From: Neelides folsomi
Lineage: Eukaryota; Arthropoda; Collembola; Neelipleona; Neelidae
Direction of reading: 5' to 3'
Length of the DNA: 64,000 nt
NCBI GenBank assembly: GCA_034687125.1
Contig: JAQGBZ010000267.1
Coordinates: 23,536 to 87,535, forward strand
The notes under the pieces were generated by a model. The model saw only the letters and a list, made by a program, of their open reading frames with translations, did not search any database and was not told where the DNA came from. The stretch's first letter is position 1, and every line of letters starts with the position of its first letter. Shown here one piece after another: positions 1-64,000 of this stretch. The position numbers and the translations under genes were made by a program.

Positions 1-2965
1 ATAATACATATTTTTAAGGTCCATAAGTTTTATTAGGTCGTCGTCGTATCTGTGTATATGAAATGGGGCATGAGAGAATGGGTGGAATAATGGGAGTAAT
101 CAGAGAGTCAAGCTCTCTCATCCTAAGGGCCCTCGGAACCGAAAATGCAATATTCACTCTCACAGTCATCCCTTTAACCCGGAGTCAAGAATTGGATCGG
201 GGATGGAGAATAAATAAAATTTTCGTAAACCCATTTACTCGTCATTCTCCCAACTTTCTGTCTCACTTCCTCTCCATGCCCTTTTATATGAGAGTCCACA
301 TAATAATATCAATCAATGGATCTGCCAGCCTTTTACACAATTCCGCTTCCTCTTCCATTCGTACAAATATCTAATTTTACGACCTTCACATTCTCTTTCA
401 AATGAAGCTTCTCGTAAAGTTCCACAGATTTAACGACGGGTTGCGAAAATTCATCTTCTTTTGTGAGCTATTCGTTTCATTCTTCCCTTCTGTCCTTTCT
501 GCATTTTTGAACAATTGAAATTAATCTCGGGTCTTTCAAAGTCTTGGCGAATTGATATATAATACTTACTTATACCATCATGATCAAATTTAATATTGAC
601 CTAATAAATTCATATATTATTTAATATATGGTAAATGAGAATAAAGATAAAGGAGGTATAAGGCATAGATAACTAATAACTATATAACTAATTGGTGCAT
701 GTAATAAATACATAATATAGAGTATTTAATATGAGATTTATGAGAAAAGGACCACTGACATTGACTGAAATTGGCCAAATAACAGTGGTTTGAATGTCTT
801 TCATCACTCATTGTCTAAATTTTGAAATGTAAAGAAATACATAAATATTAATAATACTTATTACTTTATTACATACTAGTGATATGGTATACGAGTCTAC
901 TTATCGTACTATCTGTATTAATTATAGGATATTTAATCATCATTTTGTTAAAACCTACGAAACTGTTCTTGGGCATTATCTTAAATTTTGTTACAATTTA
1001 TTAGAAATGACAATTTACTAACAATGTAACATGCATTTATTAATGCTACAAATTGGTTTTATCCTTTTATCATTGATTCCTTCCAATTGAGCATTTGACC
1101 AGAGGCGTGATTGGTCAGGAGTCTCATTGTTAACAATGTCTTGTGAAAGAGGCAGTAAAAGTCAAGAGAGGCGACCTTTCACTATAATAGGCATTGTAGG
1201 TGACCGCCCATTATTAACTTAGAAAAAGGCTTCCTACATGTACCAATATAAAACTTGGCTCCCAAGCGTAGAAATGCGTAAGATTCATATAAAAATGAAC
1301 GAGGGAGGATTGTTGATATATCCAATGCAGAAAGGTATACCCACAATGTGTATTAATATAAGGTATGTTGGGATTTGGTTCAGCATGGGAGATCCTAATA
1401 ATCTCTTGCCCTCCCATAAATTGGAGAGGGGTTTCGGATCCGATCTCCATTCATCCCCAAACCTCCCGATACCCTCCCAAAAGTTCCTCTATACTCCCCA
1501 GCCCCCTTTGCTCCAAAGGGCTTTCGCTTAAACCCTCAACAAGTATTAGGTGACTGTCGAGTATAGTTCTCCCCGCCAACCCCCTCTTCGATTTTTTGCC
1601 CCTCGGAGTGACGAGAGTTCGCCCCGATGTTTCTACACCCCGTCTAGGTCCTCTGAACGTAGAATGTACAGTATGTGAATGCGAACATCGAGGCTCTTAT
1701 TCCTCATTCGGAAATCAAACCCCTCGGACAGACTCCTTCCCTCTTTCCGCACTTCCTCGTTCGTTCCAACCTTTCCTTTCCTCTTTATATTTATTCTGCT
1801 CCTTTCTATCACAATTTGATTTGTGTACATTTCTTGGCATTTTTTCAAAACTATTCATCTCACAATGAAGAACTTTATTTACAAATTCTAAACAATCTAT
1901 AGAAAAAACGAACCAAAACTTTATTTCGTGTGGGCGGCAATTGTTAGATATGTTTAGTTTTACAGATATATCTAGTATGGATATCGAAAGATTTTATAAT
2001 ATTGCTGATACTTAAAAGTTTTGTAAAAGTTGGAAATAATAATTTGAATAGTAGCTCATTCTGGCCCTATTGGATTCTCGACATTTATAAGAAAAGAAAG
2101 AAGTCAATTTTGAAATTCCCCTGCGGTGTGGTCAAGAAGAATCTCTGAGATAAGAAAGTTCGTGAAAGCCTTTTTATGGAAGGGATGCGTGGAGAGGAAG
2201 CCTCGATGCTTCCGCGACGACTCTTTTAATTTACTGAAAAATGCTGTTTGTTTGTGATGTTCTTTGGTGTGTTTGTATGGATCATTCTAGCTCTACTCCC
2301 ACTTGAAACAAACAACGAATTTGGTAAGGGATAGTATTTATTTTATTTTATATTGAACGAAAAAGAATGTCTTTGAAATAAAAGATGAGACGGACAGTCG
2401 GCTCTTTTTGTCTCTCCTCGACCTCCTCGTACTTGAGGTAAAATATGATTAGTATTCTCAAAAATGATATTTTATTCATTTGATGGAAATGTCAAAGTCT
2501 TAGATTTTCATGAAAGATTTGAGAAAGATTAAGATTTGCATTGGTAGTAAAAACAAACCATCTTCATAATTGCATATTTTCATTCATTATCTGCTAATAC
2601 TATGTATACATACCTACCTATAAATATTTTACCTAGAAGTAATAAATTATTTATAACATATACGGCATATTCCATATGCCAAAAATCTAAAATAACTAAA
2701 TTCCAAACATTTTCCAATTTTGTAAAAAAAATTTCACAAAATTCTTTTTGATTGGAATAATTTTGTTTCATCTTTTTATACCCTATTCAATCGGGAAGCA
2801 GAAGAATGAAAATAAATTTCGTTTGATGTAATATGCATGTTATTAAAATCAAGACTGATTTCATACGACGTTCAATGAAACTAATTAGTAGTATGAGCCA
2901 TGAGAAAATGAAGGATTCCTCATTTCATTGATCTAAATATGGTTAGATGTTGATGAAATGTTGTG
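1..2965. other. Gene-free A+T-rich flank
   Basis: I see no convincing gene here. The open frames are short, start in low-complexity sequence and resemble no family I know. The part around 1430-1780 is C-rich (CTCCC-type pyrimidine runs) and stands out against the A+T-rich surroundings. The missing 5' exons of the lectin-CUB-Sushi gene could lie here or beyond the left edge, but I could not identify them. Confidence 0.5.
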
Positions 2966-2973
2966 TATACATG

Positions 2974-3595
2974 CAGTGGCGGTCCCAGGGGGATCAACTG
3001 GGTCCATGGACCCCCCCCTTGACTTTGGAAAACGATGTAGATATAATCTAGTTATAACTGAAAAATAGGTTCAAACCAAAAAATTTTCTTAGAAAATTTT
3101 CTCGGGACCTAAAGGTCCCTATTATTTAATAGTGACAATAATGATTTAATTGCAATTTTTGAAATATTTTCTAGGGGCCTAGCTTCCCTATTGAAATTGT
3201 AACACGTTTTTAATATTTCTCGGATCCCAAATGGAATTACACAATAATGGTCTCGTAGAAATGTCGAACTTTTCTCGCGATCAAAAAGCCTCTTTAAAAT
3301 ATTTAAAACTACTTAAACGGAAAAAAATTATTGGGACCTAAAGGTCCCGTTCAAATAGCTCACGATCAATGTAAGTTTCGAAAAAATTTTCTCGGGACCT
3401 GTCCCGTTGTAATTCGCAACAAGGCATCGAAAAAAATTTCTCCGATTAGTAGATCTATACTATTTCCAGTACTATTTATTAATATTTTACAGGTACTGAT
3501 TATAAGTTTAAATACATTTTAGCTATTATAGATATATTGTTTTATAACTAACAAATTTGTGACCCCCCCTTCTTCAAATCCTGGGACCGCTCCTG
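2974..3595. mobile_element. Non-autonomous hAT-like MITE, 622 bp, with intact target duplication
   Basis: The left end reads CAGTGGCGGTCCCAGG and the right end, reverse-complemented, reads CAGGAGCGGTCCCAGG: 16-base terminal inverted repeats with two differences. The element is flanked on both sides by the same 8 bases, TATACATG (2966-2973 and 3596-3603). An 8-bp duplication with CAG(T/G)G ends is the signature of the hAT superfamily. No transposase frame is present; the short open frame at 3331-3522 lies inside and looks incidental. The interior has several copies of a GGGACCTAAAGGTCCC-like palindrome. The intact duplication means the copy has not been rearranged since insertion. Confidence 0.88.
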
Positions 3596-3603
3596 TATAC
3601 ATG

Positions 3604-4965
3604 TAAAGTTCATTAGCCTATGAATGACAGTTAGACACATGACAAAACTACTACACACTTACTTGATATGGAAGGGAGCAAAAGGCTTGAAAAGAGCGTT
3701 GGGCAAAGTTACTTTGAAAGTGCAGCTTACTTAAAAGTTTGGTTAAAGTCACGACGTAGAAAAGAGAAGGTAACCGGAGAGTGTCGAGAAAGATAGGTAA
3801 AACTCATTTGTAAAAAAGGCGAGCTGCCCCTATCTATGAGGATATGTTCAGAAGCCCCCATGTGTCGCTCTGTTGACGTACAAATAGGAAAGGTTTAATA
3901 TTGATTGCTAAGCTAAATATTTAAAAAGGAAATGTAGTCAATATTTAAAGAATCTGCTACTTTTTCCTTCTTATCACCTCACGCAGCAGATAAATCTCGG
4001 GTGGGAGTCTCCCCGGGAAAGTGATACACACGGAAAGAGAAATATAATGAAAGGTGAAGTGAGTTATACGCCCAGCTATTTTCAACTCCCAATCTAACAC
4101 TCATTTATCTTCTCCTTATGTGCCCCAATATTACTAATTCACATTTTATTGCGCAATAAACTTTAATCGTGAATTTTTATGCCAGAGTTTTTGATGATTT
4201 GGATATTTAGAAAATTAGCTTTTGACTTAATGAGAACTTTCAATCAATATCGTTCCTTTTGATTTTTTTCTCAAAATTTGATCGATATAGGACTCGCCCT
4301 CTCCGTGTTGAATTTGGATCCAAGCCATTGATGATCAAATGGTTTTATAACCATTCTCATTCACTCATCCACTGTTATGATACATTTTTTTAAAAGTTTA
4401 CATCTCGAAAGAGCAGCAATAAAGTATAAAAGGGGAAGTTTGAAAGTTTGAGCATGCATGACAGAATAGGAAATTTTCAACACTTCCATCACAAATCACT
4501 CGTCTCGTTATTAAAAGACAAATTTATTGTTGAAGCGAAAGGGAAAGGGAGCATCATGCACTTTATTAAAAGTCGTTATCTCCATCCACACAGCAAAACA
4601 TTGACCATACGCGAGGGAGTTAGACATTGAGATCCTGATTGAGTCGAGAATCAGATAATAGCTATGCCGAGCTAATTAATTTGGCGTTGTTGCGGTCTGC
4701 TGGGGAAACCAGCGAAAGATTATCAACTTCGACCATTTTACATAAGGCCATAAAAGCAGGAGAACGAGCCGGGTTGTTTAATGAATAAGCAGATGAACTT
4801 TAATGCAGGAGTACGTTCCGATCCGAGGGGAGACAACGAGAGAGCGGAGGAGGGCGATGATTTATCCTCTCCGAATAGCCCAATTTATTTCCCCTCCCTC
4901 ATCTCTTCCTCTAAAATGATTTAGTTGTGCGTGAGGTTGAGGCATGCTGCCATCATCACATACAG
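3604..4965. other. Intergenic or intronic sequence upstream of the lectin exon
   Basis: No gene recognised. The short frame at 4448-4630 has no family resemblance. If the lectin-CUB-Sushi gene begins further left, this is its first intron. Confidence 0.4.
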
Positions 4966-7900
4966 CTCAAGTGTCCTCAGCCTCGACAGAGGATCGCAAT
5001 CATCCAAGCTCGCTATGTCGTGGACCGGAGAAATGAACATGGAGAAGACACTTTCGCGGAAAAAAACACGCTTCCGCCCCAAGACGTTGTTACGTAAGTA
5101 CTTTTGTCATCACCACCGGTTCTATTACACCCATTAGTGTGCTTAAATTGGTCTAATTTAATATTCCTCTTATTGCCTACAATCAAATATTAAATATAAC
5201 TAAACCTATTATTTCAGCTACATCCAAGAAAAGGTTAAGTGATGGATTACAATGAAATAGGTTATATCAACATGAAGCCTTACATTATACTGGATTAGAC
5301 TAAATAATACTAAAAAAGAGTTTTCTTTGATTCAGTTTAATCTAACTATCCCCTTTACCGATCGTCCTACTTTCTTTATTTTCCCTAAATTCTTGTGTTC
5401 ATTCGCTGGGTTGCATTCATGGCCAATTACGCAATTCTTAGGTATACAAATATACTTAGACATTTACAAATAATAGCGTAGGAGTTTATTGGGTCGATCT
5501 TTTAAAGATCTCCGATTTTCCCCAGATAATACCTTAAATACAGTAATATAGGAAATGGGAAATTTGGAAATGGAGCAAGCTGGCAAGATTAGACATACTG
5601 TGTGAAAGATAGGAAGTCCTATTTTCAACCTGTGTGTATTGCATTTTCGGCTTAAACAATCTTAACCGAAATTCCTCCCATTCCCATTTGGGAAGATTGA
5701 ATCAATAGGACTCTATTGTTTTACAGTTTGTGGGACATCGACCTAAAGTTCCCACATGAAGTGAGGTCTGGTGGTCCGCAAACTCTTAATTCGCCCGACT
5801 GGCTTCGGTTAGATGGATGGGACTCATGGCAAAGGAGAATTTACAGACTTCCCTACAATCCCCTTTCAGACGGCCACAATTTCTCATCGACTAAAATTAT
5901 CGAAATGCCGCCTTACGAGAGGAAGTTCTTAGACGAGGAATCGATCTGGAATGAACCACTCTTTCGAATCAAATCTCCAAATGTTGATGAAAAGCCTCTT
6001 TCTTGTTTGTCATATGAAGCATTGAACAATGGCCGGACTGGATTCTGGGGTCAAAAACGATTTAGAGGTCAAATGAAACCCCGTTGGGACTACAAAGACC
6101 TTCGTCCTGTTTTCAATCAAAGGTAGGAAAAGATTTTTATAATAATAATTGGAATTTCACATTGAGTTAAAGTAAAACAACATAATAATATGTATTGTAT
6201 AACAATTGTTATTTAATTATTAATGGTATTTCCAATTTTGCAATATTTAATATAATGATGAAATTGAATGATTATTTTATTAGCAAATGATTACGCAAAG
6301 TATGAAAATTCTATACATATGATATAATGAATTCCTGGCCGATATCGTAAGTTCATTGAATTCATCCAAAACAAACAATAAAATTCCTCGATGAGGGAAA
6401 AGTAATTAAAGGTTACAAGATTCTACAGAGAATTGTACAAGTAGTTTTATAAACATACCTTACATAATGAAAATAATGATATATCCCGTGCTCATTGTCA
6501 GTAAAATATTTGTATTAATACCTAAATTTCAAAAGAAATATTAAAAATTCGTTTGGTATACCAAGTTCAAAAACATTTTTTTCATTAGCTAAATAAATGT
6601 TTTCAGTCTTTTTAGAATTTTAATATCACAAATTCCATAGTTAAAATCTACAATATTTAAAAGACAAAAATTTAAATTAACTATTCAAAATATACTCTAT
6701 TTGCAATTAATAAAAATCTAATGAAAATGTATAGAAAAGGAAGGATCCTCAATATTATGTATTTTAATAAATGAGCAATACCTTCTGTTCATTGTTAAGT
6801 TCATGCTGACGACTGTGAGTCAGGAATTCTTTTGAAGTCTAGTAGGCGAGAACGGCTTCATCTGTGGCACACAATACATGAGTTGAATGGAGGCTGCATT
6901 TCAATCAGTTGAGACGTGTGAGCTTACATAATAAAAAACGGTCGCTGGCCAAAGTTTATCTTTGGGAACCCAAGGGATCGTGCCGAGGATGTAAAAGGGA
7001 GCCATTGCATAATGGTTTGATTCTCCCAAGTCCGCGTGAATGAAATCCTGAAATGCACCGATGTGAGTGAGAGCCCTTCCCAACTGCTTCAGATCTATTA
7101 TGCGGCTATTAATGTCATTTATGATACACGACTCAAATTTTATAGCCCTCTTTGTCAACATTTTCATCTTCAAAGGGGTTGAGTGATCTTTTTTACAAAT
7201 ATGGGCCAACGAGGCAAAAGGTATATTTAAATCACAATAAATAAATAATGATGAGTAAGTATTCAACTACGAACCAACTGTTTCATTTCCTAACTGTATT
7301 TGTTGTGAAATCTCATTTTGTGTGCTTTGGATGTTTCGTGAGTTTAATCGATTTTATCATGTTCAATCAAAACAATTAATGCAATAAAATCATGTAATGT
7401 GTTTAAATTCCACCCTTTGGCTAAAGAAAAATACAAAACAATGTTTTATATAAATAAATATAAACGAAAATTTATTAAAATTTTACATCATCAACAGATT
7501 ACATGTCAAGCCCCAATTTTGCTAAATATTAGGTATTTTACAATATACCATACATATTTGTCATGTGTGTTACATGAATATTTTTTTAATTAAATAAATG
7601 CAATTCTTAAGTTGCTTCATTTGACAATGACATTACTATAAGTATTAATGAATGACATTGCGTCAAATATAATATGCTAAGAAAAATGCAACGAAATAGG
7701 TAATGCTATTTACCATATATATTGTATAGTAATCTAATATATGTACTTAATACCTGTATATAGGGTCATTTTATTTATTGGTTTGGTATTCCAAAATGGA
7801 AATAAGCCCGATTTTGTGAAGCGAAGAGAGCCAGGTGTTGATAGAAGGAGATACGGAGCCTATTACAGCAAATGACTTTCCTTTTCTCGCTTCTACTTTA

Positions 7901-10900
7901 CACATAAACAATGCCGAGATTATCTTTCACAAGGTGCGTATATGTTATATAAAAGTATGTGTAAGTACATACGTGAATTTACAATTTTATAGCTTCTGTT
8001 TTCCCCGATGTATAAAATGAGAATACCGAAGAGCCGGAAAAACTTTCAGCGTTCATTACAACCAGCATTATTTAATGTTACGTATAAATTCAAAGACAGT
8101 TTCAGCTTTCAGCCACTGAATGGAATTATAAGAGTGAAAGTAATAAAAGTTTCGATAAAATATTTCTTTCGATAAAAATCCAAAACATTACTTTTGCATT
8201 GGAAAACTTTGTACCAGACTTTTGGTATGTCATAAATTCCGACGCGGCCCGTTAAAACCGTGACTTGAAATATTTTAAGATAGGAATATCAAAGAAATTC
8301 CAAACTGCTTGATGAAAAGATGAAATTAATTTTAGAGGAAAAAGCAGGAAGTTGGAGTTATTTACTCAACGACTTCATTTGGCTCCGTAAATTCACTTTA
8401 ATTACATTGTAACATGCATTTTTAATCACTCTGAAAAATAAGGGAGGAAACGTTAATCTCAGCACTCTCACTTTCTTTATAAACTTTTAAATGTTTCCTC
8501 ATTCGTCATGCATTCTATTGACTTTACTTATGACTAAATATTTGACTACAATTACCAACTTTACAATCCGGGTTTCTTCATGCAGGAAATTGGCATTAAA
8601 TTGTTTCAACTACGTCGTAGTTTTAGCATAAAAATACAATTATAATTCGACCCTGGTAGAATTTTAGATCATGTTGTTATTAAAACTGGATTGTTGAATG
8701 TAATTTTATACGGAATTATTCATAAGTTTATTCATGTTTATTGATTGTTTATTTTCGAGAAAATTATCAACGGCTATAAAATTTTCTATCAAATGACAAG
8801 GCTTGTGTTATATATTTGTATGTAAGTATTAAATTCATAAATATTTAAACAGTCTTGGTCCTATATTTGAATGAAATATAACAGCTAAAGCATTAATCAT
8901 TTTTTTACACATTTAACGGTATAATTATTTTACGCTTCTATGCATTAAAATTCAATTGCGGGAGTTTCCTTACTAAATTGCGAGTCATTATTCAAGACTT
9001 TGAATCTAACACAAGAACGCGTATTCAATTACATTGTGTTGACTCAATTCGTATGTAACTCGAGAGCATCTTGTCTGTTCCAGACTGCTCAATCCCCCTC
9101 TTCTGAATCATTTAAGAGGAAGAGGGTTTAAAAGATAAGTTTGTTACTCTTAACTCTTTGGTGAAGGGGGAAAACAAGGAGAACTTGAGGTTTCTCCGCT
9201 TGAAAAATTTGAACCAAGAAAGGAACCTTTCAACATTCTGACTCGTAAATATGTCAAGGGCTCGATCGGGAGCTGCAAGCAAAGCCTCTTTCATGCTAAT
9301 AATAATATGACTAGAAAAGTAGCGTCATTACTTGAACAGCTTTTAAAGAAAGATCGACATCTGATGCTTCCATTTTCAATCTTCACCTCTTTAGCTTGAC
9401 TTTGTCACATTCTTCAAATAGCAGAGAAAATTAAAAAAATAAAACCCCCCTTTAGAATATTTTCTTCTGTTTGTTGGGGGATTCTGAGTATTTAAATCAA
9501 ATTAAATTGGTTAATCCTTTCATAATACATTGCATTATCATTTGCGTCATGAATTTCATAAATTAATTTTTAAATTAACGAGTCAAGAAACTGACGTGTA
9601 TTGTAAAGTACATAAATACCATACGGTATACCATAGTTGATGCTTTCACCAAAATAGTACGTGTTATACCATAAGTTGACTAATAAATTATTAAGTAGTT
9701 TTGGGACTTTGGGGCATAGCTCATAGTGTTATTAATATTACAAAAGAAATAAGGTTAAAAAGAGAATTAATTAAATTTCGTCTAATAATTACACAATACT
9801 GAAGATTTGTCTGACTGTGAGTAAGCCAGACATAAGCTAATATATTATACAATTATACTACTCGTAGCGTAATCTTGGAAATGTTAGAATATGTGAAAGT
9901 ACATATCCTACTTCATATTATAGAATTCTATTACCTATGTATAATTTAAAAAGTCTTCTTGGGTGCTATGATTATCAATTAGGGAATTGTGATTATGTGG
10001 AAATTATAATATGAAGTTATATGTCTTCATCTCACCATTCATATGAAAGCTAATAGAATATTAAGGGCTCTTGGGCATTCCTGATGGGAAATTGGATTTG
10101 AAGTTTAATTTTCTCGATTCGTTAAAGAAGCGGAAGAACATTCGAGTTGTCGATCCAATCTTGTTCTACTATCTTCACACTAGCTAAATACATATTTAGT
10201 ATATCTTCCAGTTATATTTGAAGTACCAAAATTATATATTTATATACAGAGTAGGTATGTACCTATACAAATAATTGTCTATCTGTACTTCCTATATATC
10301 CTAAGCCGCTTTGAAAGAGAAAGATCGCCCATTCATATTCTCCAATGGATTCTCATTCCCATTACTCAAATTCATTTAATCGTTAATCTCTCTTCCAAGT
10401 TCTCATTCTAACCGATCTTCAAAGACTCCTATTTCTTAAACTTCCAGATGTAGCGGGAAGTCTGCCTGCGACGTCTTCATGCTGAGGAATAGAGAAAGAG
10501 ATGAAGAACTTACAAGAGTTTGCCACAAGTGGCCTGATGGAAGGGTCAGCGTCAAATTCATTTGTTTTGACTCATCTGCAGGTAAAGATTTCCCTCTTTA
10601 TTCTCTTCACATTTTGTTGGTGAAAATTGAAAATAAAGCTTCATTAATCATGACATGTTGGCAAATGTTTTTGTATGATCTGTATGAACATTAAGGATGA
10701 GATAAAGTTGAGATATTTCAACAAGGATGTGAAAATCTATTTTTAGATCAACATTATCTTAAAATTAACTATCTTAATGATTTATCATCTTGAAGTGTGA
10801 AATGATCACCTTTTAAATTATGATAAAATATTCAGAAGATTATCATTGAACCATATTGACACTTTCTCATACTTCCTTATCATTTGTTACCACGCATTGT

Positions 10901-13900
10901 CAACTACTCTATTTGATTACTTGATTCTTTCCCTGGGCTGTCATTCATTGATTTATTTGTTAGTTCTTAAATTAGATCCCAAATTCCAATTTTAAGCCAT
11001 GGTCTTTGAATGAATCAAATCTTAAATACATTTAATGTAAAGAAAGAAAAAGTTTTTGCTATATTAGTTTTGGAATTTAATTTCAAAGTTTTCCTAAGTT
11101 TGGACTTGAACTTGAAGTTTAACAACTTAACCAATCAATACTACAGATACTTTTACGTTCAAGGATGAATTATGTAGTTGAGCATTTCTATTCAATTACT
11201 CTACACGTTATTTCACCTTAAGATTTATGAATGGGTCCGAAAAGTTAAAAGTTTTCTTCTAACTTCCAAAGACCTTGGATAATAGACTGATAATAAAATT
11301 TATTAATTTTCCATCCATTGAGTAAAAGTTGAGAAATCTCATTGGTGGGATTGAATTTGTGAGTTGAATGAGAAGATCCAAACGGGGATTTCATTATTGA
11401 GACGAGGGTTTTGAAGTAGCCTTTGGCCCTTTCCTTCCCGGAAGCCTCCAAGCACCCCTTCTTCCTTCGCATCTTCCCTCGCATCTAAAACCCAGGAGAG
11501 GAAGAGAGGGGTGAAATCAAGAGGAGTCGAAAGAGTAAAATGAGATTCTGCCGGCTGGGAAAACCTTTAGGGAGAATCAGGGTGCGTTTTGGCCGATGAG
11601 GAATGGAGAGGAAGGCGGAAGGAAACGGCGCCATAAAAGAACCATTTGTCCCATTCTGATTAAAATGAAGAGCCCTCCTTACAAGGAGACTGACTCACGA
11701 GAACCGCACTTAATGAAGAAACCCCTCTGAAGAACGAACCAAGAATACGAAACACACTTGGGCTTGTTGGTTTGTATTGGAATGAATGTATCTTGGTGCC
11801 TAAGTATGACTTAAGAGGCACGAAGATGAGATCAAACACATGCTCCCCAAACATTCATTTCATTTCCCTGCTGAATTCCTCCATTGTCGATCTCTCCCGT
11901 TTTCTCCTCGCCCTCCGCTTATGATAAAAGGAAATTGCTATCCAGAATTGGTCGATTCCGTTGTGATGAATATCTATGTCGTGTCTAGTCTGATAACCCT
12001 GGCCCCCTTCATTACTTATTAAAGGGAAATTGAATAATTGAAGAAGCAACCCTACAATTCTATGATCAATATCTTTGTTGGATTCTCCATATTAGTAATT
12101 TCTCTTTCATAGATAATTATTTCCCGCTAGTTAACAATTAATGAATGTTGAGATCTCATTTGATCATATTGAAACATTTAATTTATCTTTATAGTTGCTT
12201 TAATTGTGTTTTTGACAATAGTCAATTTTGAATTAAAATTCATTTGATATCAACAATATAATCTACAAATCAGGACAAAAATCTGTTCAAAGTTATTTGT
12301 AAATAGTAATTAATTGTTTTGGGATATTTATTAATTAATACATTTTGAATCACTGGCAGTTTCTGCTCAATCAGGCCTTATGAGAGTGCTCCTCATAATA
12401 AAATTCTTAGCCTCTTTGGAATGTTCCTTCTTGACATTCTTTATCTTCAATGTGTAATTTTAACTACAAAATTTTCATTGGGTTTGGGAACCTTTTGGTT
12501 TGTAGGGCTTTGTGGATCTTCTTAGGCATTCCGAATCTCCACTCATAACAATGTTCTCTTTCATCTAAACTATTTTCTTTAACTTAAGTAATTAACTTAA
12601 GACTTATATTGATAAAACTTCGATCTAACTGAAATGTGTGTGTAATTGAATATTTGCTGATTGCAGCTTTCAATTTTGATCATTAATTGATTTCGTAATC
12701 AACAATTCAACAATTAGGACAAGAGTTATTTGTATTTAGGTATGCGCTTTCGTAATTTAATAATTGTATTTTGGTTGTATTACATTTTAATTAAATAACA
12801 TTTACTGGTATGTCATTTAAAGTAAAACTCTATACAAAGGTTGAGCTGAATAAACAGTATGTATACTATTGTAATTGAATGTATGTACCTAGTAAGTATA
12901 CTATATAAATCTGGAGGCTTCCAACAGACACAGTAGTAAGTGTAATTATATCGTCATTGTAAATATTCTTGGATTGGAAGGACTTGCTTCTAAGGTCTTT
13001 GTAATTTTCAAACGTCTGTGCTTTGGTTTTTACTTTTAATTAAAATTTTGACTAAACGTTATAATTACCCTTTGTGTATAGTAGTTCAAGGATAAGATTC
13101 ATTAAAATGCTAATATTACTATACAGAACATTATTTGCTCAGACTCAAAATACAACCTCAATTAAAGCTTATTTTGAAAATCATCAAACGGGATTAGGTA
13201 TTTAATACGGGTGATGCTTGTATTTAATATTACTTATGTTACATCCTTACATGTAAGTACACAAAAATACATAAAGCATAACAATAACTACTGTAGTCAA
13301 TAAAATCTTCAATTTAAAATATTGTATATTCAGTGGCTCTTATTCGGATTTTAAAAATATCGAAGTTCCTATTTTCTATTCTTCTGAAACTACTTAATAT
13401 TTTAGTCATATAACGTTAAAAATCGATTCTGTTTTTCACGATCAAATAAAAAAAGTAATTTATGATAATTCTTATGAATGTTTTTTTACTCACCGAATAT
13501 AAAAGTGAGAAATTGACGAGTTCTCCAAAGTTATCATCGATCAAGTCAAAATCGATTACTATGCATAAAAGTGTTGAAGTTTCATGTTGTTATTGATGAA
13601 TGGATTAGACGCATTAAGTTGGATGTTATTTATTGAGAATCGAAAAGATACAAGATCACTCCAGACGCCGAGACTCCGAGAGCATGAACTTACCTCCATG
13701 ATTAATGAATCTGGCCCAAATATCTGAAATAGCAATTTGCTAATCTTCTCTATTCTTCCAAATTCGTAAACCCTTAGTGAAGGGAAAGGAATCAAAAGGG
13801 TGCATAGGTTTGGAAAGATTTCAAGTCTTTTCCCTATTACGAGCCATCCTTCACAGAGGATTTGGAGACATTTATACATTAAGGTGTCAGCCCTTCTCAT

Positions 13901-16900
13901 TAATTGCTAGTGAACGACAAGTGAAGGCTAAGTATACATTGAATCACTAATTTCCTCTTCAGTCTCCTCTCTCCGATCATCTCCACTCCACTCAACTGCT
14001 TTGTTTTTGTTTGTCCAGGCAGTGAGAGGGTTTGGGATAGTCAGATCCGTCAGTTGGTTTGGGACAGGAGGGAGAATATATAGAAATATCCCAACATCTG
14101 TTCCCTCATCTTCCCCCACCTTCCTCCGCCGCTGATGAATTATTTATGCTCCTGTTCGACTCCCTTTTCCCTTCCTGAGCCAAGCGGATGAACAGAGGGG
14201 ACAAAGTGTATTTTGACACCCAAACCTCCTTCTAGATAAATTGGAATATTCGCCTCCCTGTGGGTATAGAGAATGGATGAGAATGATTCGGAACATTCGA
14301 TTTGATCGATTCATCATCGGCTTAAAAGGACAGTTGGCCCTTCCGGCTACATGTTGCCCTATAGCCCCATATAATAATCCCACATGGTCCTATTTTGCAG
14401 GTGACGTTCATTCGAAGTGCAACGTGGGGCTGAGGCCTGCCAGAGAGGGATTCATCTTCAATCCTGGATACCCCGACTTGTACCCCGGAGATCCTAGACA
14501 ACCTTGCCAATGGAGCCTCCATGTCCCGGGACAAAGGATTCTTTTACTCATCCTCGACATCTCCATCAGGGGTGAGACATTGTTCGCGAAAACAAACGAA
14601 TGTTCACACAAAACCCGCATTCTGAATTTACGACTTCAGTAATGAGTCCGATAAAGGACAAACTTTCAAACTTTATTCTTTTGTTTCCTCGTTCTTAAAT
14701 TAAAGAATGAAAATTACTCAACATATTTCCCTTTCTCCAACTTTGCCCGGTTTTTAGACTAAAAATCGTAAAAAATGTTTTGAGCTGCAGATACGCAAAT
14801 ATTTGAATAATTTTACTATTCTCGGCTATTGCTTTAGATCTTGATGCGTGGTTAGAATGCTAACCGAATATTTGCAAATGTTTTATTTATGGTTATTCCA
14901 GGGCGGGAGAGCGGTGGTTGCCGAGATGAGTTGATAGTTACCGGTGAGAATAGTCGTTTACTCAGTACCTGTGGCGAAAGTCCTTCAGCTCTCGCCGTTC
15001 TTTCACTTTCTCACAAACTCAACGTGACCCTTGCGACAAAGAGCAAAAATGCTTTTCCGAAAAGAGGATTCCTGGCATACTTCCGAGGTAATATTCCCAT
15101 TTGACTCTCATTCAGCTTCATCTCATCGTGCTCCTCATAATAACTATATATTTTTATAATCTCTTGGAAGAATAACAGTTTTATTTTAAGGGAAAGTTCC
15201 AGTTTTGATGTGCCGTGGCATTCTTTTATCTCAAATGTATAATTTTAATTATTTTTAGTCATTGGGTGTGTGGACCCAATAGGACCTTCTGAGTCTTACT
15301 TGGTATATCGAAACGCCACTCATGCCCATGTTCTTTGCGAACTCGGTCACGTTTTCCCGGATACCTTAACAAGGAAACGCTGGCTTTTCTGCAATCCGCT
15401 TGAGCATCAATGGACTCAAACTCCTCACTGCATTGGTAAGACTTTGGCAAGACGAGAAATTTTGAAATTCTCTTCATTTGTATTCCTCTCTATAATAACC
15501 CTTGCTATTCTATTCAAAATATACAAAAAGAGCAAGGAGAGAATTTATTATATTTTCTTCCTTCTTAACGAATTCTATTCGTGCCCTTCTTCGTGTCACT
15601 TCTCATGAGAGTGAGATTACATTAGATTGGATGAAAGATGAAGGAAAGCATCTTTATGGTTCCTTCATTTTCCTTCTTTATATGTACATATTCTATATTA
15701 TACGTATCTCGTCATGTAAAAACATATTTTGATCTTTTAATGGATTCATCCTTTTATAAAAAGTGAAAGTCTTGGGGACTTAAATTTTGAGCACGAGAAC
15801 GTCATTAAACTTTACAGGCTGTCAATAATTGTTTTATAATTTTATTATGAATTTGTCTAGACATCAGAGACTTTGTCGGAAACTCGACAATAGAAGAAAT
15901 ACTCGAATCTGACCCAACTCTATGGCCAGTTACGCACAGAAAGATCAAATCTTACGCTTTTATTTCAGGTAATTAATTACATGTTTTCTTCCTTAATAAT
16001 ACCACTAAACTACTAATCGTGATATACCTACCATACTAATTTAAGAACCGCATGAGTCAATACTTATACAATATACCTATAACATGATAAATATTGATCG
16101 CATTATGTTTAACTTTTATACAATTGATATATTTAATAAATGTTCTCATATTTGTTGATTAAAGGTAATTTTAACAAAGAGTATTAATTAAGCGCGGGAG
16201 GAAAAGGCTTTGTCAAACATCAAACAGTAATTTCTTCTTTCAGATTACGTCGTTCCAGTCAGTGTCATTGTTTTCCTTTTCCTTATCAATGCACTCATCC
16301 TCGCAATAATTAGGAAACAGCGAAATAGGTAAAGTTCTAAAGTACAGATCTGTATTATAGCGTTTGCTCGTATAAGTAATAATAATAGCATTATATTAGT
16401 TCATTGCTTCCCTATTGCCTAATAACTTTCTCTTTTCAATTTTATTGACAAAGAAAAAGTTTTGCCATATATGATCAAAATTTTCATATAAGATCTCCTT
16501 ACCATGTAATTTCATACATTATGAATTTATTAACAACCTACAGGGTAACGTATTTTCAGATGCGAACACTATGTATAGGCTTGGATGGAATATGTAGTGA
16601 TTAAAAAAGTAATACATAGTAATATTAAGAATTGTATTCTTTAATTATTGTTCTACTTACATTTAGACTTATGCTTACAAGTTAGTAGATTTTTGTTTGT
16701 CTTTTAATGTTTTTTATTTTTTTGTCTGTGAGTAGGTTTCTAAAACTACTGATTTTTCCACTACCGTCTGGAATGGTTAATCTACTTATGACTTACCTGT
16801 AGGAAATATCTACCTTTATAAAATATTAAGGACTTTTTAAGGTGATGGACTTTTAGCTCTAACTAAAACAGTAGGAGCTGAATTAAAAATACCAACTTGA

Positions 16901-18221
16901 CTGGAATCTTTCCGTGATTCCCATGACGGGCCGTTTTTTTAATTTAACCGATCGTTCACGAGGAATCTGCGACAATGTGGGGTTTGGCAAGGAGGAGTCA
17001 CAAAAACTTTTGAAATATTTTGTAAAAGTTGGCGAGTTTGAATTTGAGTAACGTTTCAACAGGAACGAATTTTCAAAAGAAAGACGATTTGTGTAACTTT
17101 AGAATTAATTAACGAATCATTAAAATTGTAAAGCTATCGGAATCGGTCCGAAGTTAAATTAGTTTAAAGCAGAGATTTTTAATTAATTTTAAAACTAATA
17201 GTTTGAAATATAAATGCCGTTTTAGGAAAAGAACGGGTTAACTCGGTTATTTGATTTGATTTAAAATCCCTCCCAATTATTATTGGCTATTCATATCATG
17301 TGAGTAATTAGGGTGGTTGGAGTGAGATGGCTATCCGCACACGTTACATTTCTCTGATTTTCAAAATAAGGGTCACTTTAATTTGCACTTACAATAACGC
17401 ACTTTTAATAAGGTGGAAATCGTAGAGATATGTACACCATTTGGCTGACTCCGTATTTCGGCCAGGATTTGCAGCAAATTTAGGCAATTGCCGTCAGTCT
17501 CAACGCTTATTTTAGAGTAGATTAGGTTATGTTAGTTTGATTACGACATTTTATAATTCCTTAACTAACATAACCTAACCTATCCTAATATAATATAACA
17601 AGATTTAACTGGTTTGTAAAAAAATGAAAAGAATAATTCCGGCAATTGCCGGGTCTATCATATACATGGTGTCTACGGCAATTGCCTAAATTTGCCGCAA
17701 ATCCCAGCCGGGATATGGAAATTCAGCCCACCATTTAATAGCTTTTAATGGATAGAAATAACCAATTAATAATCTAATCTTAAAATAAGATAATTTATCA
17801 TCTTTAATAAAATCGCCTAATTAATATATCATAATTGTTCTTTAGACAAGAAGAATTGGAAAATGAAGAAAACCAAGGCATTGAAGCCGTTTTTGAAGCC
17901 GGAAGTCTCGAGGGGAGCACTTTCACTTTCTCAAGTTCTACTGGCGATCTTTGGGAGGCAGAAACAGTGGATGCCGATCTTCCGGTTTTCATTAACCTTC
18001 ATCACCCTACCCCAGTTAAGGAATCTGATGCTAACCTTACTTACCCAATGCCAACCTCGGCAAACACCAAACTCATTAAACAAATTGGGAATGGAAATGG
18101 AAGGATCGTCCTTCCTGAATTCCCTGAAGAAAGAAGACAGGAACCAGAGAGGGCAAATGGGTTCATTCTGAACTATTCAAACAATTTTATTCACATGTTT
18201 CCTAAGACTACATCAGTCTGA
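4966..18221 (+). CDS. SUEL lectin-CUB-Sushi single-pass membrane protein (5' end missing)
   Basis: Eight exons join in frame: 4966-5093, 10448-10581, 14401-14571, 14902-15087, 15259-15435, 15861-15968, 16244-16328 and 17846-18221 (TGA), giving 454 codons. Exons 1-2 form a galactose/rhamnose-binding (SUEL) lectin domain, LKCP...IAIIQARY then CSGKSACDV...VKFICF. Exons 3-4 form a CUB domain (GFIFNPGYPDLYPGD, C.DEL, a CG pair). Exon 5 is a Sushi/CCP module with four cysteines, ending WTQTPHCI. Exon 7 encodes a hydrophobic helix (VPVSVIVFLFLINALILAII) followed by KQRNR, so the N-terminus should be extracellular. The tail is about 125 aa, acidic and without a known domain. Internal introns are mostly phase 1, typical of module-shuffled receptors. 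There is no ATG in frame before 4966, where a CATACAG acceptor precedes the lectin, so at least one upstream exon with a signal peptide is missing. Ligand and partners are unknown. An AATAAA lies near 18362. Confidence 0.82.
5727..6122 (+). CDS. Possible 132-codon cassette or alternative terminal exon in the lectin gene
   Basis: An open frame with a TTTTACAG acceptor and an AAG|GTAGGA donor. It needs one base to start its first codon and ends with two, so it is symmetric (phase 2-2) and fits exactly between lectin exons 5093 and 10448 without shifting the frame. If the donor is ignored, the frame stops at a TAG at 6124-6126. The product is rich in W, R, P and Y (SPDWLRLDGWDSWQRRIY; PRWDYKDLRPVFNQR) and has a single cysteine. 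I do not recognise it. Including it would split the lectin domain in a loop; ending in it would give a short form without CUB, Sushi or membrane helix. It could also be the last exon of an unrelated gene nested in the intron. Confidence 0.5.
6123..10447. other. Rest of the large lectin-gene intron
   Basis: A+T-rich sequence. Apart from the orphan minus-strand ORF at 6901-7266 I see no gene or element. Several GGTATACC-type palindromes occur (near 6557 and 9617). Confidence 0.4.
6901..7266 (-). CDS. Orphan 121-codon ORF inside the lectin gene's first intron
   Basis: Unrecognised. The last about 85 residues look protein-like rather than random: RAIKFESCIINDINSRIID, LKQLGRALTHIGAF, HADLGESNHYAMAPFYILG, and a C-terminus PKDKLWPATVFYYVSSHV. 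The frame is unusually long for such A+T-rich DNA. A possible acceptor (CCCCTTTGAAG) lies before MKMLTKRA, so it may be a terminal exon of a minus-strand gene, or a fossil of one. I found no partner exon. Confidence 0.3.
   Translation of the reverse strand: MNTYSSLFIYCDLNIPFASLAHICKKDHSTPLKMKMLTKRAIKFESCIINDINSRIIDLKQLGRALTHIGAFQDFIHADLGESNHYAMAPFYILGTIPWVPKDKLWPATVFYYVSSHVSTD
10582..14400. other. Intron between the lectin and CUB exons
   Basis: A 3.8 kb intron. Open frames at 11245-12049 and 13559-14383 on either strand overlap one another and show no recognisable family, so I treat them as chance. No mobile element ends were found. Confidence 0.45.
17443..17728. mobile_element. Foldback MITE, 286 bp, with 8-bp target duplication
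   Basis: Nearly the whole element is inverted repeat. Each end starts GGCTGA and runs through a long arm sharing GCAAATTTAGGCAATTGCCG; inside are inverted TTAGGTTATGTTAG / CTAACATAACCTAA segments. The flanks are the identical 8-mer CACCATTT (17435-17442 and 17729-17736). It has no coding capacity. The superfamily is uncertain: an 8-bp duplication occurs in hAT, P and Merlin, and ends beginning GG are closer to Merlin than to hAT. It lies in the last intron of the lectin-CUB-Sushi gene. Confidence 0.85.
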
Positions 18222-19198
18222 AACTGAAAACCTCAAAAATGATTTAATTTAATTAATATTATTTAAGCAAATACTCAGATCTGTTGAAACATTTACGAGG
18301 TTTATTATATTTTAAATATTGTTCTAAGTAGATGCATAATAATTAGCTTAAAGTTAATTTAAATAAATACATAAATATGAATGAATATAAAACAATTTTG
18401 TATGTAATATAAATACTAATATGTACTACAATAGAGTACTTACATAAACAGACTTTTTATTGTTGAATGAAATTCGCATGAATTCATGGTCAAATAATTA
18501 TTGTATTGATTATGATCTTACTAACATTATTCTACATTTTTAAAATTCTTTCAAGCTGAAATAATATTCTATTTTGACATGTTTAATATAATTTTGTATA
18601 AAATTTTTGATATAATTCAAAAACAATCAATTGTAATTATTTATTTGAAATATAATGGTTTTGTATGGTTTATTAATCATAATGCTATGTGTGTTGTTTC
18701 GATTAAACAGAAACGTTGTTTAATTTAATATTGTATGTAAGTGCTAGTCATAAGCCCCGCTACAGTCATCCTTTTTCCTATTCATTAATAAATATTAATA
18801 ATTATGTAATATATATATTATATCTACCTATTTTATAAAACTACTCTGCCATATTGCCTTAAAATGTTAATGAATAAAAAGTCTTCAAGTTAAAATACTT
18901 ATTTTCACATGTTTATTTAAGGTCTCATGAATTTTAAATGAAATTACAGCTGTCTTCATAAATAATCAAGTATCAAATTAATAAATAATAACCATAATAA
19001 TGATAACAATAAAGATAAATGTTGAATCAATGAATATTATATACATTATGTATGAACGAATATAGAGTACTCACTCAGTACATAAATCTGTATATTAAGT
19101 AAACTTTTGCATTAAACATAAAAACATATTTTAAATGATTTTTGAAACCTTAATATTTTTAAAATGCCTTTCAACGTTTCAATAAAAAATGGCAACAA

Positions 19199-22100
19199 CT
19201 ACATAGTTACATATGTAGCTGCAGTCGCCACGCCACAATTATTATCTTTTTGTGACATGAGGACATATCCATCATTTCCCCAGTAAGTAGACCACGAATT
19301 CTTAATGAGCCAATATGGTTCCCCAAGGAGTTTTCCATATCCAACAGCCAACACAGCGTGATCAAGTTGATCCTCCTTGTTTCCTACGATTGATTTTTTT
19401 TAAAAGTCTGCTCTTCTAAATTAAAGACAAAAAAGCTTACCACACTTTGGTTCAAAATATACTCCATTTGAGTAGAAACTTAGAGATTTGTGAGAAGCAT
19501 CAATGCCAACAGAAATTGGTCCACTTTTAACAAGGGCCACCTTCAAATCTTCAATGCTTCCCGATGTAACGTTCACATATCCGGTGATTTTAGCTGTCAT
19601 TGTGACATTCTCAATATGACAAAAACCATCCTATATTAGCAATACGAAACGCCAATTAATAAAAATGTAACAATCTACCATATAATAAATCTAATAGAGA
19701 TAGATATTTAGATACGAAGAGAAGCAATCAAAATATTAAAAGCCAAGAGCAATTCATATGGTTCAAGAAAATTATTAAATATGGACAAATCAAATTTTGA
19801 AAATAGGTGATTGATAAATAAATTGTTTCTTACAACGCCAAGATATGGCCCATAAACGTCACTTTCCGGAAGGCCTCCGTGTTTCATCATCCACTGAAAT
19901 GAACGGAAGTCTTCGCCACCATCACACCCATTGTTTCCGTACCCCCATGAGCAATCGATCAGAGCCTGTTAAATTATATTAAATGAAAACTCATACAATG
20001 CAACCTTCAAAGCACAAACATTATACATGTAAAAATGGATTGTGGATGGATGCGGATTTAACGAGCATGAATTTGATAGCTTATGAAACTTTTCTGGCTA
20101 AAGAACTGAAAAAAAATGAAGAAACCTGCTGAGAAAGTCGAACGAGATTCCCGGTTTTGAGGAAATAAGCTCCCTCCACAGCTCCAACTGTTCCAAAACT
20201 CCAGCATGACCCACATACGCTTTGATCTGTCAAACGGCACAAGAGTCAACACCAGAGATTTAGGATAAAAACTACTCACGGAAATGAGATTCCTAAGCGC
20301 AACACAGTACTCATGGTTAGTTAGAATACCTTGAGAAATGAGAGAGAAAAAATAAGGTAAAGTATGTATTTATGTATTATAAGTACATATTGCATACGAT
20401 ACGATATTGGCTGTATTGTATAGGGACGTAATACTGATATTAGTTTATATCAGCCGTTTCACTATAGCTAATATGCACCATTATTATATAGTATCACTAA
20501 ATGTGATTATTAGTAGTACATAAGATAATTTACTTTATGCTTTTGCCATGTTATCCTTTTTGAATTAAACTTTTTTCTGCATAATTATAAGGTTATAACA
20601 TTACTAAATATTATAATATTATAAATGAAAATCTTTGTTTGGGGGTAAAACTGACATTTACAATTGGCTCAAAGCTAAATAAATGTTAACTCTTTTCATT
20701 ACTTTAAGTAAGAATAAAAACCATTTCTTTAACTTAGTTTTTCAAACGGTATACCATAGGTATACCTAGATTTATAAATGCAAAATGATTATTAAATGCC
20801 TATGCTTACTTATATTTTTTAGCAAGTGATTTTTAAAAATTAAGGAGAGCTATTATGTTTTAAATTTTATTATTTAGTTTATATTTATTACTCATCATAT
20901 CTGTATTTTATACATATTTATTTGTATTTGTATCAATGAAATAAAAACCTTTGACAGGAGTAACAGCGCCGTAAAGTCTCCAATCGATGATTTCTGGCAA
21001 ATCCTTTCGATATTCTTTTCCATATGGAAATGGCTGCCCACCATTGTAAGTCTTAGTGTACAACTTTCCACGAAGAACCTAATTTAATAAAAATAAATAA
21101 ATTTTACACAATAAGAAATTATAACTACTTATTATAATTAAGCATGTACAGTGTACAGTAGTATGTATTTACATAAAGCTCAAAACTTAGAATGAAAAAC
21201 CTAATTTGTCAAACAAAGCTAATTCAATGTATCAAAGTAAAATTTTGTAAAAGTCTAGTTAGTTAGATGTTACAGATTGAGAGAAAGTAGTTTCAAGTTT
21301 TCACAATACTCATGTATTATTGTGTCAATATATGTGAATTTACATTCTAAACTCGCCTATCTCAGATTAGATTTTAATTTTTCCGTTACTAAAGATTTTT
21401 GTAAATTACTTTTTACAAAAATTTAATAATTATGAAGTTATTCAAATATTATAACAAATATAGGGGCCCAATGAGTAATATCATATCAACATATTTCTTT
21501 ATGCGGAATTTTTCCAAATCACACTACCTCGTATGTACGATGAACATCTTAAAGTTCCATCCTCTTTAATCTCAGATTTGAAGAAAATCTCTGGATTAAT
21601 TCCACACAACAAGAAAGCTTTTTGGGCTAATTTAGATCCCGAATTACAAGAAGCATTCAATAATTAAACTTTTTTCCCTCAATTAAAAAGATTTAATCAA
21701 AATTGACTAGTAGATAAAATCATTTAATTGATGTACTATCATGACAAACTTATAATTTTATGAAATCGAAATTTTAAAAATAAAACATCTTTAGAAACGG
21801 AAAAATTAAAATCTAATCTGAGATAGGCAAGTTTAGATTGTAAATTCACATATGTACATATTCTCTACATCAGGCATCAAGAAATTAAAGTGCTAACAAA
21901 CATTGAACACCATATTAAGTCTACGTAAATAAGGAAATAAAAGTGAAAAGTTTGAAATGATATAACCTACATAGTCCTACTTAAAATTGTACTTTTTTAG
22001 TATTATAAGAACTTCTCTCACACATCAGTTAACAGCGCGGTATAATACTTATTTATAATTATCCAACTCAAAAATTATTGCGAAAATACTAAACCATATA

Positions 22101-25100
22101 AAGTATGAATGTAGAATATAATCCAATAGGTAAGGACTAGTAAATATTAACATTATAATATGTATAGTATATAGGAAAATGTGAACGATCTCGCTTTCTC
22201 CCTATTATTTGTAAAAACTTTGATTCGATTTTAATGAACTAATTATTTTTCTATGATCTGGCAAGTGGAAATCATTGGATTTACATAAAGGTAACTAATT
22301 GGTTTTAGCTCACCCTTCTTTCCTCGTCCGTTTTATCTGCCAAATGATTGACTCCGAGGGAATAAGTGAGTCCTTGGCGATTTTTGCTTTGGATGAAGCG
22401 AAGGTTATGACGGAAAATGTTTTTCCTTGCTTCTTCCTCGCCAATTTTGTACGTTTTCTCATGAGTTCGCTTGAATTCTTCAAAATGGGGATCTACGTGC
22501 TCGTTGGTGTTGTAAAGAAATTCTTTTATTGGATTGAAGGTTGAAATCGTTCGATGATGGTCTACACCTGGTCCCGGGAAGTCGCCGCATTTTAATGCTA
22601 TACATTTCAATTTAGTTATTTTATTCTGATCTATTCAACCCTGCAAAACTTTTCAATATCTTCAACAATTTTGAATTTAGCATGCAAAACATCACAGATG
22701 ATCAATAAGTTGGTACCAGACATACAAAAAATACATGTGTAACTACAAATGCTTACATTTAGTTACGTTACCTATGCTGACTCTATTATAAAGTATTGTA
22801 CTAACTGGTACTGGTATACAATTAGTATTTCATAAACTATGTAATACAATAGGCATACTATACAAATATTAGACTAGACTACCTACATAATTAGATGTCC
22901 AACAAACAGTTAGTGTAAAAGTTGATGTACTATGCAGATAGGTATATCATTTTACATTTATTTGTTATTGTTGTTGATACTTTTTCTTAACCTGCTAATT
23001 ATCCTAATACATTATTACTAACTAATTATATATGGTATATTGCCAATTAATTTTTAACACAAATCACAACTTGTCAAGTCTTTTTATGCGTAAATTGTTC
23101 ATACCAAAAGTTGTGTAATATTGAAGTTTTCATTGAGCTACCTTGTAATTAAAATTAATTATTCGACTGAAATGACATTTGGGTTATTCCGTAGTTCGAA
23201 ACAATTTTAAGTTGATATTACGAATGTGTGTACTAACAGTGAATTTAGGAAATTTTGCAGAATTTATTCTACATACAGATACAATGTAATATTGTAAATA
23301 CCATGTAATAGTCAGAGTACATACTTACATACAATACAATGGTTTAATATTATTTTAGAAATAAAGCATATATGGAACATATTTTGTACATAGATCAACT
23401 TTATGTTGTAGATTATTTTAAGCCTTTAAAAACTTCAAACTACTATTGCTTCAAATGCAGAATAAGTGTACTAGAAAAATAATTGTGAATTATCCAAGAA
23501 AGTTCTATATAACCTCCAAAATAATTATAATATTTACATACTCTAGAGTCGTATTTACTTCTATGTAAGCAAATAAGATGGCTTATACATATACTACTTA
23601 TTATTTAAAATGAACAAATTGGCCAATTTATGATAATTGTTTAAATTCTTTACTTTACATTTTAAACATGCACTACCTACTCATACATACATATATTGGT
23701 ATTAAATATTTTAAGAGTATGACTAGGTACATGTACATATAAGATTACTATTGTATTTAGTTTACATATTACAATATATACAAATGTAGTTATATTCATT
23801 TAATTATGATATGATGTTATTGAATTGAAAATGTTGATAAAATATTTCCCAGAATTCGTGGAATTTAACATGGCAAAAGTTATTTATGAAAAATTGAAGG
23901 AACTTAAATTGAATCTTTAACCTTTGAAATTCAATTTTAACAATTTGAGGCTCTTGGTCTTCCGATCAAAAGTTACTTACACAATAAAGATCATATTGCA
24001 ATAATAGACAAGTTAAAGGGAAAGTTAAATGTTTTATCAACTTACTTTGAGGCACTAGAAAGATATCTTGAGAAGGAACTTCTGTTGAGAACCAATCATA
24101 GATAAGGTAATAATGGTCAAAGTGCGATCCAAGGAGTGTATTGTATCCCCTCATCTCATATTTCAAAGGAGTTCCAATTTCAATGTAAGGATCTACCGGA
24201 GATGCCTATTCAAATCCATGTTACAACAATAATGAACAGATTCCATTCTGATGCCCTGAGCATTGTTATCATCTTTGAAACTTTTATTCATTATTATGGT
24301 CCTTACTTCGGTTTTCACCCAATATGTGTACTTGTTCACTTTTTGCCCCTTCGTTTCCACGAGTTGGAATTTCTTGCATTCGACTGTATTAAAAATATCC
24401 ATTCCAACGTACTAATAATAAAAAGATCAAATTATGAGAAATTCCTGAAATTCCATAATAATAACATGACTGGTACTTTAATAAAATTAAATCTACTAGA
24501 ATTATACATTAAAGTTGGTTATTATAGATATTAAAGCTATCACAGTTCATTGGGTTCAGGTAAAAGCGAGGTAATTCGATTTCAGTAAATTGCCAAAGCT
24601 CAGGGTCATATTAAGACAATAAAATAATAGAATTAATTTAATGTGGCCCTTTTCCAAGGTATGATATGAAAATAGTTGAGCTCCGTTCTCTTTTGGTTAG
24701 TTAAATCGCATCAAATGCAATTTAGTGTGTTTAAAGGATGGGAATTTGGGATTTGTTGGATTTCATTCAGGATTCATTAAAAACATTGGAGTAGGGCACT
24801 TACGGTGAATCCAGTCGGATCTGGGAGGATAGACTGCGGGTTCACTTTCGACTCGGAAGTTCCATTTACTTCAAAACAAGTGAGCTGGTTGGAGACGGAA
24901 TCTGTGGTCATTGGAACAATTTTCCTCATGGATCCATAAGGCCCTTTATTTCCAAGTTGGTAGGTCTTGGACATTCCTTGAACATTATAAAAGATGAAAG
25001 ATTTTTATAGCATCATTATTCTGCCTACTTACCTATATTTGATGTCCTGAATTATAAAAACAATAAATATTATAAATTATATATGCATTTTTTATAATTG

Positions 25101-26126
25101 CAAGTATCTGTATGCACGTTAAAATGAATTATCTACAGATAATTAATTTTTTGTACATACATTAAGTACAGATTGAATGTTTAAGTTCCTATCAGATAAG
25201 CATAAATAATGAGTTTATTATTAGTTAAAGTACATTTGTCATAGGTTATATTTAAGTATTAGATTTATTTTATAAATGCATTTTAATACAGTAACGTTAC
25301 ATGACTGTATCCTACATACATACTGATAGGTATACTACTATTGTATGTAGAATACATAACACAGTACAAATACTTGTATTTGGTACTTGTATTTAGTATA
25401 AAAATTGATTTTATCATATTTGTAGATATTGTTGTACCCGTAGGTATTGTTTTGTATTGGCATTTGTATAATTAACATAAATGCAAAACATAATATAGTA
25501 AATATTATTTATTAAGTACCCACTACAATACCTGTATATCGTACAGATACTGTATATCGTAATTATATAACACTATTGTACAAAAGTGAAAAAATGATAG
25601 AATTACCTCCATAATAATCTATTCTGCTTTGTCCATTTTTCAGATCCACCCACGCAGTGAAAGGTTCTTCAATTTCAGCATAAGGGATGTACAAAGTCCC
25701 TTGCGTAATATAAGCTGGACTTATAATTGGGAATTCATCCGAATTCACGGAATTGTCGTGAATCCCACCAATACATTGTACTGAAAGTAAATGAAATATA
25801 AATTAGACAAATTGAAAGTAGGATACATGTTTGATAATAATATATTTGCTCATTAGAATTTAATCAAAAAATAATGAGTATGTCAAATCAATGCAATATT
25901 AAAATATCTACCTATATTAAAGTAACTAAATGTAAGCAAGTAATATACCTGCATACCATACTTACAGATATGTACTTATTACGTATTTGTTAAAACAAAG
26001 GGCAGCACATGTGGAGAATATTTTAACATTTTAGGAACAGATGGGAAAAGCAAAAAACGGCTGATGATGAAAATGGGAAATGGATAACTTACCAATTAAA
26101 GAGCAGATGAGAAACACCCGCAACAT
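19199..26126 (-). CDS. 26-29-p: 26-29 kDa-type cysteine proteinase (papain family C1A, cfaD-like)
   Basis: Eleven exons read in frame for 555 aa: 26126-26093, 25780-25607, 24976-24804, 24411-24307, 24205-24046, 22597-22314, 21078-20949, 20226-20126, 19965-19834, 19630-19441, 19383-19199. It opens with a short signal peptide ([12 protein letters not shown]). The N-terminal domain carries [15 protein letters not shown] and SRIDYYGG, the mark of insect 26/29 kDa proteinase and counting-factor-associated protein D. An I29 propeptide follows ([20 protein letters not shown]), then the mature enzyme from [19 protein letters not shown]. Active-site residues are present: Cys361 (CGSCWSFG) with the oxyanion Gln355, His503 ([11 protein letters not shown]) and Asn523 ([10 protein letters not shown]). 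Length matches the about 550 aa of the insect proteins. It should be a secreted or lysosomal endopeptidase. The intron between exons 6 and 7 holds an inverted-repeat element. Confidence 0.93.
21328..21856. mobile_element. Inverted-repeat element with a short embedded ORF
   Basis: A left arm (about 21331-21396) and right arm (about 21785-21856) are near-perfect reverse complements over about 65 bases, sharing GCCTATCTCAGATTAGATTT. Between them a 44-codon frame on + (21533-21667, ATG to TAA) reads MYDEHLKV then [16 protein letters not shown] and [10 protein letters not shown], and looks like real coding sequence. I do not recognise the family. It may be a deleted DNA transposon keeping a piece of its own gene, or a captured host fragment. 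No clear target duplication was found. It is intronic in the cysteine proteinase gene. Confidence 0.6.
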
Positions 26127-28390
26127 TTTCTTTCTTTGACTTATACCACAATGGAGGTTTGGAAGATTGTGCACCACTTGTATCACTCGAGTACGATTTG
26201 AAGTTTAATATGAATTAATATTTAATTAAAGTTTAAGATACAGAGACGCATGAGTTCATCCGCTTGACTGTGTGGGATCTTTGACTCGAGGCGGAGCAAA
26301 ATTGTGTTGGGAGTAACTTTATGACAATCTGGGAGCGATGTAGTCGTCTGCCCTCCCAACTCCCTCGACCTTTGCCTCCACAAATCTACGGGACTTTAAG
26401 ATTAGTTCAAATACCACGAAGTAACCATTCGCCTAAACCAATGTGGACTTGCCCTCACCAATCTAAAACCAATCTAAGTACGTGTATTTATGTAGACAAT
26501 GGTGATTATTTAGAGTCAGGATTTGAATTGAGACGTCTTACATACTGTAAAAAACATCAGATTTACTACACGAGTCAGATGACAGAAAACAAATAAGTTA
26601 ATGTCAACAGTTGAGCTGACCTTTCTACGTTCTTATTTTTTTGAAGATAAGAAATATTATCCATCATTCTCCTACGTTTTCCGTCTTTCTCTCATGGTTC
26701 AAAAGAGAATAAGAGATAAAAACATTGGACATGAAAAGGAGTAATACGATAACTTCATGCTTCGACAATTCTTAGATCATTTCTCTTTTTTAAGATTTCC
26801 CTTCCCAATTTTACTCCCATTTTGGACATTTCTTCTGTTATGCTCTTTTATTTTTTCTCGATGAAATTGTCGACAATTTTGACTTCCAAATAACGAACTC
26901 ACTCACAATGTTTTCCTATAATATAAATGTTATACTTTTTGCAAATGTTGAAAATAACTTGAAAATAAATACGGATTATTACAAAAATCGTAAAATGCTA
27001 TTGAAATAAAATTGTTATTTTATTTAATTATTTATCGCATGCTCATTGAATTGAGCAAATTAGTATAAATTAGCTTATTGTTGTTTTATTGCCTATTTTA
27101 AAGAATCAGTGGTTTGTGCGAATCAGTGATCGTAAGCTAATTATACTACAGATATATGAAATGCCCATGAAATTCTCAAATATACATACTTATTATTGCA
27201 TATACGCAGATACGTGTACAATGTGGGCGGATAATTCATTGATGAAGGAGAATCTGTTTTTTAAGTTGAGTAATATTTGAAATATTTCTTGAATCTTGAT
27301 AAATGATGTAGAGTGAGTGAAAAATTATATGATGAAATATTATCATTTGGAATCCTTGTGATTAAATACTTGGCCTCTTATTGTTAGTTAGAATATCCAC
27401 ACACTTACATCGTAGTATAACAGATAAGTCGTTGCATACTGTATTTATCGTTATGTTATACAATATACACAATTTATGTAGTAGCACCGACAGTATTTCC
27501 AATAAAAGAGCCAATTCTTTTGAAGAAAAGCATCAAAATCTTATGGGATTGAATGTGGAATGAGCATTAGTTAAAGAAAGCGAGAAATTGATGTTCCTAT
27601 ATTTATTTACACGAGTGTGCATGGGACTGATAACATTTGTTAAAAGAAAAGGGCAATATCGACGCTATTCTATATTTGAGTTTTGAGAGTCACTTTCAAG
27701 TTTGGCAGAGCAGTTAAAATGAGATAATCAGCTTCTTCCTTTCCCATTATGAACCACTTCAATCGCATAAGTTCATGGGCAAACTTTGGAGCTTGATATG
27801 CAATGAAGTTTAATATTTAAAATTTGTTTCCATTTCATGGATGAAGAACTTTTTTAAACAGTTATAAGTAATTTAATAAAATAATAAAATTCAACTACGA
27901 TTTCCTTGATGCTTCCTTTAAAATTTTTCCATTCATAAAATTCATTTTATTCATTGCACCGCCCAAACTAATATTAAATTCTCAGAAGGTATATTGTTTA
28001 CGAGGCTTAAAAGATGAATGCCAAATGTGAACCTACGCCTACTCATTAATATAAAAGTTTTAAATTAATTTAACTTTAATCAATTGATGTCCTATCATTC
28101 GCAAAGGTTTTACAAATTAAAGAAAATGATTCCATTATAATAAATTTTGTATTGTAAAATTTAAACTATGTACATTATGCCATTATATGAGATGAATGAA
28201 TTTCAATTTGTTAATTTATGAAGCTCAAAGCTTTTGTCAAAAGTTCCATACAAATAACAATACGTAGTTATATGTAGTTTACAAGCTAATAAAATATGTC
28301 CATGGGTAGTTAGAATCTTGAATTTAAAAGTGAAAAGGTTAAAATTTTCATTTCTCCAATCTCGTCTGTTATCCAACATTTACCTTGTGT
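26127..28390. other. Intergenic region upstream of the cysteine proteinase
   Basis: This holds the promoter side of the minus-strand proteinase gene. No TATA box could be assigned with confidence. Open frames at 26321-26596, 27089-27280 and 27381-27563 show nothing recognisable. Confidence 0.4.
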
Positions 28391-28798
28391 TCAATTTTTA
28401 AAATTTCCGCAGTTCTTTAGGGTTGACTGTGAAGGATTTACGAGGCTACCATTAAATACATTCCGTGGTTTAGATAGTTGAGACCAGGGAACATTACTCA
28501 TCTGTTTTTCTTTTACTATTTCACAGCCACATAAGCATGAATTTTGAATGTGATGTTGAGTCAAATCGGGAGTCCTCCATCGGCCCTGACCTTCCACTTC
28601 AATTCCCAAGTTGTTCTCAAGATCAACCTGAGTGACAGTTGTTTCCACCACGAGTAGAATAATGGCTCTTAAGCCTATCAGATCCAAACCACATCCGATT
28701 CCTTCTCTTTCTTCATTGTTTTTTTTAAAGGGATATGAAACATATCCCGGGGCTTCAATCTGACACGAGTACTTAAGAATCCTCAATAGAAAGCACAA
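28391..28798 (-). CDS. Unrecognised 135-codon ORF
   Basis: Open frame with six cysteines and segments such as YSCQIEAPGYVSYPF, LIGLRAIILLVVETTVTQ and NSCLCGCEIVKEKQ. Length and composition are above what chance gives here, and a possible donor (CTC|GTAAAT) lies near the 3' end, so it may be an exon of a small secreted protein. I found no partner exon or family. It could also be spurious. Confidence 0.25.
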   Translation of the reverse strand: MCFLLRILKYSCQIEAPGYVSYPFKKNNEEREGIGCGLDLIGLRAIILLVVETTVTQVDLENNLGIEVEGQGRWRTPDLTQHHIQNSCLCGCEIVKEKQMSNVPWSQLSKPRNVFNGSLVNPSQSTLKNCGNFKN

Positions 28799-29420
28799 AA
28801 CGAGACAGCGGTGAAAGAAAAACCATTATCGATCAATCAAGGGAAAGAAACAGAAGATTTTGAAAAGGTTTTTTAAATACTGATAAATGTAAGAAGCAAG
28901 GAGCTCATTCACTCTTCAATTAATTACTTAACACAGAAAAGAAGAAAAGCAAGTAGGCGAAAGACTCTAGCTGAAAATTTCTCATTAATCAAAGAGGAGG
29001 AAATCAGTGAGGATATGGAAGAGTCTGTAAATATCCCGAGGTTGCCTTGATCTTCCTCTCACCATTCTTTGTCTTTTCGAGGGCCGGTTCTCAAGATTCG
29101 AGAACCCCGAGAAAGTAATGCAATAAGATGAGGAGAATGTGAGAATAAGAGACAAGAGGAGTTGGGTATGTAAGTTAGAGAATCGCTCCCTGTTATTTTT
29201 AGAGCCTTCATCCCTCCCTTTATTGGCAATTACATAATCGTTATACATATTGTTACATACACAGAGTTGCATGTATTGAGTATGGCAGAGTCTTAATCTA
29301 CATATTGAAGGACGTAGTCAAATGGTAAGGTCTGATTAGGAAGAGATGTTCAAAGGGAACATATGAGGAAGATTTCGATATAGGATTAGTATGGTGTTAA
29401 GGTCGGTTTTTTTATTAGTA

Positions 29421-29810
29421 TTAATATACGCCGGTGATTTTTCTCGCGTAAGTCTTCGCGTGGGCGATGTAATGAGAAGATGAGGATCGAATTGACTGGA
29501 GGAGTTCCGCATCTCGACTAACTCTCATCGACTGAGTCCGTCGGCTTCGATCCATGTAAGACCGAAGTGCCCGTTCTTCCCAAAGGAGCGGCTTTGGAGC
29601 CTCCGGCCTCTGCCCTGTCGCCCGTTTGTCAAGGTAATCAATCATTGGTCGGTAGTAGTTGGCTCCGTACTCAAAGTTATACTCGTAAAGGACAGATTTC
29701 GGACGAGCCCAGTGGACGAAAATGGTGGGCTTTTTCTTGGGGGCTTCTCCGGCAAAAGACCCTCCCGTGGCTTCTCCAACCTCCATTGAACTCAACTCGC
29801 CTTCTCCCAT
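29421..29810 (-). CDS. fln: Flightin (thick-filament protein, WYR domain)
   Basis: A single coding exon of 129 codons. Residues about 28-90 match the flightin core: VHWARPKSVLYEYNFEYG, NYYRPMIDYLDKRATGQ, then a WEERALR segment; the C-terminus (LLQSIRSSSSHYIAHAKTYA) also fits. In insects flightin binds the myosin rod and sets thick-filament length and stiffness. The acidic N-terminal region is shorter than in Drosophila (182 aa in all, as I recall). The start is the ATG at 29810, 9 bases into an exon that follows a TCATTCCAG acceptor. An upstream exon ending at 30450 (ACAG|GTGAGA) has no in-frame ATG and so should be leader. AATAAA follows the stop at once (29411-29416 on +). A paralogue lies 6.8 kb upstream in the same orientation. 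Confidence 0.9.
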   Translation of the reverse strand: MGEGELSSMEVGEATGGSFAGEAPKKKPTIFVHWARPKSVLYEYNFEYGANYYRPMIDYLDKRATGQRPEAPKPLLWEERALRSYMDRSRRTQSMRVSRDAELLQSIRSSSSHYIAHAKTYARKITGVY

Positions 29811-30449
29811 GTCTTCGGACCTGGAATGATTTTATACTTTTATCCACATGTTTCCCATTTACCATCGTCGACGTGTGGTTGATGGGAGTGGTGAAATGGT
29901 TTTGGGAGGAACAGACGGCAATTTCGGATATCATCTCCCGGAATAACCCACAGAGTCCAAATTGCACCAATATACATCTCAAGTTACTAATTATATGCTT
30001 TAAAGTGCGAACGATAAAGCGAAACTCAAGTTGGAGTCTTTTCGTGTTCAAGGGGATGATTAATGCAATTAGGTAAATACTCTCAAGTTAAGGATTCTCT
30101 TTCGAATGAATAATGATCAAATAGAAGGTCGGAGTCTTTCTGATATGAAAGGTGGCCAATTAGTGAGAAAGGAGATTAAAAGAGCAGAGGAATTACTACT
30201 TTTCCGCGCTTGTGGTGGTTCAAATGATAAAAAAAGCTTATATTTCCAAACACAAAAAGATGAAGTGGGGAATTTCTGAAATAACTACAATCCAAATTGT
30301 TCAAATATCTCTAAGTAGTTGTCAAAAGAAATGAAATTTTAAGGCGCTTTCTTTCCAATTGTTCCTAATTCCCTTTTCAATTTTCCTCCTTCGAAGAGTT
30401 TATTGAATTTGGAAATGAAAGATCGGAGCAGTTGTTGGTTGTGTCTCAC

Positions 30450-30560
30450 CTGTCAGGTTTAAGTCCGTAAGGAGTTTGGGAAGTGGCGGAGAGGGCTGAA
30501 CGGCAAAGTAGCTACTCGAGCGTGTGTGATCTCTGACTCCCGAAGAAGTGTTATTCTTGG
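30450..30560 (-). promoter_or_regulatory. Probable 5' UTR exon of flightin and nearby promoter
   Basis: On the minus strand a good donor (CCTGACAG|GTGAGAC, exon edge 30450) pairs with the acceptor just before the flightin ATG. Reading back in the joined frame reaches a TAG without an ATG, so this exon is non-coding. Its 5' end is not defined by sequence; 30560 is only a nominal limit. The surrounding DNA (30450-31450) is less A+T-rich than its neighbours, as expected of a promoter. Confidence 0.45.
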
Positions 30561-31914
30561 GAGGTTGGCTCTCACTATGAGGCCGATCCGATTCCGAAAG
30601 TGAGCCAAGAGCTTTAAGCCGTCCCTTTAAGGTGGAAGTATTAATAGGGTCTTATTAGAAGCATTATACTAGGTTGAAATGCGGGAGCCGCCGCCCATTT
30701 CCTTCGCTAATTTAGACACCTCATTCTGGTCCTTGTGAGTCTGGGACAAAGTGCCAACTCCCGAGTGGCCATATTACAGCGTGATGGATGTGGGGACGGG
30801 GCAGCTCTTTGACATCCCTCAATCTCACCCTTGGCAAAAAAGAATCCGGTTAGGAAACCACCTAATTACTTCTCTTCCGCCATATTTCCTTCCTCCGCCT
30901 TCTCTAATTGAAATAGCATGGGAGGATCGTCATCTATCCTCTTCATAACAAGGGAACGTTCAAGGGATCATTTGGACCTTCCCGGGTCCCTTGGTAAATG
31001 AAGGGTGTAAGTCATTTATTACTCGCGGTTGATCCGGATGGATAGAGTTGTCTTAGTGGAGAAACTCAGAGATAACTCTCCGCGACTCTAGCCAAAAACA
31101 GATGAATTCAAATTTTGGGATCTTGGAGTGGGAACATAAGTGATGTCTCTGTCGCGCCCTGCTTAGCGGTTTACTTTTCTCCCACACATGCATACAGATG
31201 TTGGGAGGATGGAAGTGACTATAGCTAATAAATTTGAGTGAGATAGGTCCTCATGAGCGGGACGAGGAATCACAATTTACCCTTCTCTCCGTACATACAT
31301 TACCACTCCATGCTAATGGCGGAAGAGATAGAAAAGTCTCGGATTTGGAAACAAGCAGTTGTTTTTTAAGATGACTAATGGGCGGAATGGAGAGGAGTTC
31401 GGGTGGAACTCTCTTCCTCCTCCACTGACCCATCTTTTAGCTTAGTTTTTGGCCAAGTTATGGAGGGAAGGACAAGGCAAGAGATCTATTACAGCTGCTA
31501 ACTCAAGGCTTCCGCCCCAACAACCTTTTTTCACATAAACGGTAGAGAAATGAGAATGGAGGCAATTTGAATATTTAATATGATTGAAAACAACATGGAG
31601 ATGTTTTTGGCAACCACTTTATATTACATTTGACAATCACATCAATGATCACATTTGTCTTTAACCAAATGTTAACCATTTGTGTATTTATTTGTGTAGG
31701 TATGTCAGTATAGATTTTAAATGGGTATCAGAATTATTCTTATGAACGTATGTTACTAAATATTCTCAATTTATTAATGAAGATCATACATGAGTCAGAG
31801 TCCTCAGAGTGCATGACTGTCTTGATTAATAATTGTGATTGATTCTGTAATGTTTATTAAATTTATTAATATTATTTATTTATTTATATTATTTATTGGA
31901 TTTTTGCTATTTGG

Positions 31915-32030
31915 ATAATATGCAGTCTTGAACTTCGGTGACTGAGGAGAAACCATCCTGTGCTGGCCTATTGTCGGCCTAGATGAAGGTCAGCAACTGC
32001 CTCATTCTTAATAAAGCAAAGATAAAGATA
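31915..32030 (+). mobile_element. Probable 3' tail of a LINE retrotransposon
   Basis: A block of more balanced base composition ends in TAATAAAGCAAAGATAAAGATA. Ending in an A-rich tail with short GATAAA repeats after a polyadenylation-like signal is typical of 5'-truncated Jockey/I/CR1-type LINE copies. No reverse transcriptase frame is visible. Boundaries are approximate. Confidence 0.4.
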
Positions 32031-33436
32031 TTCGAATCAAACAATTAAATTTTTGAAGATCTCGGGATTTTAACGTAGGTATTATCTGTATATGGTTTGG
32101 TTAATATTTATTTCAATATTGTATCAACAAATCAACACTAACTACAACTTATTGTCAACTAAAAGTATTACCTTGATTTCGTCAGCTTAAATCTTGCCAT
32201 CAATTAAAGAAAGTTTAATTTTACAAATAAAGAAACGGTCTGTAAATATCGTACATACTTTATAAATGAATAATGCATTATAATGTTTTATTAAATAGAT
32301 AACTATTCTGATATTAATGTAGTAGTGGATTATTTCTTTTATTGGTCTCTCTGAATTATGAAATCATAATGCGTGCTATAAGTTGTTATTCTTGCTAATG
32401 ACATGAAAGATGGTCAGATACCTCTACATTATTTATTAGAACAATATTATTATAATAATAATATTACAAAAAGCGATACGGCTGTGTGATTCATTGAGAG
32501 GGATATGAGGTTGCAAGTATAGGTTTAAATTTTAACAACATCTATTGCTCTCTACTAAAATATTAGCCAAACTGATTAGAATTATTCGTCGTCGCTGTCG
32601 TTCGACTCCGAGTTGGCAAGAGGTCAAGTGGCTTATTCTGAAATGTTATATCACATGTAAAAGTAATCATCTTATTTTTTATTTGGCAGCGAAATGGGAA
32701 ATGTATACTTCTGGTTGTGGTGTCTTTTATTTAAACGTATAATCACAAAGATGAATAATACTTTTATGAAAATGAATAACTTGAAGAAAAGCTTAAGTTG
32801 CGATGATTTGATGAGTCTTGACAAAATTACTCATCATAAACGTATGCTTTCAAGTTTAAATTCTATATGCATAAATATTAAAAGTTTTCCTAAGTTTTAC
32901 ACAAAGATCGATATGTCATTAAAGATAATTACCTATACATAACAATGTTATAATATATGATACGATAAAATTAAATTGGTAAAATATGTACTGATTTGAA
33001 AATATGTATTTATATACGGTTTTCAAGGATCTTACACTCGTATAGGTAATATTGTTAATAATAAAAAATATAGAATAATACATGTACTTATTAAATATTA
33101 GTATAAGCATAGTCAATTTTCTCTTAAATTGGCAGAACCATAATTCGATTTTCACATTTAAATTAGAACTGTCTTAACAAGGAGACTCGATAGCTCAATT
33201 TTCTCATTCAAGGTTATATCATCAACTACATAAAGTACCCGAGAGGAGTTGTTACCATTTAAATTTAAATCGGCTTAAAATATTTATCGATAAAAGTTTT
33301 ATCATTAAACAAGTGCAGAAGACACATATTCCATATTATGTCTTATTGTGTTTATGGAAATGCAAAAAAATGCAAAAATTTATTTAATTCAATTTCTATA
33401 ACTTGAAGCAATTATCTAACTAAAGTATGATACAAA

Positions 33437-34045
33437 TCAAAAGTAGTTTCCATTGTTTTCAAAACATTTTCTCCACTGAGATTCCAATCTATTAATTCCT
33501 TCCTGCCAGCATTGTGGTATGCGACTTACACAGTGAGAGATCCTAACCAGTTGTTTACTGCAGTTTTTAAATCGTTTACCTCTCAAGAATCTTTTCATGT
33601 GAGAAAATAAGTGACAGTAAGATGGAGAAATATCTGGAGAATAAGGCGAGTGTGGAAGACTTTCAATTCCCAATCTGTCCAATGTGTCTTTAACAATTTG
33701 ACATTTATGAGGACGAGCATTGTCGTGGAGCAAGCTGATGGCGAAGCTGGTGGCGAAGAATGTGATTGTAGAGTTCTCCAGTAATTGTTTGATTGCGTGG
33801 TAAAAAGTGCACAACAATCGGACCTCTCCAGTTCCAGAAAATGCACATCATGACCTTTCTCTCGAATCTGTCCTTCTTAACAATTTCTGGAGCCTTTTCC
33901 CCTTTCCATTTCCACTCTTGAGATTACTCCCAATATTTAGGCTCGAAGTAAAAAATCCAAGTCTTATCACATGTGATTATACTTCTTAAAAAGTCTTCAC
34001 CTAATTGTCGACCTTTGTTCTTCTAAAGAGTAAACGATTTCTTGG
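33437..34045 (-). pseudogene. Dead mariner transposase (C-terminal two thirds)
   Basis: Mariner-family blocks occur in order on the minus strand: GEDFLRSIITCDKTWIFYF with the first catalytic Asp (about 33960-34020), KVMMCIFWNWRGPIVVHFLP, then LLHDNARPH with the second Asp, PYSPDISPSYCHLF, and FENNGNYF before the stop at 33437. The frame is broken by stops and by shifts (the middle and C-terminal parts lie in different frames around 33750-33800). The third catalytic Asp, normally in PSDYHLF, is replaced (PSYCHLF), so the copy is inactive. N-terminal DNA-binding part and terminal repeats were not found. Confidence 0.85.
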
Positions 34046-35548
34046 AACTTCCATTTTCTTTAGATTTTGCGTGAATTTTAAGATACTCAAGTAGTTTAAA
34101 AAATTAATTGATTATTTTCATTATGTTGACAATGTAACTTCGAATTTTGCATAAGACCAATAAGACACATAATTTGGTATGATCTGATAAGTAATTATCT
34201 CTTCTTTTTAGTTTGCCTTTGTTCTCATCTAAACGAGCTTTTATTTGGAATAAAATTAAATAATGAGCTTGTTTATTGTGGCACAAAGTTCTAATGGTAA
34301 ATGAGGATTTGATAATTATAAGTCGGCCAATGTAAGACGTATTACGTTCGTGATCTTAAGTACTTAGGTAATATTATACTAACTTACATAGTATATTTAT
34401 GTACTACTCTATAATCGAAATAGCCTTTTAATAGGCACCAGGAATTACAGACTTGTTGGCCAAAATTCTTTTCCCTTCTTCATCAAGTTAGAGACTGAGC
34501 TTTCTTTGAAACTAGTGGAGATGTCCATTTAAATGCATTGAGAGTTAAGACATGGCCTGGTTTTTATTCTTAATGTTAGTTGAGAAAGATATCGAATATT
34601 TTCTTTATCCCCCGTGGCCTTGATGGAAAGTCATTGGAATTTTAATTAAGACCCTTTCATTCTGCATTGCATTTCTTGAGTTCTATTTCTCCATTATTTG
34701 TCTGCTCCGAGTATCCTGTTAAGAGAACAATGCAATACGTTAATCCCTACATCCAATCATGTAAAGTGTGTTTTTGACTTTTTTGTGCTCATTCTTATGA
34801 AATGCCCTAACACAATATACTATAACATAAAATAAGATGCATTATAAATTATAATGTGTATTACAATAATACTGTATATCTGTACGTATTTATGTTGTAA
34901 GACCTAAACCGAATTCAATTGGATATAATGTATTTTAGTAGTAAAAAGCACCAAATTTGTTAGGGTTTAATTGTTAAAAATGCAGTCTACAAGGAACGAG
35001 AAACAAAACAAGACATTTTGCATAATATTCGTATATCATCGCATCGATGCGAATTGTTTTACTTTCTCCACAGACCTCCTGAACGCCACCTTACACTTCG
35101 GAATGAAATGTATAGATAAAATTACATACAAACGCTTAACTTTAAAAGTAACGTTTATCATTTATCTCTCGAGCCTACTCATTGTACACATAAAATCATA
35201 AAGTTATAATCAAATGGGCATTGGAATTGGCTCTTTTATGTACTATGGTATACATATATAGTTTATTGTTTATAGAATATTTTACAAATTGTTAATGCAT
35301 GCCGGCATGCCTAATTAAATAATATTATTAAAATAAGTGTTAAAATAGATTTTATAACCCATATAAAGATATTACATAATTAATGATTTATTCGATAGAT
35401 TCAATGCATTTAAACTATTGTTATATGCTACAACCATTGTAAAAAGAAAAAAAACTGAAATAAGATATGAAATATAATATATTTTATATAAAAATATATA
35501 ATACCTGTATAATTTGGTATTTATTTATAATATGCATATTATATGGAT

Positions 35549-35697
35549 AACGCAATTAAAGTGGGACACAGATTTTTGTGGCACTGCACAAAAAACTTAT
35601 AAATAGTAGTTTGTTATAAAATTGTAATAAAATTAATAGTAGAGTGTTTTATGTGCAGTGTCATAAGCCGAAAGAACTTTGTCTCACTTTAATTACT
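35549..35697. mobile_element. Short MITE, about 150 bp
   Basis: Left TAATTAAAGTGGGACA-like and right TGTCTCACTTTAATTAC ends are imperfect inverted repeats of about 45 bases, also sharing CACTGCACA(T/A)AAAAC. No coding capacity. Size and ends suggest a Tc1/mariner-type MITE, for which a TA duplication would be expected; the flanks are too A+T-rich to settle it. Confidence 0.55.
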
Positions 35698-36593
35698 TTA
35701 TATGTTTGCAGAGTATTTGATTGTAAAATATCATGTTACATAAAATAGTACATATTATGAAAGTGATCTAATAATTGAATTTTATTTATATTTATTCAAT
35801 GATTCTCCAGATTTGAACATATGCATGTTTAAATAGAAGTCATGATTTTTAACTTCACTATTTAATATTATACAGATATGTTGACACGAGACATGAACTA
35901 TACGCATACGCACTATACATTTGAGACATCGACACTGTACAGAAAAGGGTAAAAATTATTGAATCACAAAATATTTCCTAAATATTTAATATATCTATGA
36001 ACGTAACATATTTCTTTAAATATTCAATAACCACTATAATACGATACATTAAATTATGATGCTACATATTTGCAAATTGATTCGAATGTGAAGAAGAGAA
36101 ATGTAGGATTTAATTATTAGTTGATAATTTATCAATCTTAATGTAACAATCGTGTAACAATTAAATAATGTATTTTAAATGTTTAGCGAAATAGAAATAA
36201 ATTTTAAAGTAATAAATGGTTAAACAAAGAATTGGCCAAAAAATCAAACATAAATACATAAATAATTTTTTCACTGTACATTGTAATAATGGCCTTCGGG
36301 ATAAACAAAGAGTTCAAAGAAGTCGAAGAATTTATAAACAGAAAAAAAGAAGATATTACGTTAACGTCAAATGCTTCACCACCACCATCAATTTTTAAAG
36401 AATTTGAAATTGATATCTTGAAATATACATTTCAAATGGCAAGATGTAAATATATAATTACATTGTATGTTGTACATGCGGATCCTTCTTATTTCGTTGT
36501 TCTCTTGAGAAATCTTCCTCATTCATATTTTTTTACATTTTGTTTTTACCAGAGAAGAAAAGAGTTATAAGAATTGACAGCATTTCCTTTAAT

Positions 36594-37415
36594 TTAAGAT
36601 TCAATCGTCGTCTTGATCGTTCTCTTCGTCACTCGAATCGTTCTTGAAGATTGCATGGCACTCGAGGCCGATGATTGCTGTGAGCTTTCCTGTCGACTTC
36701 TCAATGACGCGCTCGCCGAGCTCCCTCGGATTGCCAATGCTGAAACGTCATCATTGAGCTCAGCCAAACGGGCTCTTGCCCGTGAACGGATCTGATCCGC
36801 TCTTGATTCCGCAATCGCTGCATGGGCAGCATCACTTTCCTCAGCCTCAGCTCTTGCACGGAGTCTAGCACGGAATTTAGAGCTTGAGCTGTCGACTTCC
36901 TTCTTCATCTCATCCATGAGTTCCTCAGCAGCAGCCTTCTTTGTTCTTCCTCTCAACAGCGAGCTTTCAATCATCGACTCAGCTTCTTGGGATCTCTGAG
37001 CTGCCATTTTCCTCCTGGCCATAAAAGCCTCATCGAAACAATTATCAGAAGAAGCAAGAGCCGATGTTGATCCGCTTACTCCAGCAGACTCAAGGAGCCT
37101 ATCTCCAAAGATGAGCTTTCGTCGCTCATCAGCAGCCGCCATTGAGGATTCCTCATTCAGGGAAGATCTTCTCAAACAGGACTTCATGGACATTTCCGAA
37201 TTTCTGTAATTGAGAGCTTCCAAGTTTCCATACACAGGCTTTGCAGCGAATCTCTCTGCGAATGTTTTTGCTCCTGGTGGGGACGATGATCGTCCGCTTC
37301 TTTTAGTGTCAAGGTGAGTGAGAAGCGGTTGGTAGTAATGCTCCCCGAGGTTGTAGTTGTAGTCGTACATCCTCGTTGCCGGTTTCTTCCAATGCATTCC
37401 TGTGCGTCCAGACAT
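36594..37415 (-). CDS. Flightin-like WYR-domain protein with Ser/Arg/Ala-rich extension
   Basis: A single coding exon; 273 aa from the ATG at 37415 (MSGRTGMHWKKPATRMYDYN). Residues about 7-52 align with flightin's WYR core: HW.KP....YDYNYNLGEHYYQPLLTHLD, then a G-rich turn and TFAERFAAK. The rest differs: a long hydrophilic region rich in R, S, A and E with probable helix (MARRKMAAQRSQEAESMIE; FRARLRARAEAEESDAAHA) and a basic tail (TIRVTKRTIKTTIE). It is probably a sarcomere protein binding the myosin rod, perhaps myofilin-like, but I cannot name it. An acceptor lies 24 bases before the ATG (exon edge 37438) and a leader exon ends at 37589 (AAG|GTAATT). ATTAAA follows the stop. Confidence 0.75.
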   Translation of the reverse strand: MSGRTGMHWKKPATRMYDYNYNLGEHYYQPLLTHLDTKRSGRSSSPPGAKTFAERFAAKPVYGNLEALNYRNSEMSMKSCLRRSSLNEESSMAAADERRKLIFGDRLLESAGVSGSTSALASSDNCFDEAFMARRKMAAQRSQEAESMIESSLLRGRTKKAAAEELMDEMKKEVDSSSSKFRARLRARAEAEESDAAHAAIAESRADQIRSRARARLAELNDDVSALAIRGSSASASLRSRQESSQQSSASSAMQSSRTIRVTKRTIKTTIES

Positions 37416-37588
37416 CTTCACGTTCGTAGGGAGGCTCGCTGTAAGAAAGGAAGTTAATTTATTGGATCGGTAAAGTAACTGATTTTAATTGATTACAAAG
37501 TTTTGTACTTCAGTAGCTCTGGAACGAATGGGAAATAATTGAATAAGAAAATGTTTATTCGATTGATCGGGAGAGTTAAATGAATTAC

Positions 37589-37650
37589 CTTATAAATGTA
37601 ACGGCCCAAGAGGATGGTGAAGAGAGCTCCGGTTGCTCAATCGGTGAGGT
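37589..37650 (-). promoter_or_regulatory. Probable 5' UTR exon of the WYR-domain gene
   Basis: On the minus strand, TTACATTTATAAG|GTAATT is a good donor facing the acceptor CTTTCTTACAG at 37439. This repeats the flightin layout: non-coding leader exon, intron, single coding exon. The 5' limit is arbitrary. Confidence 0.45.
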
Positions 37651-38818
37651 GATTCTGAGTAAATAGCGGATAGGAATTGGGCAGCCGAGAAAGGAAGTGA
37701 GGAGGGATATCCTGAGAGTCGGGAGCTTTAAGAGACCTCGGATCCTCCTGATGTCGTTTCTTGGCTCTGAAGTCTGTTTTCCTCCGGAGAATGGAATCTA
37801 TTTCAAGGCTCTTCTCCACTATTTCCGTCTCACGCCGATCAGCTTTCCTCCTCAGGAGAGAGACAATGAGGGGAAGCTGCAGCCTCTTGCAAGGATACCG
37901 AGGTAGGATAAAAATACAAAGTTGGGCCAACGAGGACTCATCTCACACTCTTTTCCTCGTCCCATTTACTTCCTTTGCTCCCACTTGGTAACAATTAAAC
38001 GAGGGATAAAAAATAGAACCACCGGATTTTACCCACCACCTTTTTAATCCCTATATTTAAATCTTAACCTTACTATCCATTGTTGAAAAGAGAACGGAGA
38101 ATAAATCTCGTTTTCACCCAATGCCTTCCACACCAATTTCATGCAAATTGGGCAGATTTGACTATTGCCAGCAAGAGACATTAACACATTGTATTTAAAA
38201 GAATAATAAATGTGATGAAATATTATTAATTTCGTACTGAACTAATACATTGGTCTCTTATTGTAATTTAGGTCTCGTCATGTTAAGTCGGCATAACATC
38301 TACATTAGTAAGGAGTAGTTCTACATTTGCAAAATATTATTCGCAATTCGCAACTCATGTAACTTGACTCAAAGATTAAGCTAAATGTATTTGTAAGGTT
38401 TAAATAGTTCATTAAATGTTATTATATTATAGTTCTTAACATTTCCAGAAATTGCTACGTTAACGATTAACGTTATATATTTTTATGTATTTAAAAGATA
38501 AGCGATTCGAGGAAAATAGTTATCAACAATTAAATTACAAATTGCCGATTACATTTATTCCAAGTTAATCCAAGTACTTTTTGTCGAGCTCTTGAGACGA
38601 AGCGAAAATATTTTATAGTGCATGTGCATCTGCATAGTGATTTTGATCAAAATACGGCTTATGTAACACTAAAAACTGGTATTAGATTCTTGCATTGATC
38701 CAGCGTGGAATATTGGTTCGAATAATACCGGATTACCCGCCTCGGTCATCGACAAGAAATCCGCAATAAATACAACGTGTCTAATTCGCAAAATTATTAG
38801 ATAAATTCCAACTCTTGG
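37651..38818. other. Intergenic region between the WYR gene and ERP44
   Basis: The two genes are divergent here, so this interval holds both promoters. Overlapping frames at 37637-37991 on both strands cancel one another and look like chance. Nothing else recognised. Confidence 0.4.
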
Positions 38819-40635
38819 ATGATGGAATTTAACAAAATTTTGCAAACGTCCCCACGATGGAGGTTTTCATTCTCAAAAGGATTCTTCATCTTGGCTTATT
38901 TGGTACTTTTTCTATATCAATATGCCATTTGTTCCGCATAAAAATTATGCCTCAAGAGTTCACACCTTGTGAAAATATTTATTAATTTTGATCAATATGA
39001 TACAATAACCCAATTATGAATATTTTGATTTTCAGTCCTTGATCTCATTTTACAACCCCACGGATAGTGGAGCAGTCGAATTCACCGATTCTAATTTTGA
39101 TTCTCTTTTAGGTAAGGAAATATTTAATGGGTCAGCTATTTTTAATTTTTAAATTTTTTTTCAGCCTCCACAGAATTAGTTTTCATTAATTTTTATGCGG
39201 ACTGGTGCCGATTTAGTAATATGCTTGCTCCAATCTTTGATGAAGCAGCCGTGAAGATTAGGAGCGAATTTCCTAACGAAAATCAAGTTATTTTAGGACG
39301 AGTAGATTGCGATAAACATAGTAAGTACTCAAAAATTCTCATTTGTTTATTGTCATTAAAGGACTCATTAAATAATTTTATTGACAATTCCTAGAAAAGA
39401 TTTCTTCTTATTCGATTCATATTTATTTATTATATTCAAAACAATTATATAAAAATATGTTTTTAGGCAGTATTTCTTCACGATATAAGATTTCCAAATA
39501 CCCGACTTTAAAGCTCATTAGAAATGGTGTTCCAGTCAAGAAGGAATACAGAGGTCAACGGTCACCGGAAGCATTCTTTGAATACATTAAGAAACAATTA
39601 GAAAATCCTATCACCGAATTCAAGAACCTTCAAGAACTTATGAAAATTGATGTATGAAATCAACTCCTATATCAAATATGTCGTTTCAATATTTAAGAAA
39701 TATTATTTTTAACTTTTTTTTATTCTCAAGGACAAGAAAAGGATATTCATTGGCTACATGACAAACAATGAAAGTAAAACTTATAATGTTTTCAGACGAG
39801 TTGCAATGAACTTGAAAGACGAATGCTCATTCTACATTGGATTTGGGTAACTAAAAATTTAATGAAATTAACTCTCCTTTTTGTAATCAGATTTCTATTC
39901 ATCAAAACTAAAATTGTTAAATTAAAATTGTAGGGACGCATCGCGACAAATGCATCCACCGGATCATGACATTATCGCTTTCCGTCCTGACAAGTCAAGA
40001 TCTGTCGAAGCTGACGAGACTTTTAAAGGAAATGGGGAAAGTTTTGATGAAGTGCTCGCTTGGGTCTCAGCTCTTTGTGTTCCTCTCGTCAGGGAAATTA
40101 CTTTTGAGAATGCGGAGGAATTGACTGAAGAAGGACTCCCATTCCTCATTTTGTTCCACAATCCTAATGATGACGAGTCAGTCAAGAAATTCAATTCCCT
40201 TGTTCAATATCATCTTCAAGACGAACGACGTAAGGAATTTTAATACCACCATTAAAAAGAATTTTAAAGAAAATATGCTTACAAGTATTAAATAAATCTT
40301 TTGTCACAGAGAACGTTAATTTCCTGACTGCTGACGGAGTCAAATTTGCTCATCCGCTCCACCACCTTGGAAAGAGTTCGAGTGATCTTCCGCTCATTGC
40401 GATTGACAGTTTCCGACATATGTACCTCTACAAGGATGCAAAGGACATGGAACAACCAGCGAAGATCAAAGCCTTTATTCAAGATCTTCATTCAGGAAAA
40501 CTTCATAGGGAATTCCATTACGGCCCCGATCCTTCGTCCCCAGATGAGAACCCAACGAATCCTCCGGAATCGACATTCAAAAAACTCCTTCCTTCAAAGG
40601 ATCGTTATACTCTTCTTGATCACGATGAACTCTAA
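38819..40635 (+). CDS. ERP44: ERP44, ER thioredoxin-like retention protein
   Basis: Seven exons: 38819-38902, 39036-39111, 39165-39320, 39467-39651, 39731-39846, 39934-40229, 40310-40635, for 412 aa (human 406). A hydrophobic leader precedes the thioredoxin domain, which has the ERP44-type active site CRFS (Cys68) in NFYADWCRFSNMLAPIFDEA. Close matches to ERP44 run throughout: FPNENQVILGRVDCDKH, RYKISKYPTLKLIRNG, CVPLVREITFENAEELTEEG, IAIDSFRHMY and DLHSGKLHREFHYGPDP. The C-terminus is HDEL, an ER-retrieval signal. ERP44 holds unassembled clients and Ero1 in the early secretory pathway through mixed disulfides. All intron phases agree; exon 4 ends in GTATGA, a slightly unusual donor. The first exon (two tandem ATGs, 38819 and 38822) is the least certain part. 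Confidence 0.94.
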
Positions 40636-43355
40636 TTCGACTTAATTTCCTATTTTGTCCTATAAATTGATTTTATCCTTCGTCACTCTTTACCATTCAA
40701 ATATTATTTTCTCTTTTGGTCCCTCTATCTTTTCAAATATTTATTTTTAAATGCATGTTCATTGATTTAATAGAATAACGCTAAATTTAATTTCATTAAA
40801 AATCGGAACACAATCGGAATAATGATAATTATAGAGTGCGAGTAATAATTATGATTTAAATTGAATTAAAAGTATACCTTTACAATATAAATAACATGTT
40901 ATAAAATTGTGGAGAATACCTAAAATATATTACGCATTTGAGCATTTGAGCATTTGAAATTATCTTTCACTAGTATTCGTCATTGGACAAACTTTTTTTT
41001 TACAAAATACCATAAAACAACTTCAATGCGATTATTTCTTTTTTATTCGTGTTTTTAGAATATTCAATACAAAAGGGGTATCAAATGGGGTTTAGAGATT
41101 GTGGTTAAGCAAGTCACACATTTTAAAATTATTTGGCTTGCTTCAACACATTGAGTCACGACATTCAGAATTAACATTCTTTACTTATGGTTCTTTTTTG
41201 TGGGAAGGTCCTTAATTTACTTTCGTATTTATATGTTAATATGAATTAATATCTAATGTAGATACATAAATAAATACATGTAGATATAATAGTCTGAATA
41301 TAAATAAATGTTTAAATTATACAATACATATTTTAAATGCTTTACGATAACAATTAATCTTATCTATAACATTAAATACTTAAACCACTAAACTCACACA
41401 TACCATGAACATTAATTTATTTATTGCAGTATCTTAAAACCCATACTGCCATTACTATCAATGAATAATGTAATGAATTAATCATATTTAAAATTTAAAT
41501 ACTTTGTCAAAATCGAGTGTAAATTAATGATTACAACTGTAATCAACATTACAACTGTAGATTGAGATTGAAGGTATTGAAGCTTATGAAAAGAATGAAT
41601 AGTGTTCCAACTCTGATATAGTAAATTGTAATTTAGATAAAGATTGACAAAAATGTTAGCCAACATTGTAAAAATAAATTTATCACATTTTAAATTGGAA
41701 TAAATTGTATACTATATGAATAAAAATAGCATGGTACATTAGTTTATAAACGTTCATGTCCAGTCAATTAGAATTATGTATTTTATTGTGAAAAATGTTA
41801 CAAACACAAGGTGTTAATCAAGCAGTAAATGAATACATTAAGAATAATCATAAAATAGGCATTAAACGTTCAAGATTTCTTTGTAAACATCCTAATTCAT
41901 CCTTAAAAGTTAATAAATAACTGTAAGCAAAATAATTTTACCTTAAGACGACAGTTTAACTTTAGTTTTTCTTTTAGACATACTACATATTTAAATCAAT
42001 TAAAAGTAGGTATATCCTACCCTAACATAATTTGTATGGTATATAAGTTATTGCAAACTGGTTGTACTAAAACTTGAATTATAACTATTTATGGTTTGAA
42101 TGCCAAATCTCTGTACCTTTTCATTTGCGAATATTTGAATTAATTTTCATTGAAAAATTAACGTGGATGCAACATTAACTTTAAACAATTTATTTGGTTG
42201 TGTGATTAAAAATATTTTTAGGCATTCGGATTATTAATTATACTCTACACGTTTAATTAATTAATATGAAGTATACACGGTATAGTAGAGTGGTTGAAGT
42301 TGAATCTAACAATTGTAGCCTTACCTAATTAGAGCATGTGTACAAACGTATTTATGTCAATTTATGTTATTGGGCACATAAGCATTTATAATCAAAAAGG
42401 TAAAATGAAGAGCAAAAAATTGAATAAAGTTAATGACTAATTATTATCAGCCCAATTTATTAGCATATAAATTCATTATAATTCTATTTGAGAATTTTTA
42501 TATATTTTTATAATCCGATTAATATTAATTACTTTATTCATGGTATTAAGTTTTACTAAAAGTAAATATGTAGGTACTATATATTACATAAATACATTTA
42601 TAGGTCCTTACGATATAAAAGTTTATCATAAATTAAAAGGGTAAAATATTATAAAGTCTTAGATTGAATACTATTTACATTGACAATATTTTAAACAGCA
42701 AGACGATAGATCGATTAGAAAGTTATTTACATGTTGCAAATAAGTTATATACGCATAGTTGTACGACAATAATAAAATACTCTAACATTAAGATTTATAC
42801 TGATATTTTCTGATAGTAAAACAAATTGAAATTATCCTTATTATATTTAACACAAATGCAAGTCATTTACATTTTCATTATTTGAATTGAAATCTATCGT
42901 TATTTAAATCGAAGTTATAAATATTTAATACTTACATACATATACAGTAATAGTAAAGTTATTATAGAAGTATTATTGACTAATGAGACTAATGACAATA
43001 TAATATAACGATGTTAATACCTAATAACACATAAATGAAATTCTACCAATATATTTATAATGACATATATAATACTATTTAACATACTGTTTGAACAATA
43101 AAAATTAAAACTATGTAAAAGAAACCTAATCCAATTTTTTATTTAACATTGCAGTTATTAATAGTCTTAACTCTTAATACTATAAAATCTTTTATTTTAT
43201 TTGCTACAATTATTATAAAATTAAAGTTATCATTAATTTAATTTTGTACAATAGCTTTTGATCAAGAAAAGGACCGAAACCCAAAGTTATATATTATATA
43301 ATGTTGACCTTAGAAATTAAACTAATACAGACTTATAGACTAATTGAGAAAATGG
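40636..43355. other. A+T-rich gene-free interval
   Basis: This 2.7 kb lies between the 3' ends of ERP44 (+) and the BTB-zinc finger gene (-). Very A+T-rich, with no recognisable gene, element or tandem repeat. Confidence 0.5.
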
Positions 43356-44979
43356 TTAATCTGGATTTTCATATAGAACTCCTTTGCAAGTCCGTTGATG
43401 CACATTGGCTTGGAATCGATACTTAAACCTGATATTACAAGTAGCACATTGGAACATCGGGGCTTTGTTGCACTCGTATTTCTTGTGTCGGATTAATGAC
43501 CCGCGAGTTTGATAAGCATGGCCACAAACGTCACAGCTATATTTCAGTTCTCCTTGAGCTCTTCTTGGTTTCAACGCTGAAATCATTTTAAGACTTTAGG
43601 ATCATATTCAGACTTTTTGAGCAGAAAAAGACATAAATAGTTAGTTATAGTAAATGGCAATATTGAATAAACGGATCTAATACCTGTAAATGCTTCGTTT
43701 CCAGTTAATTGTTCAATATAGTTTTCTTCAATGAACATCTCATTTTCTTCTGAATCTTCACCCTGCATCGATTCCCACCGCTCTAATATATTTATTAAAA
43801 AATTAATATTTCGAAGTAAACATTATTTATTTTAAAATTTAATGTCTTCATTTTATTATATAGACCTTCAACAGCTCCACTCCCTTCATTATTTTCAAGA
43901 TATTGCTGCTCTTGTATAGGACTTTTACTTTCTTCTTCATCAGCAATGTCAACATAAACAGGATCGCGCTTCAAAATAGACTCGGGAGAAGTGTAGAGTT
44001 CATTTTTTGATGACTTGCTCGTTTCGCCTTCATCATTGTATGATTCCTCGTATTCATTGAGGAGAATTGACATATTTGGTTGAACAGTAATGTTAACGGG
44101 TTTGTTGTTGGGTGTTGAGGAAGTTGTGAGCCCAATTTTAGGATGCTGAGATTTCTGGTGTAGCACCACTTGGGAATTCTTTCCGCTTTTCCCTACACTA
44201 CTCCTATGCACGATTTTCGGTTCTGTATGAACTGTTTGAATCCGAGAAGTTGAAGGGTTTGAAGAATGGGTTATTGAAACAGATGGGATAATGGCCGGAG
44301 ATTTTGCCCCGCTTGATGCGGATGTTTTTCTTTGGCTTCTGCTCCCAACAACTCCAGAAGGTCGAGTTGGAGAACGATCATTTCTTTGCTTGGTTGTTGG
44401 AAAAATTATTGTTTCAGATCTATGAGAAATTAATTCAGACTCTTTTCCTGAACTTCTTGAAACATTTGGAGAATTTATTGAAAGTCCTCGAATCTCCAGT
44501 GACTTAGCAAGGCTGATGAATCCTTCAACTTCACTTTGACGAAGACTGATTTCGCCTCTGTACATGTAGTCAATGAGAAGTTTGAGATCTTCGCACTTGA
44601 CGTCTTTTAGGAATATGACAGATTCTTTCTTGACATCAGAAAACAAAGGATTGGTGAAGAGTTTCTAAAAGAGATATCACGAATCTTTAGTTAAATCATT
44701 TAAGCATGCTTTGATTATCTTTAACCACGCCCAAGAATAGTTTTACAAATATATAAAAATCATGAGAGCCTTTAAGATTACCTGAAAATAAGGGCTGCAA
44801 GCTGACAAAATAAGTTTGTGAGCATGAAGCAAATTCCCATCGGAGGTCATAAAGGCGACGTCAGTTAAGCTCTCCGTTGACAGAAGTGCTTCGAATATTG
44901 AAAGTATTGTCCCTTGATGACTCGTCCACCTCAAACGAACGTGATTTTGACCTGTCATTGTGGCTGAACTATTATTCAT
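43356..44979 (-). CDS. BTB-zinc finger transcription factor (Lola/Broad type)
   Basis: Four exons, 44979-44782, 44664-43866, 43782-43684 and 43576-43356, give 438 aa. The BTB domain spans about residues 12-125 and is of the arthropod TTK type: VRLRWTSHQGTILSIFEALL, DGNLLHAHKLILSACSPYFQ, then LKDVKCEDLKLLIDYMYRGE. A long Ser/Pro/Thr-rich linker with acidic patches follows. Near the C-terminus are two fingers, C380DVC with H and C ligands (SLIRHKKYEC) and CATC...VHQRTC; both have the C2HC spacing seen in Lola-family finger pairs. It should be a sequence-specific nuclear regulator with BTB dimerisation. The exon 2 donor (G|GTCTAT) is weak, but frame and content agree on both sides. Which member of the family it is cannot be told. 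Confidence 0.85.
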
Positions 44980-45518
44980 TTTGTTAAGTCTATTAAATAT
45001 TGTTTTGGAGTCACAACCAGTCAGTACTTAGAACTCTTTTTAGGATCATACGCACACTACGTATTACTTCGATTTGACATAATCCTAAAGTCAATTAATA
45101 AACACGAATTATGAGGAACCTTGAAAAGTGTTAAAATTTTGGTAAACATTTATTTATAACTTATAGCTTGTCCCATTGTTCAAATCAAAGGTGCAGAATG
45201 TAGAAATCCATCTCACAAGGGAAGAGTGAGAATTCCATTTTACTTTCATTTCCTATTGTTATGTTCATGTGTATAGATTTGGATTATCTATCAAAACTGC
45301 TTCGATTGACAGGTGGATGATCAAAATATGATAGAGTCAAAAATTGTCATTGTTTATTGAGAATTTATAAATCTTGTAAATGGTGTAATTATTTAGTTTT
45401 TATTATAAAACTTTATTATAGAGAAGGTTTTGACATTTCGAGTGCCAGTGTGCAACGTGCAAGTTCAAATGTGTTATCGGCGCCTCGTTTAATTTTCACA
45501 TGAAACTGAAATGGAAAA
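44980..45518. promoter_or_regulatory. Head-to-head promoter interval, BTB-ZF (-) and NHE8 (+)
   Basis: The start codons are only 539 bases apart and diverge, so both promoters must be in or near this interval. I see no clear TATA box for either. Close to the NHE8 start there are two short upstream ORFs, at 45500-45574 and 45511-45522. Confidence 0.5.
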
Positions 45519-45574
45519 ATGAATCTGCTCAAGAATATTTTTATTTTATTTTTATTCTCATTACTCTTCTGTAA
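45500..45574 (+). promoter_or_regulatory. Upstream ORFs overlapping the NHE8 start
   Basis: An ATG at 45500 opens a 24-codon frame that runs past the NHE8 ATG (45519) in another frame. A second ATG at 45511 makes a three-codon frame whose TGA (45520-45522) overlaps the NHE8 ATG in an ATGA arrangement. If the transcript begins upstream of 45500, both could lower or gate translation of the exchanger. Confidence 0.4.
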
Positions 45575-48569
45575 TTACTCATTTGGAGATAATATTCAAA
45601 AGTCGACAGTGACAAATGAGCATATCAAAAATGGGTGAGTCATTTTAATTTATCTTATAATTTTAATACAAAAGTAATCATGTGAGACGAATGTAAATAC
45701 ACATATCCACTAAAATGAAGTAGACTGAAGAAAACATAATTTTATTTATTGTAGTTCAACTTCGACGAGTGAAGTTGGGAAGAATACTTTATCGACTTCG
45801 GTAGCGTCTAGTCCGAATAACAAGACATTCTTGTCGTCAACCCCGTCAACTACAACTGGGAAGGACATTAACCATCATGCAGGAAAGGATACAGCCCAAG
45901 AAGAGCATGACAGTTCTATGGCCATTTTCTTCGTACTTTGTGTTATTGGTACATTCGCCATACAGATCATATTTATAAAATACATTAACACAGTTGATTA
46001 TGATACAATTTTAACTATACAATATAAAAAATAACTCATTTTTTCATTTGGTATTAAATGAGCTAACAACAATTTTCATTTTTAGCTCTTTGCATTATGT
46101 GCATTCATTTTTTAATCCAGACTGACCTTCAATATCTACCCGAGTCAATCATTGTGATTTTCATTGGTACTTTTTTTTATCATTATCCAAATACATTATA
46201 TATTTCATAATCAAATTACGTCTTTTATTAAAAATTTATAATAATTTTTAGGAGCTCTAATTGGTCTTGTATTGAAATTAATGTCAAATAATGCTTATTT
46301 CGGAAATTGGCAGGTAATGTTTTTTCAACTTATGTAATATAAAAAACCAAGTTTAACATTATTTAATTATATGAACATTGTTAAGAAATCTTGTCTCTTG
46401 ATTTTTCAGAAAGAAGAAGCTTTATCGCCAACTGCATTTTTTCTAGTCTTATTACCGCCAATCATATTCGAGTCAGGATACAATTTGCACAAAGGAAACT
46501 TTTTCCAAAATATTGGGTCCATTTGTGTCTTTGCCATTATTGGAACTTTAATCAATGCATTTGTGATAGGAGGAGGAGTTTACCTTCTTGGCCTTGTAAG
46601 ATTAAAAAATATTTTCAAATTAATATGATATTTAATTTAATTCCTCAATCTCTATTATTTATGTCTTGCACGTTTTATAGGCTGATCTAGTCTATAAGCT
46701 CAACTTTGTTCAAAGTTTTGCATTTGGTTCTTTGATCTCTGCTGTTGATCCGGTGGCAACTCTGGCTATTTTTAATGCTTTGGATGTCGATCCAGTTCTT
46801 AACATGTTGGTATTCGGAGAGAGCATCCTCAACGATGCTGTTTCAATTGTCTTGACCTCGTAAGCATTACATTTTACACAAGTTGAAATATTCAATATAA
46901 ATAAATTAACATGGATTCTTTACAGAACTATTTTGCAACTCGACGATGCAACGGAGAAGAATGCTGTAATGGAAGGAATAAACAATTTCTCCATTACTTT
47001 CGTTGCTTCAGCTGGGATTGGAGTTTTATTTGCACTTACTTCTGCCCTTCTTCTCAAACATGTGGATTTGAGGAAAAATCCGAGTCTCGAGTTTGGCATG
47101 ATGCTTATTTTTACATACGGTCCTTATACTCTTGCTGAAGGAATACATCTTTCGGGTAAAAAATACCTTTTTTGTATTTAGATTTAACTCTATTTTGTTT
47201 ATTCACTTTAAAGATATGAAAACATTTGGCCAATGTCGTTATATAATTATAAAATTTTAAATCTAGGTATAATGGCAATCTTGTTTTGTGGAATCGTCAT
47301 GTCACATTACACTCATTTCAATCTCTCACCTGTAACGCAAATTACAATGCAACAAACAATGAGAACTCTCGCTCTTATATCAGGTATACTAGTTTTTGTA
47401 TGAATTCAATCTATAAATTTTCTTTTCATAAATTGAATTAATAGAAACTGACATCAATTAATATTATTTACCTTTTCTAATTTCAGAAATCTGCGTTTTC
47501 GCTTATTTGGGACTGGCTATTTTCAGTTTCCATCATCGAATTGAAATTGCCCTTGTTATTTGGAGTTTGTGTCTCTGTCTTGGAGGAAGAGCTCTCAACA
47601 TTTTTCCACTTTCAATTGTAGTTAATAAATTCCGAAGTCATCGAATCACCAACAAAATGCAATTTGTCATGTGGTTCAGCGGACTTCGTGGAGCTATTGC
47701 CTATGCCTTGTCTCTTCACATGGAGTTTGAAAAAGAAACTCGACAAGTTCTCATTACGACTACGCTCATCATTATTCTCTTTACCACATTGGTTTTTGGT
47801 GGTTTTACAATGCCCATTGTGAAGGTTATTGATCATTCAATTAAATATTTTTAATGTAATTTTCAGTACTTTATTTAATTTACAGTATTTAATTTAATTT
47901 CTTAATATGTACTTATTGTTAGTATGTACAAGGAACTTCAAGAAGGTCATCTAGTAATGCCAGATTGCTGAGAAGAAGGAAAAGTAAAGAAATATCTTTG
48001 AGTAAAACTAAAGAAATGGTAACTTTTATTCTTGTTTCGACATTAACCATTTTTAAACCAATTATTATACATTGTTGCAATTCACAATTAATGTAAATTC
48101 ATTTTAGGGCCAAACTATTGATTCTGAGCATTTATCTGAGCTTACAGAGGAAGAATATGACACCAATTTGAAACAGAATGCATTTGTGAGACTAGATATG
48201 AGATATTTAAGACCATTCTTCACAAGAAGATTTACACAACAGGTAAATGACTATAGTACTTTGTTTACACAACTGTGTGCCTGAAATTCAATGTACAAAT
48301 ATTTCTCACCTAATTAATCGAAGTTTGAATGTCATTATGGACTGTAATATGATATTGGGCTAGTGGAATGTTTAAAAAAATAGACTCATTTCTGTGCTTT
48401 GTAATTTATTATATACTTAAAATTCATTACATATTTTGATCCATTACAGGAACTACGAGATTGCCAAACTCAAATGACAGATTTGACGAATAGATGGTAT
48501 CAGAATGTTCGTGTTTCTCCAATTAATAGTGACGATGAAGATGAGATTGTTGAATTAGATTTGACCTAA
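45519..48569 (+). CDS. SLC9A8: NHE8-type sodium/hydrogen exchanger
   Basis: Twelve exons: 45519-45634, 45755-45948, 46086-46166, 46252-46313, 46410-46595, 46681-46859, 46926-47155, 47267-47383, 47487-47824, 47923-48018, 48108-48242, 48450-48569; 617 aa. A signal sequence and Ser/Thr-rich lumenal segment precede the exchanger core. NHE8 hallmarks: FFLVLLPPIIFESGYNLHKG, SLISAVDPVATLAIFNAL, FGESILNDAVSIVLT (the conserved ND pair), LKHVDLRKNPSLEFGMM, MSHYTHFNLSPVTQ and MWFSGLRGAIAYALSLH. The C-terminal SEHLSELTEEEY and RPFFTRRFTQQ, with an acidic end, are specific to NHE8 among exchangers. It should exchange Na+ or K+ for H+ in Golgi/endosomal or apical membranes. Exon 9 uses a weak donor (AAG|GTTATT), but phase fits. 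Confidence 0.95.
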
Positions 48570-48963
48570 CTATCCATCCAATATTGACCAAAGTTGAAAA
48601 GTTATATATGTTTGCTGTTGTTGTTATAAAATAAGGTTAATTGTTTAGTAAACATTGTTTTCTGAGTTCATTCAAGTCAATACCTATTTATTATATTAGT
48701 TACCTATAAATAAGAGTCAGTATTTATTAAAAACACGATATATTTATTTACTTATTTAAAATACCAATATCATTATAATGTAAATATAAATAATATCTTA
48801 TTAAATACCTAATTTTGTTATATTCTATAATGTTACCTTTTCTGGAATATTCTTCAATAAATGTTCTGAAGCTTTTCAATGTAAAATTATTCTATTTTGA
48901 CTACGTATTAGGTAGATGATACTTTTGCACCCAATTCCGAAAATGATTTGCTCATCAATGTCA

Positions 48964-50141
48964 TCAATCAAATATCCAAGGCTCTCTTCCTTCCGCAACT
49001 CTTCGTCGAATGACTTGTCTCATTTTGATCATCTCTTGTTCCAACTTATGTATAGCGACCGTCAACAACTGAATCGGGGCTTTAAAATAAATCTCTTCTA
49101 AACGTAGTCGAAGTCCAATACCTGTAGAGCTCGCAATATCAAGTGGATTTTTCCAAAGCCAATTCTTCTTTAAAAAGGAATTGGAAGTGTAAAGCCATTT
49201 GTGGAGTTGCTGATCTTTATAAAGAGATTCCAAAATCTCTTTCTTTTTCTTTTCAATCTCTTCTTGTTTCTTTTTTTCTTCAATCAGACGACATTTTTCA
49301 ATCTTTTTAGAAACTGCCAATTGTCTTCTTTTGGCTTCATATCTATTTTCAACGAATTTATTATGAATTATTATATTTACTAAATATTACATGCTAATCC
49401 AATATTACATATTTAAACTTTTAGGTAATATAACTACTATGATCTTTATGATTATACGAAAAACCTTTTCCTTGCTTCTCTATTCGATTTCTCCAAATCT
49501 TCTAATTTCTTAGTCATGTCAATTTGTGTTTTCCTCGCCTCTTCCCTTTTTCGTGTTTCTCCTACAAGCCGAATCTCTTCGAGACGCTTTGCAATTGCTA
49601 ATTGGTTTTCTCTTGCTTCATCTTCCTGTTAGTTTGGTATAGTCGACCATTATAAAAATATTTCATATTGGTTAAAGTTCTAATGATAAATATTACCATT
49701 TGTTTTCTTTTTTCAATCTGCTCTAAATACTCTTGTTTGAGCTTTTCACGCTCAGATTCAATTTTCAAAAGTTCTTTTTCATGTTTCAAAACTTGCTTTT
49801 CGTGCTTAACCAGATCTTTTGAAATCTCGATATCATCTTCCCCAATTTCAGGATCAGAATCTGATTTTGATGACGAATCTTCAATTGCTTGAACTTGATT
49901 ACAGGCAGATTTCAATGCTTGAATTTTAACCTGGTTTGGTTCTTCTCGGTCTTCATCTATGATAATTTTTCAGTTTATTTTTATGCGTGTATTATAGCAA
50001 AGCAACTTTTGACGCACCCTGTACATATATTTATTTACCTAATATAATTAGATTGGAATGATAAAAGAATTTCTCACCTAGCGTTTCTTCTAGGACTTTC
50101 TCCATAACCATTTCAACTACGTCGTCCGCGGCGAGATCCAT
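48964..50141 (-). CDS. Charged coiled-coil protein, unknown function
   Basis: Four exons, 50141-50078, 49956-49697, 49625-49465 and 49342-48964, join with consistent phases to give 287 aa. The N-terminus is acidic (MDLAADDVVEMVMEKVLEET), followed by an Asp/Ser-rich patch, then a long Lys/Glu/Gln/Arg coiled coil of about 140 residues. The C-terminal about 80 residues are more structured in look (KWLYTSNSFLKKNWLW; ASSTGIGLRLRLEEIYFKAP), ending REPWIFD. No family is recognised; coiled-coil composition gives weak matches to many cytoskeletal proteins. It is tail-to-tail with NHE8 (stop codons about 395 bases apart) and divergent from APAF1. Confidence 0.75.
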
Positions 50142-51831
50142 TTTCAAGAATGAAGAAATTTAGCCTTTATATAGAAAAGTCCAAACAAATTATTTAGCTA
50201 ACTTCATATCACCTTGAAGTTGAACAATTGAGCTTTCTTACTCTCATCCGCTTCCGTTCTCTTTTAACTCAAAATCCCGTTGTGTATCATATCAAATTAT
50301 TACTCAATATCAAGGCCACGATTTTCCAAGAATTATGGATTTTTCTTTAACTTGAGCCTCTGTACCTACCTGTACATACGCATAAAGTTATATGCACTTT
50401 GTTAAATTATCCAATTTCTAGCATTTATAAGGGAAGCGGTATGCGATTTGTAAAATCAAAATATTAAATCCCTGATCAATTACTCGGGCAAGAAACAAAA
50501 TAAATCATCGCACTAAAAAGAAAACTTATCGTTAATATACATAATTAAATTCATGCATAACACATTATTGGTATATGAAGTGTGTAAATAAGTATGCAAG
50601 CAGCATAATATGATAACATTTTCGCTAATTCCGGATTTCAATTTCGAACGCACTACTGATACTATAAATAGTATGCATATTATGTTTTTGTTTTTGTAAA
50701 TATCATGTAGAGTAAATATGATACATCTTATGTCTGTACCTAAATGCATAAAAATGCCTTCAAACTTTTTTTCCTTTCCAGGTTTTCATTCAAGCAAGCC
50801 ATCAAGCACACATTTATGTACTATACGAGTATTATTTTATGTACACAAATAGTTTAATATTTAAGTAAAAAAGCAACGAGCAAAAGTACATAATACACAA
50901 TGTACTTTACATCGATTTTAATACGTATAGATAATCCCTGGAATGGGATTATTTATCTTGGGGAAAGTGAGGAAGTACACAGAGGGTGATGATAAGGTGC
51001 GATTAGGTTAAATTCTTATCTTAAATACTATGCACGTTGTGACATATATACAGTAAGCGAAAGGTTGGACCATTCAAGAGAAAACTTTGTATTTGAGAAG
51101 GTCAAGTGAGAAGTAAAGAAGGCAAATCTTGCAATCTTGTCAAATTCTAACCTTTACTTAATACTACATACAGTACATATCTCTGTAACTCTGTACATGT
51201 TCAATTGGTTTCTCACATCACAGTCAGTTCAGGGGCTGGCTCCTCCTCATCCACACAAACATGGACATTATTAGGATTTTAAGTTAGTTTGAAAGTGAGC
51301 AATTTTAATTAAGTTCCATGTAGTCATTTTTGAGCTATTTTAATTAAAGGGCTATTTATACTTATCGTTAATTGTAAAGATTTATTTGTACCTATACTCA
51401 AAGTCGGCAAAATCGGTACTTTTTTACATCACATTCTTCACAACGGAAAACTCAAATATTGTTAAAATACTTAATTATCATTTATTTTATATATCTAAAG
51501 TATATTTGAAGACACATAGCTTCTAAAAAATAGAGTTTATCTTTACATATAAATACTTTTCACCGTCTTAATCAAAGGTATTCTTTACATATATGATATA
51601 TTGTGTATTTATAATATTTTCAACGGAAAAATGTTTAAAAATAGTTTATAGTGTGTGCAATCTTCCTTTAGTCTTTTACTATTCGTACAGTATATAAATC
51701 ATATATACGTAATATTTGTGATTTTATCTCCTCATCGATTTATATACAAGTTTGCACATTGTCAATTTAGTTCGTTTTAATTGTGTTGTTGTTTCCTATT
51801 ATTAATAATTAATAGTAGGCTTATATGAAAT
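50142..51831. other. Divergent interval between the coiled-coil gene and APAF1
   Basis: This should contain both promoters. A+T-rich; the minus-strand frame at 50513-50749 has no resemblance to any family. No repeat or RNA gene seen. Confidence 0.45.
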
Positions 51832-54800
51832 ATGAGTGATCGGGCTCAATTTCAAATAAATGTGCTGAATAGCCATCGTGTTGCAATTATATCGGATTTA
51901 GATGTAAAACATATTAGATTAGAATTAATCTCTAAATTTGTTCTTGATCATGATGATATTCAAAGAATCGATTTTGAAGTAAGAAAACATTTTTAAACAA
52001 TATTCTTTGTAAATAAATCAACTGCAATTTAACTTTTAATCTAATATATATTTGTATTTGTGTATTTCTTTATAGAAGACAACCGGAGATCAGGCTAATT
52101 TATTGCTTGATTTAATGATTAAGAAGATCAGAGAAAACGAAGACTTTTCGTACTTCAATAAATTCGTAAATTCGTTGCAAGCAAAATACTCCTGGTTATA
52201 CGAACTCCTCGATCGAAGTGAAGATTCCTTGGATGCTCGACCAACATTAGAAGCAGAGGAGAGTTCGTATTATAGCAGCTCGAATAGCAACTCTCCTCCC
52301 GGTTTGATTATTGGACCTTCCAAAAGAGACAAGAGCAAAGAGATTCTTGTTTCTGGAGGAGTTCCGTGTTTTCCAACAACCAATGTCGAAAGAACATTCC
52401 TTGTAAGTTGTCTAATGTCAATTTACCTTCTTACAATTACATAGATACTACCTGTAGATGTATGGTATACCTGTATGATACAAGATGTATCAGTGTAGGT
52501 ATGATGATAAAAGGAATTATGTATTCATCGTTTGATCATTTTTAGATTGGGAAAATTGTTACTGGAATCCAAACTCTGGAGCAAGATGGGTATTTTGTAC
52601 TTCAAGGAATGACTGGTTGTGGAAAAACTGTTTGTGCAGCTCAAGCCGTAAACAAATACGTTGCCTCCAATTTGGGAGCTCAGAAAGATGGAATTTACTG
52701 GATTTCTGTTGGAAAAGATTGCGAGTCTAAAGATTTAACCCTTGGGAAGGTAATTAACAATTCAATTTTGTGATTTAACCGTTGAATGTTTAATTAATTA
52801 ATAATAGTTTATTTTGTGCAAAGTTAACCGTTTTCATGAAAATTTTAGATCAAAATTTTATGCGACAAATTGGGATTAACAAAAGTTCCAAGTTCGTTAG
52901 ATCACGGAGCAGATCTTTTAAGAAATGCATTTATCAACAGACCGAATGCTCTTTTGGTAAGTTTTAAGAATAAGATAAGAACAAGAATTATCTGATAATT
53001 TTGATTGCAATTCTTATTTTGTTAGATTTTGGACGATGTATGGCATCCAATCGTTATTCGAAGTTTTGATGTCGGTTGTAAAACGCTGGTCACAACAAGA
53101 GACATTTCCGTCATGGAGGTCGTGAATGGAAGAATGAAGAAAATTGACATTTTGAATGGATTCACAGAGGAAGAGTCGAAGGAGTTGTTTTCTCGAAACC
53201 TTGAAATGGACATTGAAGAATTACCGGAAGAAGCCTTAAAAATACATGTAGAATGCAAAGGAAATCCAATGGTTGTCTCCCTAATTTCCGCTTTAATCAA
53301 AGAGCACGATAACAAGGACGTTGAACGATGGGCCTTTTACTTTGATTTTCTCAACAAAAGAAAATACTCAGAATTGAAGAAAATTCGATATTATGGACAT
53401 GAATCTGTTATTGATGCCATTTCTCTCAGTATTGATAAACTTCCGGTTGCAGAAAAAGTATTGTTTGAAGATTTTGGAGTTTTTCAAGACGACGTTCGAA
53501 TTCCTTGCGAAGTAATGTATTATTATTTATTTTAATATAATGTTACACATGTGTTAATATTTTAATCAAATTTAATAAGCGTTTAAAGTGTTTAGTGTTC
53601 CTGCCTAATTCTTAAGTGATGTTTTTGAATTATGATCAGGTGCTGAGGATTTTATGGGATAAGAAAAACAAGTACGAAGTTGAGCACATAATGAAAACAT
53701 TTGTGAAAAAGAGTTTAGTGCAGGAGGAACACGATCCGATAAGGAAGTCGAGCGTTTATCTGGTTCATGATTTACATCTCGATTGTAAGATAAAAGAATT
53801 TACATTAATAATGTAGCAATAGCATAAGATTGTAGTTTATGCGATTTTATAAAACATCAATTATTTCAACCACCTGTAGTTAATTTAAGTTATCTTTTAA
53901 ATAGATTTGAAGTATCAATTCAAGAATGATCCGGATCATGATGTTGAGCAGGTGAATTTCTTGAATAAATCCTCATAGTTTACTACATAAAAAATACTGC
54001 TATCAAACAAATACCAGACAAACAAATCAGATGTAATATTAATTAGGTATGTACCGGGTGGCCGGTTAAGTAGGCTTTATTTTTAATCAACAATAATTTT
54101 TATGTTTATAAACGAATGTTCATCAAAATTATATGATATACTCTATATATAACTAGTTAAAGGTGGTTAGGTTAGGTGACCCATCTTCGTGCAACTTCGA
54201 GGGCGTTTTGTACTCGCGAGTATTCTTCAACAATGAAAACCTTTTCTTCTTTTAACAGACGACGGCGGTTTTTCATGTTAACGAAAAGTAAAAGTAATGA
54301 AATTGAAAGTTGGGCTTTCTCTGACTAAAGTGTTTCCCGTTTGCTTATGTTTTAAAATTTTCTGCTTATAGTCTGCTACAATTAACATTAACATATTTCC
54401 CATCGTCTAATTATTATTAAAGTTTATAATATTTACGAGCCTTAAAGTTATTGTTGATTAAAAATAACCGGCCACCCGGCATTTATGATCTATTTCACAG
54501 CGACTCCATGAAAAACTAGTAAACAAATATGCCGCAGCTTGCAATTATGAATTCTCAAAATTACCAAATGATGGTTACATTTATACATACATTGGAAGGC
54601 ATCTTTACAAATCCAAGAAAACGGACATCTTTCCAATTTTATTTACGGATCTGCTTTTTATTGGAGAAAAACTGAGAAATACTGGAGTTGAAGATCTCAT
54701 ATATGATATTCAAAATTACTACAAATACATCGTCGAAAATGTTTGTAACATTTGTTATACTAATATGCCTGTAACTACCATATTATAATGTATTAAGTAT

Positions 54801-57800
54801 TTGTTTCTGATATGCCTTTACTATCTGACTATCTGTAATTGTTTAGGATAAAGACAGAAGTTTTCTAATTGAAGAAATTCAACTTTTTGCTCAACGCGTA
54901 GGACATCAAATTTATAATCAGGCAGACGTCGATATAATTCAACTAGCACTTCAATATACCGATCTGAATCTTGTGTATTGTAAAGCTCGTGAACTTGCTC
55001 TAACTTTCCCAAAACGTCTTTATTTAGAATACACGTAAGATCTTTAAAACAATCTATCATAAAATCATTAAATGTAAATATTAATCAGAAATATTGATGC
55101 AAACGAGTGGAAGAAACCTGAAAGCACAATTATATGCCAAGATATTGTCAAAAGTGTTCAGTTCATTGGAGATGATGAAGGTCGATATTGCCTTGCAGCT
55201 TTAAGTAGTGGACTCATTCAAGTGCGAATATTTCATTATTTGTATTTTATATTTAATTTCCTAATGCATGCAAATATGGTTTGATCATAAATTTTAGCTT
55301 GGAGATATATCGACATCAACAATTCGTCATAACTATTGGGGTCACAAAGATTCTGTCAATTGTCTTAAAGTATACAAATCTCGACAAATGGAGAAACATA
55401 TCTTCCTTTCCGCCGCCTCAGATAACATTTGTAAAATCTGGGACTTAAAAGGAGTGTTAAAAGAGCTTGGAATTCCAAATGGTGATCCAAACGGGTCTTT
55501 CGAGGAACATTCCTATTCGTCTTCCAAATTCAAAAGCGCAACAAAAGACAAAGACCAAAGCCTTGTGTCATTTGATCTTCATTCGGCTCCGGTTTCCTAT
55601 GCAGAATTTTCTTCTACGGGAAATAAAGTCATTTCAGTTTCTGACAATGAAATTTACATTTGGAATTCAATGGATGGATCGGCCATTGAGAAAATATCTA
55701 ATAATTACATTTCCAATAGTGCTTCTGCCCTTAAAGTATGTCATTTTGGATTTGAAAATGACGAGTATTTGATTGGGCACGGCGACAATCAAATTGCTTT
55801 ACTTTCCCTCAATCAACCACAACAAAAGTTTTCTATTATTGAAGGCCATCGAATGAAAATTCTTAGCGTTTTACCGCTCAATTCAGAAGAGTTTATTTCA
55901 GTAAGTGAAGATGAAATCGGATTTTGGTTTGTGATGAATAGAAGACTGAATAAGAAACATAATCATCGAAATAATCGTGGTCGTGTGGAGGATCAATCTC
56001 CGACTGAAGAGCAAATTCCTGGAGAAATGTTATTTGTTCATCAAAATGGGAATGGAATGAACGGATCTGGAGAAATTGATAATCACCAAGATATTTCTCT
56101 CAAAATTCAATCCAACTGCTACGGTATTCAATGGAAAGTTGTGACTGAGGTTGAATGCGAAAAATCGAAAATTAAAATCAAAAGGTTGGATATAAGAAAG
56201 AAAGAACCACCTGGGCTTTACATGTGTGGAGTTTTATCTCCCAATGGGAAAATGTTGGCTGTTGGAACAAATGATTTCTTGATTTATCTCTGGGAAGTTG
56301 AAACGAAATCTTTGCTGTACAGATTCAAATGCCATAATGGGTATTACTTTTATTATTTTATTTAATAAGATTAATAACATAATATTTAATGCTAATATAA
56401 ACATCACAAAATGGAGCCAGAATTTTGCACATGAATTTTAATTATTGTTATATAATTATTTTTATAATTTTAATGAAAGGAGTGTGACGTGCCTTCATTT
56501 CTCTGATGATGAATATTCTTTGATGTCTGGAAGCGAAGATCGAACTATCATGGCATGGGACGTTGAAGAAGAACAAAAACGTCAAAAAGAACCTTTAAAG
56601 AAGCCCAACTTTGATTCTGTTAATGTTGAGAGCCAAGTCAATGGATTGTTCAAAAATTATTTTGTTTCAATTTTTATCACAGATAAAAATTCAATTCAGG
56701 TATGTATAATTAATTTTTTTTGAAATATCCTGTTGCACATTGACTAACAAAAGTTTACTATTAATTTTGAAATTAAATACAAGAATAACATTAAAATAAT
56801 ACATGTTTTATTAATCTAGGTTTATCGAGACAATTCTAAATTTATTAAAACTGTTCCGGTCAATTCGCCAATTACATTCGTCGTTTTGTCGAAAAATGGG
56901 AAACGTGCAGTCATTGGAACCTATGATGGAAATGTTTACAGAGTTAGAGATATGGGTGTATTGCATGATAATAGAAGATCGCCTGAATCAAACTTGGGGA
57001 AAATAAATTCCATTGAGGTTCATTTTGATAAAATAGCAACTCACGAGACTGAAATCACAAGTTTAGCATTTGACGAAACTGGAAAGTTTTTGGTTTCATC
57101 TTCAATGGATGGACTTGTAATGGTAAGCTTTGATTTTCTTAGATAATAAACGATTTTTGATTTTATATAATTTTAATTCTTTTTGAATTTTGTAATAATA
57201 ATTTTGTAATATTATTTAATGGTTTTTTATTGATTTTTTTTTATTATTTTTACAGTTGTTCAATGAATTCCAATGCAAAAGCCGGAATGTATTTTTGCGA
57301 ATTCCCATATTTAAGATTTATTTCCTTTTCGGATCAACTTTAATAGCAATTGTTTATACGGATAGTTCAGTAAAGGTACGAATTTTCATTTTAGAAAATC
57401 TTCTACAACTTAAAAATTGAGCTTATTGACTATGACAAGTTAATTTTATTTGAATTGTGTGATATTAATTTATCCAATTCAAGCATAAAAACCTAAATCT
57501 CCATAAAAGTTAATGAGTTAAATAACTATTTAATTAATATTTGCTATAATTTTGCACATGGTATTTCCTATATTTAATTCAACACAAGTTATCTTGTCAA
57601 ATAAAGGAAATTGTTAATGTCAAGTTAATTTCATTTTAATTATACGCCTTTAATTTGTATAAAAATGATTTTTAATGTCAAATCTCCCAACTTTTCAAAG
57701 AGTTAACTGACATTAAAAACGAATGAATTTGATTTTTCACTTCAGTGTTTATCATTTTAAAGTAAAGCTAAAAATGCGCCAAAGATTTTATCGATATCTA

Positions 57801-58902
57801 ATTTCATTATAGAATAAAAATAAACATTTTCATTGGCGTTTTTATGAAAATAATATATGATACTTGTCGCATCTTTATTATATATATTTTTTACAATATT
57901 GAAATATTGACTAACATTACATATTTTGTTGTAAATTACATTTTATTTCTTGAATAGATATTCAATATACGGAAAAATGAACAACAAAATGGATACTTAA
58001 TCAAGAAAGACTCCGATAATACCAAGAAAGTCACTTGCTCTGCTCTGAGTAGTGACTCAAGCCAGTTGGCTATTGGAACAAATGGAGATGAAATCTCGGT
58101 GTTTGATATCGGAGAGGCTGAAGGCATTAAAATTCAAAGAGTCATCATATGCCAACATAACGTTACTCTCTCAGCCCTTGATTTTAATTTTAATGGCTCA
58201 ATGCTAGCCGTTGGGCATTCTAATGGACTCATCACTGTAAATCTAAATACATTTTAAAAATTTATACTTATTTGCGATACTTTTATTTTAATATGTTAAT
58301 TAAACCTAATAATGTAATCTTTAGATTTGGAAGATCCCTCCAAATCAAGAAAAAGTTTGTACACAAGAATGTGATTTCTTGCTTCATAATAACAAAATTT
58401 GGAATCTTTCTTTTTCTCCTGAATCTGTCAATGAAGGTCGCTGGCTTTTATCATGTGGGGACAGATTGACATTGTGGTGTCTTCCAGAAATGGTAAATAC
58501 AATTTGCTCAATAATCTAAATTTAGCATTCTTAACATTTAATTTTTAATGAATATTTGTATTCGCTTTGTATATTGTACAATATACATATGACTTAAAAT
58601 GAATATATATCATTGTAATGTATGGTATTTAGAAGGAAGAAAGACTGAAGCCAACATTTATGCAAGTGAGACGTCGTCGGAAATCTGGAGAAACAAAAAA
58701 GTCAGAAAGCAGATTCTCTTTAGAAATCTCCGAAGGAAAGAAAATTGGGAGAAAGGGAAAACGAGAAATGCTACAAAGTATTAAATTCCAGGCGAACTCC
58801 ATCCAGAAAGTTGTGGCCAATTCTACTTTTACACAATTTGTTACTGTAGATGATATGGGAATATTTTATATTCTACAAGCGATTGATGAAGTAAAAGTCT
58901 GA
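51832..58902 (+). CDS. APAF1: APAF1/Dark apoptosome scaffold (CARD, NB-ARC, WD40)
   Basis: Seventeen exons: 51832-51978, 52076-52402, 52546-52749, 52849-52956, 53026-53511, 53640-53784, 53905-53951, 54501-54740, 54847-55034, 55089-55221, 55298-56340, 56480-56699, 56820-57122, 57256-57375, 57958-58236, 58325-58492, 58633-58902; 1475 aa, close to Drosophila Dark. Residues 1-95 form a CARD. NB-ARC has Walker A GMTGCGKT (179-186), Walker B LILDDVW, a TTRD sensor, ECKGNPMVVSLISALI, and a VHD motif (466-468) in the winged helix. WD40 repeats fill roughly residues 620-1475 (DNICKIWDLKG; SGSEDRTIMAWDVEE; ending VTVDDMGIFYILQAI). Human APAF1 ends in nearly the same way. The protein should oligomerise and activate a CARD caspase. 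Two charged insertions interrupt the propeller region (around KKHNHRNNRGR, and RRRRKSGETKKSESR). All key nucleotide-binding residues are present. Confidence 0.95.
54054..54480. mobile_element. MITE in APAF1 intron 7, about 427 bp
   Basis: Left end CCGGGTGGCCGGTT and the reverse complement of the right end are identical; past a 10-base insertion on the left, both arms continue TATTTTTAATCAACAATAA. Total inverted repeat is about 33 bases. No coding capacity and no clear target duplication. The insertion lies fully within the intron (exons end 53951 and resume 54501), so the reading frame is untouched. Superfamily unknown. Confidence 0.75.
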
Positions 58903-58999
58903 TCGACTACTCAACTTCTTTTTATCATAAAAATGAACATAATCAAAACAAAATCTTTTTCACTGGAGCTTTTACATAAAAGTAGGTTTATCTTTTATT

Positions 59000-61532
59000 T
59001 TATCCATTTCTTGTTCTAAGAATTGAATTGAAAGGTTTCGGGGTAACGATGAAACAATAGGCATTGGGTTCAAGTGAAAGTGGTCCAAAATTTGGATCTT
59101 TTTCAACTGAAAATCTCTGCATAAGAGAAGTGAAGAAAATGAAGAGAGTATCTCTGGCTAGGCCTTCCCCAAGGCAAACTCTTTTACCAGTAGAAAAAGG
59201 CTGAAAAGAATAAAAATTTAATTTGGGTATTATGCTTTTAGTTATTATTAGTTTTTAGTTATTATTTTACCATAAATGCTTCGTGTTTGATTATTTTATT
59301 GTTTGAATCAATGAATCTCTCAGGTCTAAAGTTCTCTGTCGATTGAAAAGACAATATTTGTTTTTATCCTTACATTTTGTTATTAAAACCAATATACTAT
59401 ACAGGATGTAATATACTACATATTTTATTAAATATACTGATTTAAGTATGTAAGAATAGGCTCATATTAGATATTTACAAAAAACAAATCACTTCATTTT
59501 TGCCTACCTGGATCTCCCCAAAATTCCTTGTCATGATGAGCATCCCTGAGATTTGCCAATACTATAGTATCCTTTTCGATTTTATATCCACCAAGCTCTA
59601 TCAAGCGAAAGTCCAAATATTATAAAACCTTGATCTTCACATTGATCATAATGTTTGAGAGATCTATGTACAAACAACTTACGAGTGTCCCCAATTGTTC
59701 TATGGTAAACGGAAAATGGAACAAGAGCACAATATCTATGTATTTCACATAAAGTCGCTTCAGTATAAATCATTCTGAAAAGGAGATTTAAAACTTTATA
59801 TTAATTGGGTGAATAAATGCAAGTACAGTTAGGTAAAAATAAGGTGAACTTCATTACGATGATCTGTCATCAAGTGAAGGATGTCTATTTTGTCCAATGA
59901 CACGATCAATTTCATCTTGAACTTTCTTTTGCACTTCAGGCCACATGATCATGTAAAGTAAAGCCCATTGAAGTGTTGAACTTGTCGTTTCAGCTCCAGC
60001 CAAAAAGAAATCAACAAGGACCAATCTCATATTTAATTCTTAAAAATAATAATTCATTGAATTTGAAAATGATTAATCAAAGAAAGATTGGAAAAAATAG
60101 ATAGTAAATTAATAAGTTCAATTGGTTGTACCTCCTTCTTCATTATAAAAACTTGATTCTGGATCATCAGTGCTTTTCCATTTGTTAATGTAAGCATCTA
60201 TGAAATCCCGGGTTGTGTCAGGGTCATATGTGTTCTTGTGTTCATCAATAGCTTCTTGCACTAAACCTTGTAACTTATTCCTTGTTTTAATAAATGATTC
60301 CCAGAATCCCTTTACAATAATGTTCATCTTTAAAATCCAAGGGAAAAAGAACACGAAGCCCATTGATTCGGCTTTTTGTAAATTACTAAAATAAATCGAT
60401 GTTATTAAATACGTATTTTTGCATAAATATTTATGTACTCTACTACCATAATATATGGTATAGTTTTTATAATCATAATCTTACACTATAAAATTTTCAA
60501 TAACGAATTTAAAATTTGGATCATCCTTCTCAAATCGGTTTCCAGTGCAAATATACCTAAATGATACAAATATTACTTACATGTTAGTTAATATCACGTT
60601 TCAATGTATTATGGATTTCAAAATAAAAAATTTTACCAAAGAGAATTGAGAACTGAAGCATTGAACTGATTTCGCATATCCGTTGGTTTTCCGACTGATT
60701 TTCTATAAATGAAACAAAAACGGGATTGTATGCTTTTAGGTAATAATCTCAACATCCCATATGTACCTCATAATTATTTAGATTTGGATCTTTTAAAAAA
60801 ATATTTATATTTTTTACCCAAAAACATCAAGGAGCTCTTGAGCCTCATGAAGAAGTAGACCTTCCATTGTTTGTTTTCCAAAACCAAAAACCCTTAAATT
60901 TCTCAATGCAAATCGCCTTTGTTCATTCCAGGTTTTCCCCTCGGAAAATATTATAGCTAACCAAGATAAAATTATAACACATTTTCAAAATCTTATGTAA
61001 GTTTCTCACCTCTCTTTTTCCCATGATTTCTGACCATTTGAATTTCAAAATTAGGCCTTCCGGCAAAAACGTCTTCTTTGTAAGCCTCTACAATTAATTT
61101 CCAATCGTGTATAACGATACATCTAACAAAATGAAAAGTTGTTTAATTCATCAATAAAATCAATTGTGGAGACAAGTAGACTTATTTAAGAGAATATTTT
61201 TCTAGAATATTTAAGCAAATCAAGTCATACTTGAATTGTCCTAGTGTAATAGAAAACACGCTTCCATATTTTTTCTTGAATCCAGCCATAATGGTAATTG
61301 GATTTTTAGACGCGAGAAACGGTAAGTATCCCAATATTGGAACTCCCCAAGGTCCTAAATTATATTTCAGAATCATTTAGTAAAATAATATTAAGGGTAA
61401 CATCATATACTACTTAGGTATGCATTTAAGAGTTATTTTACCAGGAGGAGTGTTTCCGGTATTGAACCATTTTTTCAATAAAAAGACACCAATTAACGCC
61501 AATAAAGCAAGTAAGATTTCTGATGTATCCAT
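59000..61532 (-). CDS. Cytochrome P450, CYP2 clan
   Basis: Twelve exons: 61532-61442, 61354-61231, 61122-61010, 60956-60818, 60702-60637, 60556-60485, 60385-60132, 60038-59858, 59774-59683, 59597-59508, 59335-59271, 59200-59000; 495 aa with all phases consistent. An N-terminal membrane anchor ([18 protein letters not shown]) precedes the PPGPWGVP hinge. Other P450 marks: WNEQRRF (helix C), LAGAETTSS (helix I, about 299-307), EIHR (helix K ExxR, 357-360), ENFRPERF, and the haem loop [11 protein letters not shown] with the ligand Cys438. A microsomal monooxygenase; the TPPGPWG and helix I/K patterns fit the CYP2 clan, but substrate and subfamily cannot be read. The gene is convergent with APAF1, with 97 bases between stop codons. 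Confidence 0.95.
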
Positions 61533-62103
61533 TAAAAAAATATTGTTTTTAAGTATAATAAACTAAAAATGTCTAAAAATGGAGGCACTTTGTTAAACAC
61601 TATGCACCTAAATATACTTATTTAGCGTAAAGATAATTTCAAGAAGTGATTTATGTTTTCATATTGCTACATTTGTTATCAATTTCATGTATTAATGTTG
61701 TAATCTATCTAGGAATTGATACCAGATGAAATCCAATTATTCTTACATTATTCTAGTATATACTCGTACATACATAATATGCGAAAATACCAATGCTGTT
61801 ATGAATGGAAAGCCCAGACAAAATAACTTATCAACGATATTTAATATCAATAGATAATAAATAAATTCAATGCGTTTTCATGATTGAAACTTTCATTTGA
61901 TAACACATTAAAAAATTTACATTGGTTTTACAAACAATATTAAATTATAATTAGTGTCAGTTATGGAAAGTAGTATATAATCATAAAGTCAGTTAAAGCA
62001 GCATTAATGTTAATGAGCAATTATGTAGAACAAACATTTAAAATTAACTTAGTTCCATAAAATAGCATTAAAATAGCATTAAAAATTAATATTTTTAGTG
62101 TAA

Positions 62104-63773
62104 TTATTCTTTCGCATCCTCATTAGAACTTACAATTTCTTTTTGATTATTTAAATAATATTTAATAATTTCGCACTTGACATGACCACAATTACAAGGA
62201 ACAGGATGTTCTTCCGTTTCAGGATCCAAAAAGTTAATTTTCAAATCATAAGTTCTCTGCGTTGCATGGTCCTTTGCTTTAACCATGAAGAATTCCCATC
62301 CAAGAATGTCTCCAGCTTCTACGTTATTGGGTTCCGGAAGAAGGACGATGGTTTGTTTCCAATGGGTGTTTTCTCCCCAAGGAGAGGTTGAAAGGTTCAA
62401 CTCGTCTAGAAAAAATGAATTTGGATAGAATAAATGAAATGTTAACTGATAAAGCAAAGCCACATGTCAGTCAATCATGCTTTTATTAATGACAAATAAG
62501 AATTCTGTCTCATTATAGCAGTTTCGCCTTCAATTTAGCACCTTTTTAAATAAAATTTCTTTTAAAATAAAATTTTTCACAAAAGTGGAAACAAAAAGGC
62601 AATTTGTGTATTAGGCAATTACGATTATAATTTGTTAAAAAGGAGTATAAAATTATAAAACAAAATATTTTAATCGTGTTTGAAGTTTAACATGCTTTCG
62701 TCAATTCGGTCTCTCTTGAATGCCTCCATGTCAATTCCTTTCCTCTCCACCGCCGCTTTCACACAATTGGTGTAAACATTGAAAAGAGATTGACAACATG
62801 ACATGTCTCGATTTCCATTCAGGTACGTTTGAAACCAACGATTGAAACAAGATTCATATTCCTCGTATTTATTGCATTCTTTTTATTCAAATTCCTCATT
62901 AATTCAGGAGATTTCGGTGGGATAATTTTTGCTTAATTATTATACACGTTTCAATACGTGTTTGTTGGATTTAAAACTTTTTAAGAAAAATATATTTTCG
63001 CCATTGTTCATTCCAACAATTTCCTTAAAATATAGTGAACACAATGATAATTTCCAAGGAGGAAATACTTATCTACAAATACTCTACTGTTGATACTTAT
63101 CGATTATATTGAAAATTATTCAAAAATCGGAAACTTCTTGGCATAGGATAAATACCTAATTATGTATTTACACTGTTATTTATTAGTTTATTAAAACTTA
63201 CCATGTTCATCGAAAGGAAAGGAACACGAAAACCAAATGCAAACTCCATGAACATCTCCATCTTCTTCCACAGAAAAGAATCGAGTATCTTTTAATAACT
63301 CGAGTTCGGACAAAGTTATTTCATTTAAATTCAAACTGAACAACTCTTGCGGTTCAGAAAGAATACTCTCGGGTTTAACCTTAAAAATATAAATATAGTA
63401 GGTATGTTAGATGTTAGAATAATAAAGTAGTTGAACTGAACTGTACTGTAATTGCATTAAGTGAACATACAGTCATGATTTCCGGTTTTAGTCTCAATTT
63501 TGACATTTGAGCAAGAGGTGATAAGTCAAATCCATATTTTTTCTCTTTCCAGAACTCTTCTTCTTTGTTCCACATTTCTGGCAAAGTACAAGGAGCTGCG
63601 TAGATTTTAGCAGCATTAGGAAAAATTAGTCCATTTGGATTAAGAAAATTGTCTCTAGCAAACAATACAGTGTCTAACATTGATTCGTGTAGAAGATAAA
63701 ATCCCATCCATTCAGAAACAATGATATCAACTTTCTCGTCTAATTTCAAATCTTCAATTCGGCTATGTTTTAC
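62104..63773 (-). CDS. Art8: Art8-type protein arginine methyltransferase (C-terminal part)
   Basis: Three exons are visible: 63773-63471, 63379-63202 and 62405-62104, together 261 codons. The upstream exon(s) with the SAM-binding motif I lie beyond the right edge. Visible features: VDIIVSEWMGFYLLHESML (the double-E loop, second Glu in MGFYLLHE), THWKQTIVLLP (THW loop) and a beta barrel. The C-terminus, INFLDPETEEHPVPCNCGHV, matches Drosophila Art8 more closely than vertebrate PRMT1 or PRMT6, as far as I recall. It should transfer methyl groups from SAM to protein arginines. The 796-base intron between the last two exons holds a TRIAP1-like sequence on the same strand. Confidence 0.88.
62670..62899 (-). 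pseudogene. TRIAP1/Mdm35-like sequence, frameshifted, inside the Art8 intron
   Basis: The minus strand encodes a clear TRIAP1-like protein: CNKYEEYESCFNRWF, then a CQSLFNVYTNC (CX9C) pair and CVKAAVERKGIDMEAFK, ending at the TAA at 62670-62672. TRIAP1 is a small twin-CX9C protein of the mitochondrial intermembrane space, which carries phosphatidic acid with PRELI proteins. Two defects are seen. The first pair is CX8C, one residue short. The only plausible ATG (62897-62899) is out of frame, with a stop between it and CNKYEE, near an A-rich run. It is either a decayed copy (it has no intron) or a real small gene with a sequence error or an unseen first exon. Confidence 0.6.
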
Positions 63774-64000
63774 CTAATCAAAATTCATAAAATTCAATAT
63801 TTTACATTTGAATTTTAAATTCCAATATAGCTTTTACAATGGTATTAATATGGAGCTGTAAATATAATAACGTGCTTAGCATAAGCTAAATTAGTTTTTA
63901 TCGAATTAAAATTTTTTTTTTTAAATTTTTAACCTTTTAGATTTCATTAAAATCTTGAAAATATTTTTCTCAAATATTTTTACTGTTATTATAATCAATT
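63774..64000. other. Art8 intron running off the right edge
   Basis: A+T-rich sequence upstream of the acceptor TTGATTAG at 63774; no further Art8 exon is visible before the window ends. Confidence 0.55.

Follow-up and report, generated by a model that had tools for sequence, protein, structure and literature searches.

The window, that is, the entire 64,000-nucleotide stretch of the Neelides folsomi genome analysed here, contains two intact genes on the minus strand, the predicted products of which share a WYR domain. Gene 1 (29421..29810), a flightin gene, encodes 129 amino acids, and gene 2 (36594..37415), a WYR paralogue, encodes 273 amino acids (both are open frames, with the stop codon included in the coordinates); the gap between the two coding sequences is 6.8 kb. 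Open reading frames were found where the initial annotation had placed them, and the motif that it had described, HW.(K/R)P...Y(E/D)YN...YY.P...LD, is present in both translations. The WYR domain, as delimited by alignments, spans residues 33–80 of gene 1 (29571..29714, minus strand) and residues 8–55 of gene 2 (37251..37394, minus strand); neither protein has a Pfam match at E ≤1. The GC content of the gene 1 coding sequence is 0.52, compared with 0.32 for the window, and a candidate polyadenylation signal of this gene (AATAAA, a pattern match) lies at 29219..29224 on the minus strand, with another at 29411–29416. Between the genes, and belonging to neither, there is a broken remnant (33437..33980, minus strand; delineated by eye from its frames) that we take to derive from a mariner-like transposase; no Pfam match at E 0.01 was found for its longest frame. 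Sites resembling those of MEF2 number 50 in the window, with 8 at 28–40 kb; these are raw pattern counts and are not used as evidence.

The coding sequences of both genes are intron-less, and for each gene an intron is predicted in the 5' untranslated region, ending 10 (gene 1) or 23 (gene 2) bases before the ATG. In gene 1, the putative leader exon (30450..30540, minus strand; the 5' end, ~30540, is a guess) ends at 30450 and is followed by a predicted GT-AG intron of 629 bases (29821..30449, minus strand; donor CAG/GTGAGA, acceptor ATTCCAG/, with the slash at the splice junction) and by the coding exon, which would start at 29820, with the ATG at 29810. The putative leader exon of gene 2 (37589..37640, minus strand; the 5' end is taken from the initial annotation) ends at 37589, the predicted GT-AG intron is 150 bases long (37439..37588, minus strand; donor AAG/GTAATT, acceptor TTTCTTACAG), and the coding exon would start at 37438 (TTACAG/), with the ATG at 37415. 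When the 2934 minus-strand GT sites of the window are ranked by a crude home-made consensus score, 5 equal or exceed the donor of gene 1 and 17 that of gene 2; the acceptor of gene 1 is weak, with a score of 8 compared with 13 for that of gene 2. No ATG occurs in the 201 bases up to either donor, and reading back in frame from either start codon across the splice reaches a stop (in gene 2, a TAA beside the donor), so that the leaders, provided that the introns are real, would be non-coding. The common gene structure proposed initially, a non-coding leader followed by a single coding exon, fits both genes, with the splice sites predicted from sequence. The upstream regions of the two genes have no shared promoter sequence beyond what shuffles produce (22 versus a mean of 21.5).

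Judged by its sequence, gene 1 is the flightin of this animal. Residues 25–123 align with residues 76–175 of Drosophila flightin (PDB 8u8h; phmmer, E 1.1e-17) and residues 22–121 align with Bombus flightin (PDB 8ew5; phmmer, E 1.2e-12), the similarity extending past the end of the WYR domain at residue 80 to residue 123 of the 129. Within the domain, 24 of the 48 positions are identical to Drosophila and 22 to Bombus, the bounding W34 and R80 are kept, and six tyrosines are present.

For gene 2, the WYR domain is the sole part that aligns with flightins (phmmer, E 1.6e-4 with 8u8h and 0.053 with 8ew5), and these alignments stop near residue 57–59 of the 273; the bounding W9 and R55 are kept, and the 48 residues include five tyrosines. 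Given that just 16–17 of the 48 positions are identical and that scores can be inflated by an aromatic-rich composition, the N-terminus of gene 2 might be taken for a chance or convergent lookalike of a WYR domain, but the comparison with composition-preserving shuffles makes this barely credible. A profile built from the flightin WYR domains of gene 1, Drosophila and Bombus gives gene 2 a score of 38.4 bits, compared with at most 9.3 bits when its N-terminal 80 residues were shuffled 5000 times (4821 of the shuffles were reported by hmmsearch). With the profile restricted to the two insect domains, gene 2 scores 24.8 bits, compared with at most 8.0 bits (4764 of the 5000 reported). Among the 609 frames of at least 40 amino acids in the window, gene 1 scores 111.7 bits and gene 2 scores 38.2 bits, with the next-best frame at 6.0 bits. 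Direct comparison of the two proteins with BLASTP yields 16 identical residues out of 49 (E 7e-12 for the single comparison), with no detectable similarity outside the WYR domain. Moreover, the only match in the 75 Mb assembly other than flightin itself is the one next to it. On these scores, the WYR domain of gene 2 is diverged but genuine.

Beyond this domain, gene 2 departs from flightin. The three-part layout of flightin, with a WYR domain in the middle and a characteristic C-terminus, is absent from gene 2, in which the domain begins at residue 8 and is followed by ~200 residues that AlphaFold2 predicts to be mostly helical. The predicted long helical tail (residues 120–272; 36600..37058, minus strand; AlphaFold2 from a single sequence) is rich in Ala, Ser, Arg and Glu, and has 10-residue mean pLDDT values of 53–95 from residue 121 on and of 76–95 for residues 131–240. 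A coiled-coil tail was considered and rejected, neither a heptad nor a helical period reaching significance between 3.5 and 3.67. The WYR part is poorly modelled, with pLDDT below 50 for residues 7–50 in the AlphaFold2 model and a mean of 56.1 in the other model. At this low confidence, the models contain a helix (residues 23–37 or 15–39), a loop and a second helix (residues 52–57 or 52–58), which would be the same helix-loop-helix order as that reported for WYR (PMC10573858). A fold search with the first gene 2 model returned nothing at E <0.001, and the two matches obtained (E 4.8 and 8.9) are meaningless.

Three residues of Drosophila flightin, H84, W85 and R131, are kept in both proteins (H33, W34 and R80 in gene 1; H8, W9 and R55 in gene 2), as are six of the seven Drosophila WYR tyrosines in gene 1 and five in gene 2. 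Drosophila R87, which is reported to contact E1554 of myosin (PMC10573858), corresponds to R36 of the gene 1 protein and to K11 of the gene 2 protein. Because gene 2 has lost R124, W128, Y99 and Y110 of Drosophila (replaced by G48, F52, L23 and H34, respectively), its contact with myosin may differ. Of the six Myosin_tail loci examined, five have a glutamate at the E1554 position, and the remaining one, the non-muscle-like C129, yielded no match; human MYH7 is reported to have the counterpart E1555 as well (PMC10573858), so the presence of the glutamate says little about flightin. With R36 in the place of R87 and a partner glutamate in the muscle-like myosins, the gene 1 protein may bind the myosin rod.

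When the 75 Mb assembly was queried with Drosophila flightin, gene 1 and gene 2, every query led to exactly these two loci, and no further WYR locus was found with any of the three; pattern scans of viral contigs (9 matches) and genome contigs (21 matches) turned up no confirmed relative. The two genes have the properties of tandem duplicates: they are homologous, adjacent (as judged by a survey of ORFs and Pfam matches), on the same strand and of the same predicted structure. Common ancestry and linkage are evident; tandem duplication would be the simplest origin, because the genome searches found WYR nowhere else. We regard it as probable that one ancestral WYR gene was duplicated in tandem, giving rise to a flightin and a diverged WYR paralogue, both predicted core proteins of the thick filament. 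From the 'old tandem duplication' proposed in the initial annotation, the common ancestry and the linkage stand, and the duplication may be old; the annotation's flightin and second thick-filament protein are borne out as gene 1 and a second WYR gene, respectively, the filament role of the latter being predicted. By the gene order of its mitochondrial genome, the animal would be a pancrustacean: a chelicerate was considered and rejected on account of a tRNA-Leu(UAA) located between cox1 and cox2, and a typical copepod is disfavoured by an order that seems unrearranged. The animal is probably not an insect and presumably does not fly.

In its WYR domain, gene 2 is identical to gene 1 at 16 of the 48 positions, to Drosophila flightin at 17 and to Bombus flightin at 16, the near-equal distances expected if the paralogue predates the split from insects. 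This equidistance, the length of the gene 2 branch (~1.0) in a four-sequence unrooted tree and the lack of detectable likeness between the two genes beyond the WYR domain all speak against a lineage-specific duplication, under which gene 2 would have been copied from flightin recently, within the lineage of this animal, and would then have changed rapidly and shed its flanking parts. In the same tree, however, all three models place a branch (internal length 0.48–0.67) between the gene pair and the insects, and the branch of gene 1 itself (0.008–0.84 by bootstrap) may be near zero; the two genes, furthermore, are still close together and have in common N45/N20, G49/G24 and the P after YY., all absent from both insects, although these residues may be ancestral and lost in insects. 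On balance, a lineage-specific duplication appears unlikely. The placement of gene 2 outside all flightins, which had been named beforehand as an outcome that would count against duplication, does hold for the protein; it leaves the duplication of an ancestral WYR gene unrefuted and fits an old paralogue. Only tentatively can this history be taken further: early in Pancrustacea there might have been a cluster of two WYR genes, in which flightin arose or of which it soon became part, and this cluster would have been kept here, with insects having lost or scattered the helical-tailed partner. If there was such a cluster, the partner with its N-terminal WYR domain would build a second kind of thick-filament core.

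The location of the two proteins in the thick filament and a division of labour between them can be envisaged by analogy. On the model of Drosophila and Bombus, the WYR domain of gene 1 would most likely lie at the inner face of the annulus of myosin rods and tie neighbouring rod layers; the acidic N-terminal portion of the protein would exit the backbone, and the C-terminal portion would follow its inner side. The N-terminal WYR domain of gene 2 would most likely dock at the same stretch of the myosin rod; devoid of an N-terminal arm for leaving the filament, the protein could extend its helical tail of ~150–200 residues along or within the backbone. It might then be a further protein of the filament core, perhaps one that belongs to different fibres or pairs with different myosin isoforms.

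Flightin is best known from insect flight muscle. A flightin linked to a diverged WYR sister provides a handle on the birth of the family and on the role of WYR outside flight, the domain itself reportedly dating back about as far as Pancrustacea (PMC8301185). The tandem-duplication origin of the family becomes testable, and the gene pair is worth seeking in crustacean genomes and muscle proteomes. It also raises the question whether WYR is a general clamp for myosin rods that carries different arms and tails.

Among the known thick-filament proteins, myofilin was considered for gene 2; alongside flightin, it is described as a second non-myosin protein in the core of the thick filaments of insects (PMC9820631, PMC10573858). 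Its definition, however, is an LKG domain at the N-terminus, the LKG itself being invariant across 51 sequences, and no WYR domain is described for it in the accessible part of PMC9820631; by this published definition, gene 2, the translation of which lacks the LKG tripeptide, was rejected as a myofilin. The N-terminal part of miniparamyosin likewise appears improbable, given that the WYR searches gave two loci only, that the Myosin_tail loci are on other contigs and that the frame of gene 2 is closed by a stop codon of its own. That gene 2 is another known thick-filament protein of this kind is very improbable. Compared with the flightins of Drosophila and Bombus, gene 1 has the same mid-placed WYR domain, acidic N-terminal part and conserved C-terminal part and is of similar length (129 amino acids versus 182 and 152, respectively), but its N-terminal part is shorter, with 32 residues before H33 compared with 83 in Drosophila. 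Gene 2 resembles flightin in the WYR domain alone and differs in lacking both the N-terminal arm and the flightin C-terminus and in having the long predicted helical tail. A close parallel might be paraflightin of malacostracan crustaceans, reportedly described by Soto-Adames et al. (J Mol Evol) as a putative flightin paralogue of decapods with a WYR motif, the origin of which was placed before that of amphipods, isopods and decapods. We know of no report of its linkage to flightin. The chances that gene 2 is paraflightin in another lineage, located beside flightin, are somewhat short of even; such an identity is compatible with the tandem duplication favoured here and would make gene 2 a protein of a kind already described. 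Like paraflightin, gene 2 is a second WYR protein besides flightin.

Two minus-strand genes with the conserved flightin domain (WYR) lie in the window and, as the initial annotation had it, each has a single coding exon: open frames were found at 29421–29810 (gene 1, 129 amino acids) and 36594–37415 (gene 2, 273 amino acids), with a G+C content of 52% and 50%, respectively, compared with 32% for the window. The non-coding leaders proposed for both also hold up in a sequence model, which predicts an upstream GT-AG intron with the acceptor 10 bases (gene 1) or 23 bases (gene 2) 5' of the ATG; in both genes, the 201 bases up to the donor lack an ATG, and after splicing a stop precedes the start codon in frame. 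The pyrimidine tract of the predicted gene 1 acceptor is poor.

Gene 1 is filed here as a flightin, given that its residues 25–123 match Drosophila flightin (8u8h, E = 1.1e-17) and residues 22–121 match Bombus flightin (8ew5, E = 1.2e-12) in a phmmer search against the sequences of solved structures. The search gave two more matches, to proteins unrelated to flightin (E = 0.16 and 0.25). Over the 48 aligned WYR residues, gene 1 shares 24 with Drosophila and 22 with Bombus, compared with 30 of 48 between the two insects. Pfam yielded no family for the protein of either gene at E up to 1, and the part of gene 2 beyond the WYR domain is without a match.

The same phmmer search places flightin similarity at the N-terminus of gene 2, where the matches to Drosophila (residues 7–57, E = 1.6e-4) and Bombus (residues 7–59, E = 0.053) are confined. 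A profile of three flightin domains gives gene 2 38.4 bits, compared with at most 9.3 for shuffles of its first 80 residues (n = 5000, 4821 reported), and a profile without gene 1 gives 24.8 bits compared with at most 8.0 (4764 reported); with scores this far above the shuffles, the N-terminal WYR domain of gene 2 is homologous to that of flightin. The single-sequence AlphaFold2 model has low-confidence helices at residues 23–37 and 52–57 and one long helix at 120–272 (10-residue mean pLDDT 76–95 over residues 131–240), and modelling residues 1–130 with gene 1 as a second row gives helices at 15–39 and 52–58, again at low confidence (mean 56.1). The predicted helix, loop, helix order agrees with the published WYR structure, at a confidence too low for proof; a fold search with the first model (AlphaFold2, single sequence) returned nothing at E under 0.001.

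The assembly (75.1 Mb, 840 contigs; the window is bases 23536–87535 of contig C267) was searched with the two genes and with the Drosophila flightin stretch, and every query gave two matches, the same two loci each time (E = 4.0e-17 and 5.6e-5 for the Drosophila query, limit 10). This is a count of loci in an assembly that may be incomplete, from a search that scores only the best candidates, exon by exon, so that a very diverged copy could escape. The old tandem duplication put forward in the initial annotation is partly borne out, as to WYR homology above shuffles and two loci in the same window; its age is another matter. Within the 48 WYR residues, identities to gene 2 number 16 for gene 1, 17 for Drosophila and 16 for Bombus, near-equal values that would be the pattern of a paralogue predating the split between this springtail and insects. 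Counting against this reading, genes 1 and 2 share three residues (asparagine, glycine and proline) that neither Drosophila nor Bombus has at those positions. Unconstrained trees group Drosophila with Bombus under all three models, with branch lengths of 0.31–0.41 for gene 1, 0.48–0.67 for the internal branch and 1.0–1.3 for gene 2 (the gene 1 branch spans 0.008–0.84 over 200 bootstrap samples on a fixed topology under LG); an alignment this small (four sequences, about 50 columns) does not allow the root to be placed. The upstream regions of the two genes are no more similar than shuffles, which would mean either that the duplication is not very recent or simply that non-coding DNA decays fast.

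Between the WYR genes lies a putative broken mariner-like transposase remnant, recognised by eye in several frames (33437–33980, minus strand), the longest of which has no Pfam match. A stretch of ~1.2 kb upstream of gene 1 (30401–31600) has 42–49% G+C within an AT-rich intergenic region; no long coding frame was seen in it, and it could be regulatory. Further along, Pfam-matched frames within 40237–49386 and 60121–62466 comprise Thioredoxin_6 (40.2 kb, plus strand), BTB (44 kb, minus), a sodium/hydrogen exchanger (47.5 kb, plus), p450 (60 kb, minus) and PRMT_C (62 kb, minus), and an Apaf-1-like gene, an NB-ARC frame followed by WD40 repeats, occupies 53029–56362 (plus). No further sarcomere gene was recognised among the window frames scanned.

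A separate contig of 15,157 bases (C742) is a mitochondrial genome, with the order I-Q-M-nad2-W-C-Y-cox1-L2-cox2-K-D-atp6-cox3-G-nad3-A-R-N-S1-E-F-nad5-H-nad4-nad4L-T-P-nad6-cob-S2-nad1-L1-(rRNA region)-V, drawn from a search for the protein genes named here and from tRNAs listed by ARAGORN (22, one of them spurious; tRNA-Asn from a permissive run only). tRNA-Leu(UAA) lies between cox1 and cox2, which is the pancrustacean arrangement, and the order is apparently pancrustacean and unrearranged. If C742 comes from the same animal as the window, this would point to a pancrustacean host.

In Drosophila, R87 of flightin pairs with myosin E1554, and the myosin mutation E1554K blocks incorporation of flightin, according to passages of PMC10573858 and PMC9820631. 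The R87 position holds arginine in gene 1 and lysine in gene 2; H84, W85 and R131 are conserved in both, six (gene 1) and five (gene 2) of the seven WYR tyrosines are retained, and R124 and W128 are missing from gene 2. The assembly contains 27 Myosin_tail stretches across eight contigs, and four loci (C24, C52, C69 and C81) match the muscle myosin of Drosophila at 72–93% identity across a block of 100 residues; a passage of PMC3912159 describes several muscle myosin genes as common in crustaceans. The C129 myosin is nearest to non-muscle myosin. A diverged myosin rod at C328:34500–38500 reaches only 46% identity across the same block, the four loci named above being closer and muscle-like. 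The E1554-equivalent glutamate is present in five of the six Myosin_tail loci examined (the sixth gave no match), and is weak as evidence because human MYH7 carries it too, as a passage of PMC10573858 states. Docking of gene 2 on the myosin rod is likely. In the mechanism proposed, both proteins would clamp the same rod region, the flightin with its acidic N-terminal part directed outwards, the gene 2 product with no such part and a long predicted helical tail instead. As a guess, this tail could lie inside the backbone and make it longer or stiffer, or serve as a marker of another fibre type.

The occurrence of flightin in crustaceans is already known; passages of PMC8301185 and PMC8301149 speak of Pancrustacea. 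An abstract reportedly describes a decapod flightin paralogue, paraflightin, and is said to mention a third motif in chelicerates, which is unclear. No tandem flightin pair was found among titles and abstracts in the open-licence literature. What is new is the linkage of flightin with a second WYR gene, along with the layout of the latter, an N-terminal WYR domain plus a predicted helical tail, which paraflightin may share.
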